This document shows positions 1 through 58,504 of a stretch of DNA of 58,504 nucleotides, one piece after another; position 1 is the first letter of the stretch, and the number at the start of each line of letters is the position of its first letter. The notes beneath the pieces are model-generated. The model had not been told where the DNA came from, did not search any database, and worked only from the letters and a program-made list of their open reading frames with translations. Source of the stretch: Aromatoleum toluolicum (GTDB taxonomy: Bacteria > Pseudomonadota > Gammaproteobacteria > Burkholderiales > Rhodocyclaceae); NCBI RefSeq assembly GCF_012911005.2, contig NZ_WTVS01000035.1:1-58504 (forward strand). The letters are read 5' to 3'. Both the position numbers and the translations under genes were made by a program.

Positions 1-124
1 CCGATTGGCACCGCAAGTTATCCACCGCCGCGCGCTCTGCCTGCGTATGAGGCGCCGCAGGCGCGCGCCCGTGGATAACTTGCTGCCCAGTACCCTTCAT
101 GGCGTCCATCAAACGGGGACAGGG
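1..124. repeat. Inverted repeat next to a REP-like motif
   Basis: A perfect 13-bp inverted repeat, GCAAGTTATCCAC at 13-25 and GTGGATAACTTGC at 71-83, brackets a GC-rich 45-bp spacer that can itself fold. Each arm contains TTATCCAC, eight of nine bases of a DnaA box. Just inside lies AAACGGGGACAGGGTCA (111-127), which resembles the GGGGACAG-type ends of REP elements mobilised by REP-associated tyrosine transposases. The helicase reading frame to the right stops exactly there. No gene is recognised in this stretch. Confidence 0.5.
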
Positions 125-1495
125 TCACAACTGCCCAAGTCGCTCACTCCAGGTCGCGAACGCGACCGACCGCGCTGTCGACAACAGTCCGGTACCATCG
201 ACGACATTTGGCTCAGTACCGATGAGCCAGGTGCCGACCGCCACGGCGTTCTTGATGACAGCGGAGATAAGAACCGTCTGCGCCGATGCCTGAAGCAGCC
301 CCTTGATTTCGGTCAGCAGAAGTTCATAGGTAATGCCCCGTGGTCCGGTGTCGAACTGGTGCCCTTCGTCGTAGACCACCATGCCGATGTGCGTAACCAA
401 GCTCGGTTCCTGTCTGAGCACATACAGCAGCTTCTCCGGCGTTAACACCATCAGGTGGCGCGTTGCGGGAGCGTCCTGGCCAAACAACTCGGCCAACTGG
501 TCGACGAAGTCCAGTTGCAGAGCATCAGAAAGCTCATTGACCTTGACGTCTTCGCCCTTGAACGCTTGGCGCAGCGAAGTGGCAATCTCGTGACACAAGG
601 CGCGGAACGGCGCGACGAGCACAGCGACGCGCGTCCGGTCAGCCAGGAATGCGCTTCGGAGAATGACTTCGACGGAGCGCGTCTTGCCTGCGCTCGTGGG
701 CATTTGGACCACACCGGACCGCCCGGAGAAGAGCCCCGCTTTTCCAAGCAATTTCTGGGATGGCCAGAGCTCCTTCGGGAATCCGGGGCGACGAATTGCT
801 TCAGCCCAAGCGCCGCTGTCCAGCCCACTGAACCCAGGCAACAGGCTCCAGGCAGAGCCCGCCAAGCGAAGCCTGACTATGGCCGACGCCACCTCCGCAA
901 GAACCACTTCCCGGGATGTGCCACTGGCATAAGTTAAGCGACGAAGCTCGCTCAGCATCTCGACGACCGCCTGAGTCGGGGCTCCGTCGTTGAAGTGGTT
1001 AGTCAAGCGGAAGGCAATCTCATGGAGCACCCCTGTTAGCCAATGCCCATCCAGGTTTGGCGGCTGGCGCCAGTCGGCTCGCAGCACCCAGATGGCCAAT
1101 CGCTCGATGGCGCTACCACCCTCGACCGAAAGGCGCCGTGCAAGCACCAAGCTGCTACCAGGACGCTGTCCTAGGAAGTAGCTGGCCGATGCAAGCAGCG
1201 TGACCTCCCGCGTCACCGTCGTATCGAACCGGGAACCCAGGTAGGCGTCGAAGAAGCTCGCTGCGAAGCCTATGTCATCCCGTAGGTCCTCGGCCAGTCC
1301 AGACTGAACGTCGGCCACATCATTCAGCGCTGCCGATGCATCCACCAGTGTCCCAATGGACAACGGGAACAATGCAGCGGGTTCGACCCCCTCTGGCACC
1401 GCGATGTGGGACTCTTCCGGCAGCCCCAGCTCGTACATCTTCCCTTTTGACCGAGTAATGCCGAAGTACCGACGGCTGGTGGACTCAGGCTTCAC
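125..1495 (-). pseudogene. HamB-like superfamily 2 helicase, C-terminally truncated
   Basis: The 456-aa frame has an alpha-helical N-terminal region of about 240 residues, then one RecA-like domain. Visible are a Walker A motif (PTSAGKT, K about 271), a DEGH box (376-379) and an SAV motif near 415. The frame stops right after this, so the second RecA domain with motifs IV-VI is missing. Helicases of this kind (HamB of Hachiman) are usually about twice as long. The GTG start at 1495 lies inside the end of the upstream nuclease gene (11-nt overlap), so the two are translationally coupled. The stop at 125-127 falls within a REP-like motif, suggesting truncation by an element or a rearrangement. 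Assignment to HamB rests on the helicase type and its HamA-like partner; other helicase/nuclease defence pairs (AbpAB-type) are possible. It is probably inactive as a helicase. Confidence 0.6.
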
Positions 1496-2363
1496 CCGCA
1501 GCTCGCTGATAGAGAGCGTGAGCCAGCGTCATCAGGCCTTTGCCCTTGACAGCGATGAGCTTCAGGCGCCCTTTGTTGTTGTGCTCGGCCGCAGAGGTGG
1601 CCTTGATGCCTTCGGTATCGAACGCAGCGTCGGAAAGAATAGCGGCCGCACCGGAGAGAAGCCGGTACGGACGGTCAGCGGCATTCTGAAAGCGCTGCAC
1701 CACCAACATTGAATCTTGCTGACCGGCAAGGTGCATGCGCCGTTTCATCGCAGCTAATGTCTCAGCGGCGCGCAGATAGTCTTTGCCTGAGTCGTTGACC
1801 GCGACCTGCAGTCGGCCGCTGTACTTTCCGCCGCTGAGTTGGGCTTTCACTTCGAAGGTCAGCATCTCGTCAGCGTGGCTGGGTTGCGCCGCGTTGGGGC
1901 ACTTGAAGCCGACGATGTCGACTCCCTTAACGGATTCATCGCGACTCCCTTTCTCGGCGTACTTGCCGCGTGGCACCCAGTAGCCAAGCACGAACTCCAC
2001 GAAGTCCGAGACCAGCAGCTCAGCAAAGTCTCCGGCACGAACGGCGGGTCCTGGCGCGACACTCTCGTCCGGGAAGACGAGTTCCAGCAGATACTCTGCG
2101 CGCGACTTACCTGTGCCCTCGCGCAGGATGTCGAGGTCAATGTCGGGACAGTAGGTTTCACGAAACCGGCGGGCCCACTCACTCAGGCATGGCGCATCGT
2201 CGGGGACATCGAGCTCCCAGACCTCGCACTTATCGCCGGCCGCCAACGTCAGGGACTCTGCCTGCTTCATGTGATGGAGGTAGGTAGGCCCCACCCCTAC
2301 CTTTGGCACAGCAGGTGCAGCAGCGACCTTTGCTGCAGGCTTGGGGTTCGGCGCGCCAGTCAT
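1485..2363 (-). CDS. HamA-like (DUF1837-type) PD-(D/E)XK nuclease
   Basis: A 292-aa protein with the core of a PD-(D/E)XK nuclease: E105 (GDFAE), D139 (GVDIVGF) and E161-V-K163 (FEVKAQ). This layout and the partner helicase downstream match HamA of Hachiman, where the effector nuclease is held by the helicase HamB and released on damaged or invading DNA. The first 25 residues are Ala/Pro-rich and probably disordered. The ATG at 2363 overlaps the methyltransferase stop in an ATGA arrangement, so it is translated as part of the long operon. A GTG upstream at 2384 is possible but lies inside the previous gene. Because its helicase is truncated, the nuclease may now be orphaned, or may have been recruited by the DISARM-like genes upstream. 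The fold is well supported; the family name is inferred. Confidence 0.65.
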   Translation of the reverse strand: MTGAPNPKPAAKVAAAPAVPKVGVGPTYLHHMKQAESLTLAAGDKCEVWELDVPDDAPCLSEWARRFRETYCPDIDLDILREGTGKSRAEYLLELVFPDESVAPGPAVRAGDFAELLVSDFVEFVLGYWVPRGKYAEKGSRDESVKGVDIVGFKCPNAAQPSHADEMLTFEVKAQLSGGKYSGRLQVAVNDSGKDYLRAAETLAAMKRRMHLAGQQDSMLVVQRFQNAADRPYRLLSGAAAILSDAAFDTEGIKATSAAEHNNKGRLKLIAVKGKGLMTLAHALYQRAAGEA

Positions 2364-5300
2364 CTGCATTCCATCTCGTCCCACGCCTCCAGCACCAACC
2401 TACGCGTTCGGTACTCGCCGAAATCACGCATCTCGTTGTTCTTGAGCACGCGGAAGGTCTCGCTGGGGTAGTCCTCACCCATCACGTCAGCGGGGTCGAG
2501 AATGTAGCGAAGTTCGTCACGGGTCAGACCGTAGAGGCGGGCATAGCAGGCGTCGAGTTCGGCACGCAGTTGGGCGCGGCGCTCCGGATTCCACGGAAAA
2601 CGTGGGCCGTCGTAGCCGAGGTCTGCGGCCCAGGGTTTGAGGTCGTCGGCGGTATAGGTGAGTTCGAGGACGCGGGGGACGATGAAGGCGAGGTTGAGGT
2701 CGGTGTAGCGGTCGGGGGGGAGAACCGGCAGCTGCTTGTAAATGAAGTAGTTCATGTGGGTCCCACCGGTCTTGTGACGCGCCACGAAATCGAACACCAG
2801 CGCACACAGATTCGCCAAGAGAGCAGCCGCCGGACGCCAGTCTTTACGGGCGTCGAAGAGCATCAGCGGCATCTGGTTGCCGATGCCGGCCAAGGGCACC
2901 ACCGACGCAATCACCGTCCGCTCATCGGTCGAGCGGCAGATGTCCCGCCACCCCATCAACCAGCCCCGCTCCCGGCCCTTGTCGCGCAGCCGGGCCTCGA
3001 CTTCGACGGCTTCGACCCAGTAGCGCGGGGTGACGCTGAAGGCCGGGTCCTGCTTCTGGGCGGCGGAGACGTCGCCACTGCCGTCCGCCGAATAGGTGGC
3101 CCAGCGGTGGTCGAACTGGTGAATCATCTTGGCTTCGTACAACGGCAGGCGGCTGGGGGCCGGGGTGTCGTGGAACAAGCCGCTGTCGTTGGCCATGTCC
3201 AGTTGTCGCATGAAGCGGATTTCCCAGGGATTGACCTCGGGCGGGCCTTCGGCGATGAGCACCGGCGCGGCCCGGTAGAGCTTCTTGGTCAGCACCGCAT
3301 CCCGCTCGCTGCGGAACACTGGGCAGGTCAGGGTGTTGGGGTTGATGAGGCGGAATTCTTCGGGCGTCAGGGTGAAGTGTTTTCTTTCGTCAGTGAGTTC
3401 ACCGACGCTCAGTGCGAAAAATAGAAAATCTGTTTGCTCTGCTTGCCCCAGAGTCATCAGACAAAACTTGAACCGCTGGTGTCCGATGTCAGCGAAGAGA
3501 CCGGGGCCAGTTCGAAAATCGTAGAGTGAATGCAAGCGGCCCTGTTGAGTCATGCCAGCAAAGAACGCTTTTGTACTATCGTCAGTGGCAATGCCTGTGG
3601 GTACGATAAACCCAGCCCTGCCCTCCTCGCCCATGAGTTGTGCGAAAGTCTCGGCAAACAGCGCATACGTATTCACGTCGCCCACGCCGGTGAGCGGATA
3701 ACGACCAGCATCGTGAGCAAACAGGCTGGCGGCCTCGGCATTGCGTCGCGCTGCTAGGAACTCCGCGTACAAGGCCTGCTCTGCCCCGTTGGGTGGCACC
3801 AGCCCCTGAGCGGCCTCCACCTCCGGGTACAGGGTGTGCAGCAACATGCCCTGGGCCAGCAGCCCGATACGCTGCCCCCGCTCGGCCTTGTGCTGGGCCT
3901 CGGCGACCAGCGGGCTGCGGGTGGCGAAGAATTCTTCCTCCTGCAACTTGATGCGCTCCCATGGCGGATTTCCGAGCAGCACATCGAAGCCGCCCTTGGC
4001 CTTCACCTGCGGAAACGCCTGCCACCAATGTAAGGCCTGCGCGGACAAAGCCGCATCGTGCGCCGAGTCCGCAATGCCCGGGCGCGGGCTACCGCCGTTC
4101 AACACCAGCCACAGGTCCTGGCTGGTCGGCACACGAGCCTCGGACTCCATAGTCTTGGGCAGCACGAAGGCGGCCACAAAAATATCCGCCGCCAGCCGGG
4201 CCTTCGAGGCTGCAATGTTCGCTTCCAGCGCAGCATGAGCAGCACGCTTGACGTCCAATGCCTCCAGGGTGTCGTCCGGCAGTGCCTCGAAAGAAGCAGC
4301 ATCTACCCCTTCTCCCAAGTCCAAGCTCAGCATCTGGCGGGATTTCTCCTTCGCCTTGACGATGGCCTTGAGCGCTTCGCGGTTGGCCTTCTTGATGCGC
4401 TTCACCACCTCAATGTCATCACCGGAAAGCGCATTGAAGGCCTTGTCCGGGATGCCGTCCTGCAAGACAGCCTCGTCCAGCACGCCGAGCAGCGCATCAC
4501 CGCAGCGCAGGTGGGCGTCGAGAAAGGTGAGTGGCCGGTCGGGGGTGTAGGCCTCCAGCCACAGGGCGGTGCGGGCAAGTTCCACCGCCATCGGGTTCTT
4601 ATCCACGCCGTAAATGCAGTGCACCACCACGTCGCGCAGCGCATGGCGGAAGTCGTCCTCGGTGGGGGTGCCTTCCGGGGCGCGGAGCAGGGCCACCTCG
4701 TCGGCGATGCGGCGGGCTGCGGCGAGCAGGAAGTGACCGGAGCCACAGGCCGGGTCGCACACGGTGAGCGCAAGTAGTGCCTTGACCGGTTCCTGCGGGT
4801 TGTCGGTCATGGTGCGGGCGATGACCGGCTCCAGGGCGCTCTTGATGAGTTCCTGCACCAAGCTGTCCGGGGTGTAGTAGGAGCCGGTGAGCTTGCGGGC
4901 ATTGCCCTTGGTACTGCCCTCCTCCTCGTCGCCAATGAAGCCGAATTTGCGCGCGCCACCGAAGACTGCAACCTGGGGCACAAGTTCCAACAGGCTCTCA
5001 TACACGCTGCCGAGCTCTTCGGAATCCATATCGCGGTAGTTCACCCGGGAGAGCGCCGCGCCATCGCGGAAGAAGCAGAGGCCAAAGAGCGCAGACAGCA
5101 GGGCCTGGTTTTCCAGGCGGGTGGCGTCGAGGTCCGGGCACTGAGCGGCATCGAACAGACCGCCAAGGGCCGGCAGGCCGAGGGCGGGCTGCCCCCGGCC
5201 AAGGCCGACGAAGGTGATGGTGAGCACCTGCCACAGGTCGGCGTGACGGTCGTAGCTGCGGCGGCGGGCGGCGAGCTGACGCAAGCGGGTGAGGCTGTAG

Positions 5301-6280
5301 CCGGCCAGATAGCGCTGGCGGGCTTCCGGCGTGGCGTCCGGTGCGAAGATGAGTTCGCGGTCTTCAATCGTGGCCAGGAAAATGAAGCGGTAGATGAGGC
5401 GCAGCAACTGCTCGAAGTAGGCCTGAGTGCTGAGTTCGCCCGCTTCGATGCGGCGGCGCAGTTCGGCGTTGTCCTTGTGGGCGAGAAAGCCGGTGCCGAG
5501 CGCGCGCAGCGCTTCAGTTACACCCACCCTCAGTCGGTCGCGGGCGCGGATGCCGTCTTCCTGAGCGGTGTTGCGCCAGCGCTCCAGCGCGCAGTCGGCC
5601 GGTTCGATGCCGACCTTACCGAAGCGGCTGGCGTGGGCGAGCAGCCAAAGCGCAGTGAAGTCCGGGTAGAGGCCCTCGTTGAAGATGGCTTCCAGGTCGG
5701 CCTCGATGTAGGCCGGTCGGGTAAGGCTGGGGTTGTCGCGCAGGATGCGCAGCTTGAGCCCGTTGCTGACCACTGCCCAGAGGCAGTTGCCGCTGGCGTT
5801 GAGGTATTCCTGTGCGAGCAGGAAGGGCGAGCGGCGACGCACGCCGTCGCCGTGTCGAGTGCTGGGCTTGTCCAGCCCCTGGTCGTGGGCGGCGAAGACC
5901 AGCGGTACCTTGCCCTCACACGCAGCGAAGCCAATCGGGAAGATGCGCTCGTCGAGGGTAAGCTGCCCCACCGCACGCGAGTCGGCAAAGCCCAACACCT
6001 GACGGCAGAAGGGTTCGAGGAAATCGCGCACCGTCACCGCATGGCTGTCGACGTCGGAACGCTCCCGCTTGGCGGAGAAGTCCTGCCAAAGGTTCTGGGC
6101 AATCTTCCAATAGCGGCCGATTTCGTCGCGTAGCTTCAGACCGCGGGGGATGTCGTAGTCGCTTTCCGACTGCTCGGCGGCACCGAGATGCGCGACCTTG
6201 TTGAGAAAGTCCGGCGCGAGCAGCGCCCCTTCGATGGACAAAGCGGCAAAGGCGAGTTCGCGGTTGTGACGGCGAGCCAT
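2360..6280 (-). CDS. drmMI: DISARM-type N6-adenine DNA methyltransferase (DrmMI-like)
   Basis: A 1306-aa class 1 DNA methyltransferase of the Eco57I type. The SAM-binding motif I is DPACGSG (509-515) and the catalytic motif IV is NPPW (771-774). About 480 residues of N-terminal domain precede them, and a target-recognition region of about 500 residues follows. It is expected to methylate adenine in a specific site and so mark host DNA as self. Size and neighbours (SNF2 helicase, PLD protein, DUF1998 helicase) match DrmMI of class 1 DISARM. The ATG at 6280 is chosen because AGGA lies 11 nt upstream; a TTG at 6310 would overlap the preceding stop. No separate restriction subunit is fused here, so cutting would have to come from the PLD, Vsr-like or HamA-like nucleases of the operon. 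Confidence 0.8.
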   Translation of the reverse strand: MARRHNRELAFAALSIEGALLAPDFLNKVAHLGAAEQSESDYDIPRGLKLRDEIGRYWKIAQNLWQDFSAKRERSDVDSHAVTVRDFLEPFCRQVLGFADSRAVGQLTLDERIFPIGFAACEGKVPLVFAAHDQGLDKPSTRHGDGVRRRSPFLLAQEYLNASGNCLWAVVSNGLKLRILRDNPSLTRPAYIEADLEAIFNEGLYPDFTALWLLAHASRFGKVGIEPADCALERWRNTAQEDGIRARDRLRVGVTEALRALGTGFLAHKDNAELRRRIEAGELSTQAYFEQLLRLIYRFIFLATIEDRELIFAPDATPEARQRYLAGYSLTRLRQLAARRRSYDRHADLWQVLTITFVGLGRGQPALGLPALGGLFDAAQCPDLDATRLENQALLSALFGLCFFRDGAALSRVNYRDMDSEELGSVYESLLELVPQVAVFGGARKFGFIGDEEEGSTKGNARKLTGSYYTPDSLVQELIKSALEPVIARTMTDNPQEPVKALLALTVCDPACGSGHFLLAAARRIADEVALLRAPEGTPTEDDFRHALRDVVVHCIYGVDKNPMAVELARTALWLEAYTPDRPLTFLDAHLRCGDALLGVLDEAVLQDGIPDKAFNALSGDDIEVVKRIKKANREALKAIVKAKEKSRQMLSLDLGEGVDAASFEALPDDTLEALDVKRAAHAALEANIAASKARLAADIFVAAFVLPKTMESEARVPTSQDLWLVLNGGSPRPGIADSAHDAALSAQALHWWQAFPQVKAKGGFDVLLGNPPWERIKLQEEEFFATRSPLVAEAQHKAERGQRIGLLAQGMLLHTLYPEVEAAQGLVPPNGAEQALYAEFLAARRNAEAASLFAHDAGRYPLTGVGDVNTYALFAETFAQLMGEEGRAGFIVPTGIATDDSTKAFFAGMTQQGRLHSLYDFRTGPGLFADIGHQRFKFCLMTLGQAEQTDFLFFALSVGELTDERKHFTLTPEEFRLINPNTLTCPVFRSERDAVLTKKLYRAAPVLIAEGPPEVNPWEIRFMRQLDMANDSGLFHDTPAPSRLPLYEAKMIHQFDHRWATYSADGSGDVSAAQKQDPAFSVTPRYWVEAVEVEARLRDKGRERGWLMGWRDICRSTDERTVIASVVPLAGIGNQMPLMLFDARKDWRPAAALLANLCALVFDFVARHKTGGTHMNYFIYKQLPVLPPDRYTDLNLAFIVPRVLELTYTADDLKPWAADLGYDGPRFPWNPERRAQLRAELDACYARLYGLTRDELRYILDPADVMGEDYPSETFRVLKNNEMRDFGEYRTRRLVLEAWDEMECR

Positions 6281-6306
6281 GTTGTTGTGATTCCTGTTCG
6301 CTAGCG

Positions 6307-9159
6307 TCAAGCCGGGATTAGAACGAAGACACCCATGATGTCCACCGGCAGGCTGGGCGTGACGCGATATTCACCACGAGCATCCGACGCCACCCGCACG
6401 CGGCGGTGGTCTTCCAGCAGTTGCTGGGCGCGAGCACGGGCGAGTGATTCCAGTGCGGGCTGAAGCTCGGGTAGCTGCATCAGCGCGCGCTGGATGTGCT
6501 GGTCGCGCAGCAGCGGCGGCATGTTGCGCGCTGGTTCGGCCGTCATCAGCACGCGAGCGGTGGCTTCTTCCAACGGCGTGGATTCGTTGCCAGCAGCCAA
6601 CCCAACCGTGAGGGTCTCCTCGCATAGCAGCAGGCGAGACTGACCCCGATAGCTGACAGTGAGCTGGTGGCGCAGGCGGACCAGCAGGACAGTGGTACGG
6701 GTCTCGACGGCGCCGGTGAAGATGGCTCCTGCCCGGGCCACAGCGTCGAGCGCCGTGTCGGCCTCGACCGACGCGTCGTCCAGCGCAGTTTCCAGCAGGA
6801 AATCCGCCAGTACCGATACGAGCGGGTGGGTGCGATGGATGAACTGCGTGCCCGGCGCAGGCGGCTGATGGAAGTCGATGCGCAGCGTGCCGGCCAGACC
6901 CTCGCCTTCCAGGCGCTCGCGCACAGCTGACGGCAGACTTGAGGCGTGGAGTTTCCAGTGATTCCCGCCGCCCTTGGTCGTTTCCTCCAGCGGGGCACCG
7001 AGCTGCTGGGCCGCACGTTTCACGAAGCGCTCGACGTCGGCTTCGCCACCGAGCACGGCCAGCGTCTTCTGCCACTCGGGCAGCACGTCTTCGGGCTTCA
7101 GGCGGCGCTGGGCGAACAGGGTGCGGTTCTTCGCAGCCTTTTCGCGGGCCGAGGTCCACGCGGTGTCAATGGACTGCTCTGGGTCGCCGAAATCGAGACC
7201 GAGCTGTGGCATGCGGGCGGTGGTCGCGCCCTTGCGCAGCAGCACCGCACCGACCAGGGCCTGGGTGAGCTTGCCTTCGTCGTCAGGCATGGGCACCAGC
7301 ACCCCGAGTTCCTTGCGGATGCTCTCGGCCTTGCGCAGGATGACCTGCAGCACGGCGCCGTCGACCGGGTTGTCCTGGCCATAGAGCATGGTGGTGCGCA
7401 CTTCTCGCGCCTTCTGGCCGAAGCGGTCGACACGACCTTCACGCTGCTCGTGGCGCGTGGGGTTCCACGACAAGTCGTAGTGCACCACCGCCGTGAAGAG
7501 GTTCTGGAGGTTGATGCCTTCGGACAGGCAGTCGGTCGCGACCAGGATGCGCTGTTCGGCCTCGCCCATGGCCTCCACTGCGACCTCCCGCTCAGCGGGC
7601 GCGAACTGGCCTGTAACCGGTGTGACCTGATGGTTGCGGAACGCAGTGCGCAGGTTCTCGGCGACGTAGTGGGCAGTGGCAATGTAGCGGCAGAACACCA
7701 CCGGCTGAAAACCAGCCTCAGTGAGTTCTTTCAGGTGGTCGATGAGCTTCCTGAGTTTGGGGTCCTTCGTCGGACCGGCCAGCCCCTCGGCACGGTCAAT
7801 CAACACGGAAAGTCGAGCACCGTCTTCGGTACGGGCTCCCGGTTCGATGTCCTGGGTGGAGAGGTCGTCTTCCACGCCATCGAGAACCCGCTCGCGGCCC
7901 TGCTCTTCCGCCTCTTCCAGGGTGAGCTCGACTTCGGCAGCATCCGTCTCGTCAGTCGGCGCGGTTCCTTGAAGGCGCGTTCGCAGGGCATTGACCGCTG
8001 CGGCTGGCGATGAGGAGATACAACGCAGCAGGGCGAGCGCGGCCCACCAGCTCATGCGTTGCTGCAAGAGCCCCTTGCCTTCGGCACGCTCGACCAGGTC
8101 GCGTGCATAGTCGAGCACCTCATCGAAGAGCCGGCCCCACTCACCGGTGAGCTTGTAGGTGATTTCGGCAGAGAGCCGTTCGGGGAAGACATTGCGGTCC
8201 TGCCATTCATCGATGTCAGGGCGGCGGCGCTGCACGAAATGATTGGCGAGTTGTTCGCGCAGTGGCTTGCGACTATCCGAAGGGACGTCTTTCAGCTCAC
8301 GGAATTCGGGGTGGAGCAAACCGAGCAGGTTGTAGAAGGCCTCCTCATCACCCGAGTGCGGGGTAGCGGTGAGCAGGACCATATGGCGCGAGGCATCCTC
8401 CGCCAACCCCTTGAGTAGGGTGTAGCGCTTCTGTTTGCCCTGGCCACTGAAGGTGCAGGTGTGAGCCTCATCGACGATGACGCACTCCGGGCAGGCGCGC
8501 TGAAATTCGTCACGGCGGCGGTCTGACTTGATGTAGTCCAGACTGACCACGGTAAAGGGATAGGCCTCGAACACGGACTGGTTGGCAGGCAAGCCGCGCT
8601 CCAACCGGTTAGCGGTGGTGTTACGCACCACTACCGCATTGATGTGGAAGCGCTCCTTCAACTCGCGTTGCCATTGCTCGCACAGGTGAGGCGGACACAG
8701 CACGGCCATGCGATTGATTTCGCCGCGGTCGAGAAGCTCACGGACGATGAGCGCCGCTTCGATGGTCTTGCCGATACCAACGTCATCTGCAATCAGCAGC
8801 CGGACAACCTCCTGTTTGAGCGCCATCAGCAAGGGAACGAGCTGGTATGCGCGCGGCTCGACGGCGATATTGCCGAAGCTGCGGAACGGACCAGCGCCGG
8901 TGCGCAATTTGAGCTGCAGTGCATCGCGCAGCAACTGGCCAGCGGCAAAGTTGGACGCCTGCTCGGCTGTGGGCCAAGGGAACGTTGCCGGACCTACCGG
9001 ACCCGGCTCGATAGGCAGGTAGATGAGCGTGGCGTCGTCGTCGGTCGCACCGAGCGGACGAAGGTGCAGCGTGTCGTCCGAGGACTGCGGCAGGACTATC
9101 CACTCGCGGCCACGGGCAGAGACGAGGGAGCCGGGTTGAAATTGAACCTCAAGAGACAT
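6307..9159 (-). CDS. drmD: SNF2-family helicase, DrmD-like
   Basis: A 950-aa SNF2/RapA-type DNA translocase. The N-terminal 90 residues form a small barrel-like region. Walker A is DDVGIGKT (K131) and Walker B is DEAH (230-233), followed by a TATPH motif and an insertion rich in acidic residues. The C-terminal RecA domain has the ATDCLSEGINLQ and QREGRVDRFGQ motifs, and about 300 further residues follow. In class 1 DISARM, DrmD is the SNF2 protein next to DrmMI, as here. The start at 9159 (MSLEVQF) is preferred to a TTG at 9189. It overlaps the end of the PLD gene by 11 nt, and the next gene follows after 26 nt, indicating one transcript. The motifs are complete, so the enzyme looks functional. 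Confidence 0.8.
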   Translation of the reverse strand: MSLEVQFQPGSLVSARGREWIVLPQSSDDTLHLRPLGATDDDATLIYLPIEPGPVGPATFPWPTAEQASNFAAGQLLRDALQLKLRTGAGPFRSFGNIAVEPRAYQLVPLLMALKQEVVRLLIADDVGIGKTIEAALIVRELLDRGEINRMAVLCPPHLCEQWQRELKERFHINAVVVRNTTANRLERGLPANQSVFEAYPFTVVSLDYIKSDRRRDEFQRACPECVIVDEAHTCTFSGQGKQKRYTLLKGLAEDASRHMVLLTATPHSGDEEAFYNLLGLLHPEFRELKDVPSDSRKPLREQLANHFVQRRRPDIDEWQDRNVFPERLSAEITYKLTGEWGRLFDEVLDYARDLVERAEGKGLLQQRMSWWAALALLRCISSSPAAAVNALRTRLQGTAPTDETDAAEVELTLEEAEEQGRERVLDGVEDDLSTQDIEPGARTEDGARLSVLIDRAEGLAGPTKDPKLRKLIDHLKELTEAGFQPVVFCRYIATAHYVAENLRTAFRNHQVTPVTGQFAPAEREVAVEAMGEAEQRILVATDCLSEGINLQNLFTAVVHYDLSWNPTRHEQREGRVDRFGQKAREVRTTMLYGQDNPVDGAVLQVILRKAESIRKELGVLVPMPDDEGKLTQALVGAVLLRKGATTARMPQLGLDFGDPEQSIDTAWTSAREKAAKNRTLFAQRRLKPEDVLPEWQKTLAVLGGEADVERFVKRAAQQLGAPLEETTKGGGNHWKLHASSLPSAVRERLEGEGLAGTLRIDFHQPPAPGTQFIHRTHPLVSVLADFLLETALDDASVEADTALDAVARAGAIFTGAVETRTTVLLVRLRHQLTVSYRGQSRLLLCEETLTVGLAAGNESTPLEEATARVLMTAEPARNMPPLLRDQHIQRALMQLPELQPALESLARARAQQLLEDHRRVRVASDARGEYRVTPSLPVDIMGVFVLIPA

Positions 9160-10516
9160 TTTTGCTGACTGCTTTGTAATATGGAACAATCAATTCACGA
9201 ACATCGAACCAGGCATCACGAAGCCACTCACGTAGAGCTTCTGAATCTTCGCAATCGATAATTCCATCGAAATACTTCAGGACGTGAACAAGCTTGCTTT
9301 TCGGTCGTTCCTTGCGCACACCGGCCAGCAAGGTATTACATAGACTTTCAACAAAACCGTCGAAGTGTTCATTCAAGGCCGGCACTCGTTGAAAATCATA
9401 ACCTGAAAGATAGCGCTGCCTAAAAATACTGTTGTTGGATAAAGTCATATCGCGCATCAGTTTTTTTCTAGCGGATTCGCGATAAGCTCTTTCATTCAAG
9501 CGACCATTTTTCATATCGAGATACTCCACGGCACTATCGCCGAGCATCTCCGCAGCCTGAGATACACGTTCCAGCATCTCACTAATCCACGTCTCTTGAA
9601 CTTCTGGACCGGACTGAGATATTTCTTCCAAAACTAGAGCTCGCTTCCTCTGACCTTTGCCGAAAATTATGTTCTCTCGCTTAAGGTTCTCGTAGCAGTC
9701 ATCGCTCGCCCAAAACCCAAAATACGTCTCAACAAAATATTGGGCCCGCCATGGCGGTGCGCTATCTACGATATCGACCTCAAGCTGGACGTATGGGCGG
9801 ACAAGCTTGGTCGACTCGGACTCCCTAGAAAACTCGCTCTTTACGAATGCTTCAGCCTCAACTCCAACTGGAAGTGGCTTCTTGAGGCGTACCGAAAGCT
9901 TTCCGAAGGATTGGTCGCCCTCGTACCTATGGCAAAGAATCCCTCTTCGGAGCCACGCGTCAAACGAGTCCACCGTAGATTTAGGAACTACTTTCACCGC
10001 TGGAAGCCATAAAGCACCGGAGCCATTCAAGTCGAAGCACGCGGCTGGAACTGCTCCTTTTGAGCGAAGGTCGTCAAAGTAATGGAGAACTCCTGACAGG
10101 TCTGACTGAGTAAAAACTCGCGTAGCGAGAAAGGTCTCCGCATGAAGACTGAAGCCCTGCATTGAGGCATTTGCTGAACCAACCAGAACACAACGCTTTG
10201 TCTGCGTCGAGTTATTTGCGTCCCCATTCTTCCATTCAAACAGATAGACCTTTGCATGCACCAAACCATTACCTTTTTCCGGCGCTACTCGTTGAAGCTT
10301 AAGCCTTGTACGGCCGCGAGCCGGAAACGCACTGGAAATATCCTGCAATACGTCATCAGGTACTCCATCGTCGGCATAGAGCACAAGCTCCTTCGGCTTG
10401 AGGTCGTTGATGCTCAAAATAAAATCTGCAGTCGGGTAAGGCCCCATCACCGTGACGGAATGCAATTTAAAGGTTTGCCCCGGAGACACGTAGTCCAGAA
10501 TTTCTTTAAGCTTCAT
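9149..10516 (-). CDS. PLD-type nuclease, DrmC-like
   Basis: A 455-aa protein with a phospholipase D half-motif: H87-x-K89 (HAKVYLF) followed by GSANASMQG (113-121). Only one such motif is evident, so a dimer would be needed for a complete active site. PLD proteins in DISARM are called DrmC, which fits the neighbours. The remaining 300 residues show no motif I recognise. The base use is clearly poorer in G+C than in the genes on either side (many AAA, AAT and TCT codons), pointing to a separate origin within the operon. The ATG at 10516 lies 18 nt after the preceding stop. A PLD-like domain also occurs in other helicase-linked defence loci, so the DrmC label is contextual. Confidence 0.7.
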   Translation of the reverse strand: MKLKEILDYVSPGQTFKLHSVTVMGPYPTADFILSINDLKPKELVLYADDGVPDDVLQDISSAFPARGRTRLKLQRVAPEKGNGLVHAKVYLFEWKNGDANNSTQTKRCVLVGSANASMQGFSLHAETFLATRVFTQSDLSGVLHYFDDLRSKGAVPAACFDLNGSGALWLPAVKVVPKSTVDSFDAWLRRGILCHRYEGDQSFGKLSVRLKKPLPVGVEAEAFVKSEFSRESESTKLVRPYVQLEVDIVDSAPPWRAQYFVETYFGFWASDDCYENLKRENIIFGKGQRKRALVLEEISQSGPEVQETWISEMLERVSQAAEMLGDSAVEYLDMKNGRLNERAYRESARKKLMRDMTLSNNSIFRQRYLSGYDFQRVPALNEHFDGFVESLCNTLLAGVRKERPKSKLVHVLKYFDGIIDCEDSEALREWLRDAWFDVRELIVPYYKAVSKNVS

Positions 10517-10534
10517 CGACGATGTATCTCAAAT

Positions 10535-13500
10535 TTAGTGAGGACTTCCGAATAGGCCTGCGTTTGCTTTGAAGACCTCAGCCCAGAGGTGGACGTCTTT
10601 GGGAAAACGCACGACGTAGTAGCCACCTGCCTCCAGGCACGCGTTGATGGTCGCGTCCCGCCCGGCCTGTGACTCTGCGTCGTGATGCGGCCCATCGATG
10701 AAGACAGCCGCCTTCCAGTCCTCATAGAAGAAGTCGGCGGACGTATGACAGCGCTCGATGGTGTATTGCCCCTTGTCCGGTAGCCGATAACCATGCTCGC
10801 GCACATAGGCCAGCCAGGCTTGTTCCAGGGTGCTTCCGGAAACGCGTTCGAGTTCGCCGCGCTGTTGCTCTGCTGTGCGCCCGAAACTCCCCGACTCTCC
10901 CCTGGCGCGTGATAGCTGGCACAGGATATCCAAGACCTTGCCTTCGTTGTCTGCGTCCTGCCTGTCGATATTCAGGTGGTCAGGCTGGTTGTAGTAGGAG
11001 AGCAGGCAGCGGTAGCAGCCCGCCTCGCAGATGGGCTTGCCGTCGGAGCCAAGCTCTTCTTCCAGATGCGCGCGGCCCCAAATGCCCGACACGGGTCGAT
11101 GAAAGTGCATGATGGCGAGAGCTTCGCCTGCGACCCTCGCCAACGCATCGGGCTCGGTCGCCAGACGGGTCAGGACACCTGCCCCGCCTTCGGCAGACTC
11201 ATAGAACAGGATGGAGCGGCGCAGGTCGGCCTTGGGCAAGGGTTCGGCCATCAGCTCGCTTTCTTCGAGCTGATAGACCGCCTCGATGCCGCGCTTCAAC
11301 GCATATTGCAGCGTCGCCATGGTCTTGATATCGAGCTCTTCGAGCGGGCGCACGATGAGCACGTTGCGGCGGTCTTCCACGTAGGGAACGATGCGCTGCG
11401 GCGGGGTCTTGTCGGGCGGGGTGTCCGGGTCGGGCTCGCCGGCTTCTTCCGCTCCGCCAACCCAGTGCCCCGTCACCGGGTTAATCATGAAGCCGAGGAG
11501 GCTCTTCTCCTTGCGGCGTCGCCAGCCAAGGTTCATGCGCCAGACGGTCGCTGCAGGACCGTACAGGAGCTCCAGCACCGGCGTGTCGCCTTCCTTCATG
11601 ACTGCGTGCATCACCTGCAAGCGTGCATCCTGCTCGCCAAATTGGATGGTGGTCTGCATCTCGTAGCCCTGACGAGTGCGCTCCTCCTCGTTGGCGGTGA
11701 TGCGCTCGGCGCGTTTGGTCGAAACGTTTTCGATACGGTAGAGGTTCTGCACCGCCACAGAGTCGGCAAGCGGGGCATTGCACGACACGCAACGGTCGGC
11801 ATCGCGCTGATTGCGGAAGTGGCCGTAGCCGCAGGCGGGGCAGATGCGGGCCACTTCGGTACTGAGCTTCGCACCGACTGAAACCTGGTCTTCGGCTCCC
11901 ACAGAGAGCATGGCGCGCACGACGCGATACTGGCTGCCCTCGTGATAAATGAGGCTGTAGGGACCGAACTCGGACAGAGCGAGGAAGCGTGGACGCGAGA
12001 GGAAATTCTCCCGACCAATCTTGCCCTTGCGCGCCGGAATGTAGGCCATCAGAGGCAGACGCGGGAAGTTGTAGCCGGGCAGGAAGCCCTGACTGGCGAG
12101 ATATCGATAGGTGTAGAAGTCCGAATTGGCCGAGCCCGACTCCTGCAGCAACAGGCTCTGCTGACGGAAGGCTTCGTCATGGCGCTGCTTCGCGTCTCGC
12201 CGGTCGCGTTCGCTGGCAGCCGGGTTGTTCATGACCTTCTGGTTGATTTCCATCTGCCGCTTGGTGGCGGCAAAGAGGTCGCGCCAACGATTAAGCGCAT
12301 TGTCAAAGGACTGGAAGGCGCGGCGGAACACCTCGTCGGCAAAGGTCGGCGTATGCCAGGGCGCCTTCTCCTGGGTGAGTTCGCCCTGGAGCATGTCCAA
12401 GACGCGAAGCCCGCGCTCGTGCGCCCGCTTCTGCGGGGCATCCGCATCCATCTGCTGCCGATAGTCGTCGGTCAGCGGCGCAGCGGGGTCGTTCATGTCG
12501 AGAAGACCGCGCACGCTGTTGTCGAGCTTCTTGCCGGTTTCGGCAAGCCAGATGGCATGGAGGTGACTCTGGATAAGTTCGCGGTTGGCAAGGTCGAGCG
12601 TGGGCGGGTTGACCTGCCCATGGACCATGCGCACCGGGTCACGGAAGAAATACTGGTCGTGCGGCGACTGTGCGGCACAATAGGTGATGACCAACGCAGG
12701 CTGCCCGGCGCGCCCGGCCCGGCCACTGCGCTGGGCGTAGTTGGCCGGGGTGGGCGGAACGTTGCGCATATACACGGTATTGAGCGACGAGATGTCGACA
12801 CCCAGCTCCATGGTCGGCGAGCAGAACAGCACCGGCAGCCATTCGAGCGGCTTGCCATTCGAGGCCTGCCAGTCGTCGCGGTCCTTCTGAGTGAAGCGGA
12901 AACGAGCTTCACGCTCCAGCCGTTCGTTCTGTTCGACCTGGGCAGTGTGCTCACGCGCTTCGAAGTCAAATAGCCGGTGTATCGGGTCGGCGAGCATACC
13001 GGCGATATTGCCGTACAGGCTGCGGAAAAAGGCGTTGTCGTCCGCGCTCTTCTTGCTCTTGCCCTCACCAAGCGTCCACAGGAGACCCGTGCCGTTGAGC
13101 TGATATCCGGTGATACCGAACTCGGTTTCCTCCGACACGACCAGCCCATAGGACTTTGCCGCCTTGAGGAGCGCCTTGATGACTTCCTCGCACTGCTCGT
13201 CCTTGAGCTTGCTGACGTGCGGGTTATCGCTCTCGTCCGCTTCGCGCCAGTTGCTGGGGCGCTTGAGCTCCCGACCGAGCTTGGAGCGGGCACTGCCCGA
13301 CACAAGGTACTCGACATTCCGCCGGTCTTCGTCCCGGGGCTTGGCACCGACGATGAACCAGTTCGAGGAGATGGGGTTCTCGTCCTCGGAGAATCCCCAG
13401 GGTTCGCGCAGGTTGGCGTAGCTGGCGGTCTTGAGGCGGTCGAGCTCGCTACGGTCGAGATAACGCGAGGCGAGGCACAGGCCTTGGCGCATGGCATCGA

Positions 13501-15835
13501 AGAGCATGACCAAAAGCCGCTTGCGGACATCGGATGACGCTGCCTGCAATGCAACGGGCGCCTCCGACCATTCGACCGCATCAGCCGCCAGGTCGTCGAG
13601 GTCCTGATACTCGATATGGACCAGCCCCAGCTGTTCGAGGTTGGGGTTGTTGAAGCGCCAACCACGACGCAGGTCGAAATAGACTCGATAGCCAAGGATG
13701 GCACGCATGACGTCCTGTACCTGACGCCGGGCATTGCCCTTGATGTCGGGCTCCTGCATGTACTCAGCACGCACACCTGGGTCGTCACGGTCGAAGCCGA
13801 GCCCCTTGAAGACAGCCTCGGCAACCTCGCCCTCGGTCAAGCTCCCGCCTGCTTTCTGGACGGCAGAAAAAAGAGCAGCCCGCTGCAGCAGCACCTGCAG
13901 GAAGTCATTGAAGTGGCCGACCTGAAGCGCGGCATCCTGCCGGTTGTCGGTGAAGCCCAGCACCTTCTTGGCCTCTTCCTTAAGCTGCTCGTCTTCCTCG
14001 TAGAGGTAGCGCAGTGCCGACAGGGTGAGCATGGTTGTCGCCGAGCTCCGCCCCTCGCCCGACAGGCCCGTGAGCCGCAGCGACTCCTTGCCCGCAGTCG
14101 GATGCACCACACCACAACGCAGGCAGAAGGCAAAGTTGCCTGGAATATACCAGCCGGTTGTGCCGTCGCTGGTGTGGCGCCCTTCTGCATCGACTCGGAC
14201 ATGATGTGGCTGACGCTTCTTGTAGTTCGAGCGCAGCTTCAGGTCACCGTCTTTCTTGGGTTCCAGCCAGGTCTCAGGATAGCGGTCGAGCGTGTCGTTC
14301 CAGACGCCAGTGGTGTCCGGCATGAAATAGCCGTTCTTGACGTCTTCGTCCTCGTGGCTGCGCTCCTCGATATTGCGCGGGTTAAACACGCGGCCGCTCG
14401 AATTGTTCTCGTCCCAGACCGGGACGTATTCCTGCCCGCACTCGCGGCAGAAGTGTAGTGCGTAGAGCCGGCGGGCGCGGTCACCGGGAACGAACTGGCT
14501 GCCTTCCAAGGTGAGGTAACGTCGGCCTGCGGGTTCGAGGGTGCCGTATACCTTGCTGCCCCCGGAGATGAACTGGTGGAGCTTGAAAGCAAAGAGGCTA
14601 CGCCCGCCCTCAGAGGTCGGCTTGTCGGTGGTGCGATAGGCAAGCAGGAGAAAGTCCGCCAACACCTTCAGGGCTAGGTCGATATCGACACCAGCATCGA
14701 ACGCCAACTGTTCGGCAGCGGCATCCAGGGTGACGGGACGTGCCCGCCGCCACTTGCCCTCGTCACGGGTCAGGCCCAGCGTCAGTTCGACCCAGACAGC
14801 AAGCGGGTGCTGAGCGAGCGCCGTATAACTGGTGGATTCAGGCACGCCAGCACGAATTGCTTCGGCCAGTTGTGGCCGAATGTGGTCGACGAGCACTTGC
14901 TCGGGCGTGACCCGCTGCAGCGTTTCAGTGATGACACCGGCGGCCGTGATGCGGGCGCCGAAAAGGCGGCGGGCCACCTCTGCGACCTTTTCGTTCTTGG
15001 CCTGCTCGGTCCCTTCGGTGGCCATCGTCGCCGAGGTGCCGATGCACTGGAGTTTTTCGGAGAGCGCCTCGCGCACTCGACGCACGAGCAGCGCAACGTC
15101 AGCGCCTTGCCGGCCGCGGTATGTGTGCAGTTCATCCAGCACCAAGAATCGCAGGCCTTTGGCATTGCGAATCACCGCCTTGTCCTTGTCATCCTGCCGG
15201 GTCATGACCAATTCGAGCATCATGAAGTTGGTGAGCAGGATGTCCGGCGGGTTCGCCGCCAGGCGCTGACGCGCTTCGTCGCTCTCCTGACCGGTGTAAC
15301 GGCCGTAGGTTACGGGCGGATGGTCACCATAGTCGCCCAGGAACTTGCCAAGCTCTTCAAGCTGGCTGTTGGCGAGCGCGTTCATCGGATAGATGACGAT
15401 TGCCCGGGTGCGAGGGGTCGGGTCGGCGACCTTAGCCTTTAGGATGGCATCGACGACCGGGATGAAGTACGCCAGTGACTTGCCGGAGCCGGTACCGGTC
15501 GTCAGGACATAGCTCTCCCCGCTCTGGGCGAACCCGATAGCCTCTTCCTGATGCTTGAAGAGCGTGAGGGATACGCCCATGCTGGCAGCAGATTTTCCGG
15601 CGCGGAAGATGCGTCCGCACTCGGGATGCAGCGCACCAGCGGCGACCAGTGCCTCGACGGTACCGCCTGACTTGAAGTTGGGATTGACCTGTACCAGCGG
15701 CGCAGGCCAATAGCGACCGGAGTTGTAGGCCTCATCGACGAAGGTCTTGATGTCCTCGGCGCGTATGCGGGTAAAGCTGCGGGTAAACGCCGCGTAGTCG
15801 GTGACAAGTTTCTCCCGAAACTCGAAGACATCCAT
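10535..15835 (-). CDS. Giant helicase-DUF1998-nuclease fusion (DruE / DrmA+DrmB-like)
   Basis: A 1766-aa protein. The N-terminal helicase has Walker A TTGTGSGKS (K119), DELH (234-237), a TSATM motif and a second RecA domain ending in QRSGRAGRAGQ. A DUF1998 region follows toward the C-terminus, with the ESAEGGAG motif and the Cys cluster CEAGCYRCLLSY. The last 110 residues look like a Vsr/DUF559-type PD-(D/E)XK nuclease (SADFFYEDW, VFIDGPHHD, VVRFP). Size and order match DruE of Druantia, yet the neighbours are DISARM genes, where helicase (DrmA) and DUF1998 (DrmB) are normally separate. The start at 15835 is chosen because CAGGAG lies about 8 nt upstream; an earlier in-frame start would add an unlikely 51 residues. 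It heads the operon. Confidence 0.8.
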   Translation of the reverse strand: MDVFEFREKLVTDYAAFTRSFTRIRAEDIKTFVDEAYNSGRYWPAPLVQVNPNFKSGGTVEALVAAGALHPECGRIFRAGKSAASMGVSLTLFKHQEEAIGFAQSGESYVLTTGTGSGKSLAYFIPVVDAILKAKVADPTPRTRAIVIYPMNALANSQLEELGKFLGDYGDHPPVTYGRYTGQESDEARQRLAANPPDILLTNFMMLELVMTRQDDKDKAVIRNAKGLRFLVLDELHTYRGRQGADVALLVRRVREALSEKLQCIGTSATMATEGTEQAKNEKVAEVARRLFGARITAAGVITETLQRVTPEQVLVDHIRPQLAEAIRAGVPESTSYTALAQHPLAVWVELTLGLTRDEGKWRRARPVTLDAAAEQLAFDAGVDIDLALKVLADFLLLAYRTTDKPTSEGGRSLFAFKLHQFISGGSKVYGTLEPAGRRYLTLEGSQFVPGDRARRLYALHFCRECGQEYVPVWDENNSSGRVFNPRNIEERSHEDEDVKNGYFMPDTTGVWNDTLDRYPETWLEPKKDGDLKLRSNYKKRQPHHVRVDAEGRHTSDGTTGWYIPGNFAFCLRCGVVHPTAGKESLRLTGLSGEGRSSATTMLTLSALRYLYEEDEQLKEEAKKVLGFTDNRQDAALQVGHFNDFLQVLLQRAALFSAVQKAGGSLTEGEVAEAVFKGLGFDRDDPGVRAEYMQEPDIKGNARRQVQDVMRAILGYRVYFDLRRGWRFNNPNLEQLGLVHIEYQDLDDLAADAVEWSEAPVALQAASSDVRKRLLVMLFDAMRQGLCLASRYLDRSELDRLKTASYANLREPWGFSEDENPISSNWFIVGAKPRDEDRRNVEYLVSGSARSKLGRELKRPSNWREADESDNPHVSKLKDEQCEEVIKALLKAAKSYGLVVSEETEFGITGYQLNGTGLLWTLGEGKSKKSADDNAFFRSLYGNIAGMLADPIHRLFDFEAREHTAQVEQNERLEREARFRFTQKDRDDWQASNGKPLEWLPVLFCSPTMELGVDISSLNTVYMRNVPPTPANYAQRSGRAGRAGQPALVITYCAAQSPHDQYFFRDPVRMVHGQVNPPTLDLANRELIQSHLHAIWLAETGKKLDNSVRGLLDMNDPAAPLTDDYRQQMDADAPQKRAHERGLRVLDMLQGELTQEKAPWHTPTFADEVFRRAFQSFDNALNRWRDLFAATKRQMEINQKVMNNPAASERDRRDAKQRHDEAFRQQSLLLQESGSANSDFYTYRYLASQGFLPGYNFPRLPLMAYIPARKGKIGRENFLSRPRFLALSEFGPYSLIYHEGSQYRVVRAMLSVGAEDQVSVGAKLSTEVARICPACGYGHFRNQRDADRCVSCNAPLADSVAVQNLYRIENVSTKRAERITANEEERTRQGYEMQTTIQFGEQDARLQVMHAVMKEGDTPVLELLYGPAATVWRMNLGWRRRKEKSLLGFMINPVTGHWVGGAEEAGEPDPDTPPDKTPPQRIVPYVEDRRNVLIVRPLEELDIKTMATLQYALKRGIEAVYQLEESELMAEPLPKADLRRSILFYESAEGGAGVLTRLATEPDALARVAGEALAIMHFHRPVSGIWGRAHLEEELGSDGKPICEAGCYRCLLSYYNQPDHLNIDRQDADNEGKVLDILCQLSRARGESGSFGRTAEQQRGELERVSGSTLEQAWLAYVREHGYRLPDKGQYTIERCHTSADFFYEDWKAAVFIDGPHHDAESQAGRDATINACLEAGGYYVVRFPKDVHLWAEVFKANAGLFGSPH

Positions 15836-16395
15836 ACGAGCCCACTCCTGTTGCTCCGGCGGTCGCCTTGCTTCAGCGCGAAGGCGGCATATCTGTTCGC
15901 GGAAAAATATTGTTGCAGATGCCGATTGTACTGGCGAAACTATGGCCAGACACGATGAAACGCGCGCGCAGCTTGGATTTCGAGGCACTGGTTATGCCTT
16001 TCGTCTTACTCCTGCATTGAATTCCTTCTCCGCTCACTTTCGCCGCCTTCTGGTGGCCCAGCCACATGTGGCTTACCCATCTGCCCGCCGTAGTCGGTGC
16101 TACCGGCGTTTCCGGATAGCAGGCAAGCAGCGATGCGGTAGTTGCCTTCAACCAGACGTGGTACAGGAACACGGTCCGATAGTTGAGCCTCTCCTTGAGG
16201 GGCTCGACTGGCGACGATGCTGCGATTCGACACGCGAGACAGTACCCGCCGCGCGTAGGGACGCTCTCCGTACTGTGAGCTCTACGCGAATAGAATCAGC
16301 GAGTGCGCACAACCTTTTTGCCCAAATTGATTCAAATCAGGGTGATTAAATTCTGCCCCTTGATAGGATTCGCCCTTTTTGCCGAGGACCGCTTT
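15836..16395. other. Intergenic region with palindromes, no gene recognised
   Basis: This 560-bp region separates the divergent defence operon and the small plus-strand gene, so promoters for both should lie here; I cannot fix one with confidence. The stretch from about 15950 to 16290 is GC-rich and rich in short inverted repeats, including the perfect palindrome GCCACATGTGGC (16061-16072). Read on the minus strand it has the look of structured RNA, possibly the remains of a group II intron, but no reverse transcriptase gene is present. No convincing open frame was found. Confidence 0.35.
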
Positions 16396-16908
16396 ATGGC
16401 GAAGAAACCCAAGCGCGCAGCTCCGGCCCACGTAGCGGTCGGCCGCGTCGTGCGTGCACTGACGTACCCCATCATCGGCGCGGAACATGACTTCACCCTC
16501 CGTGAGTTGAATGCCTTGGCAACCCTCGCACACGTCAATATCGACGCAGGCGCCCGAGTGAGCGGACCTGAGGATGGCTACTTTCATCCTGTTGACTCGT
16601 ACGACGCCATGCTCCTGCAACCGGGCGCGGGGCAATCTTTCTGGCTCGAGGAACAGTTCCAGTCGGCGGCAAGAGGGCTCGAAGCGAAGGGCCTTGTCAA
16701 AATCCAAACAACAACCGGAAGGCGCTACACCCTGTTCGTGAGTTCGAAGCCGGAGCCCGAACAAGTTGGCCCCGGCATGCTCGTCACGCTCACGAAAGAA
16801 GGCACCGAACTCGTTGACTCCATGGCCGGCAACCTTGCGAAGGCCCTGACCACGCTGGACGACAAGGACGTCCGAAACGAGCTCGGGCAGTATGAGAGCG
16901 TCGGCTAA
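16396..16908 (+). CDS. Small possible winged-helix protein, paralogue of 34818-35390
   Basis: A 170-aa protein of unknown function. It has a helix-rich core (GRVVRALTYPIIG then TLRELNALATLAH) and a C-terminal part with a possible wing strand followed by LVTLTKEG, a pattern common in MarR/ArsR-type winged helices. The gene at 34818-35390 is clearly related: GRVxRAxTY, xTxRELxALxxLAH, LTxEGxxLVxSMxGNLxKA and a final DxxDVRxxLxQY are shared. The start at 16396 (MAKKPK) is chosen because homology and composition begin there; the 31 codons upstream look non-coding. It is divergent from the DISARM-like operon and could regulate it. The DNA-binding role is inference. Confidence 0.6.
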   Translation: MAKKPKRAAPAHVAVGRVVRALTYPIIGAEHDFTLRELNALATLAHVNIDAGARVSGPEDGYFHPVDSYDAMLLQPGAGQSFWLEEQFQSAARGLEAKGLVKIQTTTGRRYTLFVSSKPEPEQVGPGMLVTLTKEGTELVDSMAGNLAKALTTLDDKDVRNELGQYESVG

Positions 16909-17138
16909 GGCTCACTCTTATTCGCGAGGTTTACGACGACATTCACGGAGTGCTACACCGCCTCATAACAGCGAGCCCCTTGGTCTTTTCCTCGAATAAT
17001 GTGAATGAGTTCACGTCTCGTCATTGGAGAAAACGCGACGTGAGTTCAGACACCCGAGCGGAGGGCGCCTAAACGAACGGGAGGCCTCTAGCACACGGAC
17101 TTGCGGCGCAATTTGAACTCTTTCAGGCTATTGAGCCC

Positions 17139-17567
17139 TTATTTTGCGCCTTGCTCCAGACTGGCAGCCGCAACCAGAATCCGCAGCACCTCCACCTTAC
17201 GTCCTGCTCGTAGCTCCTCAAGTGGCACCCGACCACCCAACAGCTGCTCCGGATACGTCAGAAAATCATAAGCTCGCCACGCATCGGCGTTGAATGCCGC
17301 AATGACCGCAGGGAGTACCTCCAGAACCGCTGGCTCAAACTGCCACTGCGGGTACCGGACGGGGTTCTTCGAGCGCGGAAGCGCCAGAGTGAGGAGCTGC
17401 CCATTCGCAGACATCTCTTCGATGATGGGCGCCGGAAACCCAGTCAGGGCCGAGGCCTCAACAAGCGAAAGCATCCCAGGGGCCTTGAGTTGCGCTCGCT
17501 GCTCCCGCCGACCAAGGGCCAGCAGTTTGCGCTCAAGCGCGGCACATTCAGGGTCAATGTATTGCAT
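17139..17567 (-). CDS. MbcA/ParS-like antitoxin domain protein, solitary
   Basis: A 142-aa protein. Residues 30-60 (MLSLVEASALTGFP) look like a small excisionase/HTH-type DNA-binding segment. The C-terminal half (WRAYDFLTYPEQLLGGRVPL followed by ELRAGRKVEVL) matches the toxin-binding DUF2384 region of MbcA/ParS/Xre antitoxins, which pair with RES-domain toxins. No RES toxin gene is next to it on either strand, so it is either a remnant of a toxin-antitoxin module or has another partner. ATG at 17567 has no strong ribosome binding site. The family assignment is moderate. Confidence 0.5.
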   Translation of the reverse strand: MQYIDPECAALERKLLALGRREQRAQLKAPGMLSLVEASALTGFPAPIIEEMSANGQLLTLALPRSKNPVRYPQWQFEPAVLEVLPAVIAAFNADAWRAYDFLTYPEQLLGGRVPLEELRAGRKVEVLRILVAAASLEQGAK

Positions 17568-18072
17568 ATTCGGTTCTGGCCGCCGTGCAGAGCGAAAGTT
17601 GAACTACGAGGAATATGAGCGGCGGATACCGGCCTACGACCCTGCCGGCGCCCAGCTTCCATTTTGAGGACCGGGGCAAGGCACTCACTTTATCCGCCGC
17701 AAGATGGGCTTTCCGCCATTGTCGGCCGCATCGCCGCGCCGCTGACTCGCTTCAACCTCATCGACCGCATCCGATAGCGTCCACGCCGCCTTTTCCCAAC
17801 TGGCTCTGTAGCGCCGGCTCACGATGAGCAGCAGCAGGACGATTTGCCCCCTGCAGCCATTTCATCATCTGTTCCTCCCTATGCTGGACCGGTGAGGACA
17901 TGCACCTGCGGCGGTGACCGGTTGAGCGAAACAGGCGTTCCCGATATCGAGCCTCGGTTGAGGCCTCCCTCGAAGTGAATCAGGAGTAAGGTCGAGCGCG
18001 AATTCATAGCTCCGGAGCTTCTCTGCAGCAGCCCATCCCAAGTCTGCCTGGGTGCCCCCTCGCATGTCGCGC
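17568..18072. other. Non-coding stretch
   Basis: About 500 bp between the antitoxin-like gene and the 3' end of the HAD gene. Short open frames occur on both strands, but none has a ribosome binding site or recognisable sequence. Nothing further is seen. Confidence 0.4.
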
Positions 18073-18588
18073 TCATCGATGCAACGCAGCGAGCTTTTCA
18101 CGCAGTTCATTCTGTGCCGATGCCACCCCGAGTCCGAGCAGCGGGTCGGTCAGCACCAGGTTTTCGCGGTGCTCTTCCGCCCATCCGTCGCCGTCATCGT
18201 CGATGGCCAGCCAACGTACGTGCCGATGCCGCTCGACATTTCGCCTAATTTGCTCGTAACGGGGCAGCAACGGCCAGCCACGTGGCACCGTTTCGTACCA
18301 GGTCGCACCCACCACGCGCCGCTGCAGCGATTCAGGCAATGACGCACGCGCGACCTCGAATCCGAGCACGCGGACCCAACTCGTCGACAGCACAATCTGA
18401 ACGTCCGGATGGGGGAGCAGCAGCCCATCGAGGATACCGGCCCACTCGAACAGGCTAACCCCATCCATTCGAAGGACGATTCGCTCTCCGATGCGATAGA
18501 CCTCGTCTGGGTGAAGGACACCGTCAAAATCGAGAAAGAGGGTCGACTGTCGCGTATCTCGCTGCCGAATGCCTGCCATCCCCGCCAT
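18073..18588 (-). CDS. HAD-family phosphatase-like protein (HAD_SAK_2 type)
   Basis: A 171-aa HAD-fold protein. The catalytic motif I is LFLDFDGVLHP (nucleophile D20, acid/base D22), motif II is in VLSTSWVR, and the acidic motif IV is AIDDDGDGW. The short, cap-less form matches the HAD domain found in Swiss-army-knife RNA repair proteins (HAD_SAK_2), which occurs as a stand-alone protein in many accessory regions. The start at 18588 (MAGMAG) is set by GGAGGT 6 nt upstream; an upstream ATG at 18615 lacks one. It is transcribed alone, away from the ScoMcrA-like gene. The substrate is unknown. Confidence 0.65.
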   Translation of the reverse strand: MAGMAGIRQRDTRQSTLFLDFDGVLHPDEVYRIGERIVLRMDGVSLFEWAGILDGLLLPHPDVQIVLSTSWVRVLGFEVARASLPESLQRRVVGATWYETVPRGWPLLPRYEQIRRNVERHRHVRWLAIDDDGDGWAEEHRENLVLTDPLLGLGVASAQNELREKLAALHR

Positions 18589-18877
18589 CGCCGTACCTCC
18601 TTCCTGGCTCTGCACGGAGTATGCGAACGGCAGCAGCGGAAGGGAAGCACGTATTTACCCTAATGTATTGTTTGAAATAGCTATTTTGTCAAGCAAGGGT
18701 ACCTAACAGGGGGACGTGCTGCGCTGATTCAAACACTTTTCGACTCGTCGTCCCTTCCAAGCGACTACCAGTCCACTCCGGTGGATGGATACTCGTCGAC
18801 ATTTTCCGGCGTCTGTCACGCACCTGTCATGGGCCGATAACGCCTGGTAACCTAGCAGCTCTCATCTGGGAGATGGC

Positions 18878-20005
18878 ATGAGCATCCATGACATACGCGA
18901 CGCACGCGCCATTCGTGCCGCGATGGCGGAGTACGACCGGGTTGGTAGAACCTACTTCCTCGAGAAGTACGGCTTCGGCAAGGCTCGCGAGTACATGCTC
19001 CGTGACATTGCCACTGGACGCCTCTATGACTCGAAGGCCATCGTGGGTGCAGCGTACGGATATGCCTTCCCCGAGCACGGCCCCCTTCAAGCCTCCGAAT
19101 TTTCCGGTGGCGAGGCGACTGTGGAATCCCTGCTGGCCGGCCTTGGCTTCGAGGTCGTTCGCGTTGGGCAGGACTGGAGCCGCGAAGAGGTCGAAGCCAC
19201 CGTCGCGGACTACTTCGAGATGCTGCGCCTGGAAGCCACTGGGCAGCCCTACAACAAGTCGGAGCACAATGAGACCCTGCGGCAGCGGTTGAAAGCGCGG
19301 AGCAAAGCCTCCATCGAGATGAAGCACCAGAACATCTCAGCCGTGCTCGACCAGCTCGGCCTGCCGTACATCCGTGGATACAAACCCCGCTCGAATCTGC
19401 AGGACCTGTTGCGCGAGGTCGTCATCGCTCAGGTGCAGGGTTCCCAAGAGGTCCTACGAGTCGTCGTGGATGCTATCGAAGACCGCACAGAACCGGGCAA
19501 CCGAAACTACCGTGGGGTTCTGATTAAAGCTCCACAGCCCGAAGCGACGCAACAGCGGGGGCGTCGGGAGCGCATGCCAAGGAGACTCGATTACGCAGCG
19601 CAGGATGAGCGCAACCGCAGGCTAGGTCGAAACGGCGAGTCATGGGTCCTGGGCTACGAGGAAGCACGGCTCGACGATGAGGCCCGTCCCGACTTGGCAG
19701 CCAGAATCGACTGGGTGTCCGACCGCTGCGGTGACGGGACGGGTTACGACATCCTGTCCTACGAACCAGATGAGGTGGCTCGCTTCATTGAGGTCAAGAC
19801 CACAAATGGTAGCCCGCTCACCCCGTTCATCGTGAGTCAGAATGAGGTGGAGTTCTCCGAAGAGGCTGAAGACGCCTTCTGCCTCTACAGGGTGTTCGAT
19901 TTCGCGCAAGCCCCGCGACTATTCATCCTGCGCGGGCCGCTGACGACATCAGTTCATCTCGAGGCACTCGACTACAGGGCGCGGTTGCGGGCTTTGAGGC
20001 AATGA
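18878..20005 (+). CDS. ScoMcrA-like / DUF3883 restriction-type protein
   Basis: A 375-aa protein. Residues 1-95 resemble the N-terminal head domain of ScoMcrA, a type IV restriction enzyme acting on modified DNA (FGKAREYMLRD, LYDSKAIVGAAYGY). A helical linker follows. Residues 235-350 form a DUF3883 domain with a PD-(D/E)XK-like core: E244 (NGESWV), D281 (GYDILSY) and E295-V-K297 (RFIEVKTT). This suggests a small nuclease that recognises modified or foreign DNA. It faces the zinc-ribbon gene, whose stop lies 9 nt away, and is not in an operon with it. Activity on modified DNA is inferred from the domain family, not visible in the sequence. Confidence 0.65.
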   Translation: MSIHDIRDARAIRAAMAEYDRVGRTYFLEKYGFGKAREYMLRDIATGRLYDSKAIVGAAYGYAFPEHGPLQASEFSGGEATVESLLAGLGFEVVRVGQDWSREEVEATVADYFEMLRLEATGQPYNKSEHNETLRQRLKARSKASIEMKHQNISAVLDQLGLPYIRGYKPRSNLQDLLREVVIAQVQGSQEVLRVVVDAIEDRTEPGNRNYRGVLIKAPQPEATQQRGRRERMPRRLDYAAQDERNRRLGRNGESWVLGYEEARLDDEARPDLAARIDWVSDRCGDGTGYDILSYEPDEVARFIEVKTTNGSPLTPFIVSQNEVEFSEEAEDAFCLYRVFDFAQAPRLFILRGPLTTSVHLEALDYRARLRALRQ

Positions 20006-20014
20006 GAGCCGAGC

Positions 20015-20446
20015 CTAGTTGCGAACGCCTCGACAGGCCGGGTACTTCGCACACCCCCAGAACTCGTTGCCCGCATTGCTGCCGGACTTAGCAGTACGCC
20101 GGACCATCGCGCCACCACATTTAGGACATGCCAGCGCTTCTGAGCCTGCAGGGTCCTTGCGACCGTGGCGCCGCTTGGCAGACACACCTGCCCCGACGAG
20201 TAGTGCGACCGGAACCACGTACTGCAATACCCCTGCAATCGTGGTCCACAGGCCATGAACCATGCTGTCGCCCATCGTCTTGCCCAGAGCCTTCAGCTCC
20301 GCGGGATTCGATGGCAGTGGAACCTGGGTGGCAAAGTAGTGCAACACGAAATAAGCGATAACTGCGAGCCCGACGCCGACCTGCCAGGGAAGGTGGGCGG
20401 CAATCTCCATCAGGACTTCGAGAATGCCGGATTTTCTGCGCGCCAT
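20015..20446 (-). CDS. Membrane protein with C-terminal topoisomerase-type zinc ribbon
   Basis: A 143-aa protein with two hydrophobic segments (about residues 19-38 and 65-85) and a C-terminal zinc ribbon (CPKCGGAMV, then FWGCAKYPACRG) of the kind seen at the end of bacterial topoisomerase I. The UvrD-like helicase encoded 59 nt upstream ends in the same kind of ribbon, so the two proteins probably act together or share an ancestor. The start at 20446 (MARRKSG) is tentative; MGQG at 20458 is an alternative. An in-frame extension further upstream would run into the helicase gene and is rejected. The biochemical role is unknown. Confidence 0.55.
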   Translation of the reverse strand: MARRKSGILEVLMEIAAHLPWQVGVGLAVIAYFVLHYFATQVPLPSNPAELKALGKTMGDSMVHGLWTTIAGVLQYVVPVALLVGAGVSAKRRHGRKDPAGSEALACPKCGGAMVRRTAKSGSNAGNEFWGCAKYPACRGVRN

Positions 20447-20505
20447 ACCTTGCCCCATGACATTTGAGACTCTGATTGTCAGGGCAACGCCACAACAAAG
20501 GCAAG

Positions 20506-23289
20506 CTATGACGCGCGAGGCGCGCTGCTTGCTCTGCTGACCGCACGACTGCCGTGGGTACCGGATTGCGCCGGCGAGCGGATTTTTTCCTTGTGACGGC
20601 ATTTGGGGAACCGGTTGCAGCCGAGGAACGGTCCGTACGGGCCACTGCGTTGAACCATGAAGCCCTGCTCACATTCCGGGCATACTCTCGAGGCTCCCAC
20701 CTCGCCATCCAGGTCACGCACCTCGAGCTCGTAATCCCGCACCAGTTCAATGATAAAGGGCGATTCTTTCCGAGCCACCGTAATCAGCGTCACGGTCGTC
20801 CTAGCGCGCGTCATTGCGACATAGAAGAGCCGCCGCTCCTCAGCATCCTCGAAGGAATCCCCGCCGGGTATCGCCAGCTGGAGCACTGGGTCATCCTCGA
20901 TTCTGCTTGGGAAACCCAAGGTTTCCGAAGTCATCCTCGGCACAATGACATGGTCCGCCTCCAAGCCTTTTGATGAGTGAGCGGTCACGAACTCGACCAG
21001 TACCCGCTCATCCGTGGGTCCAACCGGCAGGCACTGGCGGTCATCTCTGTAACGGCCGAGCACGTAGATGCGGAGGGGTTTCCCCGGCGTCAAATGCGCC
21101 CCGGCGAGCTCTCGAATCGTGGAGGCAACCGCCGCCTGAATCTTCCGCTCCTCATTGACCCGGATAACCCGTACGGGCAGTTCAAAGTCCGGTTTCGCAG
21201 ACCTCACGCGCTTTCTCAGCTGCGTCGGGTTCTTCTGCACGAAGGAGCTGCTGATGTCGCAGAGGGACTGCGGGCACCGGAAAGTTGTCTCCAGCTTGAG
21301 AGTCACCGCTTTGCCAAACTTCGCCTCGAAGTCAGTCATCACGCTCAGGTCTGACCCCGCGAACCGGTTGATGCTCTGCCAGTCGTCGCCAACCGCGAAC
21401 AGACACCGCCCCGGCGCATTCAACAAGCTGGCCACCAGACGAGCTCTTGCCTGACTGACATCCTGGAATTCGTCGACCATCACGAGTTCGTAGGGGCTCT
21501 TCCACTGTCCAGCCTCGATGCAGTCGGCAGCCAATCCAAGCATGTCCTCGAAATCAATCGCCCCCTCCCGCTTGAGTCGCTCTTCCCAGGCCGCCCACAC
21601 CTTTTCGAACAGGCCGAGGAACATCTGGTGTCGAAAGCGAAAGTGTCCCGCCGCACCGGCTTCAAGGCGCTGGCGAAGCGTCGCCACCGAAAGACGATTA
21701 CTCTTGGCATGAGTCAGGAACGCCCTGAAGGTTCGCGCGAGCCGGGGACTTTCTATTGGCCTCCTGCCTCTCGCTGGACGGTCCGGGTTCGGGTCGAGCA
21801 CGATGCCGCGCCGTGTCAGCTCTTCTGCCAGGTACCTGAAGGCCTTGCCACTCCAGAGGTCGGCCATCGTCGTCTCGAGCAGCGTCGTCCCGTTGTCCGC
21901 GTGGACCTTCCGCTTCCACGCCATCCCCTCCTTGTATCCCTTGAAGTCGGGGGGCGGCTCGCCGTTCTGGTCGAGTGCCCAGTGCTCGAGGTAGGCATCA
22001 ATTTCGGGCAGATAGAAATCCGGCTGGTACTGTCGATACTGGGCATCCGCCGTGTCCACCTGGTAAGGGGCCTCGTATTGGTACTGAACGCCGTTGTAGA
22101 AGAGCCAGTTCGCGATGAACTGTTCGCCGCGGCTTTTGACGACCTCGCCGTTCAACGTCCAGAAACCATCCACTTTTCGGTCTCGGTCCCACGAGTCCGG
22201 AGATTCGTGCTCCTTGCCGAATTTCGGCAAGTCCTGGCCGAAGACCACGCGGAACAAGTCCCAGTTGGTCCGGAACGTGGGGTCGGTGTCCTTCAAACTG
22301 TCGACAAGCTCGAGCAGCACCTCCAGGTCTCGCCCGCTCTCCAACCAGGGGGCCACGGTAGGACGCTTCCCGGTCGCTGCTCCGATGACATCAAGACCGA
22401 AGGCGTGAAAGGTCTTCGCTCCGACCTTGTCCGCGGGCAGCCATTGCGGCACGAGGCGCAGCATGAGTCTCTCTCGCAGCTCCGCAGCCGCATCTTTGTT
22501 GAAGGCCAGGAGGAGTATCTCCTCCGCTTTGAAGTATCCCTTCTTCAACGCGTAGCCAGCCTTGGCCACCATGGTCGACGTCTTTCCGGAACCCGCCGAT
22601 GCCACCAGGAGCACCCGGTTATCAAAACACACGACCGCCTTGGCCTGCTCGTCGGTCAGTGGGGACTTTTCGACCTGTTCGAAGAATGCCTTGCACTCTT
22701 GAAGCTCTCGAGTCAGATGCCGTTCGTTGATGCCGTCGGCGACGTCGCTGAAGCTTCGACGCCAAAGGGCGACCGCGTCCCTCAGCTCCGGCCCTTGGGC
22801 CTCGAGGTGCCTGACGACTTCGGGTTCGGCGAGAAGGTGCGTCAGCTCACTGGGCTTTAGGTTTGATTGGGCCTCCTTGAACTCGCGGGTGAGCCAACCT
22901 CTGGCTGTCAGTTGCGCCTTGCAGGCGCCCCGCGCACTACTCGCCCACTGCAAGACAGGCCGCAGAGCCTGGTCGAAGTTCCGCAGCAGCTCGGCGACTC
23001 GAACTCTTCGTACAGCTTGCGTTACTGCCGCCGCCAACTCCCTGCCGGCAGCGTTCGGAATGCCGTCCAATGAAATGGGCGCACGCCCGGGCAGAGAAAG
23101 GGCCAGCGTTGCCCAGAACATGCCTGACGACAGCCGCAGTCGCTCGAGGTCAGCCACGCTGCCTTGCAAAGCCGTTCCGCCTACGCGAAGGTGATAGCTA
23201 TCCGTGGATAGCCTGAACGACCAGTCAACTGTGCGAGTAAAGAGCTTTCCCGGGGCGGAGGGCGCCCATTCCTTCGGCTGTGCGGTCAT
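20506..23289 (-). CDS. UvrD/HelD-like helicase with inserted nuclease and zinc ribbon
   Basis: A 927-aa superfamily 1 helicase. An N-terminal region of about 205 residues resembles that of helicase IV. Walker A is SAGSGKTS (K236), followed by LLAFNKDAA. An insertion in the first helicase domain carries GEQFIANWL, QPDFYLPEIDAYLEHW, which fits a PD-(D/E)XK (RecB-like) core. Walker B is MVDEFQDVS, with GDDWQSINRFAG, TTFRCPQS, TAHSSKGLEAD and VAMTRART further on. The C-terminus has a topoisomerase-type zinc ribbon (CPECEQGFM, FLGCNRFPKC). It should unwind and possibly cut DNA. All helicase motifs look intact. ATG at 23289 is divergent from the HIT gene (116 bp). A defence role is suggested only by location. 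Confidence 0.75.
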   Translation of the reverse strand: MTAQPKEWAPSAPGKLFTRTVDWSFRLSTDSYHLRVGGTALQGSVADLERLRLSSGMFWATLALSLPGRAPISLDGIPNAAGRELAAAVTQAVRRVRVAELLRNFDQALRPVLQWASSARGACKAQLTARGWLTREFKEAQSNLKPSELTHLLAEPEVVRHLEAQGPELRDAVALWRRSFSDVADGINERHLTRELQECKAFFEQVEKSPLTDEQAKAVVCFDNRVLLVASAGSGKTSTMVAKAGYALKKGYFKAEEILLLAFNKDAAAELRERLMLRLVPQWLPADKVGAKTFHAFGLDVIGAATGKRPTVAPWLESGRDLEVLLELVDSLKDTDPTFRTNWDLFRVVFGQDLPKFGKEHESPDSWDRDRKVDGFWTLNGEVVKSRGEQFIANWLFYNGVQYQYEAPYQVDTADAQYRQYQPDFYLPEIDAYLEHWALDQNGEPPPDFKGYKEGMAWKRKVHADNGTTLLETTMADLWSGKAFRYLAEELTRRGIVLDPNPDRPARGRRPIESPRLARTFRAFLTHAKSNRLSVATLRQRLEAGAAGHFRFRHQMFLGLFEKVWAAWEERLKREGAIDFEDMLGLAADCIEAGQWKSPYELVMVDEFQDVSQARARLVASLLNAPGRCLFAVGDDWQSINRFAGSDLSVMTDFEAKFGKAVTLKLETTFRCPQSLCDISSSFVQKNPTQLRKRVRSAKPDFELPVRVIRVNEERKIQAAVASTIRELAGAHLTPGKPLRIYVLGRYRDDRQCLPVGPTDERVLVEFVTAHSSKGLEADHVIVPRMTSETLGFPSRIEDDPVLQLAIPGGDSFEDAEERRLFYVAMTRARTTVTLITVARKESPFIIELVRDYELEVRDLDGEVGASRVCPECEQGFMVQRSGPYGPFLGCNRFPKCRHKEKIRSPAQSGTHGSRAVSRASSAPRAS

Positions 23290-23405
23290 CCTCTTGTTCT
23301 TTCCCGAATCAATTTCACCATTACCCTGCCGCTATGCTTTGCCCGCTCCAGCCAAGCATCATGCCTCAGATACCCACATCTGGTCGAAGTCGCTATGATT
23401 TTGGT

Positions 23406-23795
23406 ATGGAATCGCGCCCCTGCCCCTTTTGCACGCTCCCAGCGTTACGTGTCGTCGCTCAGAACGAGTACGGACTCTGGATTTACGACGGCTTCCCCAT
23501 CTCACCTGGGCATAGCCTCATCATCCCGAAACGACACATCGGCTCGTTCTTCGACGCTAACACCGCCGAGCGAGCGGCGCTTCTGGAACTCCTGGACCAG
23601 GCAAAGGCCTCCATCGATGCGGAGCATCATCCGAACGGCTACAACATCGGCATCAATGACGGCGCGGCGGCGGGCCAGACTGTCCCGCACCTCCACCTCC
23701 ACTTGATTCCGCGGTACTTGGGCGACGCGGATGACCCTCGGGGAGGCGTTCGCTGGGTCATACCTGCGAAGGCTGATTACTGGTCGGAGCGGTAG
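23406..23795 (+). CDS. HIT-family nucleotide-binding hydrolase
   Basis: A 129-aa HIT protein. The family signature HLHLHLIPR (His-x-His-x-His-x-x, near residues 97-105) contains the catalytic histidine that attacks the alpha-phosphate of dinucleotides or nucleotidyl conjugates. The N-terminal CPFC (residues 6-9) is a typical zinc-binding feature of the group. The start at 23406 (MESRPCPFC) is the family-typical one; the 42 codons upstream are rejected as they overlap the divergent helicase start. It is followed after 1 nt by the HNH gene, so the two are almost certainly co-translated. Confidence 0.8.
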   Translation: MESRPCPFCTLPALRVVAQNEYGLWIYDGFPISPGHSLIIPKRHIGSFFDANTAERAALLELLDQAKASIDAEHHPNGYNIGINDGAAAGQTVPHLHLHLIPRYLGDADDPRGGVRWVIPAKADYWSER

Positions 23796-23796
23796 C

Positions 23797-24858
23797 GTGC
23801 CAAGCGTTCTGCCCCCGCCATCGCCAGAGGCTCAGCTGCTGTTTCTGACGAAGCTGCAGCGCCTCTTCGCGGAGGGAGACTTCACTGCGACGTACAAGTT
23901 TGCCCTGCTCATCACCTTGGCGGACCTGTCCGTCGAACTCGGTGCCGATGACGGAAGCGAACTGGTTCTGACAAATCGGCAGATTGGAGAGCACTTCATC
24001 GGCCTCTACTGGCAACACTGTCTGCCATACAGCTCGGGACACGCGACCAGCGCTCCTGGCGTGCTGGTACAGAACAACGGCGCTCAAGCGGCGGTGGTCT
24101 CCGCAGTCAGTACCTTTCGGGCGAACACTGCCGTGGCTTCGCCTCAAGCCGCGGCCAGACTGCCAGGCTTCCGAGAACTCGTGAGCGCTGTCACCAACAC
24201 GGTCTCTGCACAACCGCTCAACTACCTGCAGAACTTCGGAGGGGGCACGGACGAGTTCCTGTACGAACGTACCGGAGCGGGGAAGATTCGCTTGAAGCCA
24301 AGCGTAGCGTACTGCCTGCGCCGTTTTTACCCGCTCGTGCAGCAGTTGGCCCGTTCACACTGGATTGACCACATCAAGCAAAACAGTCGAAATCTGAACA
24401 TCCTCGGCGCTACGGACGACTTGGAGGACTTCCTGTTTTCGTCCTCCAGGCAGTCATTGCAAGTGATGGCCGCCGGCCTGCGCAAGCTCGATGAAGCTCG
24501 GTGCTTCTACTGCGGGAATATGGTCACGACCGCGGACGTGGACCATTACATCCCATTCTCGCTATACCCCCGAGACTTGGCACACAACTTCGTCTTGGCG
24601 CATCCGTCATGTAACCGGAGCAAGTCCGACACCCTGGCAGCCCTCCCCCATCTTGAGCGCTGGTTGGCAAGACTTCACGACAAGGCCGACGCACTCGCCG
24701 AGATTGGTTCGGCGGCGGGATTTCAAACGGACACGTTGGTGACCCGGCAAGTAGGAGCCTGGGCCTACACGAGTGCGTTGAGTGGTGGAGGCAAAGCGTG
24801 GGTTACGACCAACGCCTACACGCCCATCGACGACACGTACACCACGTGCTTTGCCTGA
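23797..24858 (+). CDS. HNH endonuclease partner of the HIT protein
   Basis: A 353-aa protein. Residues 231-275 form a zinc-type HNH nuclease: C236-x2-C239, D249-H250 (VDHYIPFSLYP), N264, H269 and C272-N273. The first 230 residues are helical and carry no motif I know. The GTG start at 23797 is 1 nt after the HIT stop and has GGAGCGG upstream; an earlier in-frame start would lie inside the HIT gene. The tight coupling with a HIT hydrolase implies a two-protein unit, perhaps with the HIT enzyme processing a nucleotide signal or a nuclease product, but this is inference. The HNH residues look complete. Confidence 0.7.
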   Translation: MPSVLPPPSPEAQLLFLTKLQRLFAEGDFTATYKFALLITLADLSVELGADDGSELVLTNRQIGEHFIGLYWQHCLPYSSGHATSAPGVLVQNNGAQAAVVSAVSTFRANTAVASPQAAARLPGFRELVSAVTNTVSAQPLNYLQNFGGGTDEFLYERTGAGKIRLKPSVAYCLRRFYPLVQQLARSHWIDHIKQNSRNLNILGATDDLEDFLFSSSRQSLQVMAAGLRKLDEARCFYCGNMVTTADVDHYIPFSLYPRDLAHNFVLAHPSCNRSKSDTLAALPHLERWLARLHDKADALAEIGSAAGFQTDTLVTRQVGAWAYTSALSGGGKAWVTTNAYTPIDDTYTTCFA

Positions 24859-25135
24859 GTTCCAGGCGACGAGGGGGCATAGCGCTTCCGACGGTTTCAG
24901 GTCGGGCAGGAGCGGTTGTTGCGCGTTGATGCCGATAGGTAGACTCCCACAACCGGCTTGCCTTCTGCTGCGCGGCTAATCCGTAGCCGGGTTGTCTTGT
25001 TCAGTCGCGAGGAGGCCACACAGCTGTCGGCGCAATTGAACTCCAGGTTTGGCGCTGACGAGCATCGGCTCATACAACTCGACAGGGGCAAAACTGGCAC
25101 ACCGAGAATTCTTGACGCGCAAATACAAAAACGAA

Positions 25136-28100
25136 TTACAGAACGTCCTCCTCCTCTGCCTCTAGGCAGGCCTTCGCGTCCGCGAGATGCATCTGAGTAA
25201 AATAAATAGTCGCCTCGACCCCTCCGAGGACAATCTCAATCTCGCTATCGTTTGCCGTCAAGACAAGTTCTTGCAGTGAATCACGTTGGGCATTTGCATA
25301 TTGGTATGCAGCTGCGTGATTAGGGCAGAGAGATAGGTACGTCTCGCGAAATCTCTTAGGCAAATTTGGGATAAGCTCGACGGCTTCGAAATAATAACTC
25401 CCATTTGGAAGCTTGAAGGGAAGCGCCCCCTTGCAAACCTGACAAATCATCTGGCCATTGGTATTGGTGTACTGGTCAGCTAGGTAAATTTTGGCCTCCG
25501 TCTTAGCGGCTTCAGTGCCCAATTGCACTGACCTCTGTATGACCACAGACGTTTTGTCGGGAGTCTGCTTCGCCTGTTCAGAAACACGTTCTGCTCTTTG
25601 TTCAGCATTCCGTACGCTTCGCTCGGGCAGCTCGAATTCGTCCTCCTCGGGCTTATGAGCATTTGCCAAGAACCGTTCCTGCTCTGCCTCCGGTAGCCGT
25701 GCAAATGCCAGAGCACGCTGAAGCGCCTCCTCCGTTGAGAATCCAAACTCTGCGCGTTGTTTAGCACGGGCGGTGGTCTCGGTAGCCCGCCTCCGCTCTT
25801 CTGCTCCGAACTCCACCCTCTCCAGCCACGTATCCCCCGTGTCCACCGCAAAGCCCTTATGCAGTAGTCGTTGCGTTGCCTCTCGCGGTCTTACAAAGCT
25901 GCCGTCCGATAAAGGCACCCATTCAAGGTCTTTGAGCGTACAAATCAACTGGGAGTCAGCGAAATGTGAGCCACCACGGTCATTCCATTGAAACCGAGCA
26001 CGCAACACTGACGCTCCAGCGCGGCGCATGGCTGACCACACCAGGAGCGAAGCAGCAATTTGCTTGGACTGGAGCATTCGCAGGGCTTGTGCCGTGATGG
26101 CGTAATCCCTGTCAATGTAGTTACCGGCGCGCTGGCCAGGCGCTTGGTACAGGTAAGACTTTTTGGGGTTGCCGTTACATTGGCATTGAACGAAGAGACC
26201 CTTAAATTCACTCTCACAACCGCACAAAGCTGCGAAGCGAGCAATTTTTTCCGCAGGTATCCCGCAGCTCAGGTACCAAGGGTCAAGCGGCCACCGACAC
26301 TCTGATTGTTTTTTTGCTGACGCATAAAAATGAGCCAGTCCCGTGGGCAGATAGGGAGAATCGAGGTAGACGTCACTGGCCTTTCCCCAACCAAACTCCG
26401 GGCTGTCAATTCGAAAGAAGCAAGCTGCGCCTATCAAAGTACGCGCTTGAGGGTTTTTCTCGATAAACTCTATCAAACGCTTCAGGTCTTCGAGATAGAT
26501 TTTTTCGCTCGGCGCCCCCCCCGGAGACCCGTATCGAGTACGCAATAAGAGTCCGATTTCCTCCCATTCACCGGGGACTTTGACCCCGATGTTCATCAAA
26601 AACTTTCTGGCCTCCGCCTGCTGAGTCTTTCGTGTTCCACAGGTCAAGACCTCCTCGTCTACGCGTGGGAGAGGGTCTTGGAGGCTCAGTGGTCCCGTTT
26701 GGAAGTACGCTCCACGCGGCACCCTATAGGTTCCGTTGGCCATGCGAACGATGCACGTTTCGTCAAGTTCACCATAATCACTCTCGTCCTCACAGAACTT
26801 GCCCAGCGTTGCATACAGCGCTTGGTGCCACTCCAATGGCTTGCTCGAGAGCCACTCGATGACCTTAGGGTCGATATCGATATCAAAAAACCCCCGGGAA
26901 TCCTTTCTAGCACGGGCCTCAAAAAAGTCGCGGAGGCTGTCCGCATCCCAGTAGGGAAGCTCAAGACTGTCGAGAAAGCGGTCCTGCAGACTGTTTTTCT
27001 GCGTAGCGCCGATTGCCCACGTTGGCGAGTCCATCCGTCCAGTAACAAAGGCGAGGTCCTCGTCACTCAGAAGCGCCTTCATTGCAGCACGCGCTTGGAT
27101 GAGGCTATGACCCGCTGCGTGGCCTCCGAGATTGGTCGGAACCAGTGCGCGAGTCTTCATCTCAGCAATAACTTCACTACGGATGATTTTGTATCGCTCG
27201 GGCAGCACATCAGAGTTATTTGGGAGTACCGCGAGAAACTCGCCAGTTAACAAGCCGAGCAGCTTTATTTCATGAAGTGACTTCGCGGCAACTGCCGCCA
27301 GTTGCTCAAAAAGAGGTACGTTTTCTGGTGAGTTCTTTATGCTTGCACGACTCAGTTCCGGAACGAACGGGGCGTGCAAGTGAAAGCGCAGACCGGATGT
27401 CTCTTTGTCGGCGGGAAAGAACACGGCCACTTTGCCCCTGACAGCTGGCGAAATTTTAAACTGCTTAGCCAGGGGTCTCTTAGCGTCGAAGGACTTGGTG
27501 TCACCAATGAAGGAAAGCTCATAGGCCACCGCAACACGCTGCCTTTCCACGTCTTCAACTGGCGCCGTGAACCGGTGCAAATGCTCTACAGGGGCGCTAA
27601 AGCGCAACCAGTGGGAGCTAAAAACCTCCTTACTATCCAATAACCTTAGCACTTCTACGTGAGACTCGGAGTGCTGTTCACGGAGGACCTCGCCCTTTTG
27701 GCCTCCTACCGTCCAGCGGATATACCGGAGGTTGTTGAGGAAAAGTAGCGTCGTTTCCGACAGCTGTTCGAGCCCAGCCTTGACTTCAGCGTAGGCATCC
27801 TTGGCGTTCTTCTTAGGGTTGTTAAACGGGAACTCAAATCTTGTATTTCCGCCAAGCTCAGGCTTCTGCGGCACTTCCTGCGGCAAAACAAGTTTCAGAA
27901 TCTTGAAGCTAAAATCCTGCGAGTAAACAATTGGCGTGTCCGTGTAGACGAATACGGATTTGAAGCCCACTCCGAACTTTCCAATCTTGTCGGGGTCATG
28001 CGCCTTGCTGCTGTTGAAGATGCCCGTAATGCCTCGGATGTCCCGCTCATCAAAATGACGCGTTCCGTTGTGCTCGAAGGCACATGAGTGCGGAAACAAT

Positions 28101-28276
28101 TCAAAAGCAACTTCAGTCGCACCCGCATCCTCGGCGTTCTGAAGCAATTCATAGATGAAGTGCGCTTCGTCGGGGTAGAAGTCCTCGAAGATGCGTAAGT
28201 TAATGTCGCCCTCGTTAGCATCAAGGCCGTCGAGCAGTTTCTGGCGTTGCGCGGCGATTATGTGGATGACGCTCAT
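25136..28276 (-). CDS. Sacsin-type GHKL (Hsp90-like) ATPase
   Basis: A 1046-aa protein. The N-terminal ATPase domain has the three GHKL boxes: E43-x2-N46 within ELLQNAEDAG, the EHNG motif (68-71) and GKFGVGFKS (99-107), as in sacsin and Hsp90. The middle is long and mostly unassigned. Around residues 860-920 there is a charged, coiled-coil-like segment. The C-terminus has a zinc-like module, C945-x2-C948 and C984-P-N-H987, resembling an HNH fold with its key histidines lost (EAVELIP). The start overlaps the upstream helicase stop in ATGA (28273-28276), so both are translated together. G+C is lower than in the core genome. Such ATPases occur in several defence loci; the function here is unknown. 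Confidence 0.75.
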   Translation of the reverse strand: MSVIHIIAAQRQKLLDGLDANEGDINLRIFEDFYPDEAHFIYELLQNAEDAGATEVAFELFPHSCAFEHNGTRHFDERDIRGITGIFNSSKAHDPDKIGKFGVGFKSVFVYTDTPIVYSQDFSFKILKLVLPQEVPQKPELGGNTRFEFPFNNPKKNAKDAYAEVKAGLEQLSETTLLFLNNLRYIRWTVGGQKGEVLREQHSESHVEVLRLLDSKEVFSSHWLRFSAPVEHLHRFTAPVEDVERQRVAVAYELSFIGDTKSFDAKRPLAKQFKISPAVRGKVAVFFPADKETSGLRFHLHAPFVPELSRASIKNSPENVPLFEQLAAVAAKSLHEIKLLGLLTGEFLAVLPNNSDVLPERYKIIRSEVIAEMKTRALVPTNLGGHAAGHSLIQARAAMKALLSDEDLAFVTGRMDSPTWAIGATQKNSLQDRFLDSLELPYWDADSLRDFFEARARKDSRGFFDIDIDPKVIEWLSSKPLEWHQALYATLGKFCEDESDYGELDETCIVRMANGTYRVPRGAYFQTGPLSLQDPLPRVDEEVLTCGTRKTQQAEARKFLMNIGVKVPGEWEEIGLLLRTRYGSPGGAPSEKIYLEDLKRLIEFIEKNPQARTLIGAACFFRIDSPEFGWGKASDVYLDSPYLPTGLAHFYASAKKQSECRWPLDPWYLSCGIPAEKIARFAALCGCESEFKGLFVQCQCNGNPKKSYLYQAPGQRAGNYIDRDYAITAQALRMLQSKQIAASLLVWSAMRRAGASVLRARFQWNDRGGSHFADSQLICTLKDLEWVPLSDGSFVRPREATQRLLHKGFAVDTGDTWLERVEFGAEERRRATETTARAKQRAEFGFSTEEALQRALAFARLPEAEQERFLANAHKPEEDEFELPERSVRNAEQRAERVSEQAKQTPDKTSVVIQRSVQLGTEAAKTEAKIYLADQYTNTNGQMICQVCKGALPFKLPNGSYYFEAVELIPNLPKRFRETYLSLCPNHAAAYQYANAQRDSLQELVLTANDSEIEIVLGGVEATIYFTQMHLADAKACLEAEEEDVL

Positions 28277-31200
28277 GCCGGCCTCCGTACTTCTAGGATA
28301 CCGAACACAGCCGGAGCTGCACGGATGTCTCCGCTCTCGGCGGAGCGACGCAGCGCAGCCATCCTAGCATCGAAATCAACCTTTGCTCGTTCGAGCTCCG
28401 CCTGCTTCATCACGCGAATTTTGTCGTTGGTCGCACGCCCAATCTGCGACTCGACGAGGGCTCTGCGAGCCGCAAAGCTCGCTGTGAGGCTTTGCATTCG
28501 CACACCTACTAGTTGCCGGTTATCCTCAGCATGCTGAGTTGACTCGGCGCGCCATCGCCGATGATGAATGGCGTCCAATTGGTCCCAGACCTGCTGGGAA
28601 GGCAGCTCGAGTAGTGGAGCGTCGGTGGCTGCTTGCAGAAGTTCAAGGAGCGAGTCAGCCACAGCGACATCGTCAGTCACGGGGACTAGCTCTTCATCGC
28701 GCTTGGCCCCCTGCTTGGCCCAGCGATACAGCGCAAAGGCGTGCGTCCCCACTGGAAGCGTCGCATGCACCGCGCTAAGGCTCACCGTGACGGTTTCACC
28801 TTCTTGCAGACACACCGCTGCTTGGCGGAGCAGTGGATGCCCAAGCGACAGCAACACAGCGCCGGCGTTCTCCACTGCACACTCTTGTTCGAACGTAACC
28901 GATAGCGTCGGCGCAGTGCCCTTTAGCCATTTCTCCCACGCCCGGTACATGGGGTCACTTGAGCGAGGCAGCTTGCGGAAGTCCTCAAGCAACGTAGCCC
29001 GGGCCTCTTGACTTAATCGTAGGGACTTTAGCGGCTTCTCCCCCAATACGTAGTCGTGTTCCTTGTCCAAACGCCGCCTCAGGTAAGCCGAAACCGCAAG
29101 TGCGAGGGCTTGCGGTTCGAGCCAGTGGCTTCGTGACCTGGCCAGTCGCTGCTCCCAACTCGCTGCAGCCAAGTTCAGGCCAAAGAGTTCCCCTTGATGC
29201 TCTTCGAGGCGTTGCTCCTCCCTGATTTGCCGAATTTTGTTATCCGAAAGTTGCTGCAGCCGCTCTGCTCGTTCCTCTTCGCTGAGGCTGAAGCTTTCGG
29301 CGATGCTATGCAGCTCTCGAGTGATGTCGCCCAGAATTTCCTCGTTTCCACCAATCGCGTGCTGGAAGACCCCAATGCGCGAAAGGCAACGGTTGTAGAT
29401 TTCCGCGTCAATGGTCCCCGGCGTAATCAAGTTGACGATGGCGATAGCCTCACTCTGTTGGCCATAGCGGTCGATACGGCCAATGCGTTGCTCGATACGC
29501 ATTGGATTCCAGGGCAGGTCGAAATTAATGAGGCAATCACAGAACTGAAAGTCTAACCCCTCGCAACCGACCTCAGAGGACAACAACACATCGAGAGCCT
29601 CGGGGTCGTCCTTGGACAGAGAGAAGCGACGACGAAGTGCTGCACGCTCTTCGTCGGAAACGCCGCCGTGCACCAGGCCAAAGCGAATGTGGGCAGCGGT
29701 TAGCTTCCCAACTAGGTAGTGCAGCGTGTGCCTGAAGGTGCTGAAGACCAAGAGCTTGTTGCGTGGCATTGCCAGCTTTTCCTGAACCACCTTCATGAAA
29801 GCTTGGGCTTTCGGGTCCGTCGCGTCCAAACGCTTGGCGCGGTCCAGCAAAGACTGGATGTCACCTCGAATCTGGTCGACAAACTCGAACGAACGCTCAT
29901 CGACGTCGTCGCCATCGTCTTCGGCCTCAAGTCGGGCAAGTTTGCCCTGCAGGATGTCCTCAAGTGTCGGAGCGAGGCCGTACAAGCTGCTCGCAGCCTG
30001 ACGGCTGACCGTCGTCATCATGAATTTGACGTTCTGGTTGCCATGCAGCCGAGCCAGGATTCGGGCGATGACCCCTAGGAGGTCGTCGTGGAGGGCCTTT
30101 TGACTGGGTGTGAAGTCCGTGGGGACAGTCTCGGCCTTGCGTGTCGTGAACTCGCCGATGTCACGTCGACGAGTCCGGTTGATGAGCGAGCTAAACGTGT
30201 AGATGTCTTCAAGTGCCTGGATGGTCTTGATTCGGGCCGCACCGTCGTCTGCCCCTTCCGCAAGCCCGTCGTAGATGTGCTGGAAACCGGGGTTTGCGGC
30301 TAGTACCTCTCGGCCCCACGTCGTACCGGCTACATCGCGGAGGTGTTCTCTGACTTCTTCTGCCCATCCCGCTCCACTGCGCCGGCATGCTTGGATGCCG
30401 GCGTTGACGAACTGGTTGGGCTCCGCCATCTGCGAGAAGCTGGCTGGGTCAATGATGACGTCCGGGCGGAGGACATTGAGCAGCGTGTAGAGGTCCTCCC
30501 GCCCGAGCTGAACTGGTGTAGCCGAGAGGAAGACCACAGCGTCAGCGTTATCGGCGAAATAACGTACAGCCTGATGCAGAAACGTCTCTGCGTTGCGGAT
30601 GTGATGCGCCTCATCGACGATGACTAAGTCGAACTTCGGGGGCGGGTCCAATTCCAGGAGACCTAGGTCGCGAGCCTTGCCCTTCCCGGGCTTGCCGAAC
30701 AGCAGGTCATTGTCGAAGAGTGACGTCGGAACGATGACCTTCTCGTATTGAACGGGCCACTCGCCACTGAGGTGCGTTTCCTTTACACAGTGGCGAAGCA
30801 ACGAACCATTGAGCGGCACGAAGTGCTCGTCGAAGCGCTTCATCTCGAGCTCCCACTTTCGCTCCGCGACGAGCGCCTTGGGGCAGATGATGAGTACCGA
30901 CTTGATGTCGCTACGCGCCTGCAATTCCTTGATGATTAGGCCCGCCTCAATGGTCTTCCCCACGCCAACCTCGTCGGCAATTAGCAATCGGGGGCGGTCA
31001 GCACGGATGAGCTTGAAGACAGGTCGGTACTGGTAGGGAACAAATCGAACTCGGCCAGAGTTTAGAGAGTAGAGAGCGGAAGCTGAAGGCGACGATAGCT
31101 GCACGGCACTCAGCATTGCCGAGAGTTCGGTAGCGGTCAGATGCTTGCGACCGTTCACCGGTTCGTCGAGCGCCTGAAGTTGGCTTTCGTAGTAGACCTG

Positions 31201-32004
31201 TCGCGCACCGTTTTCGAAGACGCGGTACCGTGTCTCTGCACCGCCCCCCGTCAGCACCTCGAGCACGGCGAAGACTGTGCTCGGATTTGAGCGTAAGCAA
31301 AGGAGCTGACCAACAGCAAACTTCCATGCAGGCGGGACAGGAGCAGGCTCGGATGCCGGCTGAATTGGACGGGCCGATGCCGTAGGCGGAGCTGTTGAAG
31401 GGCCCACTGGCTCAGTCGGCCCTTCCGCTGATGGCTGCGCCATCCGTGTCAGCAATGCATTTTTATAGGCATCGACACGGCCAAGAAGGATTTCATCTGC
31501 GCCGACCACCCTCAATAGTCGGTCGAGGGTGTCGGCGTCTCGAAAGGCGTCGCCGGGGTTCAAACCGCCTGCGGGAGCATGAGCCCATCTGTTTCGAACG
31601 CTCTGAAGTTCCTTGACCCAGTTCCGGGCCTCCCGGGGAAGAGGCTCCGCACCAGCGAGCTCGCTCCAGTTCTGGTCTAGCACCCTTAAGACCGCAGCCA
31701 GGTCAAAACCCGAGAGTGTCTGAATGCGCTTTTCCTCAACGAGCCTCTGCTGTTGAAACGTCAATCGATTGACGACGTTTTCAGCCCACCAGTTCCGCCC
31801 GAGCGCTGGAAGTTTTCCCTCCAGCCAGCGTGAAATCTCCCCTCCTGATGCATGCAGAAGCTCGTTCATCCTTTTCCCCGGAAGCAGTATTGGACAACTT
31901 TTGCCAAGCTCCGCGAAAAGCGAGGCCTCCCAAGCTCTCAACGTCGAGTCAGCGCCGCCCCGATACTTTGAGAATAGCTCGGCAACGTTCCCAAAAAAAA
32001 CCAC
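28273..32004 (-). CDS. SNF2 helicase with N-terminal Swt1-like HEPN domain
   Basis: A 1243-aa protein. Residues 1-190 look like a Swt1-family HEPN domain with the R-x4-H RNase motif R137-N-R-W-A-H142. A linker and a small barrel (about 225-285) follow. The SNF2 motor has Walker A DEVGVGKT (K350), DEAHH (464-468), SATPVQLG, and a second RecA domain with SSEVGCEGLDFQ and EQRIGRIDRYGQ. About 350 C-terminal residues include a coiled-coil-like stretch. HEPN domains are often toxic RNases, so this may couple DNA sensing to RNA cleavage. The GTG at 32004 is the only plausible start near the domain edge; it lies next to a run of eight T residues and has no clear ribosome binding site. It is coupled to the GHKL gene. 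Confidence 0.75.
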   Translation of the reverse strand: MVFFGNVAELFSKYRGGADSTLRAWEASLFAELGKSCPILLPGKRMNELLHASGGEISRWLEGKLPALGRNWWAENVVNRLTFQQQRLVEEKRIQTLSGFDLAAVLRVLDQNWSELAGAEPLPREARNWVKELQSVRNRWAHAPAGGLNPGDAFRDADTLDRLLRVVGADEILLGRVDAYKNALLTRMAQPSAEGPTEPVGPSTAPPTASARPIQPASEPAPVPPAWKFAVGQLLCLRSNPSTVFAVLEVLTGGGAETRYRVFENGARQVYYESQLQALDEPVNGRKHLTATELSAMLSAVQLSSPSASALYSLNSGRVRFVPYQYRPVFKLIRADRPRLLIADEVGVGKTIEAGLIIKELQARSDIKSVLIICPKALVAERKWELEMKRFDEHFVPLNGSLLRHCVKETHLSGEWPVQYEKVIVPTSLFDNDLLFGKPGKGKARDLGLLELDPPPKFDLVIVDEAHHIRNAETFLHQAVRYFADNADAVVFLSATPVQLGREDLYTLLNVLRPDVIIDPASFSQMAEPNQFVNAGIQACRRSGAGWAEEVREHLRDVAGTTWGREVLAANPGFQHIYDGLAEGADDGAARIKTIQALEDIYTFSSLINRTRRRDIGEFTTRKAETVPTDFTPSQKALHDDLLGVIARILARLHGNQNVKFMMTTVSRQAASSLYGLAPTLEDILQGKLARLEAEDDGDDVDERSFEFVDQIRGDIQSLLDRAKRLDATDPKAQAFMKVVQEKLAMPRNKLLVFSTFRHTLHYLVGKLTAAHIRFGLVHGGVSDEERAALRRRFSLSKDDPEALDVLLSSEVGCEGLDFQFCDCLINFDLPWNPMRIEQRIGRIDRYGQQSEAIAIVNLITPGTIDAEIYNRCLSRIGVFQHAIGGNEEILGDITRELHSIAESFSLSEEERAERLQQLSDNKIRQIREEQRLEEHQGELFGLNLAAASWEQRLARSRSHWLEPQALALAVSAYLRRRLDKEHDYVLGEKPLKSLRLSQEARATLLEDFRKLPRSSDPMYRAWEKWLKGTAPTLSVTFEQECAVENAGAVLLSLGHPLLRQAAVCLQEGETVTVSLSAVHATLPVGTHAFALYRWAKQGAKRDEELVPVTDDVAVADSLLELLQAATDAPLLELPSQQVWDQLDAIHHRRWRAESTQHAEDNRQLVGVRMQSLTASFAARRALVESQIGRATNDKIRVMKQAELERAKVDFDARMAALRRSAESGDIRAAPAVFGILEVRRPA

Positions 32005-32547
32005 TTTAACATGATGTCGTATGCCGTTTAGGCTGGCTACCGCCTATGCTAACTGCAGATGCCTTCCATAGCCCCGAGCCACCGGCACACCAACGAATTC
32101 CGCGCAGGGAACGGGGTCTCCGAGCAGACATGACTTTACTCGACCGCCCTGTCTACGGCGATAGAACTCCCGACATGTTTCAACTCCCTCCAGAAGGGTC
32201 AATACGCTTGAATGTCTTGAAGGCGAAGCTGGCGGCAAAGACAGCCCCTTGTCTTCCTAACTGCATATCATCCTACCCTGCCGACGCGTAATAATCGTCG
32301 CCTGACGGACTGCGGCTTGCATCCCAGCGATGCTCCGAGCTTCCAGGCGTGGTCTTTCTCTGCGAAGGGAATCTTCAAGTTCAGGCTCATGACGGCTCCA
32401 GGCGAGCGGGTGGCCGCGGGCAATCTATCCGCGAGCGTTTAACTCTTCGACGCCGTACGCATTATTGGCCACATCTCATGCGCCGAAGAACAGGCCCCGT
32501 ATGCCAGCCGCCCCCGCGGAACCAAGGAGTCCTTCAGTTCAGAGATG
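32005..32547. other. Non-coding stretch
   Basis: About 540 bp upstream of the HEPN-SNF2 gene. It should hold that operon's promoter, but no clear -35/-10 pair stands out. Short open frames on both strands lack ribosome binding sites and recognisable sequence. It separates the ExoVII-like operon from the HEPN-SNF2 operon, so these are probably independent units. Confidence 0.4.
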
Positions 32548-32829
32548 CTAGAAGGGAACGTCCATGTCATCAAAAGGCTGCGTCTTCGAAGACGAAGCCA
32601 ACGGCGGCGGCTCATCTTCAACGCTGCGGCTTCCAACCCCCGCTCCATTTAGGGCTTGCTCAAGCGCTTTCTCGACAGCGTCAATGCGCGCCTTGCAGAC
32701 GTTGTAGGCTTGGACCGACTCAGTCACGATGGTCAGCAGGTCATCGATGTTCGGCTCCTGCTGGTTGCGGAGGCTCTCCGCGTGGTTCTGCAGCACCCCA
32801 TAGGCCTGCTTGAAGGTTGTTTCAGCCAT
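32548..32829 (-). CDS. Exonuclease VII small subunit-like protein (XseB-like)
   Basis: A 93-aa helical protein matching XseB in size and style: an N-terminal helix (TFKQAYGVLQNHAESLR), then a second helix (TESVQAYNVCKARIDAVEKALEQA) and an acidic, disordered tail ending in DDMDVPF. XseB subunits pack along the long coiled coil of XseA. The ATG at 32829 has GAGGATGTAGGA upstream and follows the XseA-like stop by 10 nt. This gene order (large then small subunit in one operon) supports a working pair. It is distinct from the housekeeping xseB, which would lie elsewhere in the chromosome. Confidence 0.7.
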   Translation of the reverse strand: MAETTFKQAYGVLQNHAESLRNQQEPNIDDLLTIVTESVQAYNVCKARIDAVEKALEQALNGAGVGSRSVEDEPPPLASSSKTQPFDDMDVPF

Positions 32830-32839
32830 TCCTACATCC

Positions 32840-34570
32840 TCATTTCACACGGGTCGCCACGCGACCATCCCTGAACTCGATTTCCAGGTCCGTCCCTGAC
32901 GGCGCCCCCGAAACCGAAGTAACTGGCTTTCCTTGCCGGTCCCGGGCAATAACAAAACCTCGGGCGAGTGTCTTCTCAGGCCCCTGCCCGGCCACCTCAC
33001 GAAACAGCGCGACGGACGCGGTCCGTGCATCGGCAGTGACCCGCCTCGCAAACGTCGTCACCTCCCGTAGCCCGAGCTGAATCGACTCACGACTGCGGCG
33101 GATGTCGACCACAGCCCGGTCGCGAACGGACTCCATTCTCGCGGTCGTCACCGTACGCGCCGTCCCGACGACGTTGCCAGCCTCCGCCCTGATTTCAGCA
33201 AACAGGGTGGGCACCTCACGCCGGGCCTCCGACAGGAGTTGATGCGCGTCGTGACGAACTTCGGTCAATAGTGCGTGCGTTCCCCGTTTGGCATCGTGAA
33301 CCGTATTCGTGGCATCGAGGCGCAGCTCGTTGATGAGCGATGACGTGGTTTCCTTCGCTGTGGCCACCTGCCGCAGCGCACCGGCCTGGATGCCCGAAAC
33401 ACTCTTCTCAAGCTGCCCCTTGGTCACGTGAAGGTGGTGCCGAACGTGGCCGACGAGGAACTCAAGGTCAGTCTGGGCCTCATCAACTCGCTTGCGGATG
33501 GTCTGTTCGATGCCGGCAATGACCTTGCTCGGCGTATCAAACCGGGTGTTCGCCACTTCATCCAGGACCGTGCTGTCACGCTCATGGCCGATTCCGGTGA
33601 GTACAGGAATGTTCAGCGTGCAAAGCGTCTTGGCCAACTCGTAATCGTTCAGCCAGGCGAGGTCCGTGACCGCACCGCCGCCGCGGATGATAACGACCGC
33701 ATCCGGCTGCCCGTCGGCTTCGCTCCACCGTCCCAGTGCCTCCCCCAAGGACAGACGAATCTCGTGGGCGGCACCCTCCCCTTGAAAGCGGCTGTGGGCA
33801 TAGACGAAATGGCAGATGCCGAATCGTTCGAGCCGCATGGCCTCTGCCTGGAAGTCCCCCAGCCCGGCTGCCCCCTGCGGAGCTATCACTAGCACCACAT
33901 TGAAATCCCACGGGAAGGGCAGCTTCTTGTTGGAGCCGTAGATTCCTTCCTGCGTCAGCCTGGTGCGAATTTCTCGCTTTCGCGCCTCAAGGTCCCCCAA
34001 TGTGTACTCGGGGTCAATCGCATCAATCTCAAGACTGAATCCATACAAGGTCTTGAAGGCCGGCTTCGCCCGGACGAGAAGTTTCATGCCCGGGGCGATG
34101 CTCGCGCCCGTAGTCCGCTCGAACTCAGGCAGAATTTTGCTGGCCGTATTCGCCCAGATGCTCCCTCGAGCAGTCGCCAGCACAACTCCGTCGAGCGTCC
34201 GTTCGGAAAGCTCCAAGTAGATGTGACCGTTCTTCGTTCTGGCTTCAACCACTTCAACAATGGTCCAGACGCCCGACTTGAACACGTGAGCAACCGCCTG
34301 AGCAACACCACCCAAGAGCTGAGAGAGGGGGACTCCCTTCCTGGCCACTACGACATCCTGCAGGGCCATTTGCGTGACTGGAACGATGTCCTTTGTGTTT
34401 GCAGAAACGGCGGCCGCTGCCATCTTCCCGGCTGAGAGCCAGGCATCAAAGGGGGCGAGGTCCCTCCCGTCCGGCACATACCACTTGCGAGCGTCGGGGT
34501 CCCAACGAGCGCCAAGAGCCTTGGCTTCGTCCTTTGCCTTGAAAGGGACGTCGAGGTATGTATTAGCCAT
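32840..34570 (-). CDS. Accessory exonuclease VII large subunit (XseA-like) with DUF5710
   Basis: A 576-aa protein. Residues 1-48 form a DUF5710 domain (YLDVPFKAKDEAKALGARWD). An OB-fold follows (about 80-190), then the ExoVII catalytic core with IRGGGAVTDLAWLND (RGGG at 296-299), GIGHERDST (GHE at 328-330), DEVANTR and TPS. A long helical arm (about 380-540) and the final RGFVIARD repeat-like segment complete the fold. It should degrade single-stranded DNA with the XseB-like protein. The extra DUF5710 and the location in a defence region set it apart from housekeeping XseA, which is about 450 aa. The start at 34570 (MANTYLD) begins the domain exactly. Confidence 0.75.
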   Translation of the reverse strand: MANTYLDVPFKAKDEAKALGARWDPDARKWYVPDGRDLAPFDAWLSAGKMAAAAVSANTKDIVPVTQMALQDVVVARKGVPLSQLLGGVAQAVAHVFKSGVWTIVEVVEARTKNGHIYLELSERTLDGVVLATARGSIWANTASKILPEFERTTGASIAPGMKLLVRAKPAFKTLYGFSLEIDAIDPEYTLGDLEARKREIRTRLTQEGIYGSNKKLPFPWDFNVVLVIAPQGAAGLGDFQAEAMRLERFGICHFVYAHSRFQGEGAAHEIRLSLGEALGRWSEADGQPDAVVIIRGGGAVTDLAWLNDYELAKTLCTLNIPVLTGIGHERDSTVLDEVANTRFDTPSKVIAGIEQTIRKRVDEAQTDLEFLVGHVRHHLHVTKGQLEKSVSGIQAGALRQVATAKETTSSLINELRLDATNTVHDAKRGTHALLTEVRHDAHQLLSEARREVPTLFAEIRAEAGNVVGTARTVTTARMESVRDRAVVDIRRSRESIQLGLREVTTFARRVTADARTASVALFREVAGQGPEKTLARGFVIARDRQGKPVTSVSGAPSGTDLEIEFRDGRVATRVK

Positions 34571-34817
34571 AGGTCGAATTATGCAGGAGTCGGGTTCGCC
34601 TGCCTGTCGACCTCTGCATGCCTTCCAAACGGCCATCGAGGCGCAGCCGGCAGCAAGGACCAGAGGTAACGAGCTTTATAGACCGGGTGCGGACGGTGCA
34701 GTGAAGCCCCCGGAACTCCCCCCGTTCCCCGGAGGGCGCTCGCGAGGCCGTAATCAATGCCTCACTAGGTAAGCGCCTCTCCGTCCGTGTGCCGGCAGGT
34801 CCTTGCTTCCAGGAAAA

Positions 34818-35390
34818 TCAGAGAGGGTGATATTGGTCCAGTCCTTGGCGAACGACGTCTTCGTCGAACATTGAGGCCGCCTTGTTAAGGTTGCCGCACA
34901 TCGAATGAACGAGTCTCAGACCTTCGGTGGTGAGCGAGGCTCTCACAGAATAGTCGCGTCCCAGCATCCGCTCCATTCGCGGTGCCACGTCATGGCGCTC
35001 AAGTTCCACAAGCCCACGCTGCTCGAGGCTCTCAAGGGTCGAAAGGATTTCTGAATACTGAAAGAACCCCTGCGAGACGCCGGGCATCATGATGAAGATA
35101 TCCGCCGTATCGAACATCTCGACGGGGTTTCCCTCTGGGTCACAATACGAACAATCGACATACTCCGCATGAGCAAGCGACGTCAGCGCATAGAGTTCGC
35201 GCATGGTCATGTCTGCGTAATCGTTCGAGAGGACCGAGTAGGTGACGGCCCGAGTTACGCGCCCGAGCACACGAAACGCTCCTTCGTCGAGTTCTTCCTC
35301 GTCGAAGTCGTTGTCGACCGATACGGGAGGAGTGGGACTTGCGTAGGACTTGATGCCGGTGCGCGACTGACGACGTTTCTGTTTGCTCAT
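34818..35390 (-). CDS. Small possible winged-helix protein, paralogue of 16396-16908
   Basis: A 190-aa protein with an acidic N-terminal extension (EEELDEGAF) and then the same core as the protein at 16396-16908: LGRVTRAVTYSVL, TMRELYALTSLAH, SLTTEGLRLVHSMCGN and DEDVVRQGLDQY. The segment ILSTLESLEQRGLVELE followed by a basic hairpin and SLTTEG fits a winged helix. The start at 35390 (MSKQKRR) is set by GGAGGAAGT directly upstream. It lies upstream of, and in the same direction as, the ExoVII-like genes (247 bp gap), which suggests it could control them. The DNA-binding role is inference; no described family is recognised. Confidence 0.65.
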   Translation of the reverse strand: MSKQKRRQSRTGIKSYASPTPPVSVDNDFDEEELDEGAFRVLGRVTRAVTYSVLSNDYADMTMRELYALTSLAHAEYVDCSYCDPEGNPVEMFDTADIFIMMPGVSQGFFQYSEILSTLESLEQRGLVELERHDVAPRMERMLGRDYSVRASLTTEGLRLVHSMCGNLNKAASMFDEDVVRQGLDQYHPL

Positions 35391-36014
35391 ACTTCCTCCG
35401 AAAAAAGGGTGCAGGAAGGATGAGCCCCATCCGTGCAACCCGGCTGCCTGCCCAAATGGGGTAAGGCCCGATGGCTTTGCGTCCCGCACTTCCGCGCGGT
35501 TTGCCCTTGAGACATGAGGAATCTACCAAGTCCAGTTGAACCGTTCAACCCTAGCAGCATAGCGCAGCACCAAAAGGGGGAATGTCGTGCGGCGCCCTCT
35601 TCATCCGCGGCATCTGCGCCGCTTACCCGGACAAAGAACTCTTCGAGGGGAACCTCAATGCCGATGAGCGCGCGACCGTAGCTCTGGATGCCTACGGCGG
35701 CAGACTTCCCCCGATGAGCGCGGGCCAAGTGCGCAACGAAGGACGGCCGACCACGAGGCCGAAGCGCCCGCGGGCCGCAGCCCTGGGTACTGCAATCTTC
35801 GTGGGGATTGGCACCGCCATTGGCGGTACCACGTGGGCACGGCGGGTCGATGCAAGGCTGGAACAGGAGGCCGCAAGCACGGCGCACCCGCGGCGGGTCG
35901 ACCGCCCTTGGCCGCCACATTCGGAAATGTCTCTACACGCCACTACAATGTACTGAGCGTAGCGTCTCGACCACATGTCACGATAACGGCACGCTTCCGC
36001 CCGTCACGGCGAAG
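35391..36014. other. No confident gene; weak open frame at 35582-35956
   Basis: A plus-strand frame of 124 codons (35582-35956) has GGGGGA directly before its ATG and one hydrophobic stretch (AAALGTAIFVGIGTAIGG), so a small membrane protein is possible. Overlapping minus-strand frames are equally long and the composition does not decide. I recognise neither. The rest shows nothing clear. Confidence 0.25.
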
Positions 36015-36719
36015 CTACTTCACCTCATCGACCAGTACCGTCCACCCTGTGTCTGGCAGGTAATGGGCTCGGTACATCAGATTGCGCCCTCGCCGGACGG
36101 CCAAGGTGGCTGCGGTGCAGCCCCTTGCCTCCTCTTTGCAGAGCTGAATGAACTGGCGCACCCCATCTGCACCGTCAAGCGAGGTCTTCAACTCCTCGCG
36201 CATCGACAGATGCCCGTGCGGTCGCCACCGCGTGCAGTTGGCGGACAGGGTCGCAGCCGTGCGGCCAGGCAAATTCAACAGGGCATCAGCAAGCTCGTGG
36301 CAGAAGCGAACTTCGTCATCGCCCGGACCAGCGCCTGCCCAGCGACTGACGGCCATGGCTGCCGAGTAGCGCATCTCCATCAGTCGCGCACCGATGGTCG
36401 ACTTTCCCGCCTTCTTCCCTGGCTGCCCTGCACCGCTCGCACTTTTCGGACGGGGCTTACGAGGGGTAGAGCCCGGCTTGTTCGGTTCGGGAGTGTCCTC
36501 GGCCCCTGCGTCGGCTGCAAGCCACTGGGCGACCTGGTAGATATCGACGCATTTGCGCCCCCCCAGGGACTTCACATGAAAGGGAAGCTGACCGCGGGTA
36601 ATGAGGTGCGCGAGCGCCTTCTCCGACTTGCCAAGAATCTTCGCCAGGTCGGGAGCGTAGAGGACGAACTGCCCCGGATACTGCGCCTGCAGGTGCTGGA
36701 GAACTTGGTCGGTATTCAC
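36015..36719 (-). CDS. Excisionase/HTH-type DNA-binding protein next to tRNA-Ser
   Basis: A 234-aa protein. Residues 15-65 (LYAPDLAKILGKSEKALAHL, then DIYQVAQWLA) resemble the winged HTH of excisionases and phage AlpA-type regulators. A Pro/Lys-rich linker follows (about 75-105), and the C-terminal 130 residues are unassigned. The GTG at 36719 is preferred; a longer frame from a TTG at 36755 would start inside the terminator hairpin after tRNA-Ser. Its position directly after the tRNA suggests a regulator or recombination factor of the island, but no integrase is encoded beside it. The function is inference. Confidence 0.5.
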   Translation of the reverse strand: MNTDQVLQHLQAQYPGQFVLYAPDLAKILGKSEKALAHLITRGQLPFHVKSLGGRKCVDIYQVAQWLAADAGAEDTPEPNKPGSTPRKPRPKSASGAGQPGKKAGKSTIGARLMEMRYSAAMAVSRWAGAGPGDDEVRFCHELADALLNLPGRTAATLSANCTRWRPHGHLSMREELKTSLDGADGVRQFIQLCKEEARGCTAATLAVRRGRNLMYRAHYLPDTGWTVLVDEVK

Positions 36720-36753
36720 GGCGCCGCCCACCAGGGCAAAGAAAAAACCCACC

Positions 36754-36789
36754 AAAAACCCACCAAAGAGTGGGTCGAGGTGGGTTTTT
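36754..36789 (-). terminator. Rho-independent terminator after tRNA-Ser
   Basis: An 11-bp perfect inverted repeat, AAAAACCCACC (36754-36764) and GGTGGGTTTTT (36779-36789), with a 14-nt loop. The A/T ends make it usable in both directions; on the minus strand it lies 62 bp beyond the tRNA 3' end. A second AAAAAACCCACC copy is in tandem at 36742-36753. Confidence 0.65.
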
Positions 36790-36851
36790 CAGGGGTCAGA
36801 TGGGATAGAATGTCGTCGCCAACATTTCGCTAACCCACTGATTTATAAGGC

Positions 36852-36945
36852 TGGCGGAGAGTGAGGGATTCGAACCCTCGATACGAGTTTTAGCCCGTAT
36901 GCTCCCTTAGCAGGGGAGTGCCTTCGACCTCTCGGCCAACTCTCC
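36852..36945 (-). tRNA. tRNA-Ser(GCT)
   Basis: The minus strand folds as a 94-nt class II tRNA: acceptor GGAGAGT pairs with ACTCTCC, the anticodon stem-loop is CTCCC-CTGCTAA-GGGAG with anticodon GCT (serine, AGC/AGT codons), and the long variable arm is present. The T arm is GAGGG-TTCGAAT-CCCTC, and CCA is encoded at 36852-36854. lysC lies 51 bp upstream on the same strand. The accessory region begins beyond its 3' end, a common site for island integration. Confidence 0.95.
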
Positions 36946-36996
36946 AACCTTTGAGCCCGACATCATAGCGACCCAGGGCCCATCGGTCAAACTTAA

Positions 36997-38223
36997 TTAT
37001 GCAGCCACATCGAGGCCGAATGCCTTGTGCAGCACGCGCACGGCGAGCTCGAGGTACTTCTCCTCGATCGCGACCGAGATCTTGATTTCCGACGTCGAGA
37101 TCATCTGGATGTTGATGCCCTCTTCGGCCAGCGTGCGGAACATCTGCGAGGCGACGCCGGCGTGCGAGCGCATGCCGACGCCGACGATGGAGACCTTGGC
37201 CATGGTCCGGTCGGTGACGATCGTGCGGGCGCCGATATGCTCCTTGACGGCTTCGAGCACCTTCACGGCCTTGTCGAGCTCGCCGCGAGCGACGGTGAAC
37301 GAGAAGTCGGTCGTGCCGTCCTTGCTCACGTTCTGGATGATCATGTCGACTTCGATGTTGGCATCGGCGACCGGCCCGAGGATCTGGTAGGCGATACCCG
37401 GCTTGTCGGGGACGCCGAGCACCGTGAGCTTGGCTTCGTCGCGGTTGAAGGCGATACCGGAGATGACGGGCTGTTCCATGTTCTGTTCTTCCTCAACTGT
37501 GATGAGCGTGCCCTCGCCTTCCTCCTGGAAGCTGGACAGGACGCGCAACTTGACCTTGTACTTGCCGGCGAATTCGACCGAGCGGATCTGCAGCACCTTG
37601 GAGCCGAGACTGGCGAGCTCGAGCATCTCCTCGAAGGTGATCGTGTCGAGCTTGCGCGCTTCCGGCACGACGCGCGGGTCGGTGGTGTAGACGCCGTCCA
37701 CGTCGGTGTAGATCTGGCACTCGTCCGCCTTCAGCGCGGCCGCGAGCGCGACGCCGGTGGTGTCGGAGCCGCCACGTCCCAGCGTGGTGATGGCACCGTG
37801 CTCGTCCACACCCTGGAAACCGGCGACGACGACGACGTTGCCCTCGTCGAGGTCCTTCTTGATCGGCGCCTCGTCGATATTCAGGATGCGCGCCTTCGTA
37901 TGCGCGCTGTCGGTGAGGATGCGCACCTGGCCGCCGGTGTAGCTCTTCGCCTTGACGCCGATGTCCTGCAGCGCCATGCACAGCAGGCCGATGGTGACCT
38001 GCTCGCCGGTCGACACGACCACGTCCAGCTCGCGCGGATCGGGCGCACCTGCGACCTCCTTGGCGAGCGCGATCAGGCGGTTGGTTTCGCCGCTCATCGC
38101 GGACACCACCACCACGACCTGATTGCCGGCCGCCTGGAACTTGGCGACCTTTCGGGCGACGTTCTTGATGCGTTCCGGATTGCCAACGGAGGTGCCGCCG
38201 TACTTCTGAACTATCAGTGCCAT
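36997..38223 (-). CDS. lysC: Aspartokinase
   Basis: A 408-aa aspartate kinase, the first step of the pathway to lysine, threonine and methionine. The N-terminal kinase domain starts with [11 protein letters not shown] and has the [15 protein letters not shown] motif. Two ACT domains at the C-terminus (after about residue 265) give feedback control by the end-product amino acids. Length and motifs are normal. The start at 38223 ([10 protein letters not shown]) is the family-typical one, with GGA about 9 nt upstream. The gene is followed by tRNA-Ser on the same strand. Confidence 0.95.
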
Positions 38224-38364
38224 CGTCGTATCCAAATAGCGGTGCATAAAACACGTGATTTTAGCGAAAGCCGGGGGACTTTGCAGTTCCGTGTCGTTGG
38301 TGCCGTCAAGCCCAATCTGGGCACTTATGGATTGCGGTTAACCCTAGGACTTTTGATTTTCCCG

Positions 38365-38394
38365 TTGTATTTGTCCGGAATAGTAATCTATACT
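38365..38394 (+). promoter_or_regulatory. Promoter of the XRE regulator gene
   Basis: TTGTAT (38365-38370) and TATACT (38389-38394) are separated by 18 bp and lie 90 bp before the ATG of the XRE gene. This is the best -35/-10 pair in the intergenic region, which is A/T-rich compared with its surroundings. Confidence 0.5.
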
Positions 38395-38402
38395 TTGGTT
38401 AC

Positions 38403-38422
38403 CATATGACTTAAGTCGTATG
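38403..38422. promoter_or_regulatory. Palindromic operator candidate
   Basis: CATATGACTTAAGTCGTATG is a 20-bp palindrome with one mismatched pair. It lies 8 bp after the -10 element, so a bound protein would block the start of transcription. The XRE protein encoded just downstream is the likely ligand. A second, perfect palindrome, GCCCTAGGGC, is at 38426-38435. Confidence 0.5.
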
Positions 38423-38483
38423 ATCGCCCTAGGGCGCAGCTGATCTTCATAGCACAACCGACTTCACAACAGAGGCCAAAGAG

Positions 38484-38786
38484 ATGAAAAGCACTGAAAC
38501 CATTGATGTTCGCGAGATCCGCCGCAAGCTCGGTCTGAACCAGTCGCAGTTCTGGTCGAAGATCGGCGTTACCCAAAGTGGGGGGTCGCGTTACGAGAGC
38601 GGCCGCAACATTCCGCGTCCCGTGCAGGCACTGCTCCGCCTCGTTCACATCGAACAGATCGACATCAACAAGGTCAAGAAGGAAGACGTCGAAGTGGCCG
38701 AGTTCCTGAAGGCTTCGAACCCGGATCTGTTCAAGACGCTGAAGAAGGAAGCCCGTGCCAAGCGCAAGGAGCGGACGTCGCGCTAA
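38484..38786 (+). CDS. XRE-family HTH regulator
   Basis: A 100-aa protein with an XRE-type helix-turn-helix (residues 8-45: REIRRKLGLNQSQFWSKIGV, then SRYESGRNIP). The C-terminal tail is basic (KKEARAKRKERTSR). Such small proteins bind palindromes as dimers, and a 20-bp palindrome lies between its promoter and start, so autoregulation is likely. AGAGG precedes the ATG. It is divergent from lysC (260 bp) and could also affect lysC, though this is not shown. It ends in front of a strong terminator. Confidence 0.8.
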   Translation: MKSTETIDVREIRRKLGLNQSQFWSKIGVTQSGGSRYESGRNIPRPVQALLRLVHIEQIDINKVKKEDVEVAEFLKASNPDLFKTLKKEARAKRKERTSR

Positions 38787-38810
38787 CCCGGTCGGAGTAA
38801 CACATGGTCA

Positions 38811-39665
38811 TCAGGGGCTGACGCGAACCGTCAGCCCCGTTTTTCTTATGCGCTCGGCGATCGCCTCGAGCTCGGCCTCGGTGAGCGGCGACAGGCGCGG
38901 GGCCTCGGGCTGCAGCGAGGGTCGCGCGATACCGTAGAGCAGCACCCCGGCAAGGCGTTCGACGCCGGCCTTTTCCAGCACGGCCAGATAGGCGGCGATG
39001 TCCGCATCGGACGGCGCCTGCCCGTCCCAGCGGAACATGCAGGTCTGCACCCAGGTGGTGCAGCGCTCGGCGCTCGCCTGCAGGCGGCGCGCGACCGCGT
39101 CGGGGTCCGGGCCGACGCCGTTGATGCGGCGCATGCCGGCCCGCGTACCCGCATCGACCTTGAACCATACTTCCCCGCCCGCTTCGCCCAGCCGACGCAC
39201 GCCCTCGCGCACGGTCGCCTGCCCCATCAGGCTGCCGTTGGTGATGAGGCGCAGCGGCACCTCGGAGCCGAATCCGAAGCGCGCCCGCAGGCGCACCGCG
39301 ATCTCCACCGCATCCGCGAATTCGGCGGCGCTGGTCGGCTCGCCGTTGCCGGAGAAGGCGATGTCGCGGACCTGGCGCAGGCCTTCAGGGACGTGCCGCT
39401 CGAGGTAGTCGCCATGCACGAGCGCATCGAGGAAGCCCCCGAGCTCGGCCTCGAGTAGCGCGAGGTCGATGCGGGGCGCGCTGCCGCGCACGAGGTCCGG
39501 CACCTGGCAGTAGGCGCAATGCCAGTTGCAGGCGTTGTTGGGATTCAGGTTGATGCCGACGGACACGCCTCCGGCGCGGCGCGACAGCACCGGATAGACG
39601 TAGGTGAGCCCCGCGAGATCGCGGTCGTGGTTGCGGATCGTGAGTTGCCGGTCGCTGGATGCCAT
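38811..39665 (-). CDS. Radical SAM protein
   Basis: A 284-aa radical SAM enzyme with the cluster motif C46-x3-C50-x2-C53 (CNWHCAYC), a SAM-binding-like FSGNGEPT segment and an ITNGS strand. The group is annotated as Fe-S oxidoreductases related to wybutosine-type enzymes; the substrate is not known. It is not a QueE-type protein by length or sequence, although the divergent neighbour is QueD-like. Its last codons form the stem of the XRE terminator. ATG at 39665 lacks a strong ribosome binding site. Confidence 0.75.
   Translation of the reverse strand: MASSDRQLTIRNHDRDLAGLTYVYPVLSRRAGGVSVGINLNPNNACNWHCAYCQVPDLVRGSAPRIDLALLEAELGGFLDALVHGDYLERHVPEGLRQVRDIAFSGNGEPTSAAEFADAVEIAVRLRARFGFGSEVPLRLITNGSLMGQATVREGVRRLGEAGGEVWFKVDAGTRAGMRRINGVGPDPDAVARRLQASAERCTTWVQTCMFRWDGQAPSDADIAAYLAVLEKAGVERLAGVLLYGIARPSLQPEAPRLSPLTEAELEAIAERIRKTGLTVRVSP
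38814..38844 (+). terminator. Rho-independent terminator of the XRE gene
   Basis: A perfect 10-bp stem, GGGGCTGACG (38814-38823) and CGTCAGCCCC (38829-38838), with loop CGAAC and then GTTTTT. It terminates the plus-strand XRE transcript. It lies inside the last codons of the convergent radical SAM gene. Confidence 0.85.
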
Positions 39666-39733
39666 CGATGAAGGTGCCGCGCATCGCGGTCGAAGTGAGC
39701 AAGGGGCGCCCGGAATGGGCGATCAGGGTCGGG

Positions 39734-39742
39734 TGCTATAAT
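39734..39742 (+). promoter_or_regulatory. Extended -10 promoter of the queD-like gene
   Basis: TGCTATAAT is a perfect extended -10 element 27 bp before the ATG. No good -35 box is present, which is normal for extended -10 promoters. Confidence 0.5.
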
Positions 39743-39769
39743 CCGCGCCCTGCACTCCCGAGGTCAATC

Positions 39770-40225
39770 ATGCGCATCACCCGCCGCCTGGAATTCGACG
39801 CAGGACACCGGATTCCGGACCACGCCAGCCAGTGCCGCCACCTGCACGGCCACCGTTACGCGATCGAGATCACCCTCACCGGGGGTATCATCGAAGCCGC
39901 CGGCCAACCGGTCAATGGCATGGTGATGGACTTCGGCGAGGTGAAGACGATCGCCAAGGCGCATGTGGTGGATGTCTGGGACCACGCCTTCCTGGTGTTC
40001 CGCGGCGATGCGCAGGTCATGCAGTTCCTCGCCTCCATGCCGGGCCACAAGACGGTCGTGCTCGACTGCGTGCCGACCGCGGAAAACCTCGCGCGCGAGG
40101 CCTTCCGCATCCTCGACCCGCGCTACCACGACAGCTACGGCAACCACCTGCGCCTCGAGCGCGTACGCCTGTACGAGACGCCGAACTGCTGGGCCGACGC
40201 CGTACGCGACGACGCCGGCCTCTGA
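39770..40225 (+). CDS. queD: 6-carboxy-5,6,7,8-tetrahydropterin synthase family protein
   Basis: A 151-aa protein of the 6-pyruvoyl-tetrahydropterin synthase family, which makes 6-carboxytetrahydropterin from dihydroneopterin triphosphate for queuosine. Zinc ligands H13, H26 and H28 are present, with the catalytic cysteine C22 in QCRHLHGH. DHAFL and PTAENLA supply the rest of the active site. ATG at 39770 has GAGGT 8 nt upstream. It converges on mscS with a 13-bp gap. The standard QueC and QueE partners are not next to it. Confidence 0.8.
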   Translation: MRITRRLEFDAGHRIPDHASQCRHLHGHRYAIEITLTGGIIEAAGQPVNGMVMDFGEVKTIAKAHVVDVWDHAFLVFRGDAQVMQFLASMPGHKTVVLDCVPTAENLAREAFRILDPRYHDSYGNHLRLERVRLYETPNCWADAVRDDAGL

Positions 40226-40238
40226 CACGGCGGCAGGA

Positions 40239-41561
40239 TCAGTCCTCGGCCGCGGCCGCGGCGACCGCCTGCGCCAGCGCGGCTTCGCCGCGCACCACGC
40301 GCACTTCGCGCTGCGGATAGGGGATCTCGATACCCTCGGCACGGAAGCGCTTCCACACTTCCAGGTTGATGTGGGAGATCACGCCGAGCGTGCCTTCCTG
40401 CGGATCGGCGATCCATACCGCGAGGCGCAGGTCGACGCCACTCTCGCCGAAGGCAACGACGAAGGCCTTGGGCTCCGGCTCGGCGATCACGCGTTCATGC
40501 GTCTTCGCCGCCTCGACGAGGATCTGCATCGCGCGCTCCAGATCCGTGGCATAGCTCACCTGGATGTTGATCGGCACGACGATGCGCGTGTCGCTGTAGG
40601 TTTCGTTCTGCACGACCGAGCCGATCAGGGTCTCGTTGGGGACCAGCGATTCGATGCCGCTCGCCGCGCGCAGCACCGTGTAGCGGGTGTTGATCTGCGT
40701 GACGACGCCACGCTCGGCGCCGACCGAGATCAGGTTGCCGATGCGCAGCGAATGGTCGAGCAGGATGATGAAGCCCGAGACATAGTTCGCGGCGATCTTC
40801 TGCAGGCCGAAGCCCAGGCCCACACCCAGCGCCCCGCCGAACACCGACAGCGTGGTGAGGTCGATACCGACCATGGGCAGCGCGATCAACACTGCGACGA
40901 CGATCAGGAGCGCCTTCGCGACCCGCATCAGCACGAGGCGCATGCTGTCGTCGAGGCCCGCGGCGCCGCTCAGCCGGCGCTCCAGCGCGCCCGCCGCCCA
41001 CAGCGCGATGAGCAGCGTGAACATCACCATGCCCACGCCCTGCAGCAGGGTCCATAGCGAGAGCTTCTGGCTGCCGATCTTGAAGGACACGCTCTCGAGC
41101 GCATCGATCACTTCCGGCAGCCAGCCGAGGATATGCAGCGCGACCACCGCCCACGCGAGCGATGCGAAGACGCGCTCGAAGCTGCCCAGCCAGCTCGAGC
41201 GGCCTATGCCCTGCCGCACCGTGAACACGACGAAGCGGATTGCGGCGAACGAGGTCAGCAGGGGCACCGCCAGATTGAGCAGGTGCACGCTCTGGTACTT
41301 GCCCAGCACCGCACGCGCGGCGAACACGAAGATGAGTGCCGACAGCGGGAACAGCACGCGGCGCAGGCCGCTGCGGCCGAAGCGCTGGGCGGCGGTTTCG
41401 GCGTCGCTCCGGCGGGCGACGCGCTCGAGCATTGCACGTTCGATCAGCCACGCGAGCAGGAGGCAGCCGACCAGGGCGCCGAGTTGCCACAGGACGGACG
41501 GACTCTGCAGGTCGCTCCAGGTATCCATGAGCATGGCGGCGAAACGAATCTCTTCATTCAC
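40239..41561 (-). CDS. MscS-family mechanosensitive channel
   Basis: A 440-aa membrane protein with about six hydrophobic segments. The MscS pore and beta-domain follow (SVFGGALGVGLGFGLQKIAAN, then FIILLDHSLRIGNLISVG), and a soluble alpha/beta domain ends the protein. It should open on membrane tension and release solutes during hypo-osmotic shock. The GTG at 41561 overlaps the stop of the PLD gene (GTGA), making it the last gene of the purN operon; ATG codons at 41534 and 41528 are alternative starts. Confidence 0.85.
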   Translation of the reverse strand: MNEEIRFAAMLMDTWSDLQSPSVLWQLGALVGCLLLAWLIERAMLERVARRSDAETAAQRFGRSGLRRVLFPLSALIFVFAARAVLGKYQSVHLLNLAVPLLTSFAAIRFVVFTVRQGIGRSSWLGSFERVFASLAWAVVALHILGWLPEVIDALESVSFKIGSQKLSLWTLLQGVGMVMFTLLIALWAAGALERRLSGAAGLDDSMRLVLMRVAKALLIVVAVLIALPMVGIDLTTLSVFGGALGVGLGFGLQKIAANYVSGFIILLDHSLRIGNLISVGAERGVVTQINTRYTVLRAASGIESLVPNETLIGSVVQNETYSDTRIVVPINIQVSYATDLERAMQILVEAAKTHERVIAEPEPKAFVVAFGESGVDLRLAVWIADPQEGTLGVISHINLEVWKRFRAEGIEIPYPQREVRVVRGEAALAQAVAAAAAED

Positions 41562-42148
41562 GTTCCGGGTTTCCAGGGCAGACGGGTGATACGGGTTGCG
41601 TCCGCGCGGTGGCGGCGCCAGTTGTCGAGGTAGATCTGCGTGAGCGTGCAGTTGTCGCGCAGTACCAGAAGGTTTTCGGCGTTGCGCTTGACGGCCGACT
41701 TGGTGAAGTTGAAGGAACCGGTGACCAGCGCGCAGGCGGGCCCTTCGGCGTCGGCGATCATGACCTTGTTGTGGGCAGCGGCAAAGCGCGTCTCGAGCGA
41801 CACCGGGATGCCGGCCGCGAGCAACTCGGGCAGCACGTTACCCTTGCCGCGCTTGTTCATCTTCGCGTCGGCAAGCACCTCGACGCGCACGCCACGCTGG
41901 TGCGCGTCGATCAGCGCGTGCGCGATCGGCTTGCTCGTGAAGGCGTAGGCCTGCACGTGCAGCGTCTTGCGCGCGTCGTCGATGACGTCGATGAGCAGCG
42001 CCTCGGGGCGGTCGGCGGGGGAAAACGCGACCTCGACCGAGCCGCGCGCGGGCAGCCGCTGGCTGGCCGCGGCGAATTGCGTCGCCATTGCAACGAACGC
42101 GAGGGCGACGCCTGCCAGCAGCCGCCCCCGTGCATCACACCACCGCAT
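41558..42148 (-). CDS. Exported PLD-family endonuclease-like protein
   Basis: A 196-aa protein with a signal-like N-terminus (RLLAGVALAFVAMATQFAAA) and a single HKD motif, H-x-K-x4-D (HNKVMIAD) followed by GSFNFTKSA. It resembles the small Nuc-type PLD nucleases, which act as dimers in the periplasm. The start at 42148 has GGAG 8 nt upstream and overlaps the end of the methyltransferase gene by 14 nt; an earlier start at 42190 would spoil the signal peptide. The substrate is probably nucleic acid. Confidence 0.75.
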   Translation of the reverse strand: MRWCDARGRLLAGVALAFVAMATQFAAASQRLPARGSVEVAFSPADRPEALLIDVIDDARKTLHVQAYAFTSKPIAHALIDAHQRGVRVEVLADAKMNKRGKGNVLPELLAAGIPVSLETRFAAAHNKVMIADAEGPACALVTGSFNFTKSAVKRNAENLLVLRDNCTLTQIYLDNWRRHRADATRITRLPWKPGT

Positions 42149-43418
42149 CCACGCGCTCCAGCACGGCCGCGAAGAAGCCGTCGGTGTCATGCACGCGCGG
42201 CGTCAGGCGCAGGCGCTCGCCGGTGTCGAGCGCGATGCCCTGCTTGCCGAGCACGTCGGTGGCGCTGACCTCGCGGAACTCGGGATGCGCGGCGAGAAAG
42301 GCATCGACGATACCGTCGTTCTCCTCGGCGAGCAGGCTGCAGGTCGCATACACGAGACGGCCGCCCGGCCTGACGAGACGTGCGGCCGAGTCGAGGATCG
42401 CCCCCTGCTTGGCAACCATCTCGGCGACCGACTCGGGCGTCTGGCGCCACTTGAGGTCCGGGTTGCGGCGCAGCGTGCCGAGGCCGCTGCACGGTGCATC
42501 GACCAGCACGCGGTCGGCCTTGCCGGCGAGGCGCTTCACCTTGGCGTCGCGCTCGTGCGCGATCAGTACCGGATGCACGTTCGACAGGCCGGCGCGCGCG
42601 CAGCGCGGCTTGAGCTTGGCGAGGCGCTTCTCCGACACGTCGAACGCATACAGGCGGCCGGTCGAGCGCATCAGCGCGCCGAGTTGCAGCGTCTTGCCGC
42701 CGGCGCCGGCGCAGAAATCGACGACCAGCTCGCCACGCTTGGGTTGCACGAGGAAGCCGAGCAGCTGGCTACCCTCGTCCTGCACTTCGAAGGAACCGTC
42801 GAGGAACAGCGGGTGCTTCTGCAGCGCGGGCTTGCCGGCGAGGCGGATGCCCTGCGGCGAATACGGGCAGGGGGCGGCGTCGATGCCGTTGACCTTGAAT
42901 GCCTCGAGCACCTTGTCGCGGTCCGTCTTCAGCACGTTCACGCGCAGATCGAGCGGTGCAGGACGGTTGAGGCTGTGCGCGAGTTCGAGCAGCGTGGCTT
43001 CGTCGTGCGTCACCAGCAGACGCTCGGCGAGCCAGTCGGGCATGTCGGCGCGTTCGCCGAGCGAACCTTCATCAAGCTCCTTGGCCTTGATCCCGCCGAT
43101 CCAGTCGCGCTCGGTGGCCGACGCGAGACCTTCGAAGTTGCGCATCGGCCAACCTTCGCCGCGCGCGAGCCACGCCAGCAGCAGCGCGCGCGGACGCGCA
43201 TCCTCGCCGACGAGGCGGCGCAGCCAGCGCAGGCGCCGCACGATGCCGTACACGGCCTCGGCGATGAAGCCGCGGTCGCGATGGCCGATCTCGCGGTTCT
43301 CGCGGAAGTGCCGCGACAGGACGACGTCGGCCGGGTGTTCGAAGGTGAGCACCGCGCCGAGGACCTGGGCGGCGTGGATCAGCAGGCCGCGCGAGGCGGC
43401 CTCTTCATGTCTTGCCAT
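42135..43418 (-). CDS. RsmB/NOP-family RNA m5C methyltransferase
   Basis: A 427-aa SAM-dependent methyltransferase of the NOP2/Sun group. It has the SAM-binding DFCAGAGGKTLQL, the first catalytic cysteine in DAPCSGLGTLRRNPDL and the second in ATCSL. The N-terminal 150 residues only loosely resemble the NusB-like domain of RsmB, so this may be a paralogue of the 16S C967 enzyme rather than RsmB itself. It sits 9 nt after the DUF3108 gene in the purN operon. Confidence 0.85.
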   Translation of the reverse strand: MARHEEAASRGLLIHAAQVLGAVLTFEHPADVVLSRHFRENREIGHRDRGFIAEAVYGIVRRLRWLRRLVGEDARPRALLLAWLARGEGWPMRNFEGLASATERDWIGGIKAKELDEGSLGERADMPDWLAERLLVTHDEATLLELAHSLNRPAPLDLRVNVLKTDRDKVLEAFKVNGIDAAPCPYSPQGIRLAGKPALQKHPLFLDGSFEVQDEGSQLLGFLVQPKRGELVVDFCAGAGGKTLQLGALMRSTGRLYAFDVSEKRLAKLKPRCARAGLSNVHPVLIAHERDAKVKRLAGKADRVLVDAPCSGLGTLRRNPDLKWRQTPESVAEMVAKQGAILDSAARLVRPGGRLVYATCSLLAEENDGIVDAFLAAHPEFREVSATDVLGKQGIALDTGERLRLTPRVHDTDGFFAAVLERVDAVV

Positions 43419-43427
43419 AGTTGTTCT

Positions 43428-44639
43428 TCAGTTTTCGATGGATGGATGGGCGAAGGCATTGTCCTCCGCCCGCAATTCGATCATGTCCTCTTCCGCCCGC
43501 TCGCCGCCGGCCCCCGCCACGGCAGCTTCGTCGCCGGCCGACCCGGGGGGCGACAGGCGCAGCTCGACGGCCTGCTGGTCGAGCACCTCGCCCTTGTCGT
43601 CGATGACGCGGATGCGCACCGGCAGCATGCCGTAGTTGCGCGCGAGCCAGATGTCGATCGTCAGGCTGCCGTTGCGCGCCTCGGCACGCACGCGCACGGT
43701 ATCCAGCAGCCCGATCGGCAGGGGCAGCTTTTCGGGTCCGACGACCTCGACACTCGACGGCGTGGCCTCGCGTCCGGTGATAACGTTCAGCTCGGTCGAT
43801 CCGCTGACCGCGCCGACGATACCGATCTGGTGCCACAGGCTGAGGAGATCCTGATCGCCCGGGCGCACGTCGGCGACGCGCTCCTTGGCGCCGCGTTTCA
43901 TCGTCACCTTGCGCGCATTCCAGTCGAACACCGCGTTCGCCGGCGTCTTGCGCGATTGCTCGACGCTGAAGCGCTCGGGCTTCAGGCCTTCGCGTCCGAC
44001 GCTGCCCTCGCTGCTCTGGGCGTAGTGGAAGGAACGGAACATGCCGACGACGCCGGTCGTGCGCACGGCGACCGACATGCGATAGCGTTTGCCGTCGTGC
44101 GACCACTCATGCTGCGCCTCGCCGACGGCGAAACCGCCCTCGCCCAGATGCACACGGAAGCGGATGCTGCCACGCTCGGGCCAACCGGTGATGTTGAACC
44201 CCTTGAGGTCGGCGGCTGCGACCAGCTCCGCGGCTGCGTCGGCGACGGGCGCCGCATCGACGGCCGGCGGCGCCTCCGCCGCAGGCTGCGTCGCGACATC
44301 CGCAGGCGCCGCGAGGGCGACCTCCCCGCCCTCGCCGCCCTCTCCGGCCGGCGCCGTCAGCGGCACCACAGGCGGCGCTTCGGCCGCGGGCGCGGGTTTG
44401 GGCTTCGGCTTGGGTCGCGGTTTGGGCTTTTCGGGCACGACGGGCGACGGCGGGGGCGTCACGACCGGCGCGAGGTCGACGACCGGCTTGGGCTCGGGAA
44501 TCACGAGCGTCGCGTGCAGGAGCGGCGGCTCCTGCGGCACCTCGCCGACGTGCGCAGGCCAGCCCGGCAGACTCAGCACGAGCGCATGTGCGAGCACCGA
44601 AGCGCCCGTCGCGAGGATCAGGATTGTCGGCTGTCGCAC
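43428..44639 (-). CDS. DUF3108 protein with TonB-like N-terminus
   Basis: A 403-aa envelope protein. An N-terminal membrane anchor (ILILATGASVLAHALVLSL) is followed by a Pro/Lys-rich stretch (PEKPKPRPKPKPKP) and an Ala-rich linker, as in TonB, which would span the periplasm. The C-terminal 230 residues are DUF3108, a beta-rich domain of unknown function. The GTG at 44639 has GGAG upstream; a GTG at 44681 is possible. It overlaps the end of purN by 22 nt, which points to coupled translation. Confidence 0.75.
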   Translation of the reverse strand: MRQPTILILATGASVLAHALVLSLPGWPAHVGEVPQEPPLLHATLVIPEPKPVVDLAPVVTPPPSPVVPEKPKPRPKPKPKPAPAAEAPPVVPLTAPAGEGGEGGEVALAAPADVATQPAAEAPPAVDAAPVADAAAELVAAADLKGFNITGWPERGSIRFRVHLGEGGFAVGEAQHEWSHDGKRYRMSVAVRTTGVVGMFRSFHYAQSSEGSVGREGLKPERFSVEQSRKTPANAVFDWNARKVTMKRGAKERVADVRPGDQDLLSLWHQIGIVGAVSGSTELNVITGREATPSSVEVVGPEKLPLPIGLLDTVRVRAEARNGSLTIDIWLARNYGMLPVRIRVIDDKGEVLDQQAVELRLSPPGSAGDEAAVAGAGGERAEEDMIELRAEDNAFAHPSIEN

Positions 44640-45298
44640 GCTCCATCCCCGGGATTCCGATCCAGCGACGGAATCGTCCACCCGGCCGCATCGATCGCTT
44701 CGTCGCGCACACGCACTTGGCCCTGCGCGGTGATCGTCAGCCGGTCCTCGACGAACCAGCGCACCGCCTGCGGGTAGATGCGATGCTCCTGGCGGAGGAC
44801 GCGCGCCGACAGGCGGCCCTCGTCGTCATCGGGCAACACCGGCACGACTGCCTGGATCACGACCGGTCCGCAATCGAGCTCCGGGGTCACGAAATGCACC
44901 GTCGCCCCATGCGCCCGCACGCCCGCGTCGATCGCCCGCTGGTGCGTGTGCAGTCCGGGGAAAGACGGCAGCAGCGAGGGATGGATATTCATCAGGCGCC
45001 CGTCGTAACGGCGCACGAAGGCGTCGGTGAGCACGCGCATGAAGCCGGCGAGCACGACGAGGTCGGCGCCGTGCGCGTCGATGCTCTCGGCGAGCGCGAC
45101 GTCGAAGGCTTCGCGCGACGTGAAGGCCTTGTGGTCGACGACGGCGGTCGCGATGCCGTGCGCGGCAGCGAACTGGAGCCCCTTGGCGTCGGCGCGGTTG
45201 CTGATCACCGCGGCGATGCGCGCGCCCGGGATGCCCGCGTTCACGATGGCTTCCATGTTGCTGCCGCGGCCGGAAATGAGGATGACGATGGACTTCAT
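44618..45298 (-). CDS. purN: Phosphoribosylglycinamide formyltransferase
   Basis: A 226-aa GAR transformylase that uses 10-formyl-tetrahydrofolate in purine synthesis. It has the N-terminal ISGRGSN phosphate loop, the catalytic NIHPSLLPSFPG with His, and the HFVTPELDCGPVVIQ segment with the catalytic Asp. The last 20 residues or so extend past the usual end and overlap the next gene. ATG at 45298 is the family start. It is divergent from mutL and heads a five-gene operon running to mscS. Confidence 0.92.
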   Translation of the reverse strand: MKSIVILISGRGSNMEAIVNAGIPGARIAAVISNRADAKGLQFAAAHGIATAVVDHKAFTSREAFDVALAESIDAHGADLVVLAGFMRVLTDAFVRRYDGRLMNIHPSLLPSFPGLHTHQRAIDAGVRAHGATVHFVTPELDCGPVVIQAVVPVLPDDDEGRLSARVLRQEHRIYPQAVRWFVEDRLTITAQGQVRVRDEAIDAAGWTIPSLDRNPGDGACDSRQS

Positions 45299-45492
45299 GA
45301 AGGTGTTCTTGGTTTTCGGTTCGGACGCGCACGCGCGCGTCGGGGGAGTCGGACAGGGACCGGCGCGCGATGTTCCGCAGACACTCCGGCACCGGCGCAC
45401 GGAGGATGGATTTTCGCCAATGATACCGGAACGGCGCTCCGGCCCCGAAACCCGGCCGGCGCGGCGGGGCGACCGGGCCGGGGCGGACTCCG

Positions 45493-45498
45493 TATAAT
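45493..45498 (+). promoter_or_regulatory. -10 element upstream of mutL
   Basis: A perfect TATAAT lies 31 bp before the mutL ATG. The -35 region is GC-rich and not consensus. It is the only such box in the 231-bp divergent purN/mutL region. Confidence 0.4.
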
Positions 45499-45529
45499 TA
45501 CATGTTGCGCCGCCTTTCCCCCGCCTCCC

Positions 45530-47425
45530 ATGCCCTCGATCCACCTGCTGTCCGACCTCCTGATCAACCAGATCGCCGCCGGCGAGGTCGTCGAACGGCC
45601 GGCCTCGGTGCTCAAGGAGGTGCTGGAGAACGCGGTCGACGCGGGCTCGCGCGCGATCGACGTGCAGCTCGAACAGGGCGGCGTGCGGCGCATCCGCGTC
45701 GCCGACGACGGCTGCGGCATCGCCAAGGACGAGCTGGCGCTCGCGCTCGAACGCCATGCGACGAGCAAGATCGCGAACCTCGACGATCTCGAGCGCGTCG
45801 GCACGATGGGCTTTCGCGGCGAGGCGCTGGCGGCGATCGCGGCAGTCGCGCGCACGACGCTGACGAGCCGCGCCGACGGCAGCGCGCACGCTTGGCGCAT
45901 CGACGGCGCCGACCGCAGCGTGGCGCCCGCGGCGCTGGGCGCGGGCACGGTCGTCGATGTCGCGGACCTGTATTACAACACCCCGGCGCGGCGCAAGTTC
46001 CTGAAGTCGGAATCGACCGAATACGCGCACTGCGACGAGATGTTCCGCCGCGTCGCGCTGGCGCGCCCCGACATCGGCCTGCAGCTCGCGCACAACGGCC
46101 GAGTCGTGCATCGCCTGCCCGCCGCGGACCACGCACGGCGTGTCGGCGCGCTGATGGGCGACGATTTCCTCGCGCAGGCGCGCGCACTGGATGCCGATGC
46201 GGGGCCGCTGCGCCTGTCGGGGTTCGCGTCACTGCCCGCGTATTCGCGCGCGAGCCGGGACGCACAGTATTTCTTCGTCAACGGCCGCTTCGTGCGCGAC
46301 AAGCTGCTCACCCACGCGGTGCGCCAAGCCTATACGGACATCCTGCACGGCAACCGCCATCCGGCCTACGTGCTGTTCCTCGAACTCGACCCGGCGGGCG
46401 TCGACGTGAACGTCCATCCGGCCAAGATCGAGGTACGCTTCCGCGAGGCGCGCGCGATCCACCAGTTCGTGTTCCATGCGCTGACGCGCACGCTCGCGGA
46501 ATCCGGTGCGGGCCTTGCATCGCGCGACGAAGCGGCGGCGGTGACGACCGCCAGCGCCGCGTACGCGCCCGCAGCGCGCGCACCGGACGAACGCCCGCGC
46601 CCCTTCGGCGGCTACGGCAACGCGCCGCCAGTGCAGGGGCGGCTGGCGATGGATTCCGCGAGCCGCAGCTACTTCGATTTCGTCGGCACCGCGCGCGAGC
46701 CCGCAGGGGCCGCCAATCTCGCTCCAGCCCCAACGCCAACGGCCAGCGCGGCGCCACAGGATTTCCGCCCGACCGCCTTCGCCCCGGCCGCGGGCCGTCC
46801 GATCGGCGCGATCGCAACGTCGCTGCCGCAGCACGCCGACGACTCCGCCCCGCTCGGCTACGCGCTCGGCCAGCTCCACGGCATCTACATCCTTGCGCAG
46901 AACGCGAAGGGGCTCGTGCTCGTCGACATGCACGCGGCGCACGAGCGCATCCTGTATGAGAAGCTTAAGACCGTCCTCGACGGCACCCCGTCCGTGCAGC
47001 GCCTGCTGATCCCGGCGGTATTCTCGGTGAGCGCGAAGGACATGGCCGCAGCCGAGGATTGTGCCGACGTGCTCGCCGGCATGGGTTTCGAGATCGCGCC
47101 CGCCGGTCCGCAGGAACTCGCCGTGCGCGCGGTGCCGGTGCTGCTCGCGAACGCGCCGGTGGCGGAGCTGCTGCGGAAGCTTCTCGAAGAGTTGCGCGAA
47201 TACCCCGCCTCGGAAGTCGTCACCGCACGCCGGAACGAACTGCTCGCGACGATGGCCTGCCACGGCGCCGTGCGCGCGCACCGCAGCCTGACCATTCCCG
47301 AGATGAACGCGCTGCTGCGCGACATGGAGGCGACCGAGCGCGCCGACCAGTGCAACCACGGCCGCCCGACCTGGACCCAGCTCACGATGGGCGACCTGGA
47401 CCGCTTCTTCATGCGTGGCCAGTAG
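45530..47425 (+). CDS. mutL: DNA mismatch repair protein MutL
   Basis: A 631-aa MutL. The N-terminal GHKL ATPase has ENAVDAGS, DDGCGI and GFRGEAL, then the VNGRFVRDK and DVNVHPAK segments. A Pro/Ala-rich linker (about 335-440) leads to the C-terminal dimer domain. That domain has DMHAAHERILYE (from residue 466), which fits the metal-binding endonuclease motif DQHA(x)2E(x)4E with Q replaced by M as in Neisseria MutL, along with CNHGRP near the end. It should therefore nick DNA itself, unlike E. coli MutL. The start MPSIHLLSD is family-typical. Confidence 0.95.
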   Translation: MPSIHLLSDLLINQIAAGEVVERPASVLKEVLENAVDAGSRAIDVQLEQGGVRRIRVADDGCGIAKDELALALERHATSKIANLDDLERVGTMGFRGEALAAIAAVARTTLTSRADGSAHAWRIDGADRSVAPAALGAGTVVDVADLYYNTPARRKFLKSESTEYAHCDEMFRRVALARPDIGLQLAHNGRVVHRLPAADHARRVGALMGDDFLAQARALDADAGPLRLSGFASLPAYSRASRDAQYFFVNGRFVRDKLLTHAVRQAYTDILHGNRHPAYVLFLELDPAGVDVNVHPAKIEVRFREARAIHQFVFHALTRTLAESGAGLASRDEAAAVTTASAAYAPAARAPDERPRPFGGYGNAPPVQGRLAMDSASRSYFDFVGTAREPAGAANLAPAPTPTASAAPQDFRPTAFAPAAGRPIGAIATSLPQHADDSAPLGYALGQLHGIYILAQNAKGLVLVDMHAAHERILYEKLKTVLDGTPSVQRLLIPAVFSVSAKDMAAAEDCADVLAGMGFEIAPAGPQELAVRAVPVLLANAPVAELLRKLLEELREYPASEVVTARRNELLATMACHGAVRAHRSLTIPEMNALLRDMEATERADQCNHGRPTWTQLTMGDLDRFFMRGQ

Positions 47426-47802
47426 CGGCGTCGAGCTGTCCGGCATCCTCCCCCCAGCCGCTCCGACTATACGAACGACATTTCCCACCGTGCATCGCCG
47501 GTCGGCATCCGCCGTTCGCCGTACCTGCCCATACCAGCATTTGGTTGCAATTTCGCAGGAGTTGGCGACAGAAATCGATGGCATGCAGACGGCAGACGGC
47601 CTATAAATGTAAAGGAGCGCCCACTTGGCGCTCGCGTGTCGCCCTGTCTGCCTCATTCCGCCCGCATAATGCGGGAAATTTGTCATTCACGCTTTCATCC
47701 CATTTTGCGAAGCCCGGACGAAGCGCGCGTTTCCGGGGTTGATCCACGCGAGGACAGCAAGCACATCGACAGCATCTCGCGCGAGGCGGCTCCGAGGGAG
47801 AA
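47426..47802. other. Non-coding stretch with one hairpin
   Basis: A 377-bp gap after mutL. GAGCGCC-CACTT-GGCGCTC (47615-47633) forms a 7-bp perfect stem but has no T-run, so it is at best a weak terminator. No gene or RNA is recognised. Confidence 0.35.
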
Positions 47803-48765
47803 ATGACCATGCGCACGCTATTGATGGTGTTGTGGCTGCTGTTGGCCGGAGTCACTCCGGGGACGGCCTCGGTCCAGGTATTCATCGGCATCAACCTGCC
47901 CGTATATCCACAACTCGCACGGGTGCCCGGCTATCCGGTGTATTACGCGCCGCGGGTGGCCGGGAATTTCTTCTTTTACGACGGCCTGTACTGGGTGTTC
48001 TACGATGAAGACTGGTACGTCAGCTCCTGGTACAACGGTCCGTGGACGCTTGTCGCGCCAATGGCCGTGCCCGTGTTCATCCTGCGGATTCCGGTGCGCT
48101 ACTACCGCGATCCGCCGATCTATTTCCGCAGCTGGCGCCGCGAGGCTCCGCCGCGCTGGCACGAGCACTGGGGCGACGACTGGGCCGAACACCGGCGGGG
48201 CTGGGACCGCTGGGACCGCCGCGCCGCACCGCCGCCGGCGCCGCTCCCGATCTATCAGAAACGGTACTCGGGCGACCGTTATCCGCGCGACATCCGCGAA
48301 CAGCGGGACCTGAGCGGCCAGCATTACCGCTATCGGCCGCGCGACGCGGCAGCGCGCGAGCTCCTGCCCCAGCAGACGCCCCCGAGAACGCGCGGGCCCG
48401 ATCGCGACGACCGCGAAACCGTGCGCCGCGAGCGCCCCCCTCGCACGATGGAGCAGGATCGGCGGCGTTCGGCGCCCGACGCGGAATCCCGGCAGGGCAG
48501 CCCGGTTCAGCGGCGGGCCGAGCCAATGCAGATGGAGCCCCGGCAACGGGAGCCCCGACAGATGGAACCGCGCCGGATGGACCCCGGGCGCGAAGAGCGG
48601 ATGCGGGAAAGGGAGATGCGTGATCGCCAGACGGGTGGTCCGCGCATGAACGAGCGCCCCCCTCAGGACCGGGGAGGCCGCGCGGAGCAGCAGGGACGCA
48701 AACAGCCACCGCAGGAAGAGGAACGCGGCTACCGCGGCAGGAACGAGCAGCAGAAGGAGCGATAG
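47803..48765 (+). CDS. Exported protein with Arg/Met/Glu-rich tail
   Basis: A 320-aa protein of unknown function. A signal peptide (LLMVLWLLLAGVTPGTAS) is followed by an aromatic-rich domain of about 100 residues (YYAPRVAGNFFFYDGLYWVF, then YVSSWYNGPW), a pattern typical of YXWX-type envelope proteins. From about residue 110 the chain is low-complexity: Arg, Pro, Gln and Met dominate, with near-repeats of MEPRQREPRQMEPRRMDP. The tail is likely disordered. The start at 47803 has GGGAGAA just upstream; ATG at 47809 is as likely. Confidence 0.7.
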   Translation: MTMRTLLMVLWLLLAGVTPGTASVQVFIGINLPVYPQLARVPGYPVYYAPRVAGNFFFYDGLYWVFYDEDWYVSSWYNGPWTLVAPMAVPVFILRIPVRYYRDPPIYFRSWRREAPPRWHEHWGDDWAEHRRGWDRWDRRAAPPPAPLPIYQKRYSGDRYPRDIREQRDLSGQHYRYRPRDAAARELLPQQTPPRTRGPDRDDRETVRRERPPRTMEQDRRRSAPDAESRQGSPVQRRAEPMQMEPRQREPRQMEPRRMDPGREERMREREMRDRQTGGPRMNERPPQDRGGRAEQQGRKQPPQEEERGYRGRNEQQKER

Positions 48766-48801
48766 CGCGCGGCGCCCGTCTCGCGCCGTGCCTGGGGCAC
48801 C

Positions 48802-49233
48802 TCACGCCGACTTGTCGTCCGCCCGGTCGTCGAAGCCGACATATTGCGCGGTGAAGCTTGCCTTGCCGGCACGCAGGAAACGCTCGAAATCCCATTCCCC
48901 GTCCACGAGCCGCCCCGCGTACTCCGGCCGGAAGACGTAGGTCCACGCCGTCTCCACCCGCCCGTCCTGAAGCCGCACGACGACCCGCCGGCGCTCGTAC
49001 TCCTCGCCCTCGAAACGGTCCAGCCGCGGCCACGCGGATGCCGGCAGATCCAGATACAACACCCCCTGCACGCAGACCCGCGCCGCCGACACCATCCCCG
49101 GATAGGCCTGGCCGCGCACCGGCTGTCGCCGATACCCGTCCAGCGAGGCTGCAACGAAGCTGCAGCGCGTGCCACTCACCGCGGCCATGATGTCCTCGCA
49201 CATCAGCGAACCGTAGGTAAAGCAATGCTGCAT
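48802..49233 (-). CDS. Gamma-glutamylcyclotransferase-like (GGCT/AIG2) protein
   Basis: A 143-aa protein of the GGCT/AIG2 fold. The substrate loop TYGSLM is at residues 6-11, and the catalytic acid is probably the Glu in FEGEEYERR. The family includes gamma-glutamylcyclotransferases that release 5-oxoproline. The start at 49233 (MQHCFTYGSL) is the family form. It lies convergent to the exported protein gene and divergent from parE. Confidence 0.8.
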   Translation of the reverse strand: MQHCFTYGSLMCEDIMAAVSGTRCSFVAASLDGYRRQPVRGQAYPGMVSAARVCVQGVLYLDLPASAWPRLDRFEGEEYERRRVVVRLQDGRVETAWTYVFRPEYAGRLVDGEWDFERFLRAGKASFTAQYVGFDDRADDKSA

Positions 49234-49380
49234 GCCCCGCGCCCCCGACGACCGCAAAGCCTCATCTTAGCGGCCGCGGCGATCGCGCGGAATCGCATCA
49301 CCGCCGTGCCAGATTGCCGCCCAGCAGGTATCCTTGCACGCCTGCCGGCCTCCGCCGGCCCGCGACACAGCCCAGACACC

Positions 49381-51354
49381 ATGACAGGCAAGCAATACGA
49401 CGAATCGTCCTTCCGCGTCCTCAAGGGACTCGAACCGGTGCGCGAGCGCCCCGGGATGTACACCCGCACGGACTCGCCGGCACACATCATCCAGGAAGTC
49501 ATCGACAACGCGGCCGACGAGGCGCTCGGCGGCTTCGCGAAGAAGATCCACGTGACGCTGCACCTCGACGGCTCGGTGAGCGTCGCGGACGACGGCCGCG
49601 GCATCCCGGTCGGCCTGCATCCCGAGGAAGGCGTCCCGGTCGTCGTGCTCGCCTACACGCGCCTGCACGCGGGCGGCAAGTTCGACAAGCGCGACGGCAA
49701 CGGCGCGTATGCGTTCTCGGGCGGCCTGCACGGCGTCGGTGTCGCGGTGACGAACGCGCTGTCCACGCGCGTCGAAGTCGAAGTAAAGCGCGAAGGCAAG
49801 ATCCACCGCATCGACTTCGCCGAGGGCGGCGAGAACATCGGCGCGATCTCGGTCGTCGGCGACTGCGGCCGCCAGACCGGCACGCGCGTGCGCGTGTGGC
49901 CGGACGGCAAGTATTTCGAGAATCCGCGCGTGCCGCAGAACGAGATCGAGCGCCTGCTGCGCTCCAAGGCGGTGCTGCTGTCGGGGGTGTCGGTGCGGCT
50001 CGACATCGAGCAGGCGAGCGGGCCGGCGCTGACCAAGACCTGGTCCTACCCCGACGGCTTGGCCGGCTATCTGCGCGAGCAGGCGGGCGACCTCGAGCCG
50101 GTGGCGCCGCTCTACACCGCCGAAAAGTACGCCGACAAGGACGACGCGACCTTCGCGCCCGGCGAAGGCGCGGCCTGGGTGATCGGCTGGTTCGAACAGT
50201 CGGTTCCGTCCGAGTCCTTCGTGAACCTGATCCCGACGGTGGCCGGCGGCACGCACGAAAGCGGCCTGCGCGCGGGCGTGTTCGACGCGGTGAAGAGCTT
50301 CATCGAGCACCATGCGCTGCTGCCGCGCGGCGTGAAGCTGCAGCAGGAAGACGTCGCCGGCCGCATGAGCTTCGTGCTGTCGGCGCGCCTGCTGGATCCG
50401 CAGTTCCAGGGCCAAGTGAAGGAGAAGCTCAACTCGCGCGAGGCGGTGAAGCTCGTCTCGTCGATGATCCGCGACCCCTTCGAGATCTGGCTCAACAACC
50501 ACGTCGAGGCCGGCAAGGCGATCGCGGAGTTGTCGATCAAGCAGGCGCTCGCACGGCAGAAGAGCGCGCAGAAGGTCGAGAAGAAGAAGACCTCGGGCGT
50601 CGCGGTACTGCCGGGCAAGCTCTCGGACTGCGAATCGGAGGACATCGCCGACAACGAGCTCTTCCTCGTCGAGGGCGACTCCGCCGGCGGCTCGGCGAAG
50701 ATGGCGCGCAACAAGGAGACGCAGGCGATCCTGCCGCTGCGCGGCAAGGTGCAGAACTCGTGGGAAATCGACCCCGACCGGCTGCTCGCGAACGCCGAGA
50801 TCCACGACATCGCGGTCGCGCTCGGCGTCGATGCGCATGCCGCGCACAGCAGTCCGGATCTGTCGGGCCTGCGCTACGGCAAGGTCGTCATCATGTCGGA
50901 TGCGGACGTCGACGGCGCACACATCCAGACCCTGCTGCTGACGCTGTTCTTCCGCCACTTCCCGGAACTCATCACGCGCGGCCACATCTACGTCGCCCAG
51001 CCGCCGCTGTACCGCGTCGATGTCCCCGCGCAGGGCAAGAAGCGCCCGGCGCGCCGCCTCTACGCGCTCGACGACGGCGAACTGGCGGCGATCCGCGACC
51101 GCGTCGAGAAGGAAGGCTTCAAGCCCGAATCGATCGAAATCGGCCGCTTCAAGGGCCTCGGCGAGATGAACCCCGACCAGCTGCGCGAGACGACGATGGA
51201 CCCCGCGACGCGGCGCGTGCTGCCGGTGCAGGTGCGCGCCGACGCGCTCGACGACACGCTGCGCATGTTCACGCTGCTGATGGGCAAGGGCGAAGCCTCG
51301 GGCCGGCGCGCGTGGATGGAGGAAAAGGGCGATACGGTCGAGGCCGACATCTGA
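49381..51354 (+). CDS. parE: DNA topoisomerase IV subunit B
   Basis: A 657-aa ParE. The GHKL ATPase has EVIDNAADEA, DDGRGIP and GGLHGVGVAVTNALS; the transducer follows, then the TOPRIM domain with LVEGDSAGGSAK and the DADVDGAHI metal-binding site, and the C-terminal QLRETTMDP segment. With ParC it decatenates daughter chromosomes. The length is normal. A probable parC starts 7.1 kb downstream on the same strand. Confidence 0.95.
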   Translation: MTGKQYDESSFRVLKGLEPVRERPGMYTRTDSPAHIIQEVIDNAADEALGGFAKKIHVTLHLDGSVSVADDGRGIPVGLHPEEGVPVVVLAYTRLHAGGKFDKRDGNGAYAFSGGLHGVGVAVTNALSTRVEVEVKREGKIHRIDFAEGGENIGAISVVGDCGRQTGTRVRVWPDGKYFENPRVPQNEIERLLRSKAVLLSGVSVRLDIEQASGPALTKTWSYPDGLAGYLREQAGDLEPVAPLYTAEKYADKDDATFAPGEGAAWVIGWFEQSVPSESFVNLIPTVAGGTHESGLRAGVFDAVKSFIEHHALLPRGVKLQQEDVAGRMSFVLSARLLDPQFQGQVKEKLNSREAVKLVSSMIRDPFEIWLNNHVEAGKAIAELSIKQALARQKSAQKVEKKKTSGVAVLPGKLSDCESEDIADNELFLVEGDSAGGSAKMARNKETQAILPLRGKVQNSWEIDPDRLLANAEIHDIAVALGVDAHAAHSSPDLSGLRYGKVVIMSDADVDGAHIQTLLLTLFFRHFPELITRGHIYVAQPPLYRVDVPAQGKKRPARRLYALDDGELAAIRDRVEKEGFKPESIEIGRFKGLGEMNPDQLRETTMDPATRRVLPVQVRADALDDTLRMFTLLMGKGEASGRRAWMEEKGDTVEADI

Positions 51355-51440
51355 TCCCGCGGAGCCGCAGGCGGCGCCTTGCTGCGCCGCATCACGCCGC
51401 CTATAACGGAAACGCCCGTCCCGTTTTCGAGTAGCCCCAC

Positions 51441-52232
51441 ATGGCCACGAATCCCGTTCCCCGCCTCGCCCGGCGCCCCGGCGCCGTGCTGGTGGACCTC
51501 GCCGGCGTGTTGCACGTCGGCGAGCAGGCCATCTCCGGCGCGGTGGACGCCCTCGCCCGCCTGCGCGCTGCAGGGCTGCCGCTGCGTTTTCTCACCAACA
51601 CGACGCGCACGCCACGCCGCACGCTGGTCGCAAAGCTGCAGCGGATGGGCTTCACGATCGCCGAAGACGAGCTCCAGACCGCTCCGCACGCGGCACAGCA
51701 GCTCGTGCGAGAACGCGGCCTGAAGCCGCTGTACCTCGTCCATCCGGATCTCGCGGCCGAAATCGGCCCGAGCGCGGAGGCCCCCGATGCGGTCGTGATG
51801 GGCGACATGGGCCCCCATCTCGACTACGCGCAACTCAATGCTGCGTTCCGCCTGCTGATGGCCGGCGGCGCCTTCATCGCGATGGCGAAGAATCGCTACT
51901 TCATGGAAGAGGACGGCCTGTCGCTGGACATGGGCGCCTTCGTGACCGGCCTGGAGTTCAGCAGCGGCGTCACGGCCGAGATCGTCGGCAAGCCCGCGGC
52001 GAGCTTCTTCCACACCGCGCTCGCCGAACTGGGCGTCGCACCGGCCGACGCAGTGGTGATCGGCGACGACCTGCACGACGACGTCGGCGCGGCGCTTGCG
52101 GCCGGCATTCCGGCCATCCTCGTGCGCACCGGCAAGTTCCGTCCCGGCGACGACGACGCCCCGGACGTGCGTCCGACGCTCGTCGCCGACGACCTTGCCG
52201 ATGGCGTCACGCGCCTGCTCGCGCTCGCTTGA
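51441..52232 (+). CDS. HAD-type hydrolase (LHPP/HDHD2-like, TIGR01458 type)
   Basis: A 263-aa HAD protein with a C2-type cap. Motif I is VLVDLAGVLHVG, with the nucleophile Asp but the second acid replaced by Ala (DLAG instead of DxDG); motif II is FLTNTTR, motif III is the Lys in IVGKP, and motif IV is IGDDLHDDVG. This pattern matches the group that includes phospholysine phosphohistidine inorganic pyrophosphate phosphatase. Its stop directly abuts the pxpA stop (TGATCA), so the two genes converge with no gap. Confidence 0.8.
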   Translation: MATNPVPRLARRPGAVLVDLAGVLHVGEQAISGAVDALARLRAAGLPLRFLTNTTRTPRRTLVAKLQRMGFTIAEDELQTAPHAAQQLVRERGLKPLYLVHPDLAAEIGPSAEAPDAVVMGDMGPHLDYAQLNAAFRLLMAGGAFIAMAKNRYFMEEDGLSLDMGAFVTGLEFSSGVTAEIVGKPAASFFHTALAELGVAPADAVVIGDDLHDDVGAALAAGIPAILVRTGKFRPGDDDAPDVRPTLVADDLADGVTRLLALA

Positions 52233-53003
52233 TCAGGCGAGCAGCGGGATCGCAACCAGCTCGTAGCCGGCGCGCTGCAGCCCTTCGCGCAGTGCCCGCG
52301 CAGTCGCCACTGCCTCGGCGTCGTCGCCATGCACGCAGATGCTCTGCGCCTTCACGGGCAGGTGCTGGCCGTTGATCGAGATCAGCGCGCCGGCTTCGAG
52401 CATGTCGAGCACATGGCGCAGGCAGGCCTCGGCGCCGTGGATCATCGCGCCCAGCTGCGAGCGCGGCACGAGATTGCCGTCGTCCAGATAGGCGCGGTCG
52501 GCGAAGATCTCCTCGACCACGCGCAGGCCCGCCTCGCGCCCCGCGACCGCGAGCTGCGACAGCGCCGGCGCGAGCAGGATCAGATCCGGATCGAGCGTAT
52601 GGATCGCGCGCGCGACGGTCGCCGCCAGCCTTGCGTCCGCACAGGCCATGTTGTTCAGTGCGCCGTGCGGCTTGACATGGGTCACCGCCGTCCCTTCGGC
52701 GCGCGCGATACCGGCAAGCGCACCGATCTGGTAGATCAGCATCGCTTCGAGTTCCGCGGCCGGCAGTTCCATGCGCCGGCGGCCGAAGCCCTGCAGGTCG
52801 GGGAAGCCCGGATGCGCGCCGAGGCTCACGCCGCAGCGCTTCGCGGTCGCCACCGTCTGCCGCATCACGAGCGGATCGCCGGCGTGGAAACCGCAGGCGA
52901 CGTTGGCCGACTTCACGACCTCCAGCATCGCCGCGTCGTCGCCCATGCGCCAGGCGCCGAAACTTTCGCCGAGGTCGGCGTTGAGGTTGATGCGCTCAGA
53001 CAT
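52233..53003 (-). CDS. pxpA: 5-oxoprolinase subunit A
   Basis: A 256-aa LamB/YcsF-family protein. INLNADLGESFG at the N-terminus, SANVACGFHAGDP and VKPHGALNN are the family hallmarks. With PxpB and PxpC it opens 5-oxoproline to glutamate using ATP. The start at 53003 overlaps the end of pxpC by 8 nt. It is the last gene of the cluster. Confidence 0.92.
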   Translation of the reverse strand: MSERINLNADLGESFGAWRMGDDAAMLEVVKSANVACGFHAGDPLVMRQTVATAKRCGVSLGAHPGFPDLQGFGRRRMELPAAELEAMLIYQIGALAGIARAEGTAVTHVKPHGALNNMACADARLAATVARAIHTLDPDLILLAPALSQLAVAGREAGLRVVEEIFADRAYLDDGNLVPRSQLGAMIHGAEACLRHVLDMLEAGALISINGQHLPVKAQSICVHGDDAEAVATARALREGLQRAGYELVAIPLLA

Positions 53004-54081
53004 GCTGTGCTCCGCAGTAATGGGTGAAATCGACGCCGTGCAGGGCCCATTCGTCGCCGCGCACGACGCCGCAGATGAGGTTCGCGCCGTACAGCGCCGC
53101 CTCGTCGATGACGCCGGGCGGGCGGAAGTTCTGGATCGCGCCGACCCAGTCGGCAAGGCGCTGCACTTGCTCGCGCAATGCTGCCGCAGCCTCGGCATGG
53201 CTGACCGCGACGAAGCGCAACTCGTCACCGGGCCGCAGATGCGCGAGACGCGGCAGGTCGGCACGGATCACGGTCGCGATCTTCGGATAACCGCCCGATG
53301 TCTGGCAGTCGGCCATCAGCACGATCGGCTGGCCGTTCGCCGGCACCTGTATCGTGCCCGGCGCGACGCCATCCGACACGATCTCGGCGCCCTGCTCATT
53401 GTGCGCGAGCGTATCGCCTTCGAGACGCAGGCCCATGCGGTCCATGTCACGCGTCACCGCATAGGGCCGCGTCAGGAAGGTCTCCAGCGCCTGCGGCGTG
53501 AAGTGATCTTCCTGCGGCCCGAGGATCACGCGGATCGGCCCCGTCTCGTGATGCCACGGCGCCTGCGCACGGAATTCGAGCCAGGGGTCGCCGCGCACCG
53601 CCTCGCACTGCAGGCGGTCGCCGGCCTTCGGCGCCCTGCCCTGCACGCCGCCGATCGCCGCGCGCAGATAGGTCGAACGGCTGCCGAGTTGCGCGGGCAC
53701 CTGCACGCCGCCCGAGAGCGCGACATAGCCGACACCGTGCGAAACCCCGCCGACGCGGATGACGTCGCCCGGAAACAGCGTCGCCGTCTGCCACGGCGCC
53801 ACCTTGAGCACCTGGCCGCGCGTATTCACGACCTGAGCCCCCATCTCGCCGGCGAGGCCGATGCGCACGGTGCCGGACAAGGCCTTCAGCGACGGCCCGC
53901 TCAACCCCACTTCGAGCACCGCCGCTTCCGACGGGTTGCCGGCGAGCGCGTTGGCCGCGGCCATCAGCACCACATCGAGAGCCCCGGACACCGGCACGCC
54001 GATGTTGCGAAAGCCCGTGCGGCCGCGGTCCTGCACGCTGACGGCGAGGCCCGCATCGACCACCTCGACGACCGCGCTCAT
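52996..54081 (-). CDS. pxpC: 5-oxoprolinase subunit C (biotin-dependent carboxyltransferase-like)
   Basis: A 361-aa PxpC of the KipA/urea-amidolyase type. It has VQDRGRTGFRNIGVPVSGALD near the N-terminus, the LGSRSTYLRA segment and PIVLMADCQTSGGYPKIA. It forms the carboxyltransferase-like part of the 5-oxoprolinase complex. Its ATG at 54081 overlaps the pxpB stop (ATGA), which indicates a fixed subunit ratio. Confidence 0.92.
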   Translation of the reverse strand: MSAVVEVVDAGLAVSVQDRGRTGFRNIGVPVSGALDVVLMAAANALAGNPSEAAVLEVGLSGPSLKALSGTVRIGLAGEMGAQVVNTRGQVLKVAPWQTATLFPGDVIRVGGVSHGVGYVALSGGVQVPAQLGSRSTYLRAAIGGVQGRAPKAGDRLQCEAVRGDPWLEFRAQAPWHHETGPIRVILGPQEDHFTPQALETFLTRPYAVTRDMDRMGLRLEGDTLAHNEQGAEIVSDGVAPGTIQVPANGQPIVLMADCQTSGGYPKIATVIRADLPRLAHLRPGDELRFVAVSHAEAAAALREQVQRLADWVGAIQNFRPPGVIDEAALYGANLICGVVRGDEWALHGVDFTHYCGAQHV

Positions 54082-54845
54082 GTCGCCTCTCCTTCCTTCA
54101 GCAGCGAGGACAGATCGAAGCGGCCGGCCGCGCATTCCTGGTCGAGCGCTTCGTAGGTGTCCGTGTCGATCGCTTGCCACACGACCTGGTCGCCCGGCGT
54201 GAGCAAGGCCGGCCGACGCGCGTTGGCCGGATCGAAGAGGCGCACCGGGGTGCGCCCGAGGAGCCGCCATCCGCCCGGGCTCTGCCACGGGTAGGCTGCG
54301 CACATACGGCCGGCGATCGCGATCGAGCGCGACGGCACGACCTTGCGCGGCGTTGCGAGCCGCGGCATGTCGAGCGCTTCGGGCAAGCCGCCGAGGTAGG
54401 GAAAGCCAGGCAGGAAGCCCAGCATGTAGACGGTGAAGACCGTCTCGGTCATCAGGCGCACGACGTCCTCGCGCCCCATCCCTTTGGCGGCAGCGACCTC
54501 GTCGAGGTCCGGCGCGCAGCTCGCGTCGAAGCAGACCGGAATGTGCCAGCAGCAACCGGCCGCGGAGAGGCTGCCGCTCTTGTCGGCAAGCTCCGCGAGC
54601 AGATCGTGCAGCGTCATCGCGTCGGCGCGCAGCGGGTCGAAATGCACGGTCACCGAACGGAAGGTCGGCACCCATTCGACGACGCCTTCGAGGCGACCGT
54701 CGTTCGACAGCGTGTCGAGCAGGCTCGAGAAGCCAAGCACGCGGCCGTGGATGGCGGGGTCGATGCCATTGCCGAACTCGACGGTCCAGGCGGCGTCGCC
54801 TACGCTCAGCAGACGCGCCGGCGGGTGTGCAAGGTCAGTAGTCAT
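54078..54845 (-). CDS. pxpB: 5-oxoprolinase subunit B
   Basis: A 255-aa KipI-family protein with the typical GFLPGFPYLGGLP and PGGWRLLGRTPV segments. KipI/KipA homologues were first known as regulators of a sporulation kinase, but in this operon the metabolic PxpB role is clear. The start at 54845 (MTTDLAHPP) is chosen over an upstream GTG-type start at 54881. Confidence 0.92.
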   Translation of the reverse strand: MTTDLAHPPARLLSVGDAAWTVEFGNGIDPAIHGRVLGFSSLLDTLSNDGRLEGVVEWVPTFRSVTVHFDPLRADAMTLHDLLAELADKSGSLSAAGCCWHIPVCFDASCAPDLDEVAAAKGMGREDVVRLMTETVFTVYMLGFLPGFPYLGGLPEALDMPRLATPRKVVPSRSIAIAGRMCAAYPWQSPGGWRLLGRTPVRLFDPANARRPALLTPGDQVVWQAIDTDTYEALDQECAAGRFDLSSLLKEGEAT

Positions 54846-54958
54846 GGCGGGATTATTCCGCTGGGGAGGGCGAGCGCCCAATAACTTGGATGCGTGGCTG
54901 CCCGCGTCGTGCCGTGCAGGACGGCGCTGGCAGCCTTGCGGCCTAAAGAACGGCTTGC

Positions 54959-56191
54959 TCAGTTCTGCAGGACGAGGTCCCGACCGCGCGTTTCCGGCAG
55001 CGGCAGGCAGGCGAGGATCACGAGCAGGTATCCGCCGGCCGCGAGCATGCCGATCACTTCGCCGAGCGGCATGCTGGTGCTGAGGTAACCGACCAGCGCC
55101 GGGAAGGTCGCGCCGACCGCGCGGCCGAAGTTGTAGCAGAAGCCCTGGCCGGAGCCGCGCAGCTCGTTCGGGAAGAGCTCCGCAAGGAAGGCGCCCATCC
55201 CGGAGAATATGCCCGACAGGAAGAAGCCGAGCGGGAAGCCGAGGAAGAGCATCACCGTGTCCGTGATCGGCAGCAGCGTGTAGCTATAGACCAAGGCGCC
55301 GGCGCAGGTCGCGAAGAGCATGAAGCAGCGGCGGCGGCCGAGGTGGTCCGACAGCCAGGCACTCGTCAGGTAGCCCACGAAGGAGCCGACGATCAGCACC
55401 AGCAGGTAGCCGCTCGTGCCCAGCACGGACAGCCCGCGCTCGAGCTTGAGGAAGGTCGGCAGCCAGGTCGTGACCGCGTAGTAGGCTCCCATCATGCCGG
55501 TCGACAGCAGGCTGGCGAAGATCGTCGTCGGCAAGAGGCGCGGCGAGAAGATCTGCAGGAAGTTGCCGCCGCCTTCGGCCTTCACCTTCGCACGGGCGAT
55601 GTGGAAGACTTCCGGGTCGTGGATGTTGCGGCGGATGTAGAAGATCAGCACCGCCGGCAGGATGCCCATCCAGAACAGCACGCGCCATGCCTGCTCGGCA
55701 GGCAGCATCGCATACACCGCCCAGAAGGCGATCGCCGCCGCACCCCAGCCCACCGCCCAGCTGCTCTGCACGAGGCCGACCGCCTTGCCGCGGTTCTTCG
55801 CCTGGACCATCTCGGCAATCAGCACCGCACCGACCGACCATTCGCCGCCAAAGCCGAAGCCCTGCATCGCCCGCGTGAAGAACAGCTGCTCGAACGAGTT
55901 CGTGAAGCCCGACAGGAAGGTGAATAGCGTGAACCAGATGACGGTCCACTGCAGCACGCGCACGCGCCCATACTTGTCGGCGAGCACACCGGCCGCCCAG
56001 CCGCCGATCGCGGAGGTGACCAACGCGCCGGTTGCGATGTAGCCGGCCTCGACCTTGCTCATTGCCCACGCCGCCATCAACGTCGGGATCAGGAACGTAT
56101 AGATCATGTAATCGAACGCATCGACGCCATACCCGGCAAACGCCGCGGTCAGGGTCTTGCGTTCGTTCTGGGTGGTTTCACGAAGCCACAT
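54959..56191 (-). CDS. MFS transporter, organic acid:H+ symporter type
   Basis: A 410-aa transporter with twelve predicted membrane segments. The loop motif GVLADKYGRVRV after helix 2 and SAWLSDHLGRRRC in the second half are MFS hallmarks; GFGGEWSVGAVLIAEMV is typical of the sialate/aromatic-acid carriers. Placement between the DUF1445 gene and pxpB suggests uptake of 5-oxoproline or a related acid, which is inference. ATG at 56191 has GAGGAG upstream. Confidence 0.85.
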   Translation of the reverse strand: MWLRETTQNERKTLTAAFAGYGVDAFDYMIYTFLIPTLMAAWAMSKVEAGYIATGALVTSAIGGWAAGVLADKYGRVRVLQWTVIWFTLFTFLSGFTNSFEQLFFTRAMQGFGFGGEWSVGAVLIAEMVQAKNRGKAVGLVQSSWAVGWGAAAIAFWAVYAMLPAEQAWRVLFWMGILPAVLIFYIRRNIHDPEVFHIARAKVKAEGGGNFLQIFSPRLLPTTIFASLLSTGMMGAYYAVTTWLPTFLKLERGLSVLGTSGYLLVLIVGSFVGYLTSAWLSDHLGRRRCFMLFATCAGALVYSYTLLPITDTVMLFLGFPLGFFLSGIFSGMGAFLAELFPNELRGSGQGFCYNFGRAVGATFPALVGYLSTSMPLGEVIGMLAAGGYLLVILACLPLPETRGRDLVLQN

Positions 56192-56263
56192 GGTGAGTCT
56201 CCTCTTGGTGTTCGACACACGTCCCCCCGGTCTGTGCCGGGGTGCGACGAAAACAGGCTCTGT

Positions 56264-57082
56264 TCAGGAAAAGGCGAGCTGGTGATTGAGCAGGTCGGTG
56301 ACCAGCATCGATCCCGGCGCGTGCGTGATGCACAGCTCGGGCCTGGCCTCCATCACCGCGGCCTGGGGCGTGACGCCGCAGGCCCAATAGACGGGCACTT
56401 CGCCCGGCAGGATCTCCACCGGGTCGCCGAAATCCGGCTTCGCGAGATCCGCGATGCCGATCTCGGCCGGATCGCCGAAATGCACCGGCGCGCCATGCAC
56501 GTTGGGCAGGCGCGACGTGACCTGGATCGCGCGAATAGCGTTGGCCGCCGTCATCGGCCGCATCGACACGACCAGCGGGCCGTGGAACCTGCCCGCCGGC
56601 GTGGTCGCGATATTCGTACGGTACATCGCGACATTGCGGCCGTTGGCCACATGGCGCAGCGGGATGCCCGCGTCGAGCAGCGCCTGCTCAAAGGAAAACG
56701 AGCAGCCAATCACGAAGGTCACGAAATCCGGCTGCCACAGCCCGTCGATCGCCGTCGGCTCGGCGACGAGTTCGCCCTTGCGCCACACGCGGTAGCGCGG
56801 CACGTCGAAGCGGATATCGACGTCCGCACCAAGTGTGGGCAGCAGCGGTTCGCCCGGTTCGGACACCGCCAGCAGCGGACAGGGCTTGGGATTGCGCAGG
56901 CAGAAGCGCAGGAAGTCGTCGGCATCGGCCGCGCGCAGGATCACCACGTTGCCCTGCACATGGCCCGGCGCGAGGCCGCTGGTATGCGAAGTCCACTGCC
57001 CCGCACGGATCGCCTTGCGCGCCGCGATCCCGGTCGTAAGCTCCGCAGCGGACGCGAACGCGCCGTCTCGATTGTTTTCCAC
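56264..57082 (-). CDS. DUF1445 family protein (putative D-glutamate cyclase / hydro-lyase)
   Basis: A 272-aa protein of the YcsI/DUF1445 family, called putative hydro-lyase or D-glutamate cyclase. It has [17 protein letters not shown], the conserved [14 protein letters not shown] and the C-terminal [12 protein letters not shown] and [13 protein letters not shown]-glutamate cyclases make 5-oxo-D-proline, which would fit a cluster degrading 5-oxoproline. The GTG at 57082 has GAGGAG about 7 nt upstream. It lies 72 bp before the MFS gene, on the same strand. Confidence 0.85.
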
Positions 57083-57105
57083 CGAATGTCTCCTCGTCCT
57101 TTAGC

Positions 57106-57124
57106 CGACGCTGTGATCGCGTCG
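57106..57124. promoter_or_regulatory. Dyad upstream of the DUF1445 gene
   Basis: CGACGC-TGTGATC-GCGTCG is a 6-bp inverted repeat with a 7-bp spacer, 24 bp before the GTG start. It is a candidate site for the LysR protein encoded upstream, but the usual T-N11-A form is not clear. Confidence 0.25.
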
Positions 57125-57181
57125 TAAGGAAAGTATCGGTGGCGCTCGGAGGCTACACAAACGCAAAATTTCTTTGTGAGT

Positions 57182-58138
57182 TCATCGATTTTTTCGATGG
57201 TCTGCGCGCTTTTTCCGAACCTCCCCGGGCGCGTCGGACGCCTCCACGCCGTCGACCGGAAACCGCCGCACGAACGCGATCGCCTCCTGTACCGCGGCCT
57301 CCATTTGCGGCGCCGACGGGTAGGCCCAGAAAGACGCGTGGATCGGCAAGGGCTCGAGCCGGGGCTCGGCATCCAGCACCGCGACATCAGCCCCCCTGGC
57401 GACGGTCGGCATTGTCGCCAACGGCAGCGTCGCGAAGCCGAAACCGCCCTCCACCATGCGCACCAGCGCCGAGATCGACGAAATCGTATGGATGCGCCCG
57501 CCCTCGAGGCCCGCGCGCCGGATCAGCTCGAGCAGCGCAACGTGCGGCTGCGAGCTGCGCTGGAAGGTCAGCACATCGTGCGCAAGGATCTCCGGCAAGG
57601 TCCATCTGCCTGCGCGTTCCGCATCGGCCCGACGCCCGACGAACACCATCTCCAGCGAAGGCATTTCCGCGACGCGAATGCCCTCGCCCACTGCGGGCAT
57701 CGCCGCGAACGCAAGATCGAGGCCGCCGCGCCGCAATTGCTCGGTGATCACCGGCGTCATTTCCACCGTCAGCTCGAACTCGATGTGCGGCTGCGTGCGG
57801 CGCAGATGCTCGACGAGCGGGATCAGCCAGGTGTGCAGCACCGACTCGATGCCGCCGATGCGCATCGTCATCGCCTGCGGCTCGGGCAAGCCGATCTCGC
57901 TCTTCAACTCGCGCTGGATGTCGAGCAGGCGCTCGGCGAACACGAGGAAGCGGTTGCCGGCATTGGTCAGGCGGAAGTGCCGTTCGCGCCGGTCGATCAG
58001 CGCCACGCCCAACTCCTCCTCCAGGCTCGCGATGCGGCTCGACACCGCCGACTGGGTCAGGCACAGCTTGTCCGCGGCGCGGGTGACGCTCTTCAGACGG
58101 GCGACCCACAGGAAGGCTTCGACGAAACGCAGGTTCAT
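57182..58138 (-). CDS. LysR-family regulator
   Basis: A 318-aa LysR regulator. The N-terminal winged HTH (residues 1-60: FVEAFLWVARLKSVTRAADK, LTQSAVSSRIASLEEELG) is followed by the two-lobed effector-binding domain. It is encoded upstream of, and on the same strand as, the 5-oxoproline genes, and is probably their activator. The start at 58138 (MNLRFVEAF) is the family form. The C-terminus has an unusual basic tail (KKRADHRKNR). Confidence 0.88.
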   Translation of the reverse strand: MNLRFVEAFLWVARLKSVTRAADKLCLTQSAVSSRIASLEEELGVALIDRRERHFRLTNAGNRFLVFAERLLDIQRELKSEIGLPEPQAMTMRIGGIESVLHTWLIPLVEHLRRTQPHIEFELTVEMTPVITEQLRRGGLDLAFAAMPAVGEGIRVAEMPSLEMVFVGRRADAERAGRWTLPEILAHDVLTFQRSSQPHVALLELIRRAGLEGGRIHTISSISALVRMVEGGFGFATLPLATMPTVARGADVAVLDAEPRLEPLPIHASFWAYPSAPQMEAAVQEAIAFVRRFPVDGVEASDAPGEVRKKRADHRKNR

Positions 58139-58464
58139 GGACGAGATCGGCAAGGTCGGAAGCGCACGGCGTTCGCACCGGGCAAGCACCGCGGAGACGT
58201 AGGACGTGACCGCGGCTCATGCCCGACGCGCTCGACATCCTTGAACTTCAGCCCGGAACACTGCCAGAATGCGCGCTGCCGCTGGCAGGCGGTCGAATGA
58301 CTCTAAGCTGATCGGCGCGCCGGCGCAATTCGTTGCCGACGCGGTATCCCGGCCCGGACGATGACGTCCCTCGGCCCACATCGCCCCGCAGCCGTCGCCG
58401 TCCCGGCCAAGCGCCCCGGACCTCACGCCGTGCCACCCACCCAAGCCTTTCGACGCATCGCCCA
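58139..58464. other. Non-coding stretch
   Basis: About 330 GC-rich bp between the LysR gene and the probable parC start. It should hold divergent promoters; no clear element was found. Confidence 0.3.
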
Positions 58465-58504
58465 ATGACTTCAGACACGCTGGATCTCTTCAACGCCGCA
58501 CCAC
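58465..58504 (+). CDS. parC: Probable parC, first 13 codons
   Basis: ATG at 58465 opens a frame reading MTSDTLDLFNAAP to the window edge. This resembles the start of betaproteobacterial ParC (DTLDLF), and parE lies upstream on the same strand. Too little is visible to be sure. Confidence 0.5.
   Translation, partial: MTSDTLDLFNAAP

Follow-up and report, generated by a model that had tools for sequence, protein, structure and literature searches.

The six-gene operon at the beginning of the DNA analysed here (58,504 nucleotides of Aromatoleum toluolicum contig NZ_WTVS01000035.1, assembly GCF_012911005.2; hereafter the window) is quite probably an ARMADA Type I anti-phage system that lies in a tRNA-Ser-associated island and carries exchangeable defence cargo at two of its junctions. 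ORF calling confirmed the six consecutive minus-strand genes proposed in a first-pass annotation (Table 1). The spacing between adjacent longest ORFs is +18 from YprA to the 455-aa gene, -41 from there to the SNF2 gene (-11 with the ATG at 9159), -4 from SNF2 to pglX, -25 from pglX to hamA (-10 or -4 with the ATGs at 2369 or 2363) and -11 from hamA to hamB. The operon start proposed earlier, 15835, is right, and DNA homology to relatives starts there or at most 8 nt away in all seven loci compared. The gene row continues past the proposed end at 125: on contig C212, HamB is followed by what remains of a GmrSD gene (172 aa) and by an HNH gene (399 aa). An identical 97-bp copy of the tRNA-Ser(GCT) is found at C212:152252-152348 beside an integrase gene, and the two copies probably mark the limits of the island in which the operon lies; no repeats were found near the tRNA within the window.

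Table 1. Features of the operon and its surroundings in the window.
Feature	Position	Strand	Longest ORF	Length (aa)	Remarks
YprA-family helicase (ARMADA ArmC-like)	10535..15835	-	10535-15988	1817	DEAD RecA1, Helicase_C, MrfA Zn-binding/DUF1998
455-aa accessory gene, PLD-like by one HxK..GSxN motif	9149..10516	-	9149-10516	455	Between YprA and SNF2
BrxHII/RapA-like SNF2 helicase (ARMADA ArmA-like)	6307..9159	-	6307-9189	960
PglX-like adenine methyltransferase (ARMADA ArmB-like)	2360..6310	-	2360-6310	1316	DPACGSG and NPPW motifs
HamA (DUF1837 family)	1485..2369	-	1485-2384	299	Start 2363 or 2369, 4- or 10-nt overlap with pglX stop
HamB N-terminal part, interrupted	128..1495	-	125-1495	456	Profile positions 1-451 of 1037
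Mobile-element end inside hamB	1..127	-			CAGTTG repeat; contig C10 ends in the same 127 bp
tRNA-Ser(GCT)	36852..36945	-			97-bp identical copy on C212

The core of the operon can be assigned to ARMADA Type I by gene content, gene order and profile scores. This class is defined by a fused YprA helicase together with BrxHII-like and PglX-like genes, the latter two common to DISARM class 1, and is described with three genes in the main text of the preprint (Bell et al. 2025, PMC12458937), with a BrxA-like insertion after RecA1 as a further feature; the system tested experimentally there is ARMADA Type II. The combination that the first-pass annotation had read as a DISARM/Druantia hybrid is thus already a named class, and the giant protein thought to have replaced drmA and drmB locally is the rule in ARMADA Type I (PMC12458937). 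The order YprA, BrxHII, PglX was found with one gene inserted after YprA. The Type II order, in which a helicase-methylase pair is followed by YprA and a GajB-like helicase with a RelE-like domain, was not found, no such gene being among the six. Profile searches identified the large helicase as a DruE-type YprA helicase with an MrfA Zn-binding (DUF1998) domain, scoring about 300 bits (301) against DruE1/DruE3 versus 47 bits against DrmA, with 35.5 bits for MZB, and found no separate drmA, drmB or drmC among the six genes. The SNF2 protein scores 207 bits against BrxH and 299 bits against DrmD. Its best PADLOC model is one named DpdE (PDLC02853, 718 bits), of which annotators of ARMADA Type I loci should be warned; the NCBIfam DpdE model gives 202 bits where its cut-off is 500. 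YprA itself matches DpdJ/DpdF weakly, and a Dpd system was rejected, as only helicase models match and the base-modification genes of the Dpd cluster are absent. The methyltransferase is of the Eco57I/PglX type, with 212 bits for DrmMI and weak PglX scores below the NCBIfam cut-offs.

In order to examine what lies behind pglX, we surveyed a non-redundant set of loci, each of which has all three core genes and 1.2 kb or more of DNA behind pglX. These were drawn from 80 of at least 528 confirmed stretches, one viral contig and 15 other genomes, the last taken from 18 found among 399, with the weak L042-L044 (28-32% identity) left out. After removal of 3 duplicates, 2 loci without an SNF2 call and 27 without YprA or PglX or with less than 1.2 kb behind pglX, 65 of the 97 loci entered remained, the window included. 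The codon-based gene caller missed some cargo, and a longest-ORF caller was used where no tail was found. A co-directional gene follows pglX within 120 bp in 52 of the 65 loci and within 30 bp in 48; none does so in the other 13, eight of which have an HNH gene further down. An LmuB-like gene comes first in 26 loci, and an HNH gene of one family is found somewhere behind pglX in 43 loci from several phyla and is missing in 22, counted as any co-directional ORF in the fetched DNA, so that intervening genes could be broken. Both names are group labels, from profiles built on no more than 21 and 12 rows of this survey itself, and are not independent tests; two LmuB-like members gave low PADLOC LmuB scores of 31 and 51 bits, one of them with a weak NCBIfam SMC score. 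Among 17 other first genes, three pairs share a family. The kinds of cargo in the relatives' slot comprise LmuB-like, GmrSD, AAA, Dsr1-like, reverse-transcriptase and Hachiman genes.

HamA-HamB stands behind pglX in two of the 65 loci, the window and L055, a Burkholderiales metagenome-assembled genome. The L055-type locus is intact and has GmrSD and HNH genes besides the core and HamA-HamB. In a tree of the SNF2 proteins the window pairs with L052 (95% identity) and L055 with L057, so that HamAB needs two changes. L052, the sister locus in Thauera sp. 28, has a nearly identical core, but in the place of HamA-HamB it carries genes for an AAA ATPase and an RNA ligase together with a complete gmrSD, followed by the HNH gene; L057 carries an LmuB-like gene behind pglX. 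Homology between the window and L052 DNA ends at position 2378, at the end of pglX, and restarts inside gmrSD. The 172-aa GmrSD remnant shares 86% identity with the C-terminal 156 residues of the L052 GmrSD, and the HNH gene on the window's side is 83% identical to its L052 counterpart. Because each HamAB locus has a sister locus with other cargo, the pair seems to have been exchanged, in a direction that we infer, and it looks like exchangeable cargo and not like a constant fifth and sixth part of the system. The defence pair noticed earlier is real and overlaps pglX. It is not confined beside such genes to this lineage, since the same junction occurs in L055 and HamAB also accompanies two BREX operons, following brxA in one and lying near the other.

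The same data bear on a competing explanation, to which we give slightly less than an even chance. It accepts the ARMADA Type I identity and holds that the end of pglX is a convenient recombination site within a defence island, where independent modules accumulate passively and short gaps reflect compact packing. The great diversity of cargo types behind pglX fits this account, as does HamAB standing alone on the three plasmids inspected, where no co-directional gene lies within 500 bp upstream. Against it, 30 of the 52 next genes overlap pglX, and the HNH gene belongs to one family across phyla.

Also in favour of passive accumulation is the foreign-looking composition of the 455-aa gene, with GC 0.483 and GC3 0.489, where the five remaining genes of the operon have 0.61-0.64 and 0.69-0.80. 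It occurs in one of the 65 loci, that of the window, and the sole relative found for its product is a Microvirga plasmid protein of 29.5% identity adjoining a TmtA-like gene. The gene is present as first annotated, but the PLD call is weak, with PLDc_2 at E 0.001, under the Pfam cut-off, and the single motif of Table 1. Profile searches gave no PADLOC, NCBIfam or DrmC match, a viral scan gave no relative, and phmmer against the PDB gave no match at E up to 1. A fold predicted from the single sequence was unusable (pLDDT 34).

The pair itself is assigned to Hachiman, HamA matching PDLC00161 with 332 bits and HamB PDLC00188 with 580 bits in PADLOC. HamA retains the catalytic D..ExK residues; phmmer against the PDB gave no match for it at E up to 0.01. 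The family of HamB was correctly recognised earlier, but the gene is not intact. It is interrupted after codon 456, the mobile element begins at window position 127, and the stop codon of the fragment is supplied by the first bases of the element. The remainder, which covers profile positions 444-1035 and includes the second helicase domain, is found at the end of contig C212 (G000:C212:196000-197787). A 6-bp CAGTTG repeat at 133-128 and on the C212 side flanks the insertion, over which the unbroken HamB of L055 reads GQLWFF. The C218-C212 joint through hamB is suggested by the profile halves, the repeat and the homology; no contig spans it. We consider it improbable that HamB is instead a functional short form or that the break is an assembly error. 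PADLOC does include HamB models of only 322 and 509 positions, and the body of the inserted element is absent from the assembly; however, the missing part sits at a contig end with a matching repeat, and HamB is complete in L055 and in both BREX-linked loci, with longest ORFs of 1040-1140 aa. As the element splits hamB inside the helicase, the Hachiman layer of the window is probably off, and the ARMADA core looks intact.

A single six-gene DISARM/Druantia machine, as first proposed, is very hard to credit: operon order, gene overlaps and the DrmD- and DrmMI-like scores speak for it, but YprA is DruE-like and hardly DrmA-like, a separate drmB is absent, the PLD-like gene lacks a DrmC match, HamB is interrupted, and outside the window HamAB turns up in one and the 455-aa gene in none of the 64 loci surveyed, for which reason a fixed six-gene system was rejected.

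We infer the following mode of action for the ARMADA Type I system. PglX would mark the DNA of the host, its recognition domain determining the site; residues about 781-1020 are candidates for this domain, as they differ strongly from those of L052 in the way expected if a recognition domain had been swapped. Incoming DNA that lacks the mark would be acted on by the SNF2 and YprA helicases and cut by the putative Vsr-like tail of YprA or by an accessory nuclease. The YprA C-terminus carries DFFY..FIDGPHH..VVRFP and is likely a Vsr/DUF559-like nuclease domain, with DUF559 at 19.4 bits, below its cut-off of 20.6. When the C-terminal 173 residues were modelled (pLDDT 84), the structure matched the catalytic domain of the I-Bth0305I homing endonuclease (3r3p; probability 0.98, E 0.08), which ranks fourth after three mitoribosomal chains of lower probability in a search with no match at E 0.001. 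The D[GS]PxH motif is present in 25 of the 65 loci, including all seven of the window's clade, and absent in 40. A link between its loss and the presence of HNH (Fisher p 0.006 for 65 loci, 0.015 for the 44 with at least 4.5 kb) was dropped because only three tree changes underlie it and it fails an independent-pairs test.

The region behind pglX is a variable slot, often bounded on the far side by an HNH gene and in the window filled by HamA-HamB, the GmrSD stump before the HNH gene being a putative remnant of earlier content; HamAB would add a second, DNA-damage-triggered suicidal layer. Rather unlikely is a true docking slot between pglX and the HNH gene, where the modules, Hachiman included, share translation with the methyltransferase and act as exchangeable backup effectors, called on when ARMADA fails or when its own cuts leave damaged DNA. 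HamAB may then be a backup part common to ARMADA and BREX. A testable rule is that the ARMADA Type I core is kept while the likely DNA-recognition domain, the internal accessory gene and the downstream defence module change. Should the cargo work together with the core, the slot would offer a ready set of natural partner pairs, in which Hachiman would sense DNA damage alongside a restriction-like system.

The operon shares with ARMADA Type I a YprA homologue nearest to DruE with a probably Vsr-like C-terminus, followed by a BrxHII-like SNF2 helicase and a PglX-like methyltransferase, and differs in the extra PLD-like gene inside the core and the HamAB module behind it. DISARM class 1 is similar in its DrmD-like helicase and DrmMI-like methyltransferase; separate drmA and drmB and a DrmC match are lacking in the window. 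The link to Druantia is DruE, the named family to which the large helicase comes closest. The partners of DruE in that system are DruH or DruA-D; in the window they are SNF2 and methyltransferase genes, with neither DruH nor DruA-D among the matches listed for the other five genes in the profile search. Published ARMADA II islands also lie at tRNA genes (PMC12458937). The pair resembles Hachiman (Tuck et al. 2024, PMC12278908) in a HamA with D..ExK and an adjacent, overlapping HamB, and differs in its place within an ARMADA operon and in the interrupted HamB. No ARMADA-Hachiman locus was found in the published literature searched. The words 'Hachiman', 'HamA', 'Lamassu' and 'SMC' are absent from the main text of Bell et al. 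2025, where 'HNH' appears in a reference title only (PMC12458937). In Rakesh and Krishnan (2026, PMC12839542) 'Hachiman' occurs twice, one passage naming the helicase class of HamB only, and GmrSD, HNH, OLD/ABC ATPases and Schlafen are given as BREX auxiliary modules, kinds of which are also seen here. None of PglZ, BrxC and BrxA is among the six genes of the window, and the helicase core is another one. What the two have in common is a large operon of methyltransferase and helicase genes into which exchangeable nuclease modules are recruited, and by this analogy the theme of swappable cargo parallels the published auxiliary and backup effectors of BREX.

The row of six minus-strand genes at 125..15835 proposed in the first-pass annotation was confirmed as six consecutive open reading frames running from 15835 down to 125, the family matches of which are compiled in the table below. 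A gap of 18 nt separates the large helicase gene from the 455-aa gene, and all later junctions overlap: by 11 nt with the preceding gene when the SNF2 protein is started from its likely ATG at 9159, and by 4 or 10 nt with pglX when HamA is started from its likely ATG at 2363 or 2369, respectively. ARMADA Type I is described in the accessible text of a preprint as generally comprising a YprA homologue followed by BrxHII-like and PglX-like genes (PMC12458937), and the three large genes of the window match it, standing in this same order. The PADLOC model PDLC02853, named DpdE, covers the ARMADA-I SNF2 protein at nearly full length (718 bits), so automated annotation may mislabel ARMADA-I as Dpd.

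Genes of the operon and their family matches
Feature	Position	Strand	Family matches
Large helicase	gene 1	-	Pfam/PADLOC: DEAD + Helicase_C + MrfA Zn-binding domain; top PADLOC family DruE
455-aa protein	gene 2	-	PLDc_2 match, sub-threshold
SNF2 helicase	gene 3, 6307-9189	-	PADLOC DpdE 718 bits, DrmD 299, BrxH 207
Methyltransferase, Eco57I/PglX-type	gene 4	-	DrmMI 212
HamA	gene 5	-	PADLOC 332 bits
HamB	gene 6	-	PADLOC 580 bits

The YprA proteins of ARMADA are reported, in the same accessible text, to be closest to those of Druantia and to carry a Vsr-type nuclease at the end (PMC12458937). The C-terminus of the window's YprA helicase reads DFFY..FIDGPHH..VVRFP, and in an alignment of YprA C-termini 25 of the 65 loci retain the motif D[GS]PxH, while 40 lack it. 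A model of the last 173 residues (pLDDT 84) matched the catalytic domain of the homing endonuclease I-Bth0305I, which we take to be a member of the Vsr-like nucleases, with probability 0.98, but with E 0.08 and at rank 4, three mitoribosomal chains ranking above it despite lower probabilities; nothing in this fold search reached E 0.001. HNH genes are commoner in loci without the DGPHH motif, but this reflects only 3 changes on the tree and gives no independent support.

A search with the SNF2 protein in 399 genomes of the order returned 19 at E <=1e-50, the window included. Genome contigs were also scanned with a profile built from 15 SNF2 proteins, and the best 80 of 528 confirmed loci were kept; the same profile found 1 locus on viral contigs. 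Removal of duplicates and cut loci left 65 that contain the three core genes and extend for 1.2 kb or more past pglX. Phyla are named for 49 of these (Pseudomonadota 36, Myxococcota 5, Verrucomicrobiota 4, Spirochaetota 2, Bacillota 1 and Gemmatimonadota 1), and the other 16, the window among them, carry no phylum label. The first gene behind pglX is LmuB-like in 26 loci, HNH in 7, HamA in 2 and another gene in 17, and 13 of the 65 have no gene within 120 bp. This next gene lies at most 30 bp from pglX in 48 of 52 cases and overlaps it in 30 of 52. The LmuB/DUF2326-like family of ~650 aa found directly behind pglX in 26/65 loci (for example at 17572-19515 of the fetched locus L034) is a candidate for a regular ARMADA-I gene, and is unnamed in the main text of the preprint as far as that text was accessible (PMC12458937).

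An HNH-family gene stands behind pglX in 43/65 loci, including those of the window and of a Burkholderiales MAG, which were added by hand from further sequence; in the remaining 41 it lies between -58 and +5356 bp from pglX; every co-directional ORF of the fetched sequence was eligible, so that the intervening genes need not be one operon. The region behind pglX carries modules such as GmrSD, an RNA ligase together with an AAA ATPase, a Dsr1-like pair, a dGTPase-like gene, a Drt1a reverse transcriptase, PDC-M65, PDC-S39 and an AAA_5 ATPase, and some loci bearing such modules show no HNH gene in the fetched DNA. Genes are also inserted at the YprA-SNF2 junction (5/65 loci) and at the SNF2-PglX junction (10/65).

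HamA relatives of this kind occur in 3 of 399 genomes of the order, counting the window's own genome and one short fragment, in 2 of 368 genomes of the class, own included, and in 12 plasmid records. In genome G1011 (L135 2-13603), brxA of a BREX operon that also encodes PglX, a BrxHI-type helicase and PglZ is followed after 18 bp by HamA; in genome G146 (L131 2-13467) HamA lies ~770 bp behind a homologous gene row, whose genes take their names from their similarity to those of G1011. On three plasmids inspected, no co-directional gene was found within 500 bp upstream of HamAB; downstream, one has no co-directional gene, and in the other two a hypothetical gene follows with an overlap or a 40-bp gap.

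The closest locus to that of the window, from Thauera sp. 28, has 94-95% of YprA and SNF2 residues in common with it. The two differ in the gene between YprA and SNF2 (455 versus 226 aa), in PglX residues ~781-1020 (35-50% identity per block of 60 residues, compared with 72-98% for residues 1-780 and 50-91% beyond 1020), and in the stretch from the pglX stop to the end of gmrSD. The 455-aa protein is PLD-like by one HxK..GSxN motif and a weak PLD score. Its gene has a GC content of 0.483 and a GC3 of 0.489, far under those of the other five genes. Searches of 399 genomes of the order and of 398 genomes of the phylum each recovered it in a single genome, the window's own; the sole relative found is encoded on a plasmid of Microvirga, next to a TmtA-like gene. 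The Burkholderiales MAG locus has the order pglX, HamA, HamB, whole GmrSD and HNH, and is 73% identical to the window in HamA, 74% in the first part of HamB and 60% in the second. In the SNF2 tree (FastTree, 65 rows) its sister carries an LmuB-like gene and the sister of the window is Thauera sp. 28; HamAB requires two changes on this tree. Since the HamA proteins of the window and the MAG share 70% identity in one alignment, against 39-47% to five others, HamAB probably either moved between ARMADA loci via recombination in the flanking genes or is old and has been replaced many times.

In the window, a 456-aa hamB frame is stopped by a repeated element from position 127, the first bases of which form the stop codon. 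The window accounts for HamB profile positions 1-451 and the end of contig C212 of the same genome for positions 444-1035, the 6-bp repeat CAGTTG is present on both insertion flanks, and HamB of the Burkholderiales MAG is unbroken across this point, reading GQLWFF. The 127 bp at this end of the window also form the end of contig C10, and the body of the element is absent from the assembly. On C212 the HamB part is followed by two genes: one of 172 aa, which corresponds to the last part of a GmrSD-type protein and is 86% identical over 156 residues to that of Thauera sp. 28, and an HNH gene of 399 aa with 83% identity to the one in the Thauera locus. The catalytic D and ExK residues of HamA are kept. 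Because HamB is interrupted, and because HamA is activated by HamB helicase activity in a process that requires both catalytic activities, according to the accessible text of PMC12278908, the pair is probably inactive in this genome.

A tRNA-Ser gene at 36852-36945 lies within a 97-bp sequence (36852-36948) with an identical copy on C212 (152252-152348; 7253-7349 of the fetched stretch L150), which adjoins an integrase gene (Phage_integrase, 77 bits); the copies are in direct orientation if the two contigs join through hamB. From the identical copies and the adjoining integrase gene we infer that the copies are likely the ends of an island, and that the operon probably lies inside this integrated island of ~82 kb plus the element. 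In agreement with this setting, ARMADA II is placed in tRNA-associated islands in the accessible text of the preprint (PMC12458937). Further defence genes of the island lie at 18878-24858, namely a protein with a NO VEIN C-terminal (DUF3883) domain that scores with PDC-S36, a UvrD/GajB-like helicase carrying a zinc ribbon of the topoisomerase type, and an HNH protein. Two overlapping genes at 25136-32004, coding for a Sacsin/TmtA-like protein and a HEPN_Swt1-SNF2 helicase scoring as DrmD (394 bits), are possibly another defence unit, and an Exonuclease VII large subunit-like protein with DUF5710 at its N-terminus is encoded within the island at 32840-34636. CRISPR genes of the Cas3-like, GSU0053 and GSU0054 families are found on C212 (L150 84-6020), just outside the tRNA-Ser copy.

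Type II ARMADA of E. coli is reported, in the accessible preprint text, to protect against phage without cell killing and to require all four genes (PMC12458937). By analogy with these experiments and from the protein families, PglX would mark self DNA, and the two helicases would act on unmarked DNA, which a nuclease domain would cut; HamAB may form a backup layer, damage-sensing and cell-killing, as suggested by what is accessible of PMC12278908. A literature search of accessible main texts found none joining ARMADA and Hachiman as one locus; both are named in the accessible text of PMC12904381, but listed apart. Relative to the literature searched, novelty thus lies in the cargo role of HamAB and in the variable site that pglX and HNH enclose, as a variant of a theme that is itself known. 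For BREX, auxiliary and backup effectors of kinds also present here have been proposed (accessible text of PMC12839542), and the same nuclease-protease pair has been repeatedly acquired by unrelated immune systems, Hachiman included (PMC12799240, likewise in part), which makes a similar cargo arrangement plausible for ARMADA-I.
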